Both the position numbers and the translations under genes were made by a program. A stretch of 46,396 nt of DNA, from IMG/VR virus record IMGVR_UViG_3300044739_000012, positions 1 to 46,396 of that record; one strand, given 5' to 3'. Below, piece by piece: positions 1 through 46,396 of this stretch; the first letter of the stretch is position 1; each line of letters begins with the position of its first letter. The DNA is from a virus. The notes beneath the pieces were generated by a model. The model ran no database searches and had not been told where the DNA came from. It worked only from the letters and a program-made list of their open reading frames with translations.

Positions 1-127
1 TCAGTTCGGGCCGCTGGCTCTTCGCCCACTCGACTGCCGCTTCGTAGCCGCGGACCTTGCTCATTGCGAGCACCTCACGCAGGGCGGCGTTCCAGCCGAG
101 GTGGTACTCGCCGTTAGGGCAGTCGCA
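1..127. repeat. Exact terminal repeat, left copy (circular join)
   Basis: Bases 1-127 are identical to 46270-46396. A 127-base identical end overlap is the length of a common assembler k-mer, and the reading frame of the gene at the join continues perfectly across it. I infer a circular or circularly permuted molecule of 46269 bp rather than a biological terminal redundancy. Confidence 0.93.
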
Positions 128-247
128 GACGGGGCTCCACTGCAGGGAGCAGGCGTCGCGGTGACCTAGCCACGGCTCGCGTGCGACGGCGCAGTAGTCC
201 GTATGGGGGGTGGGGGGCACGGTGTGGCAGCTAGGGCACTCAGTCAT
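1..247 (-). CDS. Small Cys-rich protein, 5' part (continues across the join)
   Basis: An ATG at 247 overlaps the stop of the gene above it (ATGA). The frame is open to base 1 and, on the circle, continues to a TGA at 46247, giving 89 residues. The protein has CPSCH near the N-terminus and a CDCP motif near residue 41, so it may bind a metal ion through cysteines. No family is recognised. It belongs to the leftward early operon of coupled small genes. In this linear view its 3' end is cut. Confidence 0.75.
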   Translation of the reverse strand, partial: MTECPSCHTVPPTPHTDYCAVAREPWLGHRDACSLQWSPVCDCPNGEYHLGWNAALREVLAMSKVRGYEAAVEWAKSQRPEL

Positions 248-519
248 GGCTTGGCCTTCACGTTCCACTTGGCCACCGCGCGGCCAGCGTCGGTGAGGAC
301 AGCCGTGCGAGAGGAGTAGGCGGTGCCGACGACGAAGCCGTGGCGCTCCAGCGACTTGATCGTCAGGGGGTGCGCGTAGACCAGGATGTTCTCCTTGGTC
401 GCGGCCTCTATGGCTGCCCGTGCTGGCTTGGAGAGCATCCGCCAGATCGACTGGGCGTTGAGTACCTCGGCAATCAGGGGCACCGGCTCGGGGCCGATGC
501 CGATCTTCCAGTCGCTCAC
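244..519 (-). CDS. Hypothetical protein, possible winged-helix fold
   Basis: A 91-residue protein starting at GTG 519, with a GAGAGGAA-type ribosome site just upstream. The second half (around LTIKSLERHGFVV and LTDAGRAVA) has the rhythm of a winged helix-turn-helix such as those in small DNA-binding proteins, but the match is only by eye. It overlaps the next gene by four bases (ATGA). A role in regulation is inference; otherwise unknown. Confidence 0.7.
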   Translation of the reverse strand: MSDWKIGIGPEPVPLIAEVLNAQSIWRMLSKPARAAIEAATKENILVYAHPLTIKSLERHGFVVGTAYSSRTAVLTDAGRAVAKWNVKAKP

Positions 520-538
520 GGGGTTCCTCTCGGGTAGT

Positions 539-557
539 GCCCTGCCCCCAGCAGGGC
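539..557. other. Small intergenic hairpin
   Basis: GCCCTGC at 539-545 and GCAGGGC at 551-557 form a perfect 7-bp stem with a 5-base loop. It lies in the short gap (520-612) between two early genes. There is no U-run, so it may be an RNA stability or processing element rather than a terminator. Confidence 0.4.
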
Positions 558-612
558 GGGCGGATGGATCAGGGGTCAGCGGTTCACCACTCCCAGAAGG
601 TGCTCACGTTCG

Positions 613-750
613 TCACCCCCTTCCGCGTCGTGCGCGGCGGACCTTGGCCTCGTAGTCCAGCCACTCGCGGGCCGTCATCTTCTTCCGTTCGGTGCGCTTG
701 CCGTACACCCAGAACACGGCTGACCAGATGAGGTCGGAGAGGCGCTTCAC
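613..750 (-). CDS. Small basic protein of 45 residues
   Basis: A GTG at 750 overlaps the TGA of the upstream gene (GTGA) and the frame closes at 613. The protein begins with a hydrophobic stretch (LIWSAVFWVYG) and ends in an Arg-rich tail (KVRRARRGRG). The neat stop/start overlap is the main evidence that it is real. It may be membrane-associated. No function can be assigned. Confidence 0.65.
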   Translation of the reverse strand: MKRLSDLIWSAVFWVYGKRTERKKMTAREWLDYEAKVRRARRGRG

Positions 751-1229
751 GAGTTACCAGCCCGGAGCGCGGCCGAGTGCTTGGCGCCCTGCTCACGCAC
801 GGTTCCGATAGTCACCTGCATGTCGTCGGGCCAGATGCCAGCAGTCGCAACGAACTCCTCGACGGCTTCGGCCTTCACTGTGGCCTCGTCGCGGAACACG
901 CCAGCAGCAAGCAGGGCGGCGGTCAGTTGCCCTTCCAGTTCGTTGTCGAGGTCGAAGGTGTATCCGTCGAGCGCTCGTGACAGCACCTCGGCTACGCGCT
1001 TCGGACTGGCGACCGGGGCGGCGGAGTCGTTGGGGTCTTCGAGTGGGACGACGAAGGCCTCACTGGGGACGAGGCGGTGAGCAGCGCCAGGGGGGACGAG
1101 CATGCCCTCTTCCCGCAATGCACGAGCCCAGTCGTAGGGCGCCGTATGCGGCTGCTTCCGCGAGCGGACGATGACGCCAGCCGCGTAGTCAATGAGTTCG
1201 GCGTCGGGGCCGGGGGTCGAGGGGCTCAT
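747..1229 (-). CDS. Hypothetical early protein, 160 aa
   Basis: A 160-residue protein with an ATG at 1229 overlapping the preceding stop. The sequence is acidic and helical in its second half (residues 80-150), with an Ala/Glu-rich section, and has no signal peptide, membrane segment or recognised motif. It lies in the chain of small early genes between a membrane protein and a 45-residue protein. The function is unknown. Confidence 0.75.
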   Translation of the reverse strand: MSPSTPGPDAELIDYAAGVIVRSRKQPHTAPYDWARALREEGMLVPPGAAHRLVPSEAFVVPLEDPNDSAAPVASPKRVAEVLSRALDGYTFDLDNELEGQLTAALLAAGVFRDEATVKAEAVEEFVATAGIWPDDMQVTIGTVREQGAKHSAALRAGNS

Positions 1230-1426
1230 AGGGCGTCCTGACTATGGTCGGTGATGACGTTGGGCTTGACGAGCTTCAACCTGCGCTCGGTCTCTGCCTT
1301 GTCGGCGCTTTCATGTCGTAGCCAGCGGCGGTAGAGAGCGCCACCAGCGACAGCGATGAGGAAGGCCCATGCGATAGCGACCCAGCCGATGCCGACGATG
1401 TGTTCGGCTACCCAGGTGAGGGTCAT
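1226..1426 (-). CDS. Small single-pass membrane protein
   Basis: A 66-residue protein. I chose the ATG at 1426 because it overlaps the upstream stop (ATGA) and has GGGAG seven bases upstream. A longer reading from 1453 would add nine residues without a ribosome site. Residues 9-32 are strongly hydrophobic (a transmembrane segment) and are followed by a basic and acidic cytoplasmic tail (YRRWLRHESADKAETERR). The role is unknown. Confidence 0.75.
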   Translation of the reverse strand: MTLTWVAEHIVGIGWVAIAWAFLIAVAGGALYRRWLRHESADKAETERRLKLVKPNVITDHSQDAL

Positions 1427-1698
1427 GAGAGCTCCCAAGGCGCGGGAGACCATGCGCTGATGGGCGGGCCCAGAGGTTCGGGCTTCGGCTTGGGTGCAGC
1501 GGCGGGCGGATCAAGGAGGGCGGAGAGTGTGGGGTAGCGGCCACGGAACCTGCGCGCAGCCTCGTTCTCCCAGTCCTCCACCTGCTCGGTCGTGACATCG
1601 CCGTTGCGGCGGTTGATCCGACCGTTCACAAAGCCCTCCACGAACTCGGATCGGATCTCGTCGGCTTCCTTGCGGATCGCCTCGGTCCTGCCGTTCAT
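1423..1698 (-). CDS. Hypothetical charged early protein, 91 aa
   Basis: It starts at ATG 1698, overlapping the stop of the gene above. The N-terminal 60 residues are highly charged and helical (EAIRKEADEIRSEFVEGF, then a WENEAARRFRGRYP stretch), and the C-terminal 30 residues are Pro-rich. It resembles no family I can name. A longer frame upstream exists but runs through the neighbouring gene and is not used. Confidence 0.72.
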   Translation of the reverse strand: MNGRTEAIRKEADEIRSEFVEGFVNGRINRRNGDVTTEQVEDWENEAARRFRGRYPTLSALLDPPAAAPKPKPEPLGPPISAWSPAPWELS

Positions 1699-1904
1699 CG
1701 CGACACCAGCTCCACGACCACACGGAACGGTGGCGTCGGTGTCACTGACCGCAGGTGGGCGCGACGCTCCTCGTAGGCTGCGCGGACCGCTTCCACGTCC
1801 ACCGGTTCGGTGGGGTCGGCGAGACGGGTCAGGTACTGCATCTCGGCCACGGCTGCGGTGAAGTCGCCGGCGCGGATCATGTCGGTGACGGTGAGGTGGG
1901 TCAT
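1695..1904 (-). CDS. Hypothetical early protein, 69 aa
   Basis: ATG 1904 overlaps the upstream TGA, and the stop at 1695 overlaps the next ATG. It is a small protein, mostly helical, with VTDMIRAGDFTAAVAEM near the N-terminus. No motif is recognised. Its support comes from the perfect overlap pattern on both sides. Confidence 0.72.
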   Translation of the reverse strand: MTHLTVTDMIRAGDFTAAVAEMQYLTRLADPTEPVDVEAVRAAYEERRAHLRSVTPTPPFRVVVELVSR

Positions 1905-2179
1905 GACGGATCCTCCGCAACAACCTCGACCGGGGTCGTGACGGTCATGTCCTCAGGAATCACCACGACGGCAGCAGGGCGAAGCGGCAGGAACGCAGAC
2001 CTAGGCACGCGAATGGTTAGCTTCACCATCACAGTCCCGGCGATCGGGGACCCCGGGCGCTTCTGGGTGATGCGGGCAACCTTCGCGCCAGCCAGTCGCC
2101 GTTCGCCGTTCGCGTCGCGCCCGTAGCCCCACTCGGGCTCGACCTGCGCATAGAAGGTTGCGTCTTGGTAGTCGCTCAT
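1901..2179 (-). CDS. Hypothetical early protein, 92 aa
   Basis: The ATG at 2179 sits directly after the HNH gene's stop at 2182. The last 50 residues alternate hydrophobic and polar residues (VMVKLTIRVPRSAF, then PAAVVVIPEDM), suggesting a beta-rich fold. No family is recognised. A longer reading from 2380 in this frame is an opposite-frame artefact inside the HNH gene. Confidence 0.72.
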   Translation of the reverse strand: MSDYQDATFYAQVEPEWGYGRDANGERRLAGAKVARITQKRPGSPIAGTVMVKLTIRVPRSAFLPLRPAAVVVIPEDMTVTTPVEVVAEDPS

Positions 2180-2181
2180 CG

Positions 2182-2703
2182 CTAGTCCCTCGGATTCGTG
2201 TCGGAAAGGATGCGGGCGTGGCACTCGTCGGCGTAGGTCTTGAGGTCGACCGCGACGCCCTTGGTTGCCTCGCGCTTGACGTGAGCCCTGGCCCAGTCGC
2301 ATGCCCTGCACTTGCGGTAATTCAGGCGCTCCGCATAGCTCGGGATGTTCGGCGCGACGAGTGGATGGTCGTTCGGGCAATGCGTCCTCCGCGACCTGAC
2401 AGCGGAACTCGTCATCGCGCCGGGGGCGAGGATGTTCTCCCTATGCGTGACCGCTCGCAGGTGCTCTGGGTTCACGCAGTTGCGGACTCGGCAGATGTGG
2501 TCGATGTCATAGCCGGCTGGGATTGGGCCGACGAGAACGGAATAGCTGACCCTGTGCGCCAACTGGCTGATCGGGTGCGCATAGATGCCATACCCGAACT
2601 CGTTGACTGCGGCAGTCCAAAGCCAGCAACCGTAGGCTCCGGTCCGGATCTTGACCCAGAACCGCTCGGGTAGACGTTCATCATTGAGCATGGCCGGCTT
2701 CAA
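2182..2703 (-). CDS. HNH endonuclease (homing type)
   Basis: A 173-residue protein with a clear HNH_3-type core: HRVSY near residue 50, then IDHICRVRNCVNPEHL followed by THRENI. The IDH, N and H residues form the beta-beta-alpha metal site known for this family. A second zinc-like site (HCPNDH, then CRAC) follows, as in many phage homing nucleases. Such free-standing nucleases cut DNA and spread their own gene. It overlaps the upstream gene by four bases. Whether it is active cannot be told from the sequence. Confidence 0.9.
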   Translation of the reverse strand: MKPAMLNDERLPERFWVKIRTGAYGCWLWTAAVNEFGYGIYAHPISQLAHRVSYSVLVGPIPAGYDIDHICRVRNCVNPEHLRAVTHRENILAPGAMTSSAVRSRRTHCPNDHPLVAPNIPSYAERLNYRKCRACDWARAHVKREATKGVAVDLKTYADECHARILSDTNPRD

Positions 2704-2981
2704 TCTCGAGGATCGTGGATCGGGTCGTGCTCGTACGTGGTTGGTTCGGTCTCGGGGTCACGCGGCGACTCATCCAGGAAGCGGGCGATCGTTGCCCCGC
2801 CGTGGCCGTGAACAGCCAGGACCGCTTCCAGGGAGTCGAAGGTGGCGACACTGGGCCAGTCAGTCAGCCAGTGGAGGGTGACGCAGCCTCCTGTCCAGAC
2901 CACGCCCTCACAGACCAGGCCGGTGCCGCTGATCCCGGAAGGGTCCGAGTGGCGGGCGAGGACGAAAGCCCTGGCGGTCAT
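2700..2981 (-). CDS. Hypothetical early protein, 93 aa
   Basis: I chose the ATG at 2981 because it overlaps the upstream stop (ATGA). The N-terminal extension to 3041 lies inside the preceding gene. The protein has beta-like segments (AFVLARHSDPSGISGTGLV, VTLHWL) and an acidic, Pro/Asp-rich tail. No function is recognised. Confidence 0.72.
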   Translation of the reverse strand: MTARAFVLARHSDPSGISGTGLVCEGVVWTGGCVTLHWLTDWPSVATFDSLEAVLAVHGHGGATIARFLDESPRDPETEPTTYEHDPIHDPRD

Positions 2982-3292
2982 AGCGGACGCTCCACGGTCA
3001 CGGTGATATGGCCGGTCTTCAAGACGTCGGTGACACCACACCTGCCGACGTGGTTCCAGATGCCGTTGTCGTGGACAACTACCGGTGGGAGAGCGCGGCG
3101 CCAGTCGCGGACCACACCACCCCCGCCGACTGTCACGATCTCCAGCCGGCCAGGGCGGATGCGTGCCTCGGTGCCGCGGAGCTCGGGGTGCTTCAGCAGC
3201 AGGTCGTTGAGGAAGTGGACACCCTCGTCAAACAGGGCGGCGTGCGCGAGGTAGGTGGCCGAGGTCTCACCGGGGGTGTGCGGGGTGCTCAC
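2978..3292 (-). CDS. Hypothetical early protein, 104 aa
   Basis: It starts at GTG 3292, overlapping the previous stop (GTGA). Helical N-terminal half, then a Gly-rich turn (VTVGGGGVVRDW) and beta-like C-terminal segments. No motif for catalysis or DNA binding is visible. It is part of the same coupled early series. Confidence 0.72.
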   Translation of the reverse strand: MSTPHTPGETSATYLAHAALFDEGVHFLNDLLLKHPELRGTEARIRPGRLEIVTVGGGGVVRDWRRALPPVVVHDNGIWNHVGRCGVTDVLKTGHITVTVERPL

Positions 3293-3480
3293 GATGCGTC
3301 TCGCTCGGTGATGTGACCGAGCTTGACCATGTAGTCCAGGTGCCGCTGCACGTACTCGCCGGGCGTCTCGCCAAGGTCCGGCGAGAGCCCGGCGGCCAGG
3401 ACTTCAAGGACCGACAAGGCGTAGGTGGCGACATCCGGGATGCGGTCGGGGTCGACGTCGTGGTGGCTCCGGGCACTCAT
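3289..3480 (-). CDS. Hypothetical early protein, 63 aa
   Basis: ATG 3480 overlaps the stop of the small membrane protein gene upstream. The protein is helical (DVATYALSVLEVLAAGL, then YVQRHLDYMVKLGHI) with no recognised domain. The longer frame reaching to 3786 crosses the neighbouring gene and lacks a start signal. Confidence 0.7.
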   Translation of the reverse strand: MSARSHHDVDPDRIPDVATYALSVLEVLAAGLSPDLGETPGEYVQRHLDYMVKLGHITERDAS

Positions 3481-3629
3481 GACAGCACCTCGGGGGTGCG
3501 GTCGCCGTCCAGATCCACCAGGCGGGTGAGCTTGGCGTTCTCCCTGCGGAAGTGGCGGGCGATGGCGCGTACTGCGATAGGCGCGAGCCATGCCGCTGTG
3601 ATCGCAGCGGCTACGAGTGCTGTCTTCAT
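3477..3629 (-). CDS. Small membrane protein, 50 aa
   Basis: ATG 3629 has a good ribosome site (AAGGGGAG) eight bases upstream. Residues 4-24 form one hydrophobic segment (ALVAAAITAAWLAPIAV), followed by a basic section and an acidic end. The stop overlaps the next gene's ATG. Topology or role cannot be given beyond a one-pass membrane anchor. Confidence 0.75.
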   Translation of the reverse strand: MKTALVAAAITAAWLAPIAVRAIARHFRRENAKLTRLVDLDGDRTPEVLS

Positions 3630-3701
3630 GCGATACTCCCCTTGTGGTAGGTGGGCCCTCGTTCTGTCTTGGCTGGCAGCGGGGGCCCGCTTTGTCTGGT
3701 G

Positions 3702-4142
3702 TCAATTCGTGAGGTACTTGACCGCCTGCTGAAGGACCGTGGGCGAATCGTTGAGCAGACCAATGCCTGTGTTGCACCGGGTGCACAGAAGGCCTCGAAT
3801 TCGACCTGTCTGGTGGTCGTGGTCTACCGATAGGCGCCTATTGGGTTGCGGTGGGCCTTGGCAGATCGCACACACCCCGCCTTGGGCAACACGCATCGCT
3901 TCGTACTCAGCCGGGGTTAGGCCAAACTTGCTAGCCAGGTTGTACCGGTGACGCGCCTTGGGCGTGAGGTCTTTCTTCCGGCGTTTGATGGCATCTGGGG
4001 AACGACGGGAGTTAGACGCCCTACATACCCATCTCCCCTTGTGCGGCTTGAAAATGACGGGGGCCTTCGGGCCACAGCCTGCGCATGCGGCGGTCTTGTC
4101 GGCCTCACTTACGTCGGACAGCAGGTGCACCTTGGCAGCCAA
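3702..4142 (-). CDS. Recombination endonuclease VII family protein
   Basis: A 146-residue protein. The second half carries the endonuclease VII signature: CAICQG, then VDHDHQTGRIRGLLC and CNTGIGLLNDS. It has paired Cys-x2-Cys zinc ligands and the His of an HNH-type active site. In T4 the family resolves branched DNA before packaging; here it probably acts on recombination or replication intermediates. I prefer the TTG at 4142 because AAGGAAGGGGA lies just before it; a TTG at 4166 would add eight residues that overlap this ribosome site. Confidence 0.88.
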   Translation of the reverse strand: MAAKVHLLSDVSEADKTAACAGCGPKAPVIFKPHKGRWVCRASNSRRSPDAIKRRKKDLTPKARHRYNLASKFGLTPAEYEAMRVAQGGVCAICQGPPQPNRRLSVDHDHQTGRIRGLLCTRCNTGIGLLNDSPTVLQQAVKYLTN

Positions 4143-4207
4143 GGGATTCCCCTCCTTCCTTATCAATTAGCGGCCGGGCCTCGGCTTTTCTTTCTGATGA
4201 AGTTGGA

Positions 4208-4275
4208 GCCCTCACCGGACGGCATGGCCTGCGAGCGTCGGGGGGTGAGCGCTGCGGCCGACATCCGGTGAGGGC
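4208..4275. repeat. Perfect 12-bp inverted repeat with 44-base spacer
   Basis: GCCCTCACCGGA at 4208-4219 is the exact reverse complement of 4264-4275. A second, imperfect complementarity (GGCCTGCGAGCG against CGCTGCGGCC) lies inside the spacer, so the whole 68 bases can fold into a long stem. It fills the gap between the excisionase-like gene and the endonuclease VII gene. It could be an attenuator, a small RNA or a protein site. Confidence 0.6.
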
Positions 4276-4277
4276 GT

Positions 4278-4481
4278 CTAGGAGGCCTGGACCTCTCGGG
4301 TCCGGCCTTCGATGAATGCCTCGAGGTCGTCTTCCCGGACCCGGGTCTTCGATTTCTTGGCTCCACGTACGGCCACGTCGACGGCTCGCAGGTCGCCTTC
4401 GGCGATCATCTTGTAGACGGTGGTCATGGCCAGCCCAAGCTTCTTTGCGGTCTCAGGAATCGTGAGGAGCTGAGTGCTCAT
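4278..4481 (-). CDS. xis: Excisionase-like MerR/Xis-type DNA-binding protein
   Basis: A 67-residue protein with an N-terminal winged-helix motif (TIPETAKKLGLAMTTVYKMI) typical of the excisionase/helix_turn_helix_17 family, followed by DDLEAFIEGR, the usual ending of these proteins. It would direct the integrase toward excision by bending attachment-site DNA. It lies in the early operon driven toward lytic growth, as expected for Xis. The alternative is a simple MerR-like regulator. Start ATG 4481 overlaps the upstream stop. Confidence 0.75.
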   Translation of the reverse strand: MSTQLLTIPETAKKLGLAMTTVYKMIAEGDLRAVDVAVRGAKKSKTRVREDDLEAFIEGRTREVQAS

Positions 4482-4735
4482 GCCTTGCCCCGGTAGCTCG
4501 CGAGGAACTTCGGCTCAGCGATGGGCCAGTACTCTTCCCAGCCGCTGTGGACTACGAAGTCGCCGATGATGACGTCGGTGTCGCCCTTGCCGGTGACGAC
4601 GGTCAGTTCGCCGGTCTCGCGGTTGTAGCGGAACGCGCCGCTTGAGCGCCATGTCGCGGGGAGGTCGTTGTAGTCGCCGCTCCACTGGACTGCCTCGACC
4701 TCGGTCGGGAGGTGCACGAACCGGCGGGAGGTCAC
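4478..4735 (-). CDS. Conserved phage protein of unknown function, 85 aa
   Basis: It has the pattern of a small phage family seen in many genomes: EAVQWSGDY near the N-terminus, a beta-rich middle with GDFVVHSG, and a WPIAEPKFLASYR ending. The family has no established function that I know of. It is coupled by four-base overlaps to the Cro-like gene above and the excisionase-like gene below, so it is probably expressed at the very start of lytic growth. Confidence 0.72.
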   Translation of the reverse strand: MTSRRFVHLPTEVEAVQWSGDYNDLPATWRSSGAFRYNRETGELTVVTGKGDTDVIIGDFVVHSGWEEYWPIAEPKFLASYRGKA

Positions 4736-4974
4736 GAGGCCACCTGCTCGCGGACTACTTCGGAGGCGTCGAGGTCGAGGGCATTCGCGATCCGCCAGTA
4801 GATGGCGTCGCTGACACAGGGGCGACCGAACTCGACATTCGCGAGGTGCTTGCGGGAGATGTCCACCTCGGAGGCGAACTCACCCTGCCGCTTTCCGGCC
4901 CGGACTCGGGCCGCTCGCACCTCGGTTCCGAAGTGGACCAGGGCGTGGTCTCTGGGTGCCGGTGGGTTGGTCAT
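4732..4974 (-). CDS. Cro-like XRE-family regulator
   Basis: An 80-residue protein with one helix-turn-helix of the XRE/Cro-C1 type: FGTEVRAARVRAGKRQGEFA then ISRKHLANVE and ISRIANAL-like helices (residues 15-72). It is the first gene of the leftward early operon and is transcribed away from the repressor-like gene. This arrangement fits a Cro-type antirepressor. Its ATG at 4974 coincides with the transcription start predicted from the promoter at 4981-5009, so the message may be leaderless. Confidence 0.85.
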   Translation of the reverse strand: MTNPPAPRDHALVHFGTEVRAARVRAGKRQGEFASEVDISRKHLANVEFGRPCVSDAIYWRIANALDLDASEVVREQVAS

Positions 4975-4980
4975 GGGAAG

Positions 4981-5009
4981 ACAGTAGATGGGACATCATG
5001 GGAAAACAA
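4981..5009 (-). promoter_or_regulatory. Predicted leftward early promoter
   Basis: TTGTTT (5009-5004) and TACTGT (4986-4981) are separated by exactly 17 bases and read toward the Cro-like gene. The -10 fits TAnnnT. The predicted start point falls on or next to the ATG at 4974. The -35 lies inside the inverted repeat, so a bound repressor would block it. Confidence 0.6.
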
Positions 5010-5033
5010 GGGGGAATCTCGGGAAACTTTGCA

Positions 5034-5048
5034 TAGCATGGGACTCTT
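5034..5048 (+). promoter_or_regulatory. Possible rightward promoter (-10 only)
   Basis: TAGCAT at 5034-5039 fits a TAnnnT -10 and lies nine bases before the GTG at 5049. There is no convincing -35 at the right spacing, so activation or another promoter is possible. Confidence 0.35.
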
Positions 5049-5591
5049 GTGTTTTCCCTTGTTTTCCCACAGACTGCGAACGTGTCTTCTGGACGGCAAC
5101 ACGCCGCACGCGCAGCCGAACAGCAGATGGGAAGGCTCGGCCTTACCCAGCTGCAGCTAGCGGCGCGTGCCCGCCTGGACCCCACAACCATCTCCACGTT
5201 CTTCAATGGCCACCACTGGCCGCAGGCGAGAACGAGAGCGAAGCTGGAAGCGGCACTTGAGTGGCCGATAGGGACACTCGGGGACATCGCGGGAGGTGCT
5301 AAGCCTCCGGGCGGCCCTAGACGCACGGACGAAGATCCGGTCGAAGCTCAGATAGTGGCGATCCCTCACTTGCTCGACCTCGACAGGGAGTTGTTCCTGC
5401 GGGTCTACAAGACGCGGCGGGATGAGCACACGGCTCGCCGGCTGGATGACCTGGAAAAGCTGCTCGCGGCCTCTCTCGTGAGCGTCTCAGACCCCGAGGT
5501 GAGGGAGACGATCGCCGGGCAGTTCAGGCGCCAGATCGAGCAACTGAAGCGCGCCGGATACGAAAACCTGGGAAACGAGACCGAAACGTGA
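5049..5591 (+). CDS. Immunity repressor-like XRE-family protein
   Basis: Up to 180 residues. A helix-turn-helix lies in the first half (LTQLQLAARARLDPTTIST then FFNGHHWPQARTRAKLEAAL), followed by a linker and a helical C-terminal region (residues 110-175) that may dimerise. Starts at GTG 5049 or GTG 5082 (169 residues) are both possible; neither has a clear ribosome site. The start at 5049 would suit a leaderless message from the -10 at 5034. Divergence from a Cro-like gene and linkage to the integrase support a repressor role. A further TGGGAAAC site lies near its 3' end (5569). Confidence 0.8.
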   Translation: MFSLVFPQTANVSSGRQHAARAAEQQMGRLGLTQLQLAARARLDPTTISTFFNGHHWPQARTRAKLEAALEWPIGTLGDIAGGAKPPGGPRRTDEDPVEAQIVAIPHLLDLDRELFLRVYKTRRDEHTARRLDDLEKLLAASLVSVSDPEVRETIAGQFRRQIEQLKRAGYENLGNETET

Positions 5592-5736
5592 CCACACTCG
5601 CTGTAGCGCTTCCTCGCATTTTAACGATTCTAGGGAGTACCGACCGCGCCCACAGCCCCACGGGGTTAGGACCTGAAGAGCGGCGACCGCAGCCGGTACT
5701 CGCAGATACAACGGCGCGAATTGGGGAGAAGTCACG

Positions 5737-6042
5737 GTGCGGAGACCATTTTGGTTAACGAAGTGCGCAGCAGTGGCCGCAGCAGCGGTAGCACTGATGG
5801 TGATAGGGACGCTATCCAGGTCGCCCGAGGTCCGGGCCTGGTCGCTCCTCGTCGGCATTCTGGCTGCGGGCATGTTCATCAGAGTCGCGGTCCGGGAAGC
5901 CGCGAAGGCGATCGAGGCCGCGATCAAGAAGTGGGCACACAAGCCGTTCGAGGACGGCTTCAAGTCGGGCGTGGAAACCGGACGCGAGATGGAAGCGTCC
6001 GAGAGGTTCATCGCCGCGACCACACCAGAGACGCGCAGATAA
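5737..6042 (+). CDS. Small membrane protein in the lysogeny operon
   Basis: A 101-residue protein starting at GTG 5737 with GGGGAGAA upstream. It has two hydrophobic segments (about residues 7-26 and 35-52), then a charged helical tail (AAKAIEAAIKKWAHKPFEDG). It sits between repressor and integrase, where lysogeny-expressed genes lie in many temperate phages. Superinfection exclusion is a reasonable guess but no motif proves it. The 145-base gap before it (5592-5736) holds no gene. Confidence 0.78.
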   Translation: MRRPFWLTKCAAVAAAAVALMVIGTLSRSPEVRAWSLLVGILAAGMFIRVAVREAAKAIEAAIKKWAHKPFEDGFKSGVETGREMEASERFIAATTPETRR

Positions 6043-6105
6043 GAACCCGCATCCCCTCGCCCGAGACCCTGGCGGGGGATGCAAAATCAGATTTGGGGGA
6101 AGACC

Positions 6106-6690
6106 ATGAAACGCACCATCGCTTTAGCAGCTGCCGTGCTCATCCTGGGGGGATGTGGCGGGACGCAGGCCACGAAGGGAACGGCGGGTCCAGCCACCAC
6201 GGCACCAGCCTCCAGTACGCCGGCCTCTACGGACAGCACTGCGCCGGCGGCCGAGGAGACCACCACCCCACCCGCGGCTGATCCGACAATCGCGAAGGTC
6301 GGCGCCACCCAGTGGTTCACTTACGAGGACAATCTTCAGGTCCAGGTGACCCGCATGACGAGGTTCAGGATCTCGGACTCCGCGGCTGGCGGGAAGCCGG
6401 GGGATGTGGGCGTCATGGTGACTGTCACGATCAAGAACGGCACCGGGCAGACCTTCGACGCGGCCGGGGCCAGTCTGAGCCTCTCGGCTGGACCGAACGG
6501 TGACCAGGCCGAGGATGTGTTCGACTCAGCCAACGGCATCAACGGGTTCGAGGGGTCGATCCCCGCGAGCAGGTCGAAGACGGCCAAGTACGGGTTCGCG
6601 GTCCCGAAGGCGAAGTTGTCGAAGCTGGTGGTAGAGGTCGCCCCGGCCTACGAGTACGACGGCACGTTCTTCGAGGGCTCCGTCAAGTAG
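6106..6690 (+). CDS. Lipoprotein with a DUF4352-like domain
   Basis: A 194-residue protein. The start at ATG 6106 has GGGGGAAGA just before it. Residues 1-16 are a signal peptide ending in a lipobox (LGGC, Cys17). A Thr/Ala/Pro-rich linker (about 20-60) follows, then a beta-sandwich-like domain with VGVMVTVTIKNGTGQTFDA, resembling DUF4352 telokin-like proteins. It should be attached to the outer face of the membrane. Location in the lysogeny operon suggests lysogenic conversion or exclusion of other phages. Confidence 0.85.
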   Translation: MKRTIALAAAVLILGGCGGTQATKGTAGPATTAPASSTPASTDSTAPAAEETTTPPAADPTIAKVGATQWFTYEDNLQVQVTRMTRFRISDSAAGGKPGDVGVMVTVTIKNGTGQTFDAAGASLSLSAGPNGDQAEDVFDSANGINGFEGSIPASRSKTAKYGFAVPKAKLSKLVVEVAPAYEYDGTFFEGSVK

Positions 6691-6692
6691 CC

Positions 6693-7799
6693 ATGGCCCA
6701 CATCCGCAAGCTGAAGTCGGGGAAGTGGCAGGCCACGGTCCGCCACCCCTCCGGGCAGCGGTTCTCCAAAGCGGACCCGTTGAAGCGGGTCGTGCAGCAA
6801 TGGGCTGCGGATAAGGAGGCCGAGCTCAGGCGGGACGAGTTCGTCGACCCGAAGGCCGGGAAGGTCACGCTCGAGGTGTGGTGGGAGAAGTGGTCGGCGG
6901 TCCAGCCCTGGGCTGCTGTCACCCGCGACAAGAACGGTTCGTGGTGGCGGAACCACATCAAGCCGGCGTTCGGGTCGTGGCCGCTGAACTCGATCAACTC
7001 ATGGGACGTGGAGGGGTGGGTGGCGGGGATGACGGCGGGACCGACCACGGTGGCGTCGTCGCTGCGGCTGCTGAAGCAGATCCTCTCCGCCGCAGTGAAC
7101 TCCCGGCCGAAGCTGCTCACCGCCAACCCAGCGGCGGAGGTGTCAGCCAAGACACCCCCTGAGCATGAGGACCGGTACCTGACCCGCGACGAGGCGCAGC
7201 GGCTGCTGGCGGAGTTCACCGGTGAGGCGCGGCTATTCGTCGAGGTGCTCGTGTACTGCGGCCTCCGGTGGGCGGAGGCGGCGCACCTGAAGGCGTTCCG
7301 GGTGGACCTACTGCGGAAGCGTCTGCAGGTCGTCCAGGTGCGGGACAGGCGCGGCAACGAGAAGGGGCCGAAGTCGAAGGCCGGAACTCGCCCGGTCCCG
7401 CTGACCGACGAGCTCGTGACGGGGCTGTCGCGGCTGATCTCGGCACCGGACGAGTCGCTGGTGTTCACCTCACCGGAGGGTGAGCACTTGCGCTATGACA
7501 ACTGGCTGCGGCGGGTCTGGTATCCGGCGCTGGAGCGGGCGGGGCTGGCGGATCCGCAGCCGACGCCTCATGACCTGCGGCACACCTACGGGTCGTGGCT
7601 CGGTGAGGCGGGGATGCCTGCCAGTCAGATCGCCGCGCTGATGGGGCACGCGGGGCTGCGGTCGGTGGAGCGGTACATCCACGCCACCGAGGCGCGGTTC
7701 GATCAGGCGAGGGACGCGTTGGGCGTACCCTCAAACAAGAGTGCCCGGCACAGCGGCAAGGCTGTACCGGGCTTATCGACGCTCAAGGAGTCGACATGA
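6693..7799 (+). CDS. int: Tyrosine integrase
   Basis: A 368-residue phage integrase. It has an N-terminal arm-binding region (residues 1-55), a SAM-like core-binding domain (about 58-150) and a catalytic domain (about 160-340). The catalytic residues are visible: Arg192 in GLRWAE, a Lys in the KSKAGTRPVPL strand, His293 and Arg296 in TPHDLRHTYG, His319 in LMGHAG and Tyr328 in VERYIHA. It inserts the phage at attP, which lies 440 bp downstream. The stop overlaps the start of the next gene (ATGA). Confidence 0.96.
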   Translation: MAHIRKLKSGKWQATVRHPSGQRFSKADPLKRVVQQWAADKEAELRRDEFVDPKAGKVTLEVWWEKWSAVQPWAAVTRDKNGSWWRNHIKPAFGSWPLNSINSWDVEGWVAGMTAGPTTVASSLRLLKQILSAAVNSRPKLLTANPAAEVSAKTPPEHEDRYLTRDEAQRLLAEFTGEARLFVEVLVYCGLRWAEAAHLKAFRVDLLRKRLQVVQVRDRRGNEKGPKSKAGTRPVPLTDELVTGLSRLISAPDESLVFTSPEGEHLRYDNWLRRVWYPALERAGLADPQPTPHDLRHTYGSWLGEAGMPASQIAALMGHAGLRSVERYIHATEARFDQARDALGVPSNKSARHSGKAVPGLSTLKEST

Positions 7800-8191
7800 G
7801 CAAGGCTAGCAAGTTGCGAGACGTGGTCCTCGCCGAACTGAAGACCGGCGATCACACTGAGGCATTCGCAGATGGCGCGCGCTGGGCTGTGCAAGAGGCC
7901 GAGAAGCTGGACCGATACGACATCCCAGTTGCGACTGAGCCACGCAAGCGAGAATTCGTTACCGGCTATCTGATGGACGGACGAACGATCGACCTCGTCA
8001 GGGAGAATGCGTCCCATTGCGCGAACCCCGAACCTCATGAGGTGCACTGGCCCGATTTGAAGGTTGGGGAAGGCGACCCCATGGTCACGGTCGCGGGCAC
8101 CTACGTTTGCCCCGGTATCCCCCCCGCCGAGCGGCACAGGAGCGGCAGGAGCCTTGATTCTCTACGGAGATCGTCGAGCATCTACGAGTGA
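7796..8191 (+). CDS. Hypothetical protein between int and attP
   Basis: A 131-residue protein translationally coupled to the integrase. No family is recognised. Its middle has VRENASHCANPEPHEVHWPD and VAGTYVCPG, whose paired cysteines may bind metal. The last 20 codons contain one copy of the 22-bp arm repeat (8130-8151), so the coding region overlaps an integrase binding region. It stays intact next to int after integration because the core begins at 8240. Confidence 0.72.
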   Translation: MSKASKLRDVVLAELKTGDHTEAFADGARWAVQEAEKLDRYDIPVATEPRKREFVTGYLMDGRTIDLVRENASHCANPEPHEVHWPDLKVGEGDPMVTVAGTYVCPGIPPAERHRSGRSLDSLRRSSSIYE

Positions 8192-8382
8192 TTTTCACGC
8201 TCAGAGCTCGGTCAATAGGCCTCTGACCTGCGGTTTTAACTTCCCTTACAAGGAAGATGTCGGGGGTTCGATCCCCTCAGCGCCCACGGGATAAACGCGC
8301 AGGTCAGAGGCACATTAGCTCCAAGTCTGGGAGTCATCGGGGGCAGGCTTGGGGGCCAAAAGCGGCACAGGAGCGGCAGGAG
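8130..8382. other. attP region with arm-type repeats
   Basis: A 22-bp direct repeat (8130-8151 and 8361-8382) flanks the region; each copy itself holds two AGCGGCA-type units. Inside it, a perfect 14-bp inverted repeat (8219-8232 and 8298-8311) brackets the tRNA-derived core. This nested layout is what is known for arm sites of tyrosine integrases. No gene lies between 8192 and 8387. Confidence 0.82.
8240..8287 (+). other. attP: attP core: 3' half of tRNA-Val(UAC)
   Basis: These 48 bases read as the second half of a tRNA: anticodon stem CTTCC/GGAAG around the loop CTTACAA (anticodon TAC), a five-base variable region, T-arm GGGGG-TTCGATC-CCCTC, and acceptor strand AGCGCCC with discriminator A. 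The 5' half is absent, so it is not a tRNA gene. Integration into a host tRNA-Val gene would restore its 3' end. The host tRNA should start GGGCGCT. Confidence 0.9.
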
Positions 8383-8387
8383 TTTTC

Positions 8388-8606
8388 ATGAGCGAGTCAG
8401 TCAGTCCCCTCCGGAAGGTCGTCGGCCCGGACGGCATCCAGGTGCGGCAAGGTGTCAGGTCGCCCGACTACGGCACTGGCACCATCGTGGCGATCTACGG
8501 CGCGATGGGTGTGCAGATCTACTGGGACGAGCCGCTGGTGGGCTCGAAGGAACAGCACCTGCTACTCCATGACCGCGTCTACGTCGAGCGACTCGAGAAG
8601 CTGTAG
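8388..8606 (+). CDS. Small SH3/KOW-like protein
   Basis: A 72-residue protein starting at ATG 8388 with CAGGAG upstream; the longer frame from 8349 has no ribosome site. The middle (SPDYGTGTIVAIYGAMGVQIYWDEP) looks like a small beta-barrel of the SH3/KOW type that is common in phage proteins, and resembles the protein at 43565-43783. It is the last gene before the bidirectional terminator. After integration it lies on the far side of the core from the integrase. The function is unknown. Confidence 0.72.
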   Translation: MSESVSPLRKVVGPDGIQVRQGVRSPDYGTGTIVAIYGAMGVQIYWDEPLVGSKEQHLLLHDRVYVERLEKL

Positions 8607-8613
8607 ACAGCAA

Positions 8614-8653
8614 AGAACGGCCCCACTCCCGGCGAGGGGAGTGGGGCCGTTCT
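8614..8653. terminator. Bidirectional intrinsic terminator
   Basis: A perfect 17-bp stem (8614-8630 with 8637-8653) and a 6-base loop lie between converging transcripts: the lysogeny operon from the left and the lysis genes from the right. On the minus strand the stem is followed by a T-rich stretch (TTCTTTG). Confidence 0.88.
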
Positions 8654-8719
8654 GCGTCACCCGCATGACGTACAGGCCAAGGTTGAGTTGGCTTGCAGGT
8701 CCAGGCTAGCCGAGGTCGA

Positions 8720-8860
8720 CTAGACGAGACCAGCGGTCCGCAGGATCACGGTGAGCAGCCAGACGAACATGCCAGCGGCGAGCAGGTTGAACCGACCGCC
8801 GAAGCCGAGGGTCGCGAGGGCCAGGAACACGGCAGCGATGACCAGCAGGATGATGAACAT
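8720..8860 (-). CDS. Small two-pass membrane protein of the lysis region
   Basis: A 46-residue protein from ATG 8860 that is almost entirely hydrophobic: residues 2-20 and 26-41 form two membrane segments separated by GGRFN. It is the last late gene, directly after the holin-like gene. It may be a second holin or an antiholin. Small size and location are the only evidence. Confidence 0.65.
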   Translation of the reverse strand: MFIILLVIAAVFLALATLGFGGRFNLLAAGMFVWLLTVILRTAGLV

Positions 8861-8863
8861 CGG

Positions 8864-9043
8864 TCAGTCCTGCTGAGCCGGCTTGTTGGGGATGTTGAAC
8901 GTCGCGATCGCGGTCACGATGGCCAGGGCGATCGAGACGTACACCTTCGCGCCTTCGGGCAGCACGTCGGTGGTGCCGGCGAGTGCGGTGAGGATGGCGC
9001 CCAGCAGGGCGGCGTAGGCCTTGGCGGATTCAGCGAACTTCAT
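8864..9043 (-). CDS. Putative holin
   Basis: A 59-residue protein from ATG 9043 with GAAGGAA upstream. Two hydrophobic segments (about 10-24 and 35-50) are separated by TDVLPEGAKVY, and the tail is polar (NIPNKPAQQD). The pattern LLGAILTALAG followed by an ALAIVTAIATF segment resembles short holin-like proteins of actinophages. It lies just downstream of the endolysin genes. Other candidates for the holin are the 12057-12455 and 11735-12064 products. Confidence 0.7.
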   Translation of the reverse strand: MKFAESAKAYAALLGAILTALAGTTDVLPEGAKVYVSIALAIVTAIATFNIPNKPAQQD

Positions 9044-9267
9044 GATGTTCCTTCCTTCTGATCATGCAGCCTCAATGCGGCCTGGTAGGTCTCCGAGGTT
9101 TCGCCCCGTGCGCTGACGGCGGTGACCACCGAAGCCCATTCGGCGGGCTTCAATGTGATCGTCTCGGCGGAGCGGCTCACGGCCGCGCTGATCTTCACCG
9201 AGCCGTCTTCTTGGCGTTCGAAGTACCAGCCGTCGTTGGCGTGGAAGCCGGTGTGGGTGATGCTCAT
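9040..9267 (-). CDS. Hypothetical late protein, 75 aa
   Basis: It begins at ATG 9267 and overlaps the putative holin gene by four bases. It has a beta-rich N-terminal half (GWYFERQEDGSVKISAAVS) and a helical second half. Soluble and without a signal peptide. It resembles small conserved proteins found near actinophage lysis genes, but no function is known to me. Confidence 0.72.
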   Translation of the reverse strand: MSITHTGFHANDGWYFERQEDGSVKISAAVSRSAETITLKPAEWASVVTAVSARGETSETYQAALRLHDQKEGTS

Positions 9268-9279
9268 ATGGTTCTCCGT

Positions 9280-9825
9280 TCAGCGGGCGCAGGTGATGCC
9301 GTCAGGCACAGCGCCGGCGAGGTGCTGCAGGGCTCTCTTGAACGACGCGCACCGGGCGGCGTCCTCTTTGCCGTCGCCGATCGGGTAGCCGATCGCGGCG
9401 TTGACCTTGCCCATCTGCAGGGCATCGGCCATGGCGTTGCACTTGCGGGCCTGGGTCCAGTACCAGATCGCGATCTTCGCCGACCAGTCCAGCGACATCG
9501 CCAGGTCCGGGTTGCCGACCAGATCCACACCCAGGTAGGCGCCCGCCGCCCGGTAGTTCTCGACCCCGGTCAGCTGGATGTAGCCGCGGCCCGCGTAGAG
9601 CCGGGTGTCGTTGAACTGGTGGATGTCGTACTCGAGGAACGACTCCCGCGACAGTGTCGTCAGGAACGCGGCCACCCGGCGAGGCGTGTTGATCGCCGCC
9701 TTCTCCATCTCCGCGAGGAGTACCGGCAGGCCCTGCTGGACGGTCGCCACCTTGGTCTTCCGGAAGGTGGGAGGCGACCCCGCCACGTGGTCGGGGAACA
9801 TCGCCTGCAGGTCGGCCAGCGTCAG
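9280..9825 (-). CDS. GH19 (chitinase-like) endolysin
   Basis: A glycoside hydrolase family 19 enzyme that would cut peptidoglycan glycan strands. Visible features are TLSRES with a Glu suited as general acid, and the family motif YAGRGYIQLTG followed by NY. From ATG 9801 the protein has 173 residues, but it would lack the usual start of the domain. An in-frame CTG at 9825 gives LTLADLQAMFPDHV and overlaps the amidase stop as CTGA, like the other coupled genes here. I favour a start at or near 9825. It works together with the amidase encoded just upstream. Confidence 0.85.
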   Translation of the reverse strand: MTLADLQAMFPDHVAGSPPTFRKTKVATVQQGLPVLLAEMEKAAINTPRRVAAFLTTLSRESFLEYDIHQFNDTRLYAGRGYIQLTGVENYRAAGAYLGVDLVGNPDLAMSLDWSAKIAIWYWTQARKCNAMADALQMGKVNAAIGYPIGDGKEDAARCASFKRALQHLAGAVPDGITCAR

Positions 9826-10637
9826 ACTTTTGGGACGTCCGTGTCCGCCTCGATCCGGTCCAGCTGGTTGTTCAGGTCGCCACCGTCGACGAACTTGGCG
9901 GCCAGGGCGTTCACGGTCGTGGTCAGTGTGGCCAGCGAGGCCTTGATCTCGCCGATGCCGTCCAGGTCCGTCTCGAACTGGGCGCCCTGGGCGAACTGGT
10001 CGGCCAGCCAGCCAGCCTTGGCGATCGCTGCTTCTTGTGCAGGGGTGAGTGCCACGTCGTCATCCTTCAGGGGAGTGGGTGCGGGGGGTTTCGGAGCGGG
10101 CGGCTCGGGGGCGGTGCCGGGCGTGAAGTCTCCACGCTTGATAGCGGCGTATGCCAGCGGACCCGGGCAGTCCGTACCGGCGGTGCGCACATCCTTGTGG
10201 CCCTTCGGGGTGGCGGACGCGTGCGGGAACCGGCGCCGGAAGTCGGCAACGACTCCCTTGACAGTGGTCTTCATCGCGGCGGACGGTTGCTCGCCGGGCG
10301 CGAGGATCAGCAGGATCGCGCCGTAGCGGCGGTTCACGTCCGCGTCACCGTTGGCACCGGAGCGGATGTTGATGCCGCGGAGGGTCCACGCCCTGCCGGC
10401 CTGGTCCACGGCTACGCAGTACGCGATGTCCGACCAGCCGCGGCCATCCATGTGGTAGTTCTGCCAGCCACGCAGGGCCGACGCCACGCGGGCTTGTCCA
10501 GCTGCACCGATAGCGTTGATCGGCTTGGCCATACCGGGCCAGTGCAGGGCGGTGCCATCCACCTGGCTGCGAACTAGGCCGGTGCTGCCGCGGGCGGCGC
10601 GAGCCTTCCACGCCGAGCGGGGGAGGTAGGTGACCAT
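9822..10637 (-). CDS. N-acetylmuramoyl-L-alanine amidase endolysin
   Basis: A 271-residue protein. The start at ATG 10637 overlaps the upstream stop (TGATG). Residues about 25-165 form an Amidase_2/PGRP domain with zinc ligands His32 (LHWPGM), His147 (GHKDV) and Cys157 (TDCPG). A Pro-rich linker follows (about 170-195), then a helical C-terminal region. It would cleave the bond between MurNAc and the stem peptide. It lacks a signal peptide, so release needs a holin. The GH19 gene follows with a four-base overlap. Confidence 0.92.
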   Translation of the reverse strand: MVTYLPRSAWKARAARGSTGLVRSQVDGTALHWPGMAKPINAIGAAGQARVASALRGWQNYHMDGRGWSDIAYCVAVDQAGRAWTLRGINIRSGANGDADVNRRYGAILLILAPGEQPSAAMKTTVKGVVADFRRRFPHASATPKGHKDVRTAGTDCPGPLAYAAIKRGDFTPGTAPEPPAPKPPAPTPLKDDDVALTPAQEAAIAKAGWLADQFAQGAQFETDLDGIGEIKASLATLTTTVNALAAKFVDGGDLNNQLDRIEADTDVPKV

Positions 10638-10807
10638 CAGACGGCGACCGAGTGAATGTGGTCGCTCCACCGCTCCTGCGGCATGCGGTGCCACGCGACG
10701 TCGCCCACCCCTGCGTCGCCCTCTTCGTCGGGCATGTCGTCGGCGGTGGGGATCTGGGTACCGTCCGGGACGTCATCCTCGGTCGGTTCCGGGTACTGCT
10801 CCGTCAT
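10637..10807 (-). CDS. Small acidic protein of 56 residues
   Basis: It starts at ATG 10807 with GGGGAA upstream and stops at 10637, overlapping the amidase ATG. The first 30 residues are very acidic (Asp/Glu/Pro-rich); the end reads WHRMPQERWSDHIHSVAV. No function is recognised. Its tight coupling to the amidase gene supports it as a real gene. Confidence 0.65.
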   Translation of the reverse strand: MTEQYPEPTEDDVPDGTQIPTADDMPDEEGDAGVGDVAWHRMPQERWSDHIHSVAV

Positions 10808-10823
10808 GGGGATTCCCCGTTCT

Positions 10824-11738
10824 CTATCTATCTGCGGATGTGGTCGGGGGCGGGTCTATGACGGTCACCCGGCACGGGCCGAGCGCTGTCTTGTCTGGTC
10901 CTTTGTCGAACTGAATTCGCCAGTAGGAGTCGCTGCCGTTGCCGACGCAGTCGAAGTCCGTGATCACCGGAGCGTCAGCGCCTGCTGGGCCTTGCGGACC
11001 GTCGGGGCCTACCTTCCCGTCGCACGGCTTGCCGTCCGTGGCGCAGTAGGCTGCCAGTGCCTGCTGGGCAGCGGCCAGGAGTTCAGCGTCTGTGACCTTC
11101 GGGGCATCCGCGCCAGGAGCGCCATTGGCTCCGTCAGCGCCTGGCTTACCGTCAGTGCCCGGCTTACCGACGCACTTGTCTGCGGTGCAGTACGCGGCAA
11201 TTGCGGCGGTCACCTGGGGCTTGATCTGCGCAGCGGTGGGAGTCTTTCCGTCCGCCGGCTTGGGGATCATCAGTGCTGCGATGCGGGCAATCTGTGAGAC
11301 CTCCGCCTGCGTGACGGTGACCTTCTGGCGGGAGATCTGGTCCGACACGATGACCCGCACTGCGGCCGACTGGAGCGCGGACAGCCCGGCCGGCTGCGCA
11401 ACCGGTGGATCCACCTTCGGCACCGGCACTGGGGTCTTGCCCAGGGCGATCAGTCGGCGGTTCGCTTCGTCCAGCGCGGACACGTTCGCCGCGACCTGCT
11501 GCTGAACCTGTGCCACCGAAGACAGCGCCTGGTTGGCGTCCTGCTTCGCCTCGTCGCGTGACCCCAGAGCAACGGCTGCGCCGATCATCCCGAGAGCCAT
11601 CCCCATCGAGGCGAACAGCAACAGGATCGTCTTGGATGCGTCGCGGCGTTTGAGTTGCTGCACCGCGCTGGTCGGTGGTTCGGGCATCGCGGCGATCCGC
11701 TCATCGGCGGACGGTAGTTCGCTTTCTTCGGTGGTCAT
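10824..11738 (-). CDS. Membrane-anchored collagen-like protein
   Basis: A 304-residue protein. It has a cytoplasmic N-terminus (residues 1-36), one membrane segment (about 37-58), a coiled region with many Ala/Gln, then two copies of a module: an AAYC-type Cys pair followed by Gly-X-Y collagen-like repeats (GKPGTDGKPGADGANGAPG and GKVGPDGPQGPAG). Each ends in GADAP. The C-terminal 45 residues form a small Cys-containing domain. It lies among lysis membrane proteins. Collagen-like stems in phages usually form trimers. It may act in the cell envelope or be a virion part. Confidence 0.78.
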   Translation of the reverse strand: MTTEESELPSADERIAAMPEPPTSAVQQLKRRDASKTILLLFASMGMALGMIGAAVALGSRDEAKQDANQALSSVAQVQQQVAANVSALDEANRRLIALGKTPVPVPKVDPPVAQPAGLSALQSAAVRVIVSDQISRQKVTVTQAEVSQIARIAALMIPKPADGKTPTAAQIKPQVTAAIAAYCTADKCVGKPGTDGKPGADGANGAPGADAPKVTDAELLAAAQQALAAYCATDGKPCDGKVGPDGPQGPAGADAPVITDFDCVGNGSDSYWRIQFDKGPDKTALGPCRVTVIDPPPTTSADR

Positions 11739-12064
11739 CGGTCGGCCGCTCTCGAATCGTCTTCATCATCCCTATCGCGTGGCCGCTTCGGGTACGACCG
11801 TTTCTCGGGCAACGCGTCCGGCCCTAGTGCAGGGTGGCGAGTGATGACGTACTCGAGCCGCCCAGCGTAGTCCCGCCACCAGTCGTGTTGCTTGGCTTCC
11901 CAGGTCGCGCGGATGACGGTGTCGCGCTGCCAATCCTTGACCTGCCGCTCAACCTTGTCCTCGCGCCTACTTGCGCCGTCCGCGATCCACTTCACTGCGC
12001 CGCCGAGCGCGCCGAGGAACAGCATCCCGCCGCCGCCGAGGATGTACTTCCAGAGCTCACCCAT
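11735..12064 (-). CDS. One-pass membrane protein, possible holin partner
   Basis: A 109-residue reading from ATG 12064 (a start at 12088 would add eight residues). Residues 6-24 are a Gly-rich membrane segment (YILGGGGMLFLGALGGAV). The rest is a charged helical tail with many Trp/Arg/Asp. This plan, one N-terminal segment and a charged tail, is seen in some small holins and phage spanin-like proteins. It overlaps the four-segment membrane protein gene upstream by eight bases. Confidence 0.65.
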   Translation of the reverse strand: MGELWKYILGGGGMLFLGALGGAVKWIADGASRREDKVERQVKDWQRDTVIRATWEAKQHDWWRDYAGRLEYVITRHPALGPDALPEKRSYPKRPRDRDDEDDSRAADR

Positions 12065-12455
12065 GGTCGCGCCTGTCACGTCCGGCATGCGCGGCCCTGC
12101 GGGTCTTGTCGAAGATCACGATCTCGCGGTACATCAGTCCGAACACCCACGCCAGCAGGACGATGCCGTACTTCGCGGAGTTCTCACCTGCCCGGATGAG
12201 CGCAACCGCCCACACGAGGTTGGCGGTCATTAGCAGAGTGAGGCCGGTGAACTCCCCGATCCATAGCCGTGTGATGGTGCCGATCAGACACAGAGTGCCG
12301 CCGGCCACGAGGAACGCTGCCCAGGTGTAGATGACGGTCCCCATGGTGCTGCGTAGTAGGACCGATGGGGCCATGAGCATCGAGGTTCCGGCGATCGCCA
12401 ACCCTGCGTACTGGATCGCCAGCACGCCCCTGACAAGTAGCCCGACGACATCCAT
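12057..12455 (-). CDS. Four-segment membrane protein of the lysis cassette
   Basis: A 132-residue protein with four hydrophobic segments (about 3-24, 38-60, 66-86 and 96-112) and a basic tail (DKTRRAAHAGRDRRDHG). It lies at the head of the lysis cassette. Actinophages often encode a multi-segment membrane protein of this kind near lysA, annotated as holin or as unknown. A holin role is plausible but not shown. Confidence 0.65.
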   Translation of the reverse strand: MDVVGLLVRGVLAIQYAGLAIAGTSMLMAPSVLLRSTMGTVIYTWAAFLVAGGTLCLIGTITRLWIGEFTGLTLLMTANLVWAVALIRAGENSAKYGIVLLAWVFGLMYREIVIFDKTRRAAHAGRDRRDHG

Positions 12456-12462
12456 CCGGTGC

Positions 12463-12636
12463 TCACGCCTCGTCCCCAGGTTCGTCGGGAGGCTTCGGCA
12501 GTCGCCGTACCCCGTACACCACCACCGCCGCGTTGATCGATCCTTCGACCGCTGCCTTGAACTCCTCGAGCGCCTCGAGCCGCGTGATGATCTCGTCCAG
12601 TACCCCGGGCGGCAGGTCCGGTTTCTTCTTCGCCAC
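12463..12636 (-). CDS. Small charged protein of 57 residues
   Basis: I chose GTG 12636 because CTGGGGGG precedes it. The longer reading from 12702 would start inside the terminator hairpin. The protein has a Lys-rich start (AKKKPDLPPG), a helical middle (DEIITRLEALEEFKAAVEGS) and a Pro/acidic end. It is the first gene after the hairpin at 12670-12700. The function is unknown. Confidence 0.65.
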   Translation of the reverse strand: MAKKKPDLPPGVLDEIITRLEALEEFKAAVEGSINAAVVVYGVRRLPKPPDEPGDEA

Positions 12637-12669
12637 GAGCCCCCCAGAGGTTCGCTGTTCTGGACATGC

Positions 12670-12700
12670 GAAAGGCCCCGCCGCCGTGGCGAGGCCTTTC
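12670..12700 (-). terminator. Intrinsic terminator between tail and lysis genes
   Basis: GAAAGGCC and GGCCTTTC form an 8-bp outer stem; after one mismatch, CGCC/GGCG adds four pairs around a five-base loop. It lies between the last tail-region gene and the lysis cassette. The U-tract is short, so partial read-through is likely. Confidence 0.75.
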
Positions 12701-12721
12701 AAGTAGGTTGCGAGTGTTGAG

Positions 12722-13120
12722 TCAGTCGCGGTAGTCCGGATGAACAGCCTCAGGATCGTTAAAGCGGGGCGAGCGCCAGCCGGGTCCGATCACGCCCTTG
12801 TGGTACGCGCCGCACGGTACGCACTGGGCTAGGCGAGTCACGCCCTCGTTGAGCGAGACGGAGACCCAGCGCTCGGAGCCGCAACTGGGGCAACGCGGTT
12901 TCGCGCGGGGCGTCTCCTCGGCAGCATTTGCCTGCGGCTTCCATGCCACGCCGACCATCTTGGCCAGTTCATCAAGGGTCTCGAACCGTCGGTATGCGTC
13001 TATGTCCGTGGGGTTGGTGCCAATGGGCGCCGCGAAGAATCCGGAGGGGCTGACCACGACCTGGCAGGTGATGGGGAACGAGCCGGGTGGGTAGATGTTC
13101 TTGACGGTAGGCTCTGCCAT
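12722..13120 (-). CDS. Zinc-ribbon protein downstream of the tail genes
   Basis: A 132-residue protein starting at ATG 13120, with a strong AAGGAG ribosome site. The N-terminal part is beta-like (FPITCQVVVSPSGFFAAP). The C-terminal 50 residues hold a zinc ribbon: CPSCGSERW then CVPCGAYHKG. It lies between the minor tail genes and the terminator. It could be a virion component or assembly factor; no family is recognised. Confidence 0.72.
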   Translation of the reverse strand: MAEPTVKNIYPPGSFPITCQVVVSPSGFFAAPIGTNPTDIDAYRRFETLDELAKMVGVAWKPQANAAEETPRAKPRCPSCGSERWVSVSLNEGVTRLAQCVPCGAYHKGVIGPGWRSPRFNDPEAVHPDYRD

Positions 13121-13143
13121 ATCGACTCCTTGTAGTCGGTCAC

Positions 13144-13174
13144 GTCCCGGGGCGGCTACCACCGTCGCCGGGAC
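13144..13174. other. Intergenic hairpin after the minor tail genes
   Basis: GTCCCGG (13144-13150) pairs with CCGGGAC (13168-13174), and the inner bases can extend the stem. It sits in the 74-base gap between the 116-residue tail-region gene and the zinc-ribbon gene. It lacks a U-run, so attenuation or processing is as likely as termination. Confidence 0.45.
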
Positions 13175-13194
13175 CTCGCCCCCTACTGTACGCC

Positions 13195-13545
13195 TCAGTT
13201 GGTGTCGTCCAGTTCGCCGAGCAGCATCCGCAGCACGCCGTTCATCTGCCGGCTCAGGGCTTTCACCTGCGCGAGGGTCTGCGGGTTCGTCGGGGCAGCG
13301 AGGGCAATGAAGTCCCGGTTGCCCTTCATCGCCTGCACCGCCTGGTTCCGCAGCGTCTCCTCGGTGGCGTTGCGGGAACCCATCCGCTGCTGCACCGCCG
13401 ACTTCACGTCATCGGACAGGTCGGACTCGAACTCCACCTCGAGCTCGCCCTCCTCGATCCATTGCATCCCCACGATCGGGACCGTGGTGAGGTCGGAGAA
13501 CTCGCCGTCGGTCACCGGCCGCTGGGGTTTGCCCTTGATCTTCAC
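13195..13545 (-). CDS. Small tail-region protein, 116 aa
   Basis: It starts at GTG 13545, overlapping the minor tail gene by four bases. The first 35 residues contain PQRPVTDGEFSDLTTVPIVG; the rest is helical with a charged middle and QTLAQVKALSRQMNGVLRML. Proteins of this size and place often follow minor tail genes in actinophages, with unknown function. A chaperone or small virion part is possible. Confidence 0.72.
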   Translation of the reverse strand: MKIKGKPQRPVTDGEFSDLTTVPIVGMQWIEEGELEVEFESDLSDDVKSAVQQRMGSRNATEETLRNQAVQAMKGNRDFIALAAPTNPQTLAQVKALSRQMNGVLRMLLGELDDTN

Positions 13546-15179
13546 CGCTTACGGTTCCGCTTCTTCGCCAGCACCCACATCGCTCGCGCCTCCGTCTGGG
13601 TGAACATGTCCAGTTCCAGTGTCGCGACCCCGTCGCTGTTGCATTCGACGGACACGATCCGGAACACGGTGATGCCGTCCCAGGTCGCGGCGCCGGTGAT
13701 CTGATGGGAGGCCTCGATCCCCCGGACGCGGATCAGCTTGCCGGGCACGATCTGCCACGGCATCACCGTCCGGCCGTTGATGTCCATGATCGGCCGGGCA
13801 ACCGTCAGGGTCCCGACGCTGTACGGACCGGCGTGCTCACTGAGGAACGTGTCGGCTGCCGCGTTGGCGTTCGACGCGGAACCGACCTCGTCACCCAGGT
13901 CGATATAGCCTTCCCGGACCAGGCCCTCGTCGTCCAGTGCGGGGACAACCTGGGTCTTGGTGAGCACCCTGGTGATCCCGCGGGAGTCCTTGTAGCGGAC
14001 GTTGATCTTGTTGTACATCTCGAACGTCGGCGCCGGGTTGTCGAACCCGTCAATGACCGACGCCTCGTACTGCGGCGTGGTGGGCCAGTTCGACCATTCG
14101 AACCGGTACTTGCCCGCGGCGTTCGATTCCCAAGCGGCCCAGTAGGCGGCGGGCTCGAGCTTCATCAGGTCATCTAGCACCTGATTGGGGGTGACCGCGT
14201 CCTCGTAGGCCAGCTGGTCGATATCGATGGTGTCGAGGGCGTTGAACTCCGCGCCTGGTCCGTCGAACTGGGACAGCATTCCCCGGCCCAGTAGGTCGGC
14301 GATCACCCACGAGGCATGGACGAAGAACGAAGACACCATTCCCGCGGAGCCGGACACGGACACGCCGTTGACGTCCACCCGCCGGCCGAGGACCCGGATG
14401 TTCGAGAACGCGATCCACCGGATGTCGTCGGTGATAGTGACCGCACCGGCGGACGAGTTCGTGAGGCGGATGAACGCCACATCCCTGCCCGCGGGGATGT
14501 CGGTGACAACCCAGCCGGTGAAGGACCCGCCCGCGGTGTTGCCCGTCGCCGAGAACGGCGTCTCGAGGTGTGTCCCGCCGACGCCAGACCCCAGTTGCGC
14601 GCTCCACGTGCTGCTGGTGAACCCCGCGTCCCAGGAGAACCCGATGGCGCCGAAGAACATCCCGGTCCCGACGAGCACGTCATACGCGGCGGCGGCTCGG
14701 GTGCTGTTGACGACCGGCAGGCCCGGGCCGAACTGGCACAGGATGACGTCGAGCGAGTTGGTGGTCGGGTGGTTGGTGGCCGTCACCTGACAGGCAGCGG
14801 GCATGAGCGCGCCTTCGGTGGTGCTGCGCCGCCACGGCTCCAGCCGCCGGTCGATGTAGACCAGCGGTGAGATCTCGTCGCTGGTGTGCGACGACGGGCC
14901 AATGGCGGTGAGCGACCACACCTGCCCCTGATCCCCAGCCGTACGGCCGGACATCTGCAGGCGGCCCTCCCACAGCACGGCCCCGTCCCGGCCGTCGTAG
15001 ATGTAGACCCTCGTGAAGGGCGCCAGCATCGGATCGTTGACGTCGATCGGGCTCTGCAGCGAGAACGACGCGGACGCATACCCGCCGGGGACGATGGAGC
15101 GCCACGACAGGCCTGACAGCTTGTCGGTGATGTGAACGTCGGCCTTGCTGCTCGACAGCCGTACCGTGATGGGGATCAT
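13542..15179 (-). CDS. Minor tail protein
   Basis: A 545-residue protein. The N-terminal 200 residues match the style of actinophage minor tail proteins (FTRVYIYDGRDGAVLWEGRL, then a GYASASFSL segment), a fold related to baseplate hub proteins. The middle section (about 200-300) is beta-rich and carbohydrate-binding-like (FTGWVVTDIPAGRDVAFIRL), and the C-terminal third is again hub-like. It probably forms the tail tip with the 463-residue protein encoded upstream, to which it is coupled by four bases. Confidence 0.82.
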   Translation of the reverse strand: MIPITVRLSSSKADVHITDKLSGLSWRSIVPGGYASASFSLQSPIDVNDPMLAPFTRVYIYDGRDGAVLWEGRLQMSGRTAGDQGQVWSLTAIGPSSHTSDEISPLVYIDRRLEPWRRSTTEGALMPAACQVTATNHPTTNSLDVILCQFGPGLPVVNSTRAAAAYDVLVGTGMFFGAIGFSWDAGFTSSTWSAQLGSGVGGTHLETPFSATGNTAGGSFTGWVVTDIPAGRDVAFIRLTNSSAGAVTITDDIRWIAFSNIRVLGRRVDVNGVSVSGSAGMVSSFFVHASWVIADLLGRGMLSQFDGPGAEFNALDTIDIDQLAYEDAVTPNQVLDDLMKLEPAAYWAAWESNAAGKYRFEWSNWPTTPQYEASVIDGFDNPAPTFEMYNKINVRYKDSRGITRVLTKTQVVPALDDEGLVREGYIDLGDEVGSASNANAAADTFLSEHAGPYSVGTLTVARPIMDINGRTVMPWQIVPGKLIRVRGIEASHQITGAATWDGITVFRIVSVECNSDGVATLELDMFTQTEARAMWVLAKKRNRKR

Positions 15180-16567
15180 GTCGTAGCCGGCCGGGCGACC
15201 GAGACGTATCTGGGCCAGTACCTGCAGGTCATGGAGATGCTGGTCGTGAGCAGGTTCGAGGTGGGAGCGGCCTGCCCCTTGGTTGTCTCGACCATCACCA
15301 GACGGTTATTGCCTGGTACCACCCGGGGTAGACGGCCCGTGATCGCGGATGTCCTGGTGGCGGACCTGCCGGGGGTCGCGCCGGTGATGACCGTGGCCAC
15401 GTATGTGCTGGAGTTCGGGCCGTCGATCACCCCCAGGTCGGTGGTGGCGTTCACGTCAGTGAAGGCAGCCCATGACCCGAAGCACTCATCCGCTGGGACG
15501 AACGCCAGATAGTCGATGTCAAGACTTCCAGTGCCGGACGTCCGGCCCGCGCTGAGGAACAGGCCCGCCTGATCCTCGATGCGGTACTCGGCAGCCGCGT
15601 AGCCACCTACCGTCGACAGGCCGCAGGTGGAATCCAGGGTCCCCAGGTCAACGAGTTGCGGTTGAGTCTGAGACTGGAGGATCACAGACCGGTTGTCGAT
15701 TCCGACAGACCTGACCGACATGGTGATCACGTCGGTCGCGACAGTCTGGGCAACCCTCGCGAAGACCCTGTAGACACCCCAGTTTTCCGCACCAGCGGGA
15801 TCGGTCAAGGCGGGGAAGTTGCTGGCGAGGCGAGGCGTGTGGGTCGCGGACGAAGTAAAGGTGGTCCGGGTCTTACTGCCCCCGGACATCGCCGCATCTG
15901 CCACCACTGTCGTGTCCGGGACGGCCAAGCCCATCGACTCGGCCTGGTGGAACCGGTTCGGGTACGGACTCGAACCCCACCGGACACCGACCGCGAACCC
16001 GGACCGCTGCAGGCCCGCTGCGCCGTCCGCGTACTCGATGAACAGCGGGGTCTCCACGTCACCCTTGATGCCGGTCAGGTCCGCGAACAACCCGTTCGTC
16101 AACGTCGGGTCGTTCCGGACCGTGATCGCGGCGATGTCCTCGCGCAGCCCGAGGGCGAACGGCTCCGCGAGGATCGTGACCTTCACCTGCTTGCGGGTGA
16201 TGTCCCACCGGACGTTGTCCGGGGAGGTGCGGAAGGTGCGGAAGAACACGGTGTTCGACAGGCCACCTGCGGTGTACTGAAGGATGTTCCTCTCCCGGTC
16301 GAGTTCCCGCTGGAGCAGCTGCAACTGGGTGGCGGCAGTGTCCGCGACACCCGACCCCAACTCCAGGGTGAGGTTGAGTTCCCGGTTCCCGTACGACGAC
16401 GCGGCCACATGGTCGCCGTCGCGCAGCATCGACGAAGACACGGTGCGCCGGATCGGCGGGATCCCGAAACTCGTCTCCGCACCCATGGCCCAAGTGGTTA
16501 TGTCATTCAGGTTCAACCTGACTGTCGGTGAGGCCTGGATCGAGTCGACAAACCTCAGGACAGCCAC
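15176..16567 (-). CDS. Distal/minor tail protein
   Basis: A 463-residue protein directly after the tape measure gene, the usual place of the distal tail (Dit-like) protein. The first 170 residues (NRELNLTLELGSG, LLQRELDRERNILQYT, DNVRWDITRKQVKVTILAEP) look like the Dit belt domain of siphophages. The rest is beta-rich and could be a carbohydrate-binding extension. It would link the tail tube to the tip. ATG 16567. Confidence 0.82.
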   Translation of the reverse strand: MAVLRFVDSIQASPTVRLNLNDITTWAMGAETSFGIPPIRRTVSSSMLRDGDHVAASSYGNRELNLTLELGSGVADTAATQLQLLQRELDRERNILQYTAGGLSNTVFFRTFRTSPDNVRWDITRKQVKVTILAEPFALGLREDIAAITVRNDPTLTNGLFADLTGIKGDVETPLFIEYADGAAGLQRSGFAVGVRWGSSPYPNRFHQAESMGLAVPDTTVVADAAMSGGSKTRTTFTSSATHTPRLASNFPALTDPAGAENWGVYRVFARVAQTVATDVITMSVRSVGIDNRSVILQSQTQPQLVDLGTLDSTCGLSTVGGYAAAEYRIEDQAGLFLSAGRTSGTGSLDIDYLAFVPADECFGSWAAFTDVNATTDLGVIDGPNSSTYVATVITGATPGRSATRTSAITGRLPRVVPGNNRLVMVETTKGQAAPTSNLLTTSISMTCRYWPRYVSVARPATT

Positions 16568-16577
16568 AGGTCGCTCC

Positions 16578-19500
16578 TCATCCGTTGCTCATCTGCAGTA
16601 GGTACGAACCGTTCGTGCCGGACTGGGTCAGCCGGAACGTGGCGTCACTGATCGCCTTGCCGACCTCTTTGCCGACCAGGCGGGCGGCCTCGGGAGTGAG
16701 GTTCATCGCCTGGTCGGTGCGGGTCAGCGGCTCGGGCTTGCCGGTCTGGTTGTCCACCACAGACTTGCCGGTGGGCAGATACCCGGCGTTGTCGAACAGC
16801 AGGCTCTTGGCGAACTTGCCGACCGGTCCACCCATCGCCATACCGTTGACACCCAGACGGTCCAGACGGCTCTGCACCGAGGCCCGCTGGGACGCCGAGG
16901 ACTTGTTCCCGATACCACCGCCCAGACCGTTCCCACCGCGCAGGTAGGACTGCACCTGACGCTTCGCCGAGGGGGATGCTGAGGAGTCGCCGATCGCGAT
17001 GGAGTGGATGTGGTGACCCCATGGCCCTTGGGCCGGCGTGCGGTGCCATGCGGCGAACCCGGCCCTGCGCAGCGCGGACTGGGCGAGACCCCAGCCACGT
17101 GGACCGTTGGTGTCCATCGCGCCACCACCGGAGTGAGTACCGCCGGAGGCTGCGACGCTGGTGGAGTAGGAGCCCTGGGTGATGTGGAACGCGGCGCCCA
17201 GGATCTTCTCGGCGTTCAGCAACATGCCGATGGTGCGTGTGTTCAGCTTCTTGCCGCGGAAGGTATGCACGCTCCCCGGGGGACCGCTCGGACCCATCGA
17301 AGCGAGGCTCGCCGCGAACTGGTTGCCGAGGGTCTGCGCCATCGGCTTCGCCACCGCCACAGCAACCCGGGTGACGTTGGCCGCGAACGCATCGGTCGGC
17401 GGAAACTTCGTCTTGACGGTGACGCCCCCACCGGCCGCGAACCCGCGCAGTTCACCGGCCAGCGCAGCCTGCCGAAGCCGCTTCATCGGGCCATGGCCGC
17501 CGACTGCCGCTGTCTCACGGGTCGTCCACACATGCTCGTCGGGCATCAGCAGGGCAGGCACGGAGTCCTTGCCCCGCTCGCCGCCGAACACCCCACCACC
17601 GGCCGCGAGACCGATCGGACGGTTGCCGAGCCGCTTGTCTACCGACGTGCGCCGGGCCTGCTGCGCGGCCAGAACGATTGGGGTGATCTGGATAGTCTGG
17701 TCGTTGATCCCGCCGAGGCTCGTGTTCACGGAGTTCCGGAACTTCTGGAACTCGGTCTTCGCGCCCTTCAACTTGTCACCCAAACCGGGGACCCAGCCGA
17801 AGGCCTTCGCGGCGGCGTTGAGGATGTTCCCCGCGAATTCGAGGACCTTGTTCACCACGAACCGTAGCGCCGACTGGGCAGCGGTCTTGATCGCGTCCCA
17901 GTTGCGGGCGATGAGAATGACGGCCAGCCCGAAGGGGCCGGTCAGGATCCCCAGCAGCAGCGGCCAGTTCGACTTGACCCAGTCGATCGCGGTCTTCACG
18001 GCGCCAACGACAGCGCTAAAAACGCCGACCGCGATGTCGCGGACTTTCCCGAAGACAGCGTTGACGATGTCGCGGAAAGTCTCGGACTTCTTGTAGGCGT
18101 ACACCAGACCGGCAGCAAGGCCGACCAGGGCGAGCAGGACGATGCCGATCGGGTTCAGCGACATCACCAGGTTCAGCGCGGCCTGCACTGCCGCGTAGGC
18201 CTTGGTCGCTGCGCCCACGATCGTGAGCGTCAACTGGTAGGCCTGGAACGCGACGACCATCGCACCGACGCCAATAGCCACAGCTCCGACAAGGGTGGAG
18301 TTGTCCTTCAGCCAGCCGGTGAAATCCTTGATCGCGGGCAGGACGGTCCCGACGATGCTGGTTCCCAGCGACATGACAACGGGTGCGAGCTTCTCGAACA
18401 CGCTCACCACGGCCGCGCCTACGTCCTTCGCCAGCGGTGTGAACGCGGCGATCAGGTTCTGTACGGCAGGGACGACGTTGTCGACCAGGAAGCCGCCGAA
18501 CTCCTTGAGCTTCGGAAGGATCTCTGTCTGAACAAACCCACCGAAATCTTGCAGGCGCGGAAGTACTTCCGTCTGAATGAACCCGCCGAAATCCTTTAGG
18601 CGTGGTAGAACCTCCGCCTGGAGGAAGCCGCCGAACTCCTTGAGCTTCGGGCCGAGGTAGGCACCGATCTTGTCGGCCAGTCCCCCGATGGTGGGGATCG
18701 CCTTGTCACCGAGGAACGTGGCGAACTTGTCGACGGTCGGCAGCAGGAACCCGCCGACCTTCTCGGCCAGGTTCCCGGTGATCGTCTGCAACCTCGACAG
18801 AGGATCAGCAGCAGCAGCGGCGGCGCCGCCGAACTCCTTGCCGACCTCGCCGAGGATGATCTTCTGCGCGCCGAGCGTGTTGCCCGATGCAACGAGGGTC
18901 TTGATCTGCTCCTTCTGCTGAGCAGTGAAACTCACACCCACCTTCGACAGTGCGGTGACACCCTTGACCGGATCGTTCAGCGCCTTGCCCAGTTGGATGT
19001 TCGCGGCCTTCAGACCGTTCGCGTCGACGACACCGTTGTTCATCGCCGACGCCATGTCCACAGCCGCGGCGGTGGCGCGGGTGAAGACGTCGTTGCCCTT
19101 GCCGACGCCGTTGCGGACGTTGGTGAACGTGGCCAGCAGGTTTTCACCCGACTGGATCGCCTCGTCATCGGCGCCGGTCTTGTTGCTGATCGCCGTGGCG
19201 AGGTCGCCCATCGACTTCGCTGTGATGCCCGCGACCCCACCGGTGGACTTGATCACCGCTTCGGAGACGCGGGCCACCTTGGCGGACTCGCGGGCGTCGT
19301 TGATGAACGACCCAAACACCTGGGCGCTCTTGATAGCGGCGAACCCGGCAACGAACAGACCCGCGGACTTGGAGGCGATCCCACCAAAGACGCCACTGAA
19401 GCCGACGCCGAATCGGGAGGCTACCTGCTTGCCAGCTCCATCCCCGTCGACCTTCTTGAGCTTGCCCTCGACCGCTTCTTTCGGCTTGAAGAGTTTGCTG

Positions 19501-19955
19501 AAACTCTGCGTGAAGCGGTTCCCGGTCTTCGCGCCCACCTGATCGGCGGACTGAGCGACCTTCGACTGGGCGTCACTCAGCGATGATGCGGCCTTCTTCG
19601 CCGCATCCGTCGCCGACGCCGACTTTCGCATCGCGGCAGCGACAGCCTCTTCGGCGGCAGCGATCTGTGATGCCTTGGACTTCGAGTTGGCGCGTACCTC
19701 GGCGAGCTTCGCCTCCGCGACTCGGAGTTTCCCTGCGGCGTCCGCCTGGACTCCGGCCGCAGATGCGACCTTCTTGGTGAGATCCTCGACCTTTCCCTTC
19801 GCGGCGGCGGTCGCCGCGTCGGTGAAGATCTTGCCGGAGTTCTTGCCGGCGGCACGGAAGAGACCCTCAGCACTCCCCAGGCCCTTCTTGGTCTCGGGTC
19901 CGAACTTCGACATCTCTGGTCGCACTGTCACAAAAATGTCTGTCAGTGAAGCCAT
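16578..19955 (-). CDS. Tape measure protein with a C-terminal peptidase-like domain
   Basis: A 1125-residue protein from ATG 19955, which overlaps the chaperone stop (TAATG); the longer reading to 20030 is not needed. It starts with a coiled-coil region (about 30-150), then hydrophobic segments (about 570-690). Around residues 438-495 a 16-residue unit (LKEFGGFLQAEVLPR type) is repeated four times. Residues about 895-990 contain THSGGGAMDTNG and HHIHSIAIGD, like an M15-type zinc peptidase. By the usual 1.5 angstrom per residue, the tail would be about 165-170 nm long. Confidence 0.93.
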   Translation of the reverse strand: MASLTDIFVTVRPEMSKFGPETKKGLGSAEGLFRAAGKNSGKIFTDAATAAAKGKVEDLTKKVASAAGVQADAAGKLRVAEAKLAEVRANSKSKASQIAAAEEAVAAAMRKSASATDAAKKAASSLSDAQSKVAQSADQVGAKTGNRFTQSFSKLFKPKEAVEGKLKKVDGDGAGKQVASRFGVGFSGVFGGIASKSAGLFVAGFAAIKSAQVFGSFINDARESAKVARVSEAVIKSTGGVAGITAKSMGDLATAISNKTGADDEAIQSGENLLATFTNVRNGVGKGNDVFTRATAAAVDMASAMNNGVVDANGLKAANIQLGKALNDPVKGVTALSKVGVSFTAQQKEQIKTLVASGNTLGAQKIILGEVGKEFGGAAAAAADPLSRLQTITGNLAEKVGGFLLPTVDKFATFLGDKAIPTIGGLADKIGAYLGPKLKEFGGFLQAEVLPRLKDFGGFIQTEVLPRLQDFGGFVQTEILPKLKEFGGFLVDNVVPAVQNLIAAFTPLAKDVGAAVVSVFEKLAPVVMSLGTSIVGTVLPAIKDFTGWLKDNSTLVGAVAIGVGAMVVAFQAYQLTLTIVGAATKAYAAVQAALNLVMSLNPIGIVLLALVGLAAGLVYAYKKSETFRDIVNAVFGKVRDIAVGVFSAVVGAVKTAIDWVKSNWPLLLGILTGPFGLAVILIARNWDAIKTAAQSALRFVVNKVLEFAGNILNAAAKAFGWVPGLGDKLKGAKTEFQKFRNSVNTSLGGINDQTIQITPIVLAAQQARRTSVDKRLGNRPIGLAAGGGVFGGERGKDSVPALLMPDEHVWTTRETAAVGGHGPMKRLRQAALAGELRGFAAGGGVTVKTKFPPTDAFAANVTRVAVAVAKPMAQTLGNQFAASLASMGPSGPPGSVHTFRGKKLNTRTIGMLLNAEKILGAAFHITQGSYSTSVAASGGTHSGGGAMDTNGPRGWGLAQSALRRAGFAAWHRTPAQGPWGHHIHSIAIGDSSASPSAKRQVQSYLRGGNGLGGGIGNKSSASQRASVQSRLDRLGVNGMAMGGPVGKFAKSLLFDNAGYLPTGKSVVDNQTGKPEPLTRTDQAMNLTPEAARLVGKEVGKAISDATFRLTQSGTNGSYLLQMSNG

Positions 19956-20613
19956 TACGGTCCCACCCCCAATGCGGCCAAGAGTTGGGCCTTGTCGCGG
20001 TCGATGACTTCCGGCTCGGACTCGAGCCACTCGTCGAACTGGTCGACCCTCTGGCCGAGGGTCACCTCAGCGCCAGCGGAGATCTCAGCCAGTTCGATCG
20101 CCTGCTGGTAGTCGACCTGCAGCGAGTAGACGACGTCGCACAGGTCGGCGAGGCTCAGCCCGTCTGCTGGCGTAGTACCGCCATCGCCAGGTCCGGGCGG
20201 CCCTGAGACTTCAAGCGCTGCACCACCTCGAGCGCGGATGAGTCTTCCGCGGAGGTAGGCGTGGTTGACAGCGGCCCAGGCGAGGAGTCGGAGGGCCGCC
20301 TGGTAGGGCGCTCGGACAGGATCGCCATGACGTCCTTGACGACCTGCATCAGCTCCTCGTCGTCGGCGCGCGTCTTGTCGGCGTGCGCCTCGAACTTGCC
20401 CCAGTCCTCGTCGGCGATGCACTGCTGCAGCAGGTCGTACATCGCCGCCAGACCGTCCTCGTCGGCGGAGTCGACACCGGACTTGGCGATCTTCGCGAAC
20501 CGCATCAGCGGCATCAGCCCGATCTTGTCCGCGACGGCGAACTCGGCGCCCATGAAGCCGACCCGCCGCACCTCCCGCTCCGGGGGAGTCTCCGCTACCA
20601 CTTCGAGCGGCAT
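19955..20613 (-). CDS. Tail assembly chaperone, frameshifted long form
   Basis: The second frame (ending in TAA at 19955) has no good start of its own. It becomes protein-like at PYQAALRLLAWAAVNHAYLRG, near 20310. A -1 shift from the 20155-20613 frame in the stretch encoding SERPTRRPSD would join them. This is the known G/GT arrangement between major tail and tape measure genes. I see no canonical X-XXY-YYZ slippery heptamer, so the exact slip site is not determined. Confidence 0.7.
20155..20613 (-). CDS. Tail assembly chaperone, short form
   Basis: A 152-residue protein from ATG 20613 (PLEVVAETPPEREVRRVGF), starting right after the major tail gene. It is helical, with FAKIAKSGVDSADEDGLAAM and DLLQQCIADEDWGKFEAHAD, in the style of actinophage G proteins. 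It ends with a Ser/Thr/Pro-rich section. It binds the tape measure protein during tail assembly in related phages. A start at 20664 would lie inside the major tail gene. Confidence 0.85.
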   Translation of the reverse strand: MPLEVVAETPPEREVRRVGFMGAEFAVADKIGLMPLMRFAKIAKSGVDSADEDGLAAMYDLLQQCIADEDWGKFEAHADKTRADDEELMQVVKDVMAILSERPTRRPSDSSPGPLSTTPTSAEDSSALEVVQRLKSQGRPDLAMAVLRQQTG

Positions 20614-20614
20614 A

Positions 20615-21205
20615 TCAGGAACCGAGCCGCGCGGCGCCGGCGGAGTACACGGAGAACACCGCACCGGACGGCGGGACCTCGAAGTTGAACGTGCACGGGA
20701 TGCCCGCGAACGCCGGGGCCTTCTGGAACTCCATGGCGACCTCGCCGCCCTGGATGGTCTGGCGGATCACGATGCGGGTGGTGTTGTCGCTGGACTCCCA
20801 GCCGATCATCACCCGGATCTCAGACCCGGGAGCGACGGGCTCGAACAGCCCCATCGCGGTAGCGCCGGAACCGGTCGGGGTGATCGTGCTCACGCCACCG
20901 TTTAGGGCGCGCTTCAGGTTATGCAGGGTGACGTTCGCGAGAGCGAACGTCATGTTGCCCGAGCGTTCCGTGGTGGCGTACTTGATCGGGTCGAAGAACT
21001 CAGCGACCGAGATCGCTTCGACAGTCGAAGAATAGGAGAAGGTCGAGCCTTCCTTCGTGGCACCGAGCGACAACCACGCCACCGGCCAGGCGTCCGTGAA
21101 GACGGACCCTGCGACGGTGTTCGCCGGCACGGTGGAGAGGAGCGGGGCGATGTACAGGTAGCCAGGATCGGTGAGCAGGGTGGGGACTGCGGTGGCACCG
21201 GGCAT
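20615..21205 (-). CDS. Major tail protein
   Basis: A 196-residue protein, beta-rich, in the standard place between tail terminator and chaperone genes. The order VAWLSLGATKEGSTFSYSST, then VAEFFDPIKYATTERSGNM and TFNFEVPPSG, fits siphophage tube subunits. It forms the stacked hexamer rings of the tail tube. ATG 21205. The next gene starts two bases after its stop. Confidence 0.87.
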   Translation of the reverse strand: MPGATAVPTLLTDPGYLYIAPLLSTVPANTVAGSVFTDAWPVAWLSLGATKEGSTFSYSSTVEAISVAEFFDPIKYATTERSGNMTFALANVTLHNLKRALNGGVSTITPTGSGATAMGLFEPVAPGSEIRVMIGWESSDNTTRIVIRQTIQGGEVAMEFQKAPAFAGIPCTFNFEVPPSGAVFSVYSAGAARLGS

Positions 21206-21256
21206 GTTGCGGCCCTCCTAAGGGCGTCGGGTATTGATGGGAGAGCCGCAGTGCGG

Positions 21257-21562
21257 CTAGTTGCGGAGTTCGTCAGCAGCGGGGCGGAGATGGGGTTGAG
21301 CGGGGGTGTCTTCCGTTCCGAGTTCGACCATCGCGCCGTACCAGGCGGCCTTCCGCCAGCCGACGTGGTACTCAGTCACCCCGGTCTTGGGGTCTTCGGC
21401 CTCTTCGATATCGATGTTCTTCTGCAGGTTGCCGGACACTTTCGGAGCACGGCGGCGCGCGCCCTTCTTGATGACGTCAGCAACAAGACGGGTCTGCCGC
21501 TTCACAGCGGGAGATCTGGAGACCGCGGCCAGAACTTTCGGGTCAATCCGACCCTGCGGCAT
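21257..21562 (-). CDS. Tail completion protein, HK97 gp10-like
   Basis: A 101-residue protein. It has RRRAPKVSGNLQKNI and YGAMVELGTEDTPAQPHLRPA, which is the classic HK97-gp10 family ending (…VEFGTSxxPAxPFLRPA type). These proteins act at the head-tail joint or in tail completion. ATG 21562. It is unusual here that a small acidic-N-terminal protein gene (21562-21852) lies between it and the tail terminator gene. Confidence 0.82.
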   Translation of the reverse strand: MPQGRIDPKVLAAVSRSPAVKRQTRLVADVIKKGARRRAPKVSGNLQKNIDIEEAEDPKTGVTEYHVGWRKAAWYGAMVELGTEDTPAQPHLRPAADELRN

Positions 21563-21852
21563 CAGGACACCGGGCGGCCGAGGGACTCCATGAGGTCCTT
21601 GTGCGCCTTGGTCCCGACCTTCACAGCCAGACCCTCCTCGACGTACTTGAGCCGAACGGCGTTCTCAGCGGGGATGCCGTCGCCCGGGTTGTAGGCCAGG
21701 CCGCTGCCGTGGATGATCCTCTCGGACGCGACGTACTGGCTGTACTCCTTCTGCTGCAGGGCGAGGAAGTCGGCCAGTTCGGCGGTGATCGGAGAGGTGA
21801 CCTCAGCGACCGTCGGCGGCTCCGCAGTTTCCGGCTTGTTGGTGTCAGCCAC
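21562..21852 (-). CDS. Hypothetical connector-region protein, 96 aa
   Basis: Starts at GTG 21852. The N-terminal 25 residues are Thr/Glu/Pro-rich and probably disordered; the rest is a small domain with FLALQQKEYSQYVASERI and NAVRLKYVEEGLAVKVG. It sits between the tail terminator and HK97 gp10-like genes, so it may be a minor head-tail joining part. No family is recognised. Confidence 0.7.
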   Translation of the reverse strand: MADTNKPETAEPPTVAEVTSPITAELADFLALQQKEYSQYVASERIIHGSGLAYNPGDGIPAENAVRLKYVEEGLAVKVGTKAHKDLMESLGRPVS

Positions 21853-21868
21853 GATGAGGCTCCTTCAA

Positions 21869-22270
21869 CTAGTTGATGTGCAGTTCTAGGTCGACGATGA
21901 ATCGGGCACGGCCCGATGTGGTGTCGGGGTTGGGGATGATCTGGCCGGCCACCGACATGGAGATGGCCGCTGCGCCCCACGTCCCTTTCAGGTCGCGGGC
22001 TACCGACCGGATCACAGCGGCGATTGCCTTGCAGTCCAGTACGTCTTGGGTGGTGTTGCCGTTGCCCCACACATCGACCTGCACGCGGGCGGAGAGAGTC
22101 TCGGGGCGGAGCTCGTCGTCGTCGACCAGCGACAGGACCAGCAGCGGCCAAGTCGGGACTGAGGGGATCGCATAGTAGATGCGGGTGGCAACCAGAGCAG
22201 TCAGGGCGGGCTGGGCGAGAAGCGCTGTGCGGGCCGCGACGGTCGGGTCAGGCAGCACGGGAGTTGGCAT
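21869..22270 (-). CDS. Tail terminator protein (DUF3168-like)
   Basis: A 133-residue protein. It has LLAQPALTALVATRIYYAIP near the start and WPLLVLSLVDDDELRPETLS, then RVQVDVWG, matching the tail terminator fold (lambda gpU/DUF3168): a length-control ring at the end of the tail tube. The end SGRARFIVDLELHIN is a typical last strand. ATG 22270. Confidence 0.8.
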   Translation of the reverse strand: MPTPVLPDPTVAARTALLAQPALTALVATRIYYAIPSVPTWPLLVLSLVDDDELRPETLSARVQVDVWGNGNTTQDVLDCKAIAAVIRSVARDLKGTWGAAAISMSVAGQIIPNPDTTSGRARFIVDLELHIN

Positions 22271-22272
22271 GA

Positions 22273-22602
22273 CTACCCTCCCGTGATCCTGAAGCAGAGG
22301 ACTTCCTGATGGTGCGCACGACCACGCACCCGCCAGACCTCAGGCACTCCGTCTACCTCGTAGTCCAGCCCGAGGTGGCGCAGCCGGTCTGTGGCCTTCA
22401 CGTCCGCGTCAGCGGGCAGGAACGCTCGGTGGGTGGAGTTCGTCCGCTGCTGTGCCACCACGTCTTCGGTGGAGGTCAGCGGCTGGAGTTCGCCCGGGTA
22501 GTCCGTGGTCGTGGCGGTGGTCCAGTTGGGAAGCGGGTCTCCGCCATCGGGGGAGGCGGTTGTGCCAGCCCGGACCACCGTCACGACGTCACGGAACCTC
22601 AT
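22273..22602 (-). CDS. Head closure (stopper) protein
   Basis: A 109-residue protein beginning MRFRDVVTVVRAGTT, a typical opening for head-tail joining/stopper proteins (SPP1 gp16-like), with YPGELQPLTSTEDVVAQQR and HLGLDYEVDGVPEVWRVRG. It would plug the portal-adaptor channel after packaging. In most siphophages it directly follows the adaptor gene; here 4.4 kb of extra structural genes separate them. Confidence 0.78.
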   Translation of the reverse strand: MRFRDVVTVVRAGTTASPDGGDPLPNWTTATTTDYPGELQPLTSTEDVVAQQRTNSTHRAFLPADADVKATDRLRHLGLDYEVDGVPEVWRVRGRAHHQEVLCFRITGG

Positions 22603-22605
22603 GGG

Positions 22606-23160
22606 TCAGACCCCGAGGAACTTGGCGTTCCAGGTGATGACGAGCGTGTCTGACGCGGTCTTGTTGATCGCGGTGAACACGACCCGGTGCGAGGTGTTGG
22701 CGGCAGTCGTGGTCAGGTCCGTGGCGGCATCGTTGACGATGACCGCTTCGGTGATCGCGGCGTTCGTCACGTCACCCGGGGCCCAGGTCGTCTTGTACTG
22801 ACTGTTGACGCCGAGCCCCGCGCCCAGGTTCTGGGTGGCCGGGAAGGACGCATCGAACGGGTTGTTCGAACCGGTGATGTACGTGACCAAGGCCGAGCCG
22901 GCGCCCGCCTTTGAAGCGGCAGTGGTGCCGGTGCCGAGCTTCATGCCGGTCATCTTGGTCGGCTGCGCGGGCGCCGCCGGGGTGACCAGGCCGATCGCCA
23001 TGCCTGCGTAGTACAGGTCACCGGCGTCGGTGATCAGGTTGTCAGCGCGGCGCTCATCCTTGAGGTCGCCGTTCTCGTCGAACAACTGGATGAGGAGATT
23101 CCCCTTGAAGCCCTCGGGCTCCTCGGTCTCCTCCACGGTGATCGGGTCGTTGTCTGACAC
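22606..23160 (-). CDS. Predicted virion surface protein
   Basis: A 184-residue protein from GTG 23160. It begins with an acidic segment (DPITVEETEEPEGF), then a domain with LLIQLFDENGDLKDERRADN and DLYYAGMAIGLVTP, followed by beta-rich segments (MTGMKLGTGTTAASKAGAG, HRVVFTAINKTASDTLVITW). This looks like a phage structural protein of the type that sits on heads or fibres. It is the last gene of the five-gene insertion between adaptor and stopper. Confidence 0.68.
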   Translation of the reverse strand: MSDNDPITVEETEEPEGFKGNLLIQLFDENGDLKDERRADNLITDAGDLYYAGMAIGLVTPAAPAQPTKMTGMKLGTGTTAASKAGAGSALVTYITGSNNPFDASFPATQNLGAGLGVNSQYKTTWAPGDVTNAAITEAVIVNDAATDLTTTAANTSHRVVFTAINKTASDTLVITWNAKFLGV

Positions 23161-23181
23161 CGGGTCAACCCCTTCCGGGTT

Positions 23182-25065
23182 TCATGGGCGGACTGTGATG
23201 CCGCCATCGGGGCGGACAGTGATGCCGTTGGATGGGCGGCTGGTGCGCCCACTCGACGGACGAGCCGTAGTCGTGGTGAATGGTCGGGGCGTGATGCCCG
23301 TGTTCGGTCGGGGCGTGATGTGCGGAACCGGGACCACGGTGGTCACGAGTGCCGCATCAACCAGCCCGGATGAATCGGTCAGGCTGCGCAGTTGCTCGAA
23401 GGCCGCCGCGTCAGCGAGCCCCACGAGATCGGTGAGGATGGACGCACGCGCGATAGCGGCGGCATCTGTGAGCCCTGCGCTGTCCGTTGCCGTCTGATCC
23501 CGCAGAAGCCCAATCAGGGCCGCATCGGTGAGCCCAGCGGAGTCGGTGGCGATCTTGCTGGCAGCGAAGGCGGCGGTGTCCACCAGGCCCGCCGAGTCGG
23601 TGACCCCACGAGTTTGACTGAGCGCCTGCGCATCGGTGAGACCGACCGAGTCGGTCTGGTTGAGCGCCCTGCCGGACTCGATGAGCGAGGTGTCCGTCAG
23701 GCCGGCTGAGTCCGCGATGGTCTTCGACTGGGCAAGCCCTGCCGCATCGGTCAGGCCGGTTGAGTCCGATACAGCCTTGGCCTGTGTGAGCGTGGCCGCA
23801 TCGGTCAAACCAGCAGAGTCGGTCTGTGCGAGCGCCTTGCCGGATTCGACCAGAGCGGTATCGGTCAGGCCCGCCAGGTCCGTGAGCACCGGGGAGACGG
23901 TGAGCGCGGTGGCATCGGATAGGCCGACAGAGTCTGTGACGAGCTTCGATTGGCTGAGTAGTGCGGAGTCCGTCAACCCCGCCGTGTCGGTCTGGGTGAC
24001 CGGAACGGAGAGCCCGACTGTCGCCGAGTCGGTGAGCCCGGACGAGTCTGTAGCGACCAGCGATACGGACAGTGCTGCCGTGTCGGTCAGTCCGGCGCTG
24101 TCCGTCAGGGACTTCGACTGAACCAGTGCTACGCCGTCCGTCAGTCCGGCGGAGTCGGTTACGCCCTTGGTCTGGGCTAGAACCGCCGCGTCCGTCAGCC
24201 CGGAGGAGTCGGTCTGAAGCACCAACTTCGATGCTTCAACCAAGGCCGAGTCGGTAAGGCCAGCGGAGTCGGTTACATCCTTCGACTGGGTCAGTACCGG
24301 ACCATCGGTTAGGCCCGTCGAGTCTGTCTGGTCGACAGCGAGCGGCGCGCTACCGGTGCGGACGAGTTCGACCAGGTACATCTCCGCCGAGGTCGAGGCG
24401 GTGAGGCTGGTGATGCTGTCCGGAGTGAAAGTCGTGGTCCCGTGAGTACCGGACAGGTCGTCGTAGATGACTACCGACGTACCGCCTGCGCCCCCTGTGG
24501 AGAACTCGGCTCGCTTGACGAACCCGGTCGGGGTGGACGCAGGGGCGACGGTGGACCCGACCCGCTCCATGAAGACCAGGACGAACCCGGACCCGACAAC
24601 CTGAGGGGTGATCGTCGGAGACGTGTGCACCGTCACCGCGGTACCGGACGCTTCACCCAGCGGAACAACCTGCTGGACGTCGCTATACCCGTTCCAGATG
24701 CCGAGTGCTGCAGCCTGCCTGTTGCCCGTCCCTGTGGTGGAGATCGCCACATCGCCGGACTCGGACCCGGTCATCACCGACGGGATGCGCTTGGCCAGGA
24801 CCGCGCGCAGGTTCGTGTCGATCAGGTCCTGTATGACCGTGAACGCGGCGTCGATCGACGCGGTCTCGGTGTTGAGGCTGGCGTGGGCCAGAAGCGCCAG
24901 GTCATCCGGGCCATGGGTGGGCCAGGTGACCCCGGTCAGGGTCGTGACGCTGGTGGTCAGCGTGCTCGTGTCGGCGGCAACGAAGGTCCCCGCGGAGACT
25001 GTGCCGATCAGCCGGCGGGGGCGGACGTAGTGCTGCGACCGCCATGGTCGGCGGAACACGGCCAT
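23182..25065 (-). CDS. Large structural protein with 18 TDSAGLTD repeats
   Basis: A 627-residue protein. Residues about 1-225 form a beta-rich domain ending in MYLVELVR, similar in layout to the 25560-26315 product. Then come 18 tandem repeats of 18 or 20 residues, each starting with TDSAGLTD or a near variant. The 20-residue units fall at every third place in most of the array, giving a 56-residue super-repeat. The last 45 residues are six octads of T-x-R-P-x-x-G type, strongly basic. It is most probably a fibre on the virion. No ribosome site is evident; its ATG follows the upstream stop, so it may use reinitiation. Confidence 0.82.
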   Translation of the reverse strand: MAVFRRPWRSQHYVRPRRLIGTVSAGTFVAADTSTLTTSVTTLTGVTWPTHGPDDLALLAHASLNTETASIDAAFTVIQDLIDTNLRAVLAKRIPSVMTGSESGDVAISTTGTGNRQAAALGIWNGYSDVQQVVPLGEASGTAVTVHTSPTITPQVVGSGFVLVFMERVGSTVAPASTPTGFVKRAEFSTGGAGGTSVVIYDDLSGTHGTTTFTPDSITSLTASTSAEMYLVELVRTGSAPLAVDQTDSTGLTDGPVLTQSKDVTDSAGLTDSALVEASKLVLQTDSSGLTDAAVLAQTKGVTDSAGLTDGVALVQSKSLTDSAGLTDTAALSVSLVATDSSGLTDSATVGLSVPVTQTDTAGLTDSALLSQSKLVTDSVGLSDATALTVSPVLTDLAGLTDTALVESGKALAQTDSAGLTDAATLTQAKAVSDSTGLTDAAGLAQSKTIADSAGLTDTSLIESGRALNQTDSVGLTDAQALSQTRGVTDSAGLVDTAAFAASKIATDSAGLTDAALIGLLRDQTATDSAGLTDAAAIARASILTDLVGLADAAAFEQLRSLTDSSGLVDAALVTTVVPVPHITPRPNTGITPRPFTTTTARPSSGRTSRPSNGITVRPDGGITVRP

Positions 25066-25068
25066 GGG

Positions 25069-25554
25069 CTACACGAGTTCGAGGACGTCGACCGAACCCT
25101 GAATGGTGGAGATCGAGTCAGCCGGTGCGGAGACCGACAACACCAGCCGGGTCCCGGCGTCCAGGATGATGCGGCATTCCGGGACGGGCAGGTACAACTG
25201 CGGCTGACGGACGTTCCACGACCAGCGTCTCAACTCGACCGAGGTGCCGCCGGTGAGTTGGGTCGTGTTGCCCGTTTCGAGGGTCGCACCCGCTGCGGCG
25301 TCGTTCGGTTGCATCGGCTGGAAAGCCGCCGTACCGCCACCGGAACCTGACGTGGGTGCGCCGGTGACACGCTTCAGGATGAGGGTCAGCATCTCTTCCT
25401 GCGCATCGCCGATCTCCGATGTCTGGCCGATCTCGAACCCTGCCAGGGTCAACGGTTTGCTGGTCGCAGCGAGCAACTCGAACACGTCGATCGCTGCCGT
25501 GAACGCGGCGGAGATGTTGATGGGCGCCGAGTAGGCGCGCACATTGATGGGCAT
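25069..25554 (-). CDS. Predicted virion protein, 161 aa
   Basis: I chose ATG 25554 with GAGGTGA upstream; the longer reading to 25662 lies within the preceding gene. The protein contains IDVFELLAATSKPLTLAGFE, LTLILKRVTGAPTSGSGGG and QLYLPVPECRIILDAGTRLV, a jelly-roll-like set of strands. It is a beta-rich structural protein in the five-gene insertion, maybe a trimeric fibre part or cap. No family can be named with confidence. Confidence 0.7.
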   Translation of the reverse strand: MPINVRAYSAPINISAAFTAAIDVFELLAATSKPLTLAGFEIGQTSEIGDAQEEMLTLILKRVTGAPTSGSGGGTAAFQPMQPNDAAAGATLETGNTTQLTGGTSVELRRWSWNVRQPQLYLPVPECRIILDAGTRLVLSVSAPADSISTIQGSVDVLELV

Positions 25555-25559
25555 CAGGG

Positions 25560-26315
25560 TCACCTCACGAGGTAGGGCAGCATCCGGCGGACCGGCTGAT
25601 ACGGGGGAGGTGCTTTCGGGGCTGCGACTTCGCGGAGCCGGAGGAAGGCGACCGGGCCACACTGGAGAGTCGCGGTGGTGAAGGCGAGCGTCAGGGCTTG
25701 CGTCCCGCTTCCCGCGGTCACCGCCGACTGGAACAACTCCACGTTCCCGTGGACGTCGCTGGCGGAACCCAGACCGGAAGTCTGGCGGTTGCAGGCTCCG
25801 AAGGTGATACCCGTAGCCGTCATCGTGCTGGGGGAGATCGTCGTGGACACGTCGGTGTCCACGGCTGCGAGAGCCACGACCATGTCGCCAGGAGCTAGGG
25901 AGACCGTCCCACTCGAGGTGACGGACCTGTTCGCGCCATGGGTCGCGTCATCGCCGGTTACGGCGAGCACATCCCAGGTGGTCCCGGCGGCTTTCGTGAA
26001 TCGGCACATGATGCCGGCCCCGCCGAAGGCCGACCCGGACTGGTCGAATATCACCGATCCGGTCTCGCCGCCTACGGCCTCCTTGTAGTCGAGGCGCACC
26101 TTGGTGGCGTGGTTGTCGGCGGTCGACCCGGTTCCACCGGCGAGTTCGGGTCCCGGAGTCCACCCTGCTTCATTGGCAGTCGTCGCGGTGCTGAGCCACA
26201 CCACCCGGCTGGCTATGACCAGGTTGCCCGCTCCTACTGAGGCCGGGTAGGCGATTGAAAGAGCGGTTGTACCCGAGGTGGCCTTGGTCCCCAGTGCTGC
26301 GAATCCGATCGCCAT
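25560..26315 (-). CDS. Predicted virion protein, beta-sandwich
   Basis: A 251-residue protein, beta-rich, with GAGNLVIASRVVWLSTAT, GSVIFDQSGSAFGGAGIM and CGPVAFLRLREV. The strand layout and the ending resemble the N-terminal domain of the 627-residue repeat protein, suggesting a common origin within the insertion. The final 20 residues are Pro/Arg-rich. No signal peptide or enzyme motif. It is likely a head or fibre protein. Confidence 0.68.
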   Translation of the reverse strand: MAIGFAALGTKATSGTTALSIAYPASVGAGNLVIASRVVWLSTATTANEAGWTPGPELAGGTGSTADNHATKVRLDYKEAVGGETGSVIFDQSGSAFGGAGIMCRFTKAAGTTWDVLAVTGDDATHGANRSVTSSGTVSLAPGDMVVALAAVDTDVSTTISPSTMTATGITFGACNRQTSGLGSASDVHGNVELFQSAVTAGSGTQALTLAFTTATLQCGPVAFLRLREVAAPKAPPPYQPVRRMLPYLVR

Positions 26316-26351
26316 GGAGCCCCCAGTTCCGAACAGTAGAAGGGGACATGA

Positions 26352-26978
26352 CTACGCGGTCGACATGATCGCGAGGACACTCCAGGTGTAGGCCGCAGCA
26401 GCGGTCACCACCTGGACCGCGAGCCCTTCCCCCTCCCGAAGGATGTAGTCCGAGACCATGTCGCCGTCGTTCGGCAGGATGTTGACCAGCCCGACCAGTC
26501 CGTTACCGGAAGCGGTCTCCTCGGTGGCGATCGGCACCTCGAACCACGAGAAGGCCTGCGTGCCGCCCACCGTGTACGAGCGGCCTGCTGTCACCTGAGC
26601 CGGGACGGCAGGGTTGAGTGAGTCGTGGGGCCGGATCGTGAGCGCCACGTTCCCGGTCGTCCCCACCGCGGAGGTCTTCGCGATCCGCCACGTGTGCGGA
26701 GCAGGGGCGGTGACGATCGCCTGCGAGGGCTGGAGGAACACCTTGCGCATCTTCACGATCCGGCCGGAACCGGTCGCGTTGAAAACGTGCATGTAGACGA
26801 GGTTCGCCGTGGATGCGATCGCGGTGGACCACGCCGAATAGGTGGGGATGTCCCCGATCAGATGGCCGGCCGGGTTGGCCAGCATCATCACCTGGTGTTC
26901 CTTGCCACCCACCGAATGGGTGGCGATGACGGCACCACTGCCGGGAGTGACGTCTACCTGATCGTTGGCTTGCACCAT
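26352..26978 (-). CDS. Predicted virion protein with tail-fibre-like N-terminus
   Basis: A 208-residue protein. VIATHSVGGKEHQVMMLANP near the start resembles N-terminal attachment segments of phage fibre proteins (a GG-x-xYQ-x-x-K-type strand). The rest is beta-rich (RIVKMRKVFLQPSQ, YILREGEGLAVQVVTAAAAY). It is the first gene of the insertion after the adaptor gene. It may anchor the module to the virion. ATG 26978. Confidence 0.68.
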   Translation of the reverse strand: MVQANDQVDVTPGSGAVIATHSVGGKEHQVMMLANPAGHLIGDIPTYSAWSTAIASTANLVYMHVFNATGSGRIVKMRKVFLQPSQAIVTAPAPHTWRIAKTSAVGTTGNVALTIRPHDSLNPAVPAQVTAGRSYTVGGTQAFSWFEVPIATEETASGNGLVGLVNILPNDGDMVSDYILREGEGLAVQVVTAAAAYTWSVLAIMSTA

Positions 26979-27019
26979 CGAGGGAACCTCTTCTAGCTAA
27001 TCCCCAGGATGAATGTATT

Positions 27020-27397
27020 TCAGTAACGCGTGCAGTAGGAGACCGGTGGATAGCCAGATGTGAGTCGCACGGTTCCCATCGGCCCACGGCCCTTGTTCGC
27101 CCACTGCTGGAGCCTGCCAACCTCGGAGTCGGTGAGGTACACACCCATCTCCTCGGCGTTGTAGATGGCAGTCGTGCCACCCACCGTTTCCTGCTTCAGG
27201 CCATCCGGGTTGCGGTATGACCTGCCTGCAGCAGCGAGAGCAACGGCCTTCGCTGAGACCGGCCAGGGGGTCTGTTCGCCGATCACTTCCGTGACCAGCC
27301 CCTGTGCCAGGTCGAGCAGCAGAAGATTCGCGGTGGCGGTGTCGAGGTCCACCTGCAGGAATGAGGCGAATTCGGGAAGCGTCGCGATGTCAGCCAT
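27020..27397 (-). CDS. Head-tail adaptor
   Basis: A 125-residue helical protein with LATLPEFASFLQ-like opening, LLLDLAQGLVTEVIGEQTPW, KAVALAAAGRSYRNPDGLKQ and ETVGGTTAIY. These are hallmarks of the gp6/gp15-like head-tail connector family that binds the portal. The ATG at 27397 follows directly after the left arm of a perfect 15-bp inverted repeat, which would hide the ribosome site in RNA. It may thus be translated only when the hairpin is opened. Confidence 0.82.
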   Translation of the reverse strand: MADIATLPEFASFLQVDLDTATANLLLLDLAQGLVTEVIGEQTPWPVSAKAVALAAAGRSYRNPDGLKQETVGGTTAIYNAEEMGVYLTDSEVGRLQQWANKGRGPMGTVRLTSGYPPVSYCTRY

Positions 27398-27412
27398 GAA
27401 TTCGCCTCATTC
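27359..27412 (-). promoter_or_regulatory. Hairpin covering the adaptor gene's ribosome site
   Basis: Bases 27359-27373 are the exact reverse complement of 27398-27412 (15 bp, 24-base loop). In the message, the 5' arm carries GAGG seven bases before the ATG, and the loop begins with the ATG. The 3' arm encodes residues 9-13 (EFASF). The stem would block translation initiation. Confidence 0.7.
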
Positions 27413-27422
27413 CTCGGGGGGA

Positions 27423-27713
27423 CTACTTGCCGTACTTGTCGCGGAGATCATCGCGGGACAGGCCACCATCGGCCGGGTCCGCGAGTTCCTCAGCAGTGGC
27501 GCCCTTGCCCTCGGCGTAGGCCGCCCAGTCCTCACGGGAAGCGTTGCCCTTGGGTGCCTCGTCGCCGGACGGTTCGGCCGCCGTGCCCTCGAGGAGGTGG
27601 TCACCGATCAGATCGGAGGCCCAGTCTGGGACCTCTTCACCCGCCAGCAGCACCGTGGGGACACCCGTTTCCGGGTGGGCCAGGATGGTGTTACCGCTCA
27701 GCTTGGCCATCAC
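27423..27713 (-). CDS. Hypothetical protein after the capsid gene
   Basis: Starts at GTG 27713 or ATG 27710 (95-96 residues), overlapping the capsid stop. It has a beta-like N-terminal part (HPETGVPTVLLAGEEVPDWA) and an acidic C-terminal part with NASREDWAAYAEGKGATAEE and LSRDDLRDKYG, like a small LEM/SAP-type helical domain seen at the ends of actinophage head proteins. It may be a minor head protein. Confidence 0.7.
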   Translation of the reverse strand: MMAKLSGNTILAHPETGVPTVLLAGEEVPDWASDLIGDHLLEGTAAEPSGDEAPKGNASREDWAAYAEGKGATAEELADPADGGLSRDDLRDKYGK

Positions 27714-28744
27714 AGCACGTCCGCGCTCAGCGACAGCGCCGCGTTGGCGAGGACCGGCATGCCGATCGCGTCCGAGATGACCTCGATCCCCATCGGCGGC
27801 TTCGCGTTGCGATAAACACCGGCGACGACACCGGGCTGGTCGGCCTCGGTGATACCCCAGCCTGCCTCCGTGGAGGACAGCGTCCGACCCCAGAAGGTCG
27901 CACCCAGCTGGGTACCCATCCAGTCATCGGTCGCCACCGGAGCCGGCAGCAGCAGGACACGGTCATCCGGCAGCGCCTTCGTGGTGGTACCGGCGACCGA
28001 GACGCGCCGGTCGTACAGGTAGATCGGCGGCAGACCGGCAGCCAGAACCAGGTCGCGGACCTGCTGCTCGGTGGCCGGGCGGGCACCGCCGTTGACGAGC
28101 TGCGTCTGGAACTGGGTGCCCGACGCGAGCGCACGCAGCGCACGGGTCGACATGACAATCGAACCCGGCGCCTCTCCGTTCGTGTCCAGGTACAGGTCGC
28201 TCCAGGTCTGCAGCTGACTGAGCCGGTCGGTGCCGGCCACGGACCACAGTGCCGGGGCGGTCAGGGTGTGACCCGCCGGGCGGCCGAAGTCGTCGTCCAT
28301 GACGTAGTTGCCGGTCACGGTCGCCTTGCCGGTGTTCAGAACCGTGCCGCGCAGGAGTTCGATGCGGTCCGAGACGGCCTGGACGGCCATCTTGGTCACG
28401 TTCTGAATGGACATGAGCGCCGCGGCGTCCGAGACGTTGCCGCCGCGGGCACGCAACTGCTCGTACTCCGACACGGGGAGGTTCTGCCCCAGTGCCGGCA
28501 GTTCGAGGGTGACGCGCTGCCCGGAGGGCCGCTTGCCGACCTCGATCTCGGCGTCGTAGGCGCGGAAGTTCGCGACGTCCTGCAGGCCGGTCTGGCCCTT
28601 GACGAAGCGGACGACGATGTCAGCGACGTCGCGGTTGGGAAGCCACTGCGCGAGACTTCCGCGCTTCGCCTCGTAGTCAGCCAGGGCCGCGCGGGCGTAC
28701 CCGGTGAGGCTGGCAGGGTCGATGATGTCAGTCCAGAGAGCCAT
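27710..28744 (-). CDS. Major capsid protein (lambda gpE-like)
   Basis: A 344-residue protein. It fits the Phage_cap_E family: FRAYDAEIEVGKRPSGQRVT, LPALGQNLPVSEYEQLR, then a DRIELLRGTVLNTGKATV segment and an ending with PPMGIEVISDAIGMPVLANA. It assembles into the icosahedral head in the HK97 fold. It lies directly after a decoration-protein gene, as in lambda D-E. No separate maturation protease is encoded nearby. ATG 28744. Confidence 0.92.
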   Translation of the reverse strand: MALWTDIIDPASLTGYARAALADYEAKRGSLAQWLPNRDVADIVVRFVKGQTGLQDVANFRAYDAEIEVGKRPSGQRVTLELPALGQNLPVSEYEQLRARGGNVSDAAALMSIQNVTKMAVQAVSDRIELLRGTVLNTGKATVTGNYVMDDDFGRPAGHTLTAPALWSVAGTDRLSQLQTWSDLYLDTNGEAPGSIVMSTRALRALASGTQFQTQLVNGGARPATEQQVRDLVLAAGLPPIYLYDRRVSVAGTTTKALPDDRVLLLPAPVATDDWMGTQLGATFWGRTLSSTEAGWGITEADQPGVVAGVYRNAKPPMGIEVISDAIGMPVLANAALSLSADVL

Positions 28745-28758
28745 GAGTCAGATCCCTC

Positions 28759-29166
28759 TCACGCCACGTAGACGAAGTTGCTGGTGGCGGACTTCGCGGC
28801 TGCGACAGGCGCAGCGAACGTGAAGGTGTTGTTGTAGGGAACCTTCGAGACCTTCACGCGTCCGTGGTCCAGCAGGGGGGCCGCGAAGTCTGCGGTGGAA
28901 CCCGCAGGGATGGGCTGGTCGGTCAGGATGAACCCGGCGAGGATGCCGGCGCCGGTGACGGTGCCCTCGGTCTTGTCGTACGGGACGAGAAGCCCGGCAG
29001 ACAGCGCGACCGGGGTACCGGACGGGATGTAGCCGTTCGGGTAGTGCGTGCCGGCGGTGAACGCGGAGATGTCGATCGTCTCGGTCCGGCCGTTGTAGAT
29101 GCCGTGAGCGGAGCCGAGCCAGGACTGGTCGCCGGCACCGTACGTCTCACTCTTCATGCGAGGCAT
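28759..29166 (-). CDS. Head decoration protein (lambda gpD-like)
   Basis: A 135-residue protein. It has ETIDISAFTAGTHYPNGYIP, SGTPVALSAGLLVPYD and ILAGFILTDQPI, the usual pattern of HDPD/gpD-type proteins that bind trimer points on the expanded capsid and stabilise it. It directly precedes the capsid gene. ATG 29166 (a second ATG is at 29157). Confidence 0.87.
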   Translation of the reverse strand: MPRMKSETYGAGDQSWLGSAHGIYNGRTETIDISAFTAGTHYPNGYIPSGTPVALSAGLLVPYDKTEGTVTGAGILAGFILTDQPIPAGSTADFAAPLLDHGRVKVSKVPYNNTFTFAAPVAAAKSATSNFVYVA

Positions 29167-29233
29167 AACGGATTCCCCCTTCTGGGGATGGTGGGGCGCC
29201 GCGGTTTGCGGCGATCAGTGCGGCCATGTCGGC

Positions 29234-30004
29234 TCAAGTGGTTGGTGCAGGCTTCTTCTGGGCCTCGAACATCGCCTTGCCCGCGGCAACGGACGGACCC
29301 ACACCGCTGGGGCGCTGGCCTTGACCGAGGTTCGGGAACACGGCAGCAGCGGGGGCGGGCGCGAGGATCGCGGCGTGCGCTGCAACCTTGGCCGTGTCCA
29401 CGTTGCCGGTCGGGTCGAGGAACTTGCTCATGTCGAGCGGTTCCAAGGCGGTAGCCAGTTGCTCGGGGGTGAGACGGCCTGCGGTGGCAGCACGGAACTC
29501 GGCAGCCACGATGCGAGGAGTGGTCTCCTGTAGTGCCTGAGCGCGAGCCTGAGCAGCGGCAGCCGTGACGGCCTTCTCGTGCTCCGTGGCGTTCGCGGCC
29601 TTGTACTGGTCGAGTTCGTCCGCCTTGGCCTTGACCGCGTCGTAGTCAGCCCGGGCCTTGGCGGTCGCCTCATGCTGGCGCGAGTAGTGCTTCCAGTACG
29701 CGACCTGCTGCTCAGTGGTCATCTGTTCGAGCGGGGTGTTCACCGGGAACCCGTTGTCCACCGGGGGTGCAGGAGGAACCACCGGGGGAACGACGGGCGG
29801 CACGACGGGCGGTGCAGGTGCAGGCGGAGCTACAGGCGGCACGACCGGGACTGGCGGTGCTACTGGAGGTTGCACCGGAGGCTGCGATCCACCCATGATG
29901 GGCCAGATCGGATTGCCGTTCGCCCGGAATCCCACAGCCTGCAGTGGACCACCTGTCAGCGGGTGCCGTAGGTACGGGTGAACGGGCAGGGTAGTGCGGT
30001 TCAT
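29234..30004 (-). CDS. Scaffolding protein
   Basis: A 256-residue protein between portal and decoration genes, the standard place for the scaffold. The N-terminal 40 residues precede a long Pro/Val/Ala repeat (about 42-82, units like PPVVPPV). The central region (about 95-165) is a charged coiled coil (EATAKARADYDAVKAKADEL), and the C-terminal part has AAEFRAATAGRLTPEQLATA, common to actinophage scaffolds. It would guide procapsid assembly and then leave. The Pro-rich N-terminus is unusual. Confidence 0.8.
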   Translation of the reverse strand: MNRTTLPVHPYLRHPLTGGPLQAVGFRANGNPIWPIMGGSQPPVQPPVAPPVPVVPPVAPPAPAPPVVPPVVPPVVPPAPPVDNGFPVNTPLEQMTTEQQVAYWKHYSRQHEATAKARADYDAVKAKADELDQYKAANATEHEKAVTAAAAQARAQALQETTPRIVAAEFRAATAGRLTPEQLATALEPLDMSKFLDPTGNVDTAKVAAHAAILAPAPAAAVFPNLGQGQRPSGVGPSVAAGKAMFEAQKKPAPTT

Positions 30005-30079
30005 GCGTGTCTCCCTGTCGGGATGGGTTGGTTGCCCTGTCGGGCGATGGTGGAGCGACCGCCAGAGGGGCGGACCCCG

Positions 30080-31537
30080 CTACGGGCGGGGGAGTTCGAT
30101 GACCGGCGCGGAGTCGGTCGGGACCAGGGCGGGTGGCGGTATGACGACCGGGGGCGGCGGCGTTGCGGCCTCGACCTCGGCATCGTGCGCGGCCTGCATC
30201 TCGGCGACCTTCTCTGGCGGGTACTGCCAGATCGAGGTCATCTTCTCGGCCCACGGGATGTCCGTGCCGGCCTTCGATGCAGCATCGGCACGTTCGGCCA
30301 GCGAGTAGCGGACCTCGGGCTCCCAGATGGTGCGCAGCGAGGTCAACTCGGAGCGCGCCTTGTCGCCCTGGAAGCGGAACGCGAGCGCCATCACCTGGTT
30401 CCAGCTTGGCTCCGCGCGCCTGCGACGGTCCTTGGCCTTGAAGACCAGACCTTCGCGCATCTGCTCGGCGCCCATCGCGGACCCGTTCGCTGCGTCAGGT
30501 GTGATGTAGAACAGCGGCGTACGGGTCACTGCGGCGAAGTGCTGGATATCGTCCTTCACCGAGCTGAGGATCGGCTGCAGGTCGACCTGCCCGGACTCCC
30601 AGATGTCCGCCGTGGCGGGGAGCCGCCACAGTGCACCCGGGTCAGCGGAGAAGATCTTGTCGTAGTCGATGACCTCGCCCGTGTCGGGATCCTTCTCGGG
30701 CATGTCCTCTGGGTCGACCTTCAGAACCCGCTGCTTGAACGCCTGGAACGTGGCGATCACCATGCGCTGCAGGATCATGTGATTGATCCGGTCCAGCACG
30801 TCGATGTGGGTCTCGAACTCACCCAGCCCCGACTTGTTCCGGAACCTCACCAACGGCATCGCAGTCTCATTGCCGTCAGGCAGCGCCAGACCATCGGCAC
30901 CGCCTCGGTCGGCGTCCCATTCCCACCCGCTCGACGAGAAGCGGACCGATGGGTGCTTGGTCGTATACCGCGCTTCGCGGGAGGCAACGAACACGTGGCC
31001 CGGCATGTAGAGGTAGGCGAAGTCGCGCTCGAGTTCGGGGTCATGGAAGAACTTCGCGCCGGCGCGGATCTTGCGCTGCTGCACCGGATCGTGGAACGAC
31101 ACCACCTGGCGCGGATCCTCGGCAGTGATGACCGGGATGCCGGTCTCGGGGTCCGGTGCGCCGACAATGACATACCCGTCTCGCAGGACCAGCATGTTGC
31201 GGTGGACCTCGGTGGCCTCCACATCCAGCCCGTTGGCAACCCAGATCTTGCGGGCCTCGGCGTCTCCTGCCTCGTCGCCCTCGGCCCCGGTCTGGAACCC
31301 GACCGGGATCATCCGGTCCAGCACTGCGTCGACGGCGAGCTCGGCCAGGTTCAGGCGGGCCTTCTTCTGGAACGCCTTGTACGCCGACTGTGCGTTCTCC
31401 GCACCCTCGGGAAGAGGCGGGTTGCCGCGGTAGTGGCGGTCCAGGAGCTCCAGGTCCGGCTGCTTGTACTCGAGTTTGCGGGCCAGCCGCAGCATCCACC
31501 AGCCGGGAGACAGGGCCGTCTCTACGTCGATCGGCAC
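30080..31537 (-). CDS. Portal protein (SPP1 gp6-like)
   Basis: A 485-residue protein from GTG 31537 with GAAGGGAGG upstream. It has the Phage_prot_Gp6 pattern: LDRHYRGNPPLPEG, a NLAELAVDAVLDRMIPVGF segment, RDGYVIVG, and RTPLFYITPDAANGSAMGAE near residue 340. It forms the dodecameric ring for DNA entry. No MuF-type gene follows it before the scaffold, which is unusual for this family. Confidence 0.92.
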   Translation of the reverse strand: MPIDVETALSPGWWMLRLARKLEYKQPDLELLDRHYRGNPPLPEGAENAQSAYKAFQKKARLNLAELAVDAVLDRMIPVGFQTGAEGDEAGDAEARKIWVANGLDVEATEVHRNMLVLRDGYVIVGAPDPETGIPVITAEDPRQVVSFHDPVQQRKIRAGAKFFHDPELERDFAYLYMPGHVFVASREARYTTKHPSVRFSSSGWEWDADRGGADGLALPDGNETAMPLVRFRNKSGLGEFETHIDVLDRINHMILQRMVIATFQAFKQRVLKVDPEDMPEKDPDTGEVIDYDKIFSADPGALWRLPATADIWESGQVDLQPILSSVKDDIQHFAAVTRTPLFYITPDAANGSAMGAEQMREGLVFKAKDRRRRAEPSWNQVMALAFRFQGDKARSELTSLRTIWEPEVRYSLAERADAASKAGTDIPWAEKMTSIWQYPPEKVAEMQAAHDAEVEAATPPPPVVIPPPALVPTDSAPVIELPRP

Positions 31538-31550
31538 GTTAACCCTCCCT

Positions 31551-33245
31551 TCAGCGGATGCGCCGCGGGATCGCGGGCCTTGTTGCCTTGCCGATGCCCT
31601 TGGAGACCGCGTCCACCCGCGCTGTCCAGGCGAGGACAGCTGCGATAGCGGCGTCGATCTTGTTGGGGGAGTCGGGATTCTCCTTGCTGATCTGCAAGCC
31701 GGCCCGTGAGGGCCGGCGGCGAGCGGCGAGGACGTGTCTGGTCAGGTGGTGCGACCCGTCGTGGGTCATCTCCCGGTCGGTGAGTGCGTTGTGAAACTCC
31801 CTCAGCGCCCTCACGGTGATCGAGGCGCGGCCACCGGTCATCCACCACTCACATGGATGTTCGCGGGAAGCCTTCACCTTGAGTTTGTCGCTGTAGGCCG
31901 CTTCCCACCCGGCGACGTAGGTCTCCCATTTCGCCGGGTCGCAGTAGAAGCCGACCACGTTGTAGCGGGAGAACGCCGACCGGACAGCGGCGTCAACCTC
32001 GACCGCGGGAACCTGCCAGTCGACGCCGGCCGGACCACTCGGTTGCTCCCAGACCTGGATCTCGAACAGGTGGCCATCGGAGACTCGGCATCCGATGAGC
32101 GCCGTTGCGTCCGTGACGCCACGGGCTCGCTTGCGCGAACCGTCGAAGCCGAGCGTGACCGGCTCTCTGTCGGCGGCGACCTTGTCAGCCGCGAGGCACG
32201 CCTTCCACTCGGGCTGCGTCACCCAGGCGTCGGTTGCCGATGTGGGCTGGTTCAAGTAGTAGCGGCGGGAGTCCGAGACATCGTTACGGGGGTCCCAGAT
32301 CTCGTCGATGATCCGTTGCAGATCCATCGACTCGGAGAACGGGCCGTACACCTCGCGGAGCGCATTGAGGAGTGACTTCTCGTCGGTCAGGTCCACATCC
32401 GCGGGCGCTTCGACGTGATCGAACAGGAGCCTCGAGCGCTTCGTCTTGCCGGCCATGATCAGCTTGGCGAGTTTGTGGCTCTCCTCGGCTACCGAATCCT
32501 CACCCGGCAGGTACATCGTCGAGGTCTCATGCGACCACGGCTCGGCGGACTTCCGCTTGGCGAGGTTCCTTCGCACCGTGGCGTACATCCGCCGCAACTC
32601 CGGAAGGATGTACAGGTGCGACTCGTCGAAGACCACGAAGGTCTCCTTGCCGCCGTCCTTCGCCGCGTTCGATGCGGTGGACGGGATGATCTCCCCGCCG
32701 TGCGGGAGCAGGGTCCGGGTAAGACCCGCCACATTGGAGGCGAGACCCTCTGAGAGCGGGCCCTCGGTGAGGTTGAAGTAGACGTTGTCGTAGGTATTCC
32801 CCGCCTGACCCTCTTCAGTGGCCAGGCAGCGGATCACCGGGTAGACGATCGGGCGGCCCATCGGTTCGCCCGGCTGGTAGGTGTAGGTGAAGTCGCGCCA
32901 CTTGAACTGCTCGCCACCCTTGGCGAACCCGGCGAACCGGCAAGGACCGAAGCCCTCGAGCAGCACCTCGAACCCGGCGAGCTCGGACTTTGCCCGGCCC
33001 TTCGCGCGCGAGGTGAAGACTGAGTCGTACATCCGGCGCCCGGTTGATTCGAGCGCGTAGTTGTCGACGATGATGCCGGCGAACTCGTCATCCAGCGGAA
33101 GAGAGTCACCAAGGTTCGGGTTCAGCGGGCGGCCCTGCACATCACCGGGGCCATGCACGCAGAAGTGTTCGATCCATGCCAATCCGAGCCAGCCGAGCGA
33201 CCTGTTGCGGTCGTGGCCTTCGGCCCGGATCAGTTCATGAGGCAT
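31551..33245 (-). CDS. terL: Terminase large subunit
   Basis: A 564-residue packaging motor. The ATPase domain has a Walker A-like loop in SRAKGRAKSE (Lys86) and Walker B in TFVVFDESH (Asp207, Glu208). The nuclease domain starts around VTLGFDGSR (Asp368) and continues with GFYCDPAKW and NKIDAAIA, the acidic residues of the RNase H-like site. It docks on the portal and pumps and cuts DNA. It overlaps the small terminase gene by 11 bases. Confidence 0.95.
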   Translation of the reverse strand: MPHELIRAEGHDRNRSLGWLGLAWIEHFCVHGPGDVQGRPLNPNLGDSLPLDDEFAGIIVDNYALESTGRRMYDSVFTSRAKGRAKSELAGFEVLLEGFGPCRFAGFAKGGEQFKWRDFTYTYQPGEPMGRPIVYPVIRCLATEEGQAGNTYDNVYFNLTEGPLSEGLASNVAGLTRTLLPHGGEIIPSTASNAAKDGGKETFVVFDESHLYILPELRRMYATVRRNLAKRKSAEPWSHETSTMYLPGEDSVAEESHKLAKLIMAGKTKRSRLLFDHVEAPADVDLTDEKSLLNALREVYGPFSESMDLQRIIDEIWDPRNDVSDSRRYYLNQPTSATDAWVTQPEWKACLAADKVAADREPVTLGFDGSRKRARGVTDATALIGCRVSDGHLFEIQVWEQPSGPAGVDWQVPAVEVDAAVRSAFSRYNVVGFYCDPAKWETYVAGWEAAYSDKLKVKASREHPCEWWMTGGRASITVRALREFHNALTDREMTHDGSHHLTRHVLAARRRPSRAGLQISKENPDSPNKIDAAIAAVLAWTARVDAVSKGIGKATRPAIPRRIR

Positions 33246-33768
33246 CGGTCAACCGCGAACGGCGATCCATCGACGCCACGCCCGCCGGCAGATCCTCCTG
33301 CTTCGGGGTCTCCGCCGGGGTGTCCTGAACGACAACCCAGCGCAGTGCGGCCATACCCTTCGGAGTCAGACCGAGGCGGTCGTCGAGTTCGCGCATCTCC
33401 CGCAGGATCTGCAGCTTCCCCGTTGCCAGTGAGGCGAGATTCGCGATGACGGCGCGCATCTCCCGCATATTCGCGTCTTCGCCCATCTCACTGACGTCGA
33501 TGCCGTTGACCTTCGACAGCGCCGTCAGGTCATCCTCGAGTGAGGCCCGCCTGGAGACCATCGACTCCTGCCCGACGTTCGTTCCCCAAGCCGCGGCCTG
33601 CGGCGTAGCCCATGCCCACTTCCACCATGCCGACCCAGACTTGCCGAGTTCCATCCAGGTTGGGACCGAGGGTGCGGGACCCTGCCGGCCGCTCAAGGGC
33701 AGGTTCGTCGTCGGAATCGTGGGCTCATTGGTGCGCCGGCGAGTCTTCTGAGGTAGTGGACCAGGCAT
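33235..33768 (-). CDS. terS: Terminase small subunit
   Basis: A 177-residue protein beginning with a basic segment (PGPLPQKTRRRTNEPTI), typical of actinophage small terminases, then a helical region (AAAWGTNVGQESMVSRRASL, MREMRAVIANLASLATGKLQ) and a C-terminal tail. It would recognise the packaging site and load the large subunit. It lies just upstream of terL, next to an HNH nuclease gene. Confidence 0.85.
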   Translation of the reverse strand: MPGPLPQKTRRRTNEPTIPTTNLPLSGRQGPAPSVPTWMELGKSGSAWWKWAWATPQAAAWGTNVGQESMVSRRASLEDDLTALSKVNGIDVSEMGEDANMREMRAVIANLASLATGKLQILREMRELDDRLGLTPKGMAALRWVVVQDTPAETPKQEDLPAGVASMDRRSRLTDAS

Positions 33769-33908
33769 TCGGGGGCCTCCCGTGACGGGATGGTGATCAG
33801 CCCATGGCGGGCCGATTCGGTGCAGGAAAGTTCAAAACCCGTAGACACCGCGAGCGAGGTGAGCGGAGGTGTCTGTCTGGAGGGGCGGGGGAGGGGTGGT
33901 CCCCCAGG
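33769..33908. other. Non-coding gap at the terminase/HNH border (candidate cos region)
   Basis: 140 bases without a convincing gene lie between the HNH gene and the small terminase gene. It is G-rich (runs like GGGGCGGGGGAGGGG at about 33881-33897, then CCCCC). Related HNH-terminase phages often have cos here, but I cannot identify a cohesive end from one sequence. Confidence 0.25.
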
Positions 33909-34205
33909 TCAGTTCAGTCCTGGGTGCTTCTCGCGTGGGCGTCTCGGACTCTTGCGTCGGTTCGCTTCGGCGCCCTCGAGACGTGACTTGAGGTCATGAC
34001 ATTGATGACACATGCCTCGATGGTTCGATCGAGCATCAGAGCCACCTCGTGAGAGAGGAACGATGTGGTCATCGTCAGTGGAGACTCGAGTGCATCCTTC
34101 CTCGGTGCACTCGGCACAGCCGGGGCAGCGGCACACGGGGTCGTCGGCCAACACTTGAGCGCGCAGCTTGCGACTAGCCCAAGTGGAGGCTCGACCTACT
34201 GTCAT
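33909..34205 (-). CDS. HNH endonuclease next to the terminase
   Basis: A 98-residue protein with the complete HNH core: CPGCAECTEEGC, then DDDHIVPLSRGGSD and CHQCHDLKSRLEG. HNH proteins beside terminase genes are known to support specific terminase cutting in HK97-type phages, so this one probably helps genome packaging rather than homing. ATG 34205 overlaps the stop of the gene upstream. Confidence 0.9.
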   Translation of the reverse strand: MTVGRASTWASRKLRAQVLADDPVCRCPGCAECTEEGCTRVSTDDDHIVPLSRGGSDARSNHRGMCHQCHDLKSRLEGAEANRRKSPRRPREKHPGLN

Positions 34206-34754
34206 CAGACAGCAGCCTCTGCTCGAGGATGCTCCACGTGCGCCCAGGTCCGACGATGCTTGATTGAGTACACCGAGGTATGACTGACAAGGTACTCAGC
34301 GGCTAGGGTTCGCTGACTCTCGCCAGCCCATGCACGGCGGTAGATCTCCCTGACCTGATCTTCGGTCAGCTTGGCGAGAGGCTGGAGTTCACCGCGGACC
34401 GATACATGCAGGCCCGTCTCACGCGCGTGGCGATTGTTCTCCGCCCGCGTGACCACCTCAAGGTTGATGATCCGGTTGTCCGTCTTCACGCCATTCAGGT
34501 GGTTGATATCCAGGCCAGGAGCGATTGGGCCGTGGACATACTCCCAGACCACACGGTGCACCAGCGCGTTTATGACAGATGCGGCGATTAGTCGGATCCC
34601 TGAAGGTCACGTAGATGTATCCGCGGGTGCTTCTTACCCCGATGGGCCGCCGACTCTCGCCGTACACGAGGCCGGCGGATGGGTCCACTGACCACTTGCC
34701 TGCTTTGATCCGGTCCTGAGCACCGTCGTAGTTCGCTTGGGTAGCCTGTGTCAT
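34205..34754 (-). pseudogene. HNH homing endonuclease split by a frameshift
   Basis: The first frame, from ATG 34754 (GAGGGGAC ribosome site), encodes GKWSVDPSAGLVYGESRRPI and RGYIYVTFRD, the usual N-terminus of NUMOD/HNH_3 homing nucleases. The protein then continues only in the +1 frame as RLIAASVINALVHRVVWEYV, with the HNH core DINHLNGVKTDNRIINLEV and a C-terminal helix-turn-helix (SQRTLAAEYLVSHTSVYSI) ending at 34205. The switch lies at about 34590-34605, at an AGGGATCC stretch. It is either a true mutation, a sequencing error or recoding. Confidence 0.82.
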
Positions 34755-34768
34755 GTCGTCCCCTCCAA

Positions 34769-34813
34769 GTGGGGTCGGCTAAGACCCCACGCTGGTGAGA
34801 CAGCCGTGGGGTC
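34769..34813 (-). promoter_or_regulatory. Three-arm mutually exclusive hairpins before the HNH gene
   Basis: GTGGGGTC occurs at 34769-34776 and 34806-34813, and its complement GACCCCAC at 34783-34790. The middle arm can pair with either outer arm (8-9 bp each, loops of 6 and about 13-15 bases), so two structures exclude each other. The ATG at 34754 lies 14 bases beyond the last arm. This looks like an attenuator or a terminator/antiterminator pair. Confidence 0.62.
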
Positions 34814-34832
34814 GCTTTATGTTCGGGGTGAA

Positions 34833-34976
34833 CTACCGGCCGAAGAGGCGCAGCAGTTGTTGCCACACGGTTGGCGGGGAGTAATTCCGCCTACTGGATT
34901 CCCATGTCTCCACCAGTGGTGGTGGCTCTACCTGCATGGGGCGGTGTCTGCCTTGGTGGTGGAGGGTGAGGCGCAT
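34833..34976 (-). CDS. Small protein of 47 residues
   Basis: ATG 34976 with AGCGGGGGT upstream; stop TAG at 34833. The product is basic and rich in Pro/His/Arg, ending with PPTVWQQLLRLFGR, which could be an amphipathic helix. It is the last gene of the small cassette before the hairpins at 34769-34813. No function is recognised. Confidence 0.55.
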   Translation of the reverse strand: MRLTLHHQGRHRPMQVEPPPLVETWESSRRNYSPPTVWQQLLRLFGR

Positions 34977-34990
34977 GGCTACCCCCGCTG

Positions 34991-35341
34991 TCAGCAGCGG
35001 ATGAAGGGCTTGCCTACGGTGAACACCTGCGTGTAGTCCCCACCCGGAGCGACCTCGAGCTTGACGGTCTGCTGGTTGTAGGAACTGGTGGAGCGGGCGG
35101 TGTAGACCGTGGTGGTCCAGTCACCTTCGAAGGTGGCCTGCCTGTTCGGGACCAGCGAGTAGTTGCCGGTCTTCTGCTTGGTCCACACCTTGGCCACGGT
35201 GCCGGCCGGGTAGCCGGTGAGTGTGACGGTGGCGTGGTCGCATACCGCGTCGATGGTCCACGCTGATGCTGCGTCGGCGGGGAGTGCGAGGCCGATGAGG
35301 GCAGCGGTTGCGGCTACCCCTGATGCAATGAGTCTGCGCAT
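34991..35341 (-). CDS. Secreted small protein
   Basis: A 116-residue protein from ATG 35341. Residues 1-25 are a classical signal peptide (MRRLIASGVAATAALIGLAL then PADAAS, cut near DAA-S). The mature part is about 90 residues, beta-rich with two cysteines near the ends (AVCDHATVTLTGYPAG and KPFIRC), likely one disulfide. It would be exported from the host. Its place between a nucleotidyltransferase gene and late genes suggests a moron-type accessory gene. Function unknown. Confidence 0.8.
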   Translation of the reverse strand: MRRLIASGVAATAALIGLALPADAASAWTIDAVCDHATVTLTGYPAGTVAKVWTKQKTGNYSLVPNRQATFEGDWTTTVYTARSTSSYNQQTVKLEVAPGGDYTQVFTVGKPFIRC

Positions 35342-35342
35342 G

Positions 35343-35735
35343 TCATGCCTTCCTCGGGTCGAAGCGGGTTGCATCGCCACCACCGGCAAGGGGGCGAGAG
35401 CGCATCCCCATCGGGTTTCGATGGGTGGTCGGGTGCTTCTCGTTGGCCTCGGTCATCCGCTGGATCTGGAAGTCGATCGGCAGTCCGGTGCGGCTGACGA
35501 GGTACTGACCGATCGTGAGGCAGACGAGCGACCAGAGCATCTCGCGACCACCGAACCAGTGGTCGAAGTCCTCGTCGGTGAGGATCAACCGCAGGTCGAC
35601 GTCCCTGTACTCGCCAGTCTTGGTGGCTGACCCCACCAGGTACGGCGGGCTGTCGAACGCCTCGGTGACTGGGATGCACGCGTCGTTGAGGATCGCGAAC
35701 TGTGCCGTCGTGAGGTGGGACTTCCGGCCAGTCAC
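35343..35735 (-). CDS. Nucleotidyltransferase-fold protein
   Basis: A 130-residue reading from GTG 35735, preceded by GAGGAG. The minimal nucleotidyltransferase signature is present: Gly35-Ser36 (LVGSATKTG), Asp45 and Asp47 (YRDVDLRLIL) and a third acidic residue, Asp88, in GLPIDFQIQ. Such enzymes transfer a nucleotide to RNA, protein or small molecules. Similar proteins are known from other actinophages, without a proven target that I know of. The small helical protein gene precedes it. Confidence 0.8.
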   Translation of the reverse strand: MTGRKSHLTTAQFAILNDACIPVTEAFDSPPYLVGSATKTGEYRDVDLRLILTDEDFDHWFGGREMLWSLVCLTIGQYLVSRTGLPIDFQIQRMTEANEKHPTTHRNPMGMRSRPLAGGGDATRFDPRKA

Positions 35736-35748
35736 GTCGCTCCTCGGG

Positions 35749-35922
35749 TCATGCACGGTGCACCCGGCCACCTGATCGTCTGGGGTGGCGGGTGAGGGTG
35801 AGCCTCTGCTCGAGGAGCCGGTCCATCCGGGCCTTGATGACCGGGGCATCGGTCAGGTCGGTTGGGTCTACCAGCTCTTGGTGGAGGGCTTCGAGGGCGG
35901 CGTCTATCTCGTCGAGGGTCAC
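35749..35922 (-). CDS. Small helical protein, 57 aa
   Basis: Starts at GTG 35922 with AGAGGGGAA upstream; stop at 35749. It is a charged helix-rich protein (LDEIDAALEALHQELVDPTD, then IKARMDRLLEQRLTLTRH). It is the first gene of the cassette after the hairpin. It could be a partner of the nucleotidyltransferase, but that is only inferred from adjacency. Confidence 0.65.
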   Translation of the reverse strand: MTLDEIDAALEALHQELVDPTDLTDAPVIKARMDRLLEQRLTLTRHPRRSGGRVHRA

Positions 35923-35943
35923 GATGGTTCCCCTCTTTCACAG

Positions 35944-35979
35944 CGAAACCCCGGCCTGAGAGAACAGGTCGGGGTTTCG
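35944..35979. terminator. Strong hairpin closing the early operon
   Basis: CGAAACCCCG (from 35944) pairs with CGGGGTTTCG (to 35979), and the inner GCCTG/CAGGT part extends the stem. It lies between the last early gene (stop at 36150) and the first cassette gene (GTG 35922). It could act as a terminator or attenuator; a clear U-run is missing on the minus strand. Confidence 0.68.
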
Positions 35980-36149
35980 GACCCTCGTGCTATCCGAGGG
36001 GAGTATGGGGCTCGCAGTAACAACTCTCGCGAGACTAGGACGATGATTGCTCACGGCCACCGTCCGTGTCTAGCGACACGCTCAGGCGTCGCTACTCTAA
36101 ACGTTTTTCCTTCACAGTCGGCTGAGAGTGGAGGCTAAGCGGCTTTTAC
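35980..36149 (-). promoter_or_regulatory. Intergenic control region, probable late/cassette promoter
   Basis: 170 bases without a gene. It contains a 7-bp stem-loop (TAGCGAC at 36071-36077 with GTCGCTA at 36088-36094), a 10-bp palindrome TCTCGCGAGA at about 36025-36034 and a weak promoter (CCGACT, 16 bases, TAGAGT) reading leftward near 36100-36128. It is the only sizeable gap between early and late genes, so a promoter for the late side is expected here. Confidence 0.42.
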
Positions 36150-36500
36150 CTACAGACGCCACTCGGGGTTGTAGTCAGGGTGGTCGGCGTAGACCGAGGC
36201 GATGGCATGGAGGTTCAATTCCAGCGTCTCGACGAATGCCTTGGGCCAGTCGAATGGCCGCAGCAAGACGTACTGGTAGACGATCGCCCGCTTGGCTGCG
36301 ATGTCGGCCCGCACCCGCTCAGGGTCGTACATCACAGCCCAGGTGTTGTGATGGTTCGGCAGATGGTCGGTACCGTCGACCCGCTGGGCAGTGGGTGTCG
36401 CGACGTGGCCGTCGTCGCAGACGTACCACCGCTGGTCCTGACGCCTAGTGGTCGCCTCATCCTCGTCCAGGCGGGCGTTCAGGAACTCCACGATCGTCAT
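36150..36500 (-). CDS. DUF6221-like protein
   Basis: A 116-residue protein that starts MTIVEFLNARLDEDE and has YDPERVRADIAAKRAIV and ASVYADHPDYNPEWRL, the hallmark ends of DUF6221, a family common in actinobacteria and their phages. The function of the family is not known to me. It is the last gene of the early operon, coupled to the HTH gene before it by an ATGA overlap. Confidence 0.85.
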   Translation of the reverse strand: MTIVEFLNARLDEDEATTRRQDQRWYVCDDGHVATPTAQRVDGTDHLPNHHNTWAVMYDPERVRADIAAKRAIVYQYVLLRPFDWPKAFVETLELNLHAIASVYADHPDYNPEWRL

Positions 36501-36667
36501 CCCTCGTCGCCTTTCAGCAGCTTCCTCAGCGCCATGATCTCGTCGTAGTCCACTCGGTAGGGTTTGTGGTCACCGTGTCGTGCGAGGCGGCCTTCGGACA
36601 GCCAGCGGCGGATGGTGCCTGACGGTACCCCGGTGATCTTGGAGGCGTCTTGGATACAGCCCCTCAT
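36497..36667 (-). CDS. Small excisionase/MerR-like HTH protein
   Basis: A 56-residue protein from ATG 36667. ASKITGVPSGTIRRWLSEGR is a winged-helix recognition unit of the MerR/excisionase type, followed by HKPYRVDYDEIMALRKLL. It is too short to be anything but a DNA-binding domain. It could be a second Xis-like protein or a regulator of the late switch, next to the intergenic control region. Confidence 0.75.
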   Translation of the reverse strand: MRGCIQDASKITGVPSGTIRRWLSEGRLARHGDHKPYRVDYDEIMALRKLLKGDEG

Positions 36668-36801
36668 GGGCCCACCAGAGAGGCTAGGAAGGCGAAGGCG
36701 TACACCGCTAGCGTTCCCGCAGCGAGGATCCCGGCAACGGTGAGGAGCCTCATTGCTTCTCGGTCAGCCGCAAGGCGGCCCATCAGCGTCTTGACGCTCA
36801 T
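36664..36801 (-). CDS. Small membrane protein, 45 aa
   Basis: ATG 36801 with CGAGGAGCAG before it. Residues 1-18 are a polar start and 19-42 one hydrophobic segment (LTVAGILAAGTLAVYAFAFL). The start overlaps the stop of a 13-codon mini-ORF, whose end provides the ribosome site. Function unknown. Confidence 0.68.
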   Translation of the reverse strand: MSVKTLMGRLAADREAMRLLTVAGILAAGTLAVYAFAFLASLVGP

Positions 36802-36839
36802 GCTGCTCCTCGTTTCAGGATCCGCTTACAGCCCTTCAT
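36798..36839 (-). CDS. 13-codon mini-ORF, coupling link
   Basis: ATG 36839 overlaps the stop of the HTH gene, and its TGA overlaps the next ATG. It encodes 13 residues ending KRILKRGAA, the same ending as the mini-ORF at 37093-37164. It may only keep ribosomes moving between two genes, or be a short peptide left after deletion of a longer gene. Confidence 0.4.
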   Translation of the reverse strand: MKGCKRILKRGAA

Positions 36840-37096
36840 GTGGCCCTCTTGGCAGCCAGTCGAAGGCGGGCTACGTCGACGTCATAGGCCGCTTGCAGGT
36901 ACATCAGCGGCAGTGCGTCGACCCCTAGGAACGCTTCCATGCGAACCGCTATGTCGGCACTCAGGCCGACCTTCCCAGTGACAATCTGGCTCAGATGCTT
37001 GGCGCTGCATCCAACACGCTTGGCCCATAGGACCTGCTCTTCGCCGCGCTCCTCCAGCAACTCGGCGAGTTTCTCCCCTACGTGACGTGCGCTCAT
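36836..37096 (-). CDS. HigA-like XRE-family protein
   Basis: An 86-residue protein. Residues about 18-60 hold a helix-turn-helix (VLWAKRVGCSAKHLSQIVTG, then KVGLSADIAVRMEAFLGV), which is the HigA/VapI antitoxin type pattern. There is no HigB-like toxin next to it, so it is more probably a free-standing regulator of phage genes. ATG 37096 overlaps the stop of the mini-ORF before it. Confidence 0.8.
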   Translation of the reverse strand: MSARHVGEKLAELLEERGEEQVLWAKRVGCSAKHLSQIVTGKVGLSADIAVRMEAFLGVDALPLMYLQAAYDVDVARLRLAAKRAT

Positions 37097-37164
37097 GCCG
37101 CACCCCTCTTCAGGATCCTCTTACCGGTCAATTCCCACATGGGCGGCGGGTAGCTGCCCCTCAC
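37093..37164 (-). CDS. 23-codon mini-ORF, coupling link
   Basis: GTG 37164 overlaps the upstream stop (GTGA), and its TGA overlaps the ATG of the HigA-like gene. The product ends WELTGKRILKRGAA. The last nine residues are the same as in the mini-ORF at 36798-36839, with the AAGAGGGG codons serving as ribosome site for the next gene. Confidence 0.42.
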   Translation of the reverse strand: MRGSYPPPMWELTGKRILKRGAA

Positions 37165-37346
37165 TCGGGCTCCGATCCTCTCGGCGCCTCGTCGGCCAGC
37201 GCTGCGCCATATCTGGCAACCTCGATCAGCGCCTCATAGACGCGCTCGCTCAGGCCCTCCGCTGGGAGCGGCGCGTGGTCCTGCCAGATCCCAGCCAGCT
37301 TCTTGCGGTCATCCCACCCGATGCGGGTGGCGGTAACCTCTGTCAT
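37161..37346 (-). CDS. Hypothetical early protein, 61 aa
   Basis: ATG 37346 overlaps the preceding stop. It is a helical small protein (WDDRKKLAGIWQDHAPLPAE, then RVYEALIEVARYGAALADEA). No family is recognised. Its reality is supported by overlaps at both ends. Confidence 0.7.
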   Translation of the reverse strand: MTEVTATRIGWDDRKKLAGIWQDHAPLPAEGLSERVYEALIEVARYGAALADEAPRGSEPE

Positions 37347-37561
37347 CCCTCGCCCCCCGCTCCGATCTCACGGGCCTTCGCGGCAGCCCAGCGCAGGTCG
37401 TCTGCGGCGTCGTAGTCGCTGAGCGCCTCTGTCTCCAGCGCCTGCGCGATCTCCTCGGCTACCTCCGCCCTGATCTCAGCCTCTGGGCGGAAGATGCGCT
37501 TCGGTGGCCCGGTTGGGCGCATGCCTGAACGGTGGACCTGAAGCTCTCGACGCTCGGTCAT
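37343..37561 (-). CDS. Hypothetical early protein, 72 aa
   Basis: I chose ATG 37561, which overlaps the stop of the zinc protein gene and has GAGGAGCAG upstream. The N-terminal third is basic and Pro-rich; the rest is an acidic helix (EIRAEVAEEIAQALETEALS). A longer start at 37618 lies in the previous gene. Function unknown. Confidence 0.68.
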   Translation of the reverse strand: MTERRELQVHRSGMRPTGPPKRIFRPEAEIRAEVAEEIAQALETEALSDYDAADDLRWAAAKAREIGAGGEG

Positions 37562-38175
37562 GCTGCTCCTCGTGCTCTGATTCGATCTCCAGCCCTGCTC
37601 CACTCCCAGGTGGGCCACACATGCCTACAGACCCGGCACTCCATCGTGGCAGCCTCACCGAGGTCTTCGGCGGGTAGATGCACCCACACCTCACCCGGGC
37701 AGTCCTCGGGGCACATCCCCACCTTGAACTGGGAGCGGGTCTTCGGGAGATCCACCACATCCATGATCGCCGAGGTGATGCCGTGGATGTCGCTGGCGAT
37801 ATCCGGGCCGGCGGGGTCGAGCCTGATCGAGGCGTGGTGGGTCAGCAACCAGCGGGCCAGCCACACCGTGGGCGGGTCGTCGGGTCCGTCCAGCCGGATA
37901 CCGCGGGTTTCGGTGAGGTAGCGGACGGAGGTGGCGAGGATGTACCTGAGGTTGGATGCGACCTCCGCCGCGCCGTTGTGGAGCGGGAGGGGCTGGGCGT
38001 CCTTCTTCGGGGGCTTCCCTTCGCTGTGTGCCCCTGTGACGCCTTGGCGGGTCAGGGTGATGTCCAGGTCCTCTATGAGGGCTGGGAGGTCACCTAGGGT
38101 CCGCTCCAGCCTCTTGGAGCATCCACGGCACAAGAACGCATCAGGCGAAGGCTGTCCGCAGGGACATCCGTTCAC
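37558..38175 (-). CDS. Zinc-ribbon early protein, 205 aa
   Basis: Starts at GTG 38175. The N-terminus has paired cysteines (CPCGQPSPDAFLCRGC), and the C-terminus has a second set (CPEDCPGEVW, CRVC). The middle is helical with VWLARWLLTHHASIRLDPAG. Proteins with this layout occur in Streptomyces-type phages, with no known role. It ends RIRARGAA, close to the endings of the mini-ORFs, and its last codons form the ribosome site for the next gene. Confidence 0.78.
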   Translation of the reverse strand: MNGCPCGQPSPDAFLCRGCSKRLERTLGDLPALIEDLDITLTRQGVTGAHSEGKPPKKDAQPLPLHNGAAEVASNLRYILATSVRYLTETRGIRLDGPDDPPTVWLARWLLTHHASIRLDPAGPDIASDIHGITSAIMDVVDLPKTRSQFKVGMCPEDCPGEVWVHLPAEDLGEAATMECRVCRHVWPTWEWSRAGDRIRARGAA

Positions 38176-38336
38176 GAGTCACCTCCGTTGCCGATGCTTG
38201 CGGTGAGGATCTTGCAGACGATGACGAGTGCTTCCTGCTCGGTGAACTCCTCGTAGATCAGGGCGAGGTAGATCTCACGGGCAGAGTGGGCGGCTGCGCG
38301 AATGTCAGCGCTCGGCTCGATCGGTCCGTTGGTCAC
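38172..38336 (-). CDS. Hypothetical early protein, 54 aa
   Basis: GTG 38336 overlaps the preceding stop (GTGA). Small helical protein (ADIRAAAHSAREIYLALIYE, then FTEQEALVIVCKILTASIG). No motif is visible. Confidence 0.68.
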   Translation of the reverse strand: MTNGPIEPSADIRAAAHSAREIYLALIYEEFTEQEALVIVCKILTASIGNGGDS

Positions 38337-38569
38337 TTCGGCTCCTTGGCGGCCTTTTCGACAACCTTGATGTTGATGTCCTCGATGAGCCGGGTGACGC
38401 CCCACCACAGGAACAGTGCCGCCATGAACGGCTTGGCGAGGCTCAGGAACCACGGCTCGTGCATCTCGTCGCCCATCAGGAGACGCGCCCAGCCTGCCGT
38501 CGCGTTCACCGCGAGCAGGAAGACCCCGTAGGTGATGAGTTGGCGGCGGATCCACTTCGCGCGGGTCAT
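38333..38569 (-). CDS. Two-pass membrane protein, 78 aa
   Basis: ATG 38569 overlaps the previous stop. It starts with a basic segment (MTRAKWIRRQ), then two hydrophobic segments (about 11-31 and 43-62) and a charged tail. A positive start suggests the N-terminus stays inside. Being early, it may modify the host membrane during infection; no family is recognised. Confidence 0.75.
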   Translation of the reverse strand: MTRAKWIRRQLITYGVFLLAVNATAGWARLLMGDEMHEPWFLSLAKPFMAALFLWWGVTRLIEDINIKVVEKAAKEPK

Positions 38570-38943
38570 GGTCGGGTCTCCTTGGTGGCGATCTCACGGG
38601 CAGCGATGTTGCGGGCGATAGCGGCGAACTCGTGGACCACCATGCAGTCCTCGCAGGCCTCGGTCTCGGTGTGCGGGTCGGGGAAGAACGCCTCGAAGGC
38701 AGCGGCCATCTCCTCGCCTGCCTCTTTGCGGCCCAGTGCGCGACCGAGGCGGGTAGCGGTCTCAATGAGAGCCTTGGTGCCGTCCAGGTTCGTCAGGCAG
38801 GAGGGGCTGTGATCTCGGCCGGGCAAGGCGCTGCAGTCGCCGCAGCCTTCGCCGGCCGCCTGCGCTCGGGCTAGGCGTTGTTCGTGCCTCTGCCTCAGTC
38901 CGGCCTCTCGGGCGGCGGTGAACTCGGAACGGTCGTCAGTCAC
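38566..38943 (-). CDS. Cys-containing early protein, 125 aa
   Basis: Starts at GTG 38943. The N-terminal 30 residues are a charged helix, followed by CGDCSALPGRDHSPSC and later CEDCMVVHEF, which suggests a bound metal. The C-terminal part is helical. Resembles no family I can name. Confidence 0.72.
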   Translation of the reverse strand: MTDDRSEFTAAREAGLRQRHEQRLARAQAAGEGCGDCSALPGRDHSPSCLTNLDGTKALIETATRLGRALGRKEAGEEMAAAFEAFFPDPHTETEACEDCMVVHEFAAIARNIAAREIATKETRP

Positions 38944-39221
38944 CGGGGAACCTCGTAGACATGCAGGACCAGAGCGCCATCGGAGAACAGACAGGTCCCG
39001 AGGTAGGTCAGGTTGTCGCCTTCCAGCGCATAGCCCGTGCCGAAGTCGCGGAACCAGCGCTCCTCGGTCTCTCCTCCGGGGTCCACCTCCATCCAGATGG
39101 CGACGTGCTCACCCTGAGCGGCCACAGCGCGGAACAGGGCACCTTTGGGCACCTGGAAGACCTGTCCTGCGCCCGTGGACCAAGGTGTAATCGGGATCTC
39201 GAACTTCCACACCGCTCTCAT
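38940..39221 (-). CDS. DUF7352-like protein
   Basis: A 93-residue protein from ATG 39221, overlapping the helicase stop. It starts MRAVWKFEIPIT and contains VFQVPKGALFRAVAAQGEHV, then IWMEVDPGGETEERWF and LTYLGTCLFSDGALVLHVYE, the typical run of the small beta-rich family DUF7352 of phages. No function is known for it. The longer reading to 39344 lies in the helicase gene. Confidence 0.8.
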   Translation of the reverse strand: MRAVWKFEIPITPWSTGAGQVFQVPKGALFRAVAAQGEHVAIWMEVDPGGETEERWFRDFGTGYALEGDNLTYLGTCLFSDGALVLHVYEVPR

Positions 39222-40423
39222 GCCATCTCCTGCTGTCGTTGCCACTCTTCGTCGGATACCTGCGGGTTCACTGCTGTCCACGGCCATTGACCGCCACGCC
39301 TGATGCGCTTCGGCCAGTGCCGCTCGTCTCGGTCGCCGCGCCACGCGACCATGTCGACGTCGCCGACCTCGTTCCAGCGGAGGCCGTAGCCGAACTCGGG
39401 GAAGCCCATCAGGGCCGCGGAGCCGCGAGGACGCATGTTGCGTTCGTCGTTCTTGGTGCCGTGGCCGGCGTGGGCCTCCATCGCGATCGTGATGTTGCGG
39501 GCCCGCAAAGCGTCGATGGCCGCGATCACCGGGGCGGCATGGTCATCGGTCTGCAGCGCGCGGGGAACCATCTTGTAGAGCGGGCCGATGATCAACAGGT
39601 CCGGTTGGGTCGCGTCCAGGCAGCGGTTCACCCAGGACAGGTCCGCGTCTCGGCAGATGTCGATCCCGGCCGGTCGGCAGTCGATCGCCACCCGGTCGGA
39701 CGGGTCCCTTCCTTGGCCTTTCGCCTGCAGCCACATGCCGCGCAGTTGGCGCTTCACGTGACGTCGGGTGTTCTCCAGGTCGATGATGTGCGCCTTGATC
39801 GGCTTGATCGGCTCTCTGGTGAACGGGTGGATGCCTGCGGCGCCCATCAGGGCGAGCTGTCGGAGGAACACCGACTTACCCAGGCCCTCCTCGCCGGTGA
39901 GGACGAGGCGGTCCATCCGTTCGAGCAGGCCGGGTATCACCCAGTCGTACGGCTCATCCGGCTCCGCCATGAGCTCACCCAGCATCACCGTCGAGATGTC
40001 CGGTGTACCGAGGTCCCTCATCGCGGTGAGGCGATTTACGGCTTCCGAGATCAGCGGCTGCGGGTCGTTCTCGAGGTTCTCGGCCTTCTGCTTCATCACC
40101 GTGGCGGCGGCGATGATCTGGCGGCGGCGAGACAGCCCCCTCACCTCGTTGGCGTAGTGCTCGACCGAATCCACGACCGCCGGGTTCAGGGTCGCCGCTA
40201 GATGCGCGCTCATCAGCCCGGCGTCGGCCTTCAGGGCGAGTTGTACGGTCGTCGCGTCCGTGGGCTTGCCCTCGGCCTTCAACGCCCTCAGAACGTTCCA
40301 GAGGCTTTCGTGCTTCGGGTTCCAGAAATCGGTAGCCGTCAGGACAGCCGATGCCCGCTCCAACGCCAACGGGGACTGGTAGCAGCAGGACAGGACACTC
40401 TGCTCCGCGAGGTCGTTGTTCAT
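39218..40423 (-). CDS. DnaB-like replicative helicase
   Basis: A 401-residue protein. Residues about 1-100 are a DnaB N-terminal-like helical domain (EQSVLSCCYQSPLALERAS). The RecA-like ATPase part has Walker A in TGEEGLGKS (Lys183) and Walker B in PDLLIIGP; the layout RMDRLVLTGEEGLGKSV is close to RepA/KaiC-type AAA_25 proteins. It would unwind DNA at the phage fork. It follows the DnaD-like gene by a four-base overlap, the usual initiator-loader-helicase order. Confidence 0.88.
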   Translation of the reverse strand: MNNDLAEQSVLSCCYQSPLALERASAVLTATDFWNPKHESLWNVLRALKAEGKPTDATTVQLALKADAGLMSAHLAATLNPAVVDSVEHYANEVRGLSRRRQIIAAATVMKQKAENLENDPQPLISEAVNRLTAMRDLGTPDISTVMLGELMAEPDEPYDWVIPGLLERMDRLVLTGEEGLGKSVFLRQLALMGAAGIHPFTREPIKPIKAHIIDLENTRRHVKRQLRGMWLQAKGQGRDPSDRVAIDCRPAGIDICRDADLSWVNRCLDATQPDLLIIGPLYKMVPRALQTDDHAAPVIAAIDALRARNITIAMEAHAGHGTKNDERNMRPRGSAALMGFPEFGYGLRWNEVGDVDMVAWRGDRDERHWPKRIRRGGQWPWTAVNPQVSDEEWQRQQEMA

Positions 40424-41178
40424 GTGAACCTCGCTCGTACGTCGTCGGTGGCGTACCCGTTCCGCGACACAGGGGAGGTCGCGGGCGGTGCATCATCCTG
40501 GGCCTTCAGCAACCAGTTGCGCCACGTAGCGCGCCAGTCCGTCTTGACGCCTTTCGCGCCAGCGGCAGCGGACCAGTAGTTGACGAACCGCTCGGTTTGC
40601 CGCATCACCCACTGCGGCGGCATGCCGCGTTCGACAGCCCAGTCCTTCATCGCCTCCTCGACGGTGAAGGGATCTGGGATGCGAGTCCCCTTGTTGCCAG
40701 CGCGCGGAATGCGCGCAATCTCTATAGGGATGGGAAGGGAAGGGTCGGGAAGGGAAGGGGCACCGTTACTACCCCCGTGACTAACACTGTCGGTCACAGT
40801 GTCTGTCACGCTGCTAGTCACAGCGTTAGTCACGCCGTCTGTCACAGCGTTACGCCGGTTCTTCCTCCACTCCTTCTGACGCTCCCTAGCCTTGGCTCGC
40901 TCATCCTCCACGTCCGCCTTGGTGGGCTGGTAGTCGTGCCACCCACGGAACTGGTAGCCGTCTTCAATGTGCTCCCAGAGGCCCGCTGCCACGAGCGTCT
41001 CGGCGTCCTCCGTGGTCGCGCCGAGAAGAGACAGCACCTCGTCGGGAACCTGCCCATCTGTGAGTTGATGGGCGCACCACGAACCGGCGCGGACCCACAG
41101 CCCGAGGGCGGTGTTGCCTGCCTTGATGGCTTTGCGGTGGAAGGCGAACCCGTCATCAACCTTGAACCAGGGCATCAC
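40420..41178 (-). CDS. DnaD/phage replication protein containing the origin
   Basis: Starts at GTG 41178 or ATG 41175 (251-252 residues). The first 90 residues (MPWFKVDDGFAFHRKAIKAG, GLWVRAGSWCAHQLTDG) form the winged-helix domain of phage replisome organisers. A charged helix follows (EDERAKARERQKEWRKN). Residues about 112-134 are a Val-Thr repeat encoded by the iterons. The C-terminal part (WAVERGMPPQWVMRQTERFV, WRATWRNWLLKA) is DnaD/DnaT-like. It should bind the origin within its own gene and load the helicase. Confidence 0.85.
   Translation of the reverse strand: MMPWFKVDDGFAFHRKAIKAGNTALGLWVRAGSWCAHQLTDGQVPDEVLSLLGATTEDAETLVAAGLWEHIEDGYQFRGWHDYQPTKADVEDERAKARERQKEWRKNRRNAVTDGVTNAVTSSVTDTVTDSVSHGGSNGAPSLPDPSLPIPIEIARIPRAGNKGTRIPDPFTVEEAMKDWAVERGMPPQWVMRQTERFVNYWSAAAGAKGVKTDWRATWRNWLLKAQDDAPPATSPVSRNGYATDDVRARFT
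40700..40850. other. ori: Probable replication origin: iterons, G-run tract and hairpin
   Basis: GTCAC recurs at 40793, 40805, 40817, 40829 and 40841, exactly 12 bp apart; the units read like GTCACAGCGTTA. An inverted GTGAC lies at 40777. Next to the array, 40727-40760 has seven runs of three or more G spaced by two bases, able to form a G-quadruplex. A GCGCGC stem-loop lies at 40700-40716. Iterons in the initiator gene are the known layout of lambda-type origins. Confidence 0.75.
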
Positions 41179-41327
41179 TCCTCCTTCTTGTCGGGGAACT
41201 GCAGGACCGTCGCGGGTCTGGCCGGGACCGCGGTCACGCCTCGCAGCTGCATGCGTCGCTTGGCTCGGCGTAGAGCTCTCGCCTGCTCGTAGAGGCGCCG
41301 GCCAGGGTTCGCCATTGGGTCTGTCAT
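41175..41327 (-). CDS. Small basic protein, 50 aa
   Basis: ATG 41327 overlaps the methyltransferase stop region, and its TGA overlaps the start of the replication gene. It is rich in Arg (RRLYEQARALRRAKRRMQLR) and ends with DKKEE. It might bind nucleic acid. Its end supplies the GAGGAG ribosome site of the next gene. Confidence 0.62.
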   Translation of the reverse strand: MTDPMANPGRRLYEQARALRRAKRRMQLRGVTAVPARPATVLQFPDKKEE

Positions 41328-42100
41328 ACGGCCACCCCTGAGCGCTCGTGGTGGTCGACGATCAGCCGGCCGATATGTTCGGCGACCTGGGGGACGACTG
41401 CGTTACCGAGGGCGTGGATTCGGTCCACCTGGGCGGGAACCCCATCAACCAGTCGAGCCACTCGGGGTTCACGAGCAAGCCACTCACTCGCTCGTTGCCG
41501 GCTTGGATGAACTGCCAAGCTAGGAAATCCTCTAGCTGCGACCGGTGATCGCCTGATTCCGCCCGCGCCCAGGCGATCCCGTGTGATCCCATTGACGCCC
41601 GCGGGGTAGGCCACGATGTATACCCGTTCACGCGGATGCGGCGCGCCGAAGTCGGACGCTCGTAGAGTTGCCCACTCCGCATCGAACCCGAGGCGGTGAA
41701 GGTCGCCAAGGACGGACCCGAAAGCCCCGGAATCTCGAACGAGAGCTGAGACGTTTTCCAACAGGACATAGGTCGGTCCCACTGCGCGTATGACTGCCTC
41801 GGTCTCGGGCCACATCCACCGCTCATCGTCGACTCCGAGCTTGTAGCCAGCGTCGGAGAATGGCTGGCAGGGGAACCCGCCACAGACAACGTGGACCTCT
41901 GGTCGCTGCTCTCCGAGCCACCAGTCAGGAGCGGTTCGGACGTCGTCATGGCGGGGAACCTCCGGCCAGTGGGTAGCGAGGACGTGGTTGCAGTAGGGGT
42001 CGAGCTCCACCTGTCCGACCGTGGTCATGCCGGCGCGCTCCAGCCCCAGTTCGAGACCGCCGATGCCCGAGAACAGGCTGAGGACGTTGAGGTCGGTCAT
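41324..42100 (-). CDS. DNA (cytosine-5) methyltransferase
   Basis: A 258-residue C5 methyltransferase. Motif I is LFSGIGGLELGLERAG, motif IV GGFPCQPFSD (catalytic Cys78), motif VI LLENV (Glu115), motif VIII RERVYIVA, and motifs IX/X DRIHALGNAVVPQ. The target recognition region between VIII and IX is very short (about 55 residues). No restriction enzyme is nearby, so it may protect phage DNA. The reverse complement contains no competing gene, but a second sense frame (41362-41949) is open and protein-like. Confidence 0.92.
   Translation of the reverse strand: MTDLNVLSLFSGIGGLELGLERAGMTTVGQVELDPYCNHVLATHWPEVPRHDDVRTAPDWWLGEQRPEVHVVCGGFPCQPFSDAGYKLGVDDERWMWPETEAVIRAVGPTYVLLENVSALVRDSGAFGSVLGDLHRLGFDAEWATLRASDFGAPHPRERVYIVAYPAGVNGITRDRLGAGGIRRSPVAARGFPSLAVHPSRQRASEWLAREPRVARLVDGVPAQVDRIHALGNAVVPQVAEHIGRLIVDHHERSGVAV
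41362..41949 (-). CDS. Overlapping ORF in the +1 frame of the methyltransferase gene
   Basis: A 195-codon frame from ATG 41949. Its second half reads SWPTPRASMGSHGIAWARAE, then LVNPEWLDWLMGFPPRWTES, close to a block I know from many phage methyltransferase-linked proteins (WPTP…NPxWVEWLMGFPxGWT). The same DNA in the main frame encodes the canonical VDGVPAQVDRIHALGNAVVP. No ribosome site is clear. I am unsure whether it is translated; see findings. Confidence 0.35.
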   Translation of the reverse strand: MTTSEPLLTGGSESSDQRSTLSVAGSPASHSPTLATSSESTMSGGCGPRPRQSYAQWDRPMSCWKTSQLSFEIPGLSGPSLATFTASGSMRSGQLYERPTSARRIRVNGYTSWPTPRASMGSHGIAWARAESGDHRSQLEDFLAWQFIQAGNERVSGLLVNPEWLDWLMGFPPRWTESTPSVTQSSPRSPNISAG

Positions 42101-42489
42101 ACGGCCTCACCCACATAGGGGAAGGGTGATGCACAGGGAGTCCGGCCGCCGTCGTCGGACAGTAAATGCCAGCCGTCGAACAGCAGGATGGGCTCCTGGG
42201 TGGGGTCGATGTCGGGGTTGTTCCGGGGCAGCAGCCAGCCCGTCTCGCCCGCCAGCTTGGGGTGCTGGCCGATCCACCCATGACACTGAAAGACGCCATC
42301 CCCGCAGAGTCTGATCAGGATGGATGCGCGTTCGAGCTTGGCTGAACCACCATTGCCACGGTTCAACCGATGGTGAATGGAGCTCGGGCGATCGACGATG
42401 CTCTGGCCGCACATCTGGCACCAATGCCCGTCGCGCTGTCTGACCAGCCTTCTCGCGGCTTCCTCAACCGCTCTTGTGGCCTTGGGCAT
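42097..42489 (-). CDS. HNH endonuclease-like protein
   Basis: A 130-residue protein. CQMCGQSIVDRPSSIHHRLN holds a Cys pair and His-His of an HNH core, followed by RGNGGSAKLERASILIRLCG and CHGWIGQHP. This matches small HNH proteins of actinophages. The ATG at 42489 meets the stop of the preceding HNH gene. DNA nicking during replication or recombination is possible. Confidence 0.82.
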   Translation of the reverse strand: MPKATRAVEEAARRLVRQRDGHWCQMCGQSIVDRPSSIHHRLNRGNGGSAKLERASILIRLCGDGVFQCHGWIGQHPKLAGETGWLLPRNNPDIDPTQEPILLFDGWHLLSDDGGRTPCASPFPYVGEAV

Positions 42490-43034
42490 CAGGACACCCG
42501 GCGCTTACGTCGAGCTATGCGACTGATTGAGGCTGGGTGCGCGCCGATGTCGCGAGCTATTGCCTTGTAGCTCTCGCCCGCAGAGGCGCGACTGCGAATC
42601 TCCTCAACCTGCTGCGTCGATATTGTCGTGCGCCCATTGCGCTCATTGACCGGGGCGACACCGCGCCCCTTGCTGAGCATGTCCTGGGTGTTGTCCTTGG
42701 GGGTCCCCAGGAACAGGTGCGCTGGATTCACGCAGGGCGGGTTGTCGCACCGGTGTAGGACGCGAAGTTGCCCCGGGTCGACCCCGCAGTGGAGGGCGTA
42801 AGAGACCCGGTGCGTCATCAGATACCTGCCGGCGACGCTCAGAAGCCCGTATCCCTTCGGGTTGACGGTGCCCGTCCATTCCCAGCAGCTGCCCGCAGTT
42901 CCCCAGGTGGGGACTAGGCGCTTCAGGCGGTCCGCGGGAGGTAGCCCGACTTTGCGTCGGCCCCACGAGTCAATGACGAGCGCTGGACGCGTCAGGGCTG
43001 GGATGTCGATGGGTCGCGACCGCTGGGTCTTCAC
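42489..43034 (-). CDS. HNH homing endonuclease with C-terminal HTH
   Basis: A 181-residue reading from GTG 43034. The nuclease core is THRVSYALHCGVDPG, then VLHRCDNPPCVNPAHLFLGT and KDNTQDMLSKGRG. The C-terminal 45 residues form a helix-turn-helix (QVEEIRSRASAGESYKAIAR), a known DNA-recognition part of such homing enzymes, and similar to the tail of the frameshifted HNH gene at 34205-34754. The longer reading to 43211 lies in another gene. Confidence 0.9.
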   Translation of the reverse strand: MKTQRSRPIDIPALTRPALVIDSWGRRKVGLPPADRLKRLVPTWGTAGSCWEWTGTVNPKGYGLLSVAGRYLMTHRVSYALHCGVDPGQLRVLHRCDNPPCVNPAHLFLGTPKDNTQDMLSKGRGVAPVNERNGRTTISTQQVEEIRSRASAGESYKAIARDIGAHPASISRIARRKRRVS

Positions 43035-43225
43035 GATGCCTCCTGTAGTTCCGGTCGGACGCACCCGAGGGTCCTGCGGTAGGCGCGCTGATAGCAGTTT
43101 CGGCACTTGTCCTTGGTGGCCAGAGGGGCGCAGCCGTGGGCTCTCCAACTGGCGCGCTGCTCGTCGTCGGCGTTGCGCCAGGTGTCCTGCTGCATCAGCT
43201 CGAAGCCGCACACCTGGCAGTTCAT
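43031..43225 (-). CDS. Small zinc-finger-like protein, 64 aa
   Basis: ATG 43225 overlaps the stop upstream (ATGA). Two Cys pairs, CQVCGFEL and CRNCYQRAYRR, plus CAP and CVRP, suggest a zinc-bound fold. It resembles small phage proteins next to HNH genes. No function is known. Confidence 0.75.
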   Translation of the reverse strand: MNCQVCGFELMQQDTWRNADDEQRASWRAHGCAPLATKDKCRNCYQRAYRRTLGCVRPELQEAS

Positions 43226-43599
43226 GACGCCCCGCTCATGTTGTAAGCGGTATTCGTGGAACGCAGCAGGGCCATGCAAATCATTCCCTGTTCGCGCACC
43301 GTCTGGAGGTGGTCATATGCGGCCTGCCGTGCGGCCGTGGCGATGTCGTATTTGCGCTGCGCCTCGGCGGCCTTGTCTTCGATCCATTCGGTGCGTTCGG
43401 CGACGGTGGTGCCGCCACGGGTGACAACGGGGCAGTCTTTGTCGAAGCCAGCCCGGCGGCGCGAAGCCTCGAACTCGTGCTTCGCTTCCACCTCCGCGTC
43501 GCGGGCGATCTTCAGCATCTCCGTGACCTGCTCGAGCTTCTGCTCCATCTCGACGAGGCGGCGTTCAGCAGCCGCAGGCGTGAGGGCGTGCTCGGTCAT
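43222..43599 (-). CDS. Coiled-coil early protein, 125 aa
   Basis: ATG 43599. Residues 8-50 and 65-100 are long charged helices (RRLVEMEQKLEQVTEMLKIA, EAQRKYDIATAARQAAYDHL), probably a coiled coil. Its first 35 bases overlap the end of the previous gene. No enzyme motif is visible. Confidence 0.74.
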   Translation of the reverse strand: MTEHALTPAAAERRLVEMEQKLEQVTEMLKIARDAEVEAKHEFEASRRRAGFDKDCPVVTRGGTTVAERTEWIEDKAAEAQRKYDIATAARQAAYDHLQTVREQGMICMALLRSTNTAYNMSGAS

Positions 43600-43783
43600 G
43601 TTTCACCACCCTGAGAATCGACAGGGCGTGTGAGCTCCGCTGACCCGTGGACCAGGAGATGCGAGCGTTCCGCGTCGTCCAGTGGGGCGTGTGGGTGATG
43701 TCCAGCACCTGACCTGTCCCCAGTTCGGGCCAGAGGGGGTGGCGGACGGTCTCGCCTACGGTGGCCGTCTCCTCTTCGCGCAT
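43565..43783 (-). CDS. Small SH3/KOW-like early protein
   Basis: A 72-residue protein from ATG 43783, which overlaps the stop of the phiSA1p31-like gene (TGATG). VRHPLWPELGTGQVLDITHT and NARISWSTG look like a small beta-barrel, similar in kind to the protein at 8388-8606. It ends in a basic, Cys-containing tail. The longer start at 43855 is inside the preceding gene. Confidence 0.7.
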   Translation of the reverse strand: MREEETATVGETVRHPLWPELGTGQVLDITHTPHWTTRNARISWSTGQRSSHALSILRVVKHDRARPHACGC

Positions 43784-43797
43784 CAGTGGCCCCGCCG
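43773..43797. repeat. 25-bp direct repeat, copy 1
   Basis: Identical to 43961-43985. On the coding strand it holds the codons for ERRGH-like endings, the stop, and the start codons MRE of the next gene, so the repeat is a duplicated gene junction. Confidence 0.85.
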
Positions 43798-43971
43798 CTC
43801 GTCTTCGTCCATCTCTTCGTACGGGCGGTCGGCCACGGGCTTCAGGGGGCCCCACTTCCGCTCGACGTACTCGCGCGGGAATGGGGCCGTCTCGAAGGTG
43901 TGCATGAGACCGTCATCGCCAAGTCGCCAAACGTCGCCCTGGTTATCGACCCAGGCTTGGTCTTCGCGCAT
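43783..43971 (-). CDS. phiSA1p31-like small protein
   Basis: A 62-residue protein with WVDNQGDVWRLGDDGLMHTF and PFPREYVERKWGPL, a pattern known from phiSA1p31-related proteins of Streptomyces and other actinobacterial phages. No function is established that I know of. It ends EDERRGH, like the neighbour upstream. ATG 43971 lies in the 25-bp repeat. Confidence 0.78.
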   Translation of the reverse strand: MREDQAWVDNQGDVWRLGDDGLMHTFETAPFPREYVERKWGPLKPVADRPYEEMDEDERRGH

Positions 43972-43985
43972 CAGTGGCCCCGCCG
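43961..43985. repeat. 25-bp direct repeat, copy 2
   Basis: Identical to 43773-43797; covers the junction between the 62-residue gene at 43971-44159 and the gene starting at 43971. Confidence 0.85.
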
Positions 43986-44159
43986 TTCAGCCTCGTCGAG
44001 GGTCTCCATATAGCGGGGCTCGGGTGGCTCTCCACCTGGGCAGTGGTAGATGTAGATCCGCCCGTCCCAGTGGTGGGGCTTGTGGGCTACGCCCGATCTC
44101 CAGCGTGTCTGGCAGTGCGAGACGGCGGCGGCCACGTCTTTGCACCAGCAATGAGTCAT
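43971..44159 (-). CDS. Hypothetical early protein, 62 aa
   Basis: ATG 44159 overlaps the methyltransferase stop. It has several Cys/His (HCWCKDVAAAVSHC, HHWDGRIYIYHCPGG), perhaps metal-binding, and the ending EAERRGH, shared with the next gene through a duplicated segment. Function unknown. Confidence 0.72.
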   Translation of the reverse strand: MTHCWCKDVAAAVSHCQTRWRSGVAHKPHHWDGRIYIYHCPGGEPPEPRYMETLDEAERRGH

Positions 44160-44914
44160 GAGGCCGCACCGAAGTCGAGCGCAGGCTGAGCGAGGCGGCG
44201 GATTGCGAGGTCACAGAACTTCGCTTCCAACTCGATCCCGATGCCGTCAATGCGCAGGTCGGCTGCAGCCCGCAAGGTGGAACCACTGCCTGCGAACGGG
44301 TCGAGGATGGACTTCGCGCCGGTCGCCTCGATGCACCTAGTCGGCAGCGACACCGGGAACGGTGCGGGGTGTTCCTTGACGCCGTACTCGATGCCGAGGT
44401 CCCACACGTCCCCCATGCCAGATGCGCTGTGCGACACGAGCGACATCTCTGGTTTGGCGAAGAAGAACACGTACTCGCCACGGGTGCAGAACGCCCGCAG
44501 ATTGACGTCGATACCGGTGCCGCGATTCCAGATGATCCGCTGCCGTAGCGGGATGCCGAAGTCGTTGCCGAGCGGGTCGCGCAGGATGCCATGCTCGACG
44601 CGAGGGCGGTGGTTGTAGAACACCGCGAGCCGCGAGACGCGCCAGCACTCGGCCAGCACCTCGCGCTGCCATGCGTCGTAGGCGTCCTGCTCCATCGCAT
44701 CGTCGTGGATGCCGTAGCCGTCGCGGAATCGTCCGGCCTTGTTGCTCGCACCGGGGCGGTACATGCCGCGCCCGTTGCCACCGGGGACGAGGCCCATGTT
44801 GTAGGGCGGCGAGGTGACCACGATGTCTACCGACTCGTTGGCCATCTCGCGCATGACGGGCAGGCAGTCGCCGTGGTACAGCGTCGCGCTCTCGTCGGCG
44901 TAGTAGGGCGTCAC
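44156..44914 (-). CDS. DNA methyltransferase (N4/N6 type, TSPPYN)
   Basis: A 252-residue amino-methyltransferase from GTG 44914. The catalytic motif IV is TSPPYN (residues 34-39) and comes before motif I, DPFAGSGST near residue 207, so it is of the beta-class order. SILDPFAGSGSTLRAAADLR binds SAM. No restriction enzyme is next to it, so it is an orphan enzyme that could hide phage DNA from host restriction. Confidence 0.92.
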   Translation of the reverse strand: MTPYYADESATLYHGDCLPVMREMANESVDIVVTSPPYNMGLVPGGNGRGMYRPGASNKAGRFRDGYGIHDDAMEQDAYDAWQREVLAECWRVSRLAVFYNHRPRVEHGILRDPLGNDFGIPLRQRIIWNRGTGIDVNLRAFCTRGEYVFFFAKPEMSLVSHSASGMGDVWDLGIEYGVKEHPAPFPVSLPTRCIEATGAKSILDPFAGSGSTLRAAADLRIDGIGIELEAKFCDLAIRRLAQPALDFGAAS

Positions 44915-45177
44915 AACTGCTCACCCCGATCGGCCATCGGTACGCCGTCCAGAGCACGCGCCTCCAGCAGTCGCAGCTGGGTAGCAGCGAAACCATCCGG
45001 GTCGTATCCCGTCATCGCCAGCGTCCCCAAAGTGCGCAGCAGGAACTGGTAGGCGTCAGGTAGGTAGCCGCGATCGGACAGGACAGCCTCTTGGCCGGCG
45101 TCACGGATGCGGTCGTACTCGTCCTGGGTTATCGGCTGGATGGCGGGCTGGGCGATCCACTCGGCCGCGGTGGTCAC
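44911..45177 (-). CDS. Hypothetical early protein, 88 aa
   Basis: Starts at GTG 45177, coupled to the ERF gene (GTGA) and to the methyltransferase gene downstream. Helical, with ITQDEYDRIRDAGQEAVLSD and FLLRTLGTLAMTGYDPDGFA. Possible partner of the recombination protein by position only. Confidence 0.7.
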   Translation of the reverse strand: MTTAAEWIAQPAIQPITQDEYDRIRDAGQEAVLSDRGYLPDAYQFLLRTLGTLAMTGYDPDGFAATQLRLLEARALDGVPMADRGEQL

Positions 45178-45803
45178 TTCACATCACCTGTCGGGATGGA
45201 TTCGAGGTAGCGGGCGAACTCGAGCAGGCGAGGTGCATCGGCGTTGCTTAGAAACTCGCCCTGGGACCAAGCCTTGAACGTGCCTGCGACCAGATCCGCA
45301 TCAAACTCACCCTGACTCTTCTCCCAGGCCACCACCACGGCCTGCTTGGCGGTGATGATCGGATCGGGGGTGGACCGCTCGTAGGTCTGCGCGTCCGGTT
45401 CCGGGTCGTCCGTGGGCAGCATCAGGGCCTGCAGCAACGCAGTGCGGAGAGCGATGCTCATGGCCTTCGGGGTGGCCTTGTCGCCGCTGTCCATCGCCTC
45501 GCCTGCTGCGGAGCAGGAGACGCTCGACCCATCGGAGGCGGTGAAGGTGTACTGCACGATCACCCGGGCGTGGCCCATCGGCGTACGGTTCTGGCCGACC
45601 TCGACGGAGCCGTGCTCGAACATCTGCACGGTCGGGAGCACGGAGACCTTATGCTTCACGAGGGCCGGGTAGACGGCCTGCACCACGGCATCGACGCCAC
45701 GGAAGTTGTAGCCCTGCTTGGAGTTGCGGTCACCCTTCTTGACCGCGCCCACGTCCTCCATGACGGCGCTGAGAGCGGCGTAGATGTTCGGCGTCTCGGT
45801 CAT
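45174..45803 (-). CDS. ERF-family single-strand annealing protein
   Basis: A 209-residue protein. The ERF core is clear: NIYAALSAVMEDVGAVKKGD, then GYNFRGVDAVVQAVYPALVK, and AMSIALRTALLQALMLPTDD. ERF proteins anneal complementary single strands during phage recombination and circularisation. The C-terminal 60 residues form a linker and a helical end. It lies with nucleases and the replication genes in the early operon. Confidence 0.9.
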   Translation of the reverse strand: MTETPNIYAALSAVMEDVGAVKKGDRNSKQGYNFRGVDAVVQAVYPALVKHKVSVLPTVQMFEHGSVEVGQNRTPMGHARVIVQYTFTASDGSSVSCSAAGEAMDSGDKATPKAMSIALRTALLQALMLPTDDPEPDAQTYERSTPDPIITAKQAVVVAWEKSQGEFDADLVAGTFKAWSQGEFLSNADAPRLLEFARYLESIPTGDVK

Positions 45804-46069
45804 GCGGCGATCTCGGCTTCCTGCTCAGCGAGCCACTGGGGCTCGTACGCGATGCGCTCCTGGGGGAACATCCCGGCCCAGATGCCCCAGCGGTCACACC
45901 GCTTGGCGCCGAGCTCCAGGGTCATCACGTAGTCGAGGCAGCCACGCTTCTCCGGGCACTCGCCGCAGATCTTCAGCGACTCCTTCGGCTGCCTGCCCTG
46001 CTCCGGGTACCAGGCCTCGATGGAGATCTGGGCGCAGATGGCCTGCGCCATCCAAGAGCGGTCTGTCAT
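45800..46069 (-). CDS. WhiB-like iron-sulfur regulator
   Basis: An 89-residue protein with the four Cys of the WhiB cluster: Cys12, Cys35, Cys38 and Cys44 (ICGECPEKRGC). Then follows the loop WGIWAG (residues 61-66), where most WhiB proteins have GVWGG. WhiB proteins bind a 4Fe-4S cluster and sigma factor region 4. Phage copies are known to interfere with host WhiB control in mycobacteriophage TM4. It probably alters host gene expression during infection. Confidence 0.92.
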   Translation of the reverse strand: MTDRSWMAQAICAQISIEAWYPEQGRQPKESLKICGECPEKRGCLDYVMTLELGAKRCDRWGIWAGMFPQERIAYEPQWLAEQEAEIAA

Positions 46070-46254
46070 CGGGTTCCCCCTCGGGTGTCGGTGATGCGGA
46101 TGTGGATCGTTGCCCCGCCGGCGAGGGTCGCTACAGCACGGGCCTTGACGATGCGGATGGACTCCACCTCATTGGGGTCGAGGCCTAGGGCACGGGTGAA
46201 CTGCCGGACCTCCGCGCGTCCGATTTCGTAACCGGGGGTTGCTGGCTCAGCCAT
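46066..46254 (-). CDS. Hypothetical early protein, 62 aa
   Basis: ATG 46254 overlaps the end of the gene that spans the join. It has a helical N-terminal half (YEIGRAEVRQFTRALGLDPN) and beta-like end (GGATIHIRITDTRGGTR). Coupled to WhiB by four bases. No family is recognised. Confidence 0.7.
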   Translation of the reverse strand: MAEPATPGYEIGRAEVRQFTRALGLDPNEVESIRIVKARAVATLAGGATIHIRITDTRGGTR

Positions 46255-46396
46255 GGGGCACCCCTCCGCTCAGTTCGGGCCGCTGGCTCTTCGCCCACTC
46301 GACTGCCGCTTCGTAGCCGCGGACCTTGCTCATTGCGAGCACCTCACGCAGGGCGGCGTTCCAGCCGAGGTGGTACTCGCCGTTAGGGCAGTCGCA
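46247..46396 (-). CDS. Small Cys-rich protein, 3' part (continues from 247 across the join)
   Basis: The right-hand piece of the gene described at 1-247. In this linear view it lacks its start; its last residues after the repeated 127 bases read SGGVPHG, with TGA at 46247. On the circle the gene is complete. Confidence 0.75.
   Translation of the reverse strand, partial: CDCPNGEYHLGWNAALREVLAMSKVRGYEAAVEWAKSQRPELSGGVPHG
46270..46396. repeat. Exact terminal repeat, right copy (circular join)
   Basis: Second copy of bases 1-127. When the two copies are merged, the leftward gene that starts at 247 runs through the join and stops at 46247. Confidence 0.93.

Follow-up and report, generated by a model that had tools for sequence, protein, structure and literature searches.

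The stretch of viral DNA analysed here (46,396 bases from an IMG/VR record, referred to throughout as the window) encodes, among its head genes, a long protein composed largely of short tandem repeats. This raises the question of what such a protein does there: whether it is part of the virion and, if so, whether it belongs to the head or to the tail.

The repeat gene and its neighbourhood

The window phage is a temperate siphovirus with the gene order TerL, portal, major head protein (MHP), repeat cassette, head closure (Hc1), major tail protein (MTP), tape measure protein (TMP) and Dit-like. The repeat gene lies between a phrog_29 MHP and a phrog_501 Hc1 and so falls inside the structural (head) gene module, consistent with an earlier sequence-only reading that had called its product a structural protein. 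The principal features are:

6693-7799: integrase (PHROG match)
15176-16567: Dit-like gene (PHROG match)
16578-20030: tape measure (PHROG match)
20615-21205: major tail protein (PHROG match)
22273-22602, minus strand: head closure Hc1 (phrog_501, E 4e-14), the downstream head-module landmark
22606-23160, minus strand: conserved partner, 'NLIT' family, 184 aa (phrog_5417, PHROG E 8e-13), 21 bp downstream of the repeat gene
23182-25065, minus strand: GLTD-repeat protein (whole gene), 627 aa, ATG start; open reading frame with exact unit parse and relatives in other phages
25069-25554, minus strand: 'SEIGDAQ' protein, about 160 aa, start inferred, directly upstream of the repeat gene; homologues adjoin repeat genes in L015, L041 and L043
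25560-26315, minus strand: separate gene for a 251-aa probable β-sandwich protein; homologues adjoin repeat genes in L020, L043 and L047
27710-28744, minus strand: major head protein (phrog_29, E 2e-50), the upstream head-module landmark
30080-31537: portal (PHROG match)
31551-33245: large terminase (PHROG match)

The window portal has its best matches, at about 38%, among the portals of Gordonia, Mycobacterium and Rhodococcus phages, and an actinobacterial host is therefore likely. Elsewhere in the window, a 545-aa protein encoded downstream of the Dit-like gene (13542-15179) is without a PHROG match and is a possible baseplate or receptor-binding protein; the tape-measure gene contains a 45-bp tandem repeat of 3.4 copies (18489-18641); and two DNA methyltransferase genes (41324-42100 and 44156-44914) lie near an HNH endonuclease gene, beyond the terminase.

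The repeat gene itself divides into four parts:

24991-25065, minus strand: N-terminal basic arm, residues 1-25 (VFRRPWRSQHYVRPRRL...)
24328-24990, minus strand: predicted N-terminal β-sandwich domain, residues 26-246 (homologues, AF2 strands, BFVD matches)
23326-24327, minus strand: 18 tandem DxxGLTD units, residues 247-580, with an 18-18-20 super-repeat (56 residues) from unit 4
23185-23325, minus strand: C-terminal basic tail of T-x-R-P octads, residues 581-627, net charge about +6

When the 627-aa open reading frame (23182-25065) was cut at the motif, the unit starts spanned residues 247-563 and the 18 units had lengths of 18, 20, 18, 18, 18, 20, 18, 18, 20, 18, 18, 20, 18, 18, 20, 18, 18 and 18 residues, exactly as listed previously. 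In the window protein D2, G5, L6 and D8 are invariant in all 18 units, T1 is present in 16 and T7 in 14, position 12 is aliphatic or aromatic in every unit and position 18 is hydrophobic in 17. The earlier description of the units as almost all starting TDSAGLTD goes too far: the consensus is TDSxGLTD, and strict TDSAGLTD occurs in only 6 of the 18; similarly, the 'ALVES-x-ALxQ' ending ascribed to the 20-residue units is clear in two or three of them but not in the rest of the five. The basic tail was recovered as described, with six octads of the form T-x-R-P-x-x-G directly following the array. At the other end of the protein, the basic arm resembles, as judged by eye, the N-terminus of the L015 protein (VFRPGARIYYRPRRK...); it is missing in L002, L003, L005 and L006, whose proteins begin at the sandwich domain.

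The super-repeat and the predicted folds

A 168-bp spacing was first noticed as evenly spaced DNA-pattern matches in unrelated contigs, and a degenerate DNA pattern covering two adjacent 18-aa motifs gave 7 matches in the window against none in shuffles. In the window protein, 20-residue units lie three units apart more often than in shuffled arrangements (p = 0.014), which confirms the 56-residue super-repeat proposed from the sequence, and units 3n apart are more alike in their variable half, positions 9-18 (unit-shuffle p = 0.0086). The 18-18-20 super-repeat is also found in at least five other, unrelated phages (L009, L015, L018, L022 and L041). In the shuffle test the spacing of 20-mers by three gave p = 0.027 for L015, 0.034 for L018, 0.032 for L041 and 0.037 for L022, and was not significant in L009 and L020. 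The 20-mers are a unit type distinct from the 18-mers: over six phages the terminal residue is Q in 15 of 20 20-mers versus 4 of 51 18-mers, Q14 is found in 32 of 51 18-mers versus none of the 20 20-mers, and K or R occupies position 16 in 19 of the 20. Together, the recurrence of the super-repeat and the distinctness of the 20-mers indicate that the 56-residue unit is a conserved property of the protein family.

Where units encode the same amino acid, their codons differ silently in 60% of pairs, compared with 58% expected under random codon choice. Silent sites are thus saturated, which argues that the array is old and has been maintained at the protein level. In addition, TRF run on the window left the 18-unit array undetected, the octad tail being the only part of the gene that it found. 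These two results rule out recent DNA duplication as the origin of the repeats.

The repeats were modelled with AlphaFold2 (AF2) from 12 rows aligned in register without gaps. Another alignment, mixed and full-length, misplaced repeat rows in the N-terminal domain and was excluded from folding. Structure prediction, the check suggested by the sequence-only reading, gave a divided answer. The best of the five models (mean pLDDT 58, about 60-80 over units 4-15) has one strand in every covered unit, with the TDSAG stretch forming a turn, but the other four reached mean pLDDT values of only 30-38. The best model weakly suggests β structure in the repeats, the strands apparently forming an antiparallel meander. 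Compared with the PDB, it gave matches to β-barrels, which are antiparallel, none of them significant, and the repeats are without a sequence match to any solved repeat structure.

The β-solenoid envisaged earlier, a fibre with one turn per 56 residues, is not borne out by these models. The periodicity is real and conserved across phages, as a solenoid reading would have it, but the strands of the one good model in five look meander-like rather than coiled, and neither the weak barrel matches nor the sequence searches connect the repeats with a solved structure; such a fibre is considered improbable. It is a possible, if not a favoured, alternative that the repeats are an acidic flexible spacer without a fixed fold, in which the spacing is kept for length and solubility. 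The predominance of T, S, A, D and G in the repeat region fits a spacer, as do the four low-scoring models and the pLDDT of 28-44 for the octad tail in the best one; yet invariant D, G, L and D corners, two unit types with type-specific positions across six phages, and a strand in each covered unit of the best model all argue for a more definite structure.

For the N-terminal part, an AF2 model of residues 26-358 built from five alignment rows is β throughout and reaches pLDDT 70-90 over the domain's second half. Searched against BFVD, this model of moderate confidence gave 27 matches to predicted viral proteins at E <= 1e-3 (from 4e-6), nearly all with probability 1.00 and with TM by target of up to 0.67, several of them named minor tail protein. 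Residues 26-246 thus appear to resemble a phage virion β-sandwich of the minor tail protein type, in agreement with the β-rich domain noticed at the outset. The predicted folds of the minor tail proteins of the mycobacteriophages Hawkeye, Gaia, Shauna1 and Tweety resemble that of the sandwich (BFVD E about 1e-4 to 1e-3); these proteins differ in being only about 16% identical and annotated as tail proteins, whereas the window gene lies among head genes and its product has a long stalk of repeats. The sandwich model had no significant fold match in the PDB, and the domain no sequence match to solved structures. Comparison by hhalign of the fused sandwich with the separate 251-aa protein and with other N-terminal domains gave probabilities of at most 28%, which does not establish that these sandwiches share an ancestor.

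Four contigs encode homologues of residues 26-230, with 56-63% identity. In L002 the same domain is encoded in the head module and followed by a different repeat, while in L003, L005 and L006 a further kind of short repeat links it to a fused Sipho_Gp37-like tail protein (Pfam match computed on L005) downstream of the tape measure. The presence of other tandem repeats behind the same domain means that stalk repeats seem interchangeable, and its occurrence with other repeats and fusions indicates a mobile virion module that is independent of the GLTD array.

Further observations were made on these contigs. In L002:5998-7287 and L005:4992-6992 the N-terminal domain is followed by tandem repeats of the GSxxLSGxGxL and ATGDRTATASLTG type. 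Right before the N-terminal-domain relative in the L002 head module, a 331-aa protein is encoded (L002:4986-5981) that is glycoside hydrolase-like by eye and possibly a head-borne enzyme. The portal genes of G002, G003 and G004 (the contigs of L003, L005 and L006) each show one in-frame TGA, perhaps a match overrunning the stop.

Relatives and the partner gene

DNA-pattern and profile scans identified about 27 distinct IMG/VR contigs with real arrays, in which units are mostly of 18 or 20 residues; pattern matches in L010, L011, L014, L017, L023, L025 and L030, being D/G-rich frames or having too few motifs, were left out. An N-terminal β-sandwich-like domain, array and short tail make up the proteins of the window, L018, L022, L041, L059, L061 and L051; in L015, L043 and L047 the array has only a short, often basic N-terminus; and in L028/L016 it is fused to a phrog_1887 tail protein, near a gene that is lysin-like by eye. 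The arrays are net acidic in 36 of the 36 proteins tabulated. The basic tail is a recurring but not universal feature: C-tails are net basic in 20 of the 36, often with short repeats, and neutral or acidic in several relatives (L015, L022, L063 and L070). Octads of the T-x-R-P-x-x-G form are also found in the tails of L051, L061, L084 and L095. A hydrophobicity-period analysis of the variable half, in a simple version, was not decisive. A divergent relative of 1806 aa (L120:6805-12222) has about 35 units and basic tail repeats of roughly 10 residues (GSGRDYRDKGRDY), and adjoins a partner gene.

Part of the repeat family is already grouped in PHROGs (v4) as phrog_12240, of unknown function, which 10 of 19 repeat proteins match (best E 9e-20) and the window protein matches over its repeats (E 3e-7). 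The profile spans the repeats but neither the cassette nor the super-repeat, and no function or structure is attached to it. A match of residues 364-465 to Pfam LED_rpt (PF20854; E 6e-4, 20 bits) lies far below the curated cut-off of 59 bits and is shared by no relative that was scanned; it was put down to composition, and an NCBIfam serine-rich match far below its cut-off was also rejected.

The partner encoded at 22606-23160 is strongly conserved, with 42-85% identity to the window copy over ten phages, and about 21 of the 27 contigs found via repeats, by tally, have it inside the fetched locus. Scanning with a partner profile, which is independent of the repeats, gave 66 loci, 31 of which have three or more repeats in a chain within 6 kb; in a shuffled-protein control a chain of two was reached once and a chain of three never (0/66). 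At least eight further partner loci hold divergent arrays. Among 41 non-identical repeat loci, many of them fetched through the partner, it is present in 35, on the same strand in 35 of 35 and at a median gap of 761 bp; the six loci with no partner include several short fragments. No partner was seen in the stretches examined of L002, L003, L005 and L006, which share the N-terminal domain only. PHROG records no function for the partner's family, phrog_5417, and its link to the repeat protein is absent from the literature searched.

Two cultured actinobacterial genomes (L062 and G122) carry both genes. The prophage L062 of Actinoplanes italicus DSM 43146 has the order MHP, connector, repeat gene, partner and then a gene that is head-closure-like by eye, its MHP and connector having been named on the same sequence as L051. 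Within a set of 355 genomes from the Actinoplanes italicus family, two have the partner, both with the repeat gene adjacent; G122 was found in this set by the partner profile alone, and its repeat gene adjoins the partner. A tblastn search of 50,697 cultured-phage records, of which the window portal as a control finds 1,291 and so shows that the search works, gave no match for the repeat protein, for the proteins of L015 and L012 or for two partner proteins. Low-complexity filtering may conceal repeat matches in such a search, but hardly partner matches. As tblastn, at its sensitivity, finds no cassette in these records, isolate-based work would have missed it.

The cassette adjoins MHPs of five PHROG families (phrog_29 in the window, phrog_2263 in L018 and L059, phrog_267 in L047 and L051, phrog_10 in L061 and phrog_1005 in L053), and is next to the portal in L045 and the protease in L013 and L053. 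In most loci with identified neighbours these are MHP, portal, protease or connector genes, and the cassette precedes the major tail protein; whole-contig scans with PF05065 and phrog_104 were too narrow to place most cassettes. Its position beside five MHP families indicates that the cassette has either moved between capsid lineages or been kept through capsid replacement. The carriers are soil-type phages with unrelated heads.

A candidate head appendage

The main alternative to a head location is a tail-borne version of the same appendage, of the kind that L028/L016 at least appear to have. The protein would then be a minor tail protein or side tail fibre with stalk repeats, its gene standing by chance among head genes, and the sandwich or the tail would touch the host. 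The fusion of the array to the phrog_1887 tail protein in L028/L016, that of the N-terminal domain to the Sipho_Gp37 tail protein past the tape measure in L003, L005 and L006, and the BFVD matches named minor tail protein in mycobacteriophages all point in this direction. The two sets of fusions are evidence against a head-only reading, and the modules therefore apparently also serve on tails; as the tail protein is C-terminal in both sets, they suggest that the N-terminal sandwich is distal. The usual place of the cassette among head genes argues against a tail location for the window protein, gene position being indirect evidence, and such a location is considered rather unlikely.

A moron-like surface, secreted or assembly protein that is made late and is no part of the virion is very unlikely. 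Relatives do occur in prophages, the window phage has an integrase and the functions are unannotated (PHROG unknown), but no signal peptide or anchor was recognised by eye, relatives are fused to tail proteins, and the gene stands among collinear structural genes, always on the strand of its partner.

On balance, the repeat protein is probably a modular appendage of the virion, of the same type as head fibres or decoration proteins, that moves, with its partner, as a cassette. Such an appendage would comprise the basic N-terminal arm, the phage β-sandwich, 18 DxxGLTD units forming an acidic stalk and a short, repetitive basic tail, and would act together with the partner encoded next door. The pair would travel among phages with unrelated capsids, usually in the interval from MHP to head closure. 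The likely role of the appendage is to hold the sandwich domain out from the capsid, where it would contact the surface or the polysaccharides of actinobacterial cells and aid adsorption. Anchoring on the particle would fall to either basic end or to both, whether or not the partner takes part. Besides the fusions to tail proteins, the unstable fold prediction for the repeats, the neutral or acidic tails of several relatives and the six loci with no partner count against this reading. The repeat architecture, the conservation of the super-repeat, the place in the head module, the association with the partner and the recurring basic tail are observed; presence in the virion, and with it the attachment site, orientation, oligomeric state and stoichiometry, anchoring end and ligand-binding role, is inferred. 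A bolder proposal, put forward tentatively, is that the DxxGLTD stalk and the phrog_5417 partner make up a hitherto undescribed appendage system that spreads horizontally and fits capsids of at least five MHP families. In it the partner might be a universal adaptor or cap, and the stalk an acidic fibre of a new kind whose structural repeat is 56 residues long.

Environmental phages are rich in long repeat proteins of no known use, and one of them now has a defined architecture, a conserved partner and a place in the gene order; its host range is likely actinobacterial, and two cultured genomes allow it to be tested. Should the pair truly fit unrelated capsids, it would amount to a head-fibre module that is portable, of value for adsorption studies and as a display scaffold.

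No homology to known head fibres was found, whether as a solved-structure sequence match, a significant PDB fold match or a match to a Pfam decoration family. Known head fibres are not one family, so that the missing homology bars the status of homologue and not a head-fibre-like function. No paper on the motif or on the PHROG numbers emerged from the literature searches, and to our knowledge none of SPP1 gp12, phi29 gp8.5 and T4 Hoc has DxxGLTD units or a comparable partner; no sequence match to these three was found either. Their stalks are collagen-like (predicted) in gp12, coiled-coil in gp8.5 and Ig-like in Hoc, whereas the candidate has DxxGLTD units. These three proteins are precedents for head-borne adhesins: as the candidate would be, they are accessory, elongated head appendages tied to host adhesion, with repetitive or multi-domain stalks (PMC7602432). 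Elongated head-borne adhesins are therefore already known, and what appears to be new here is the stalk, its super-repeat and the partner.
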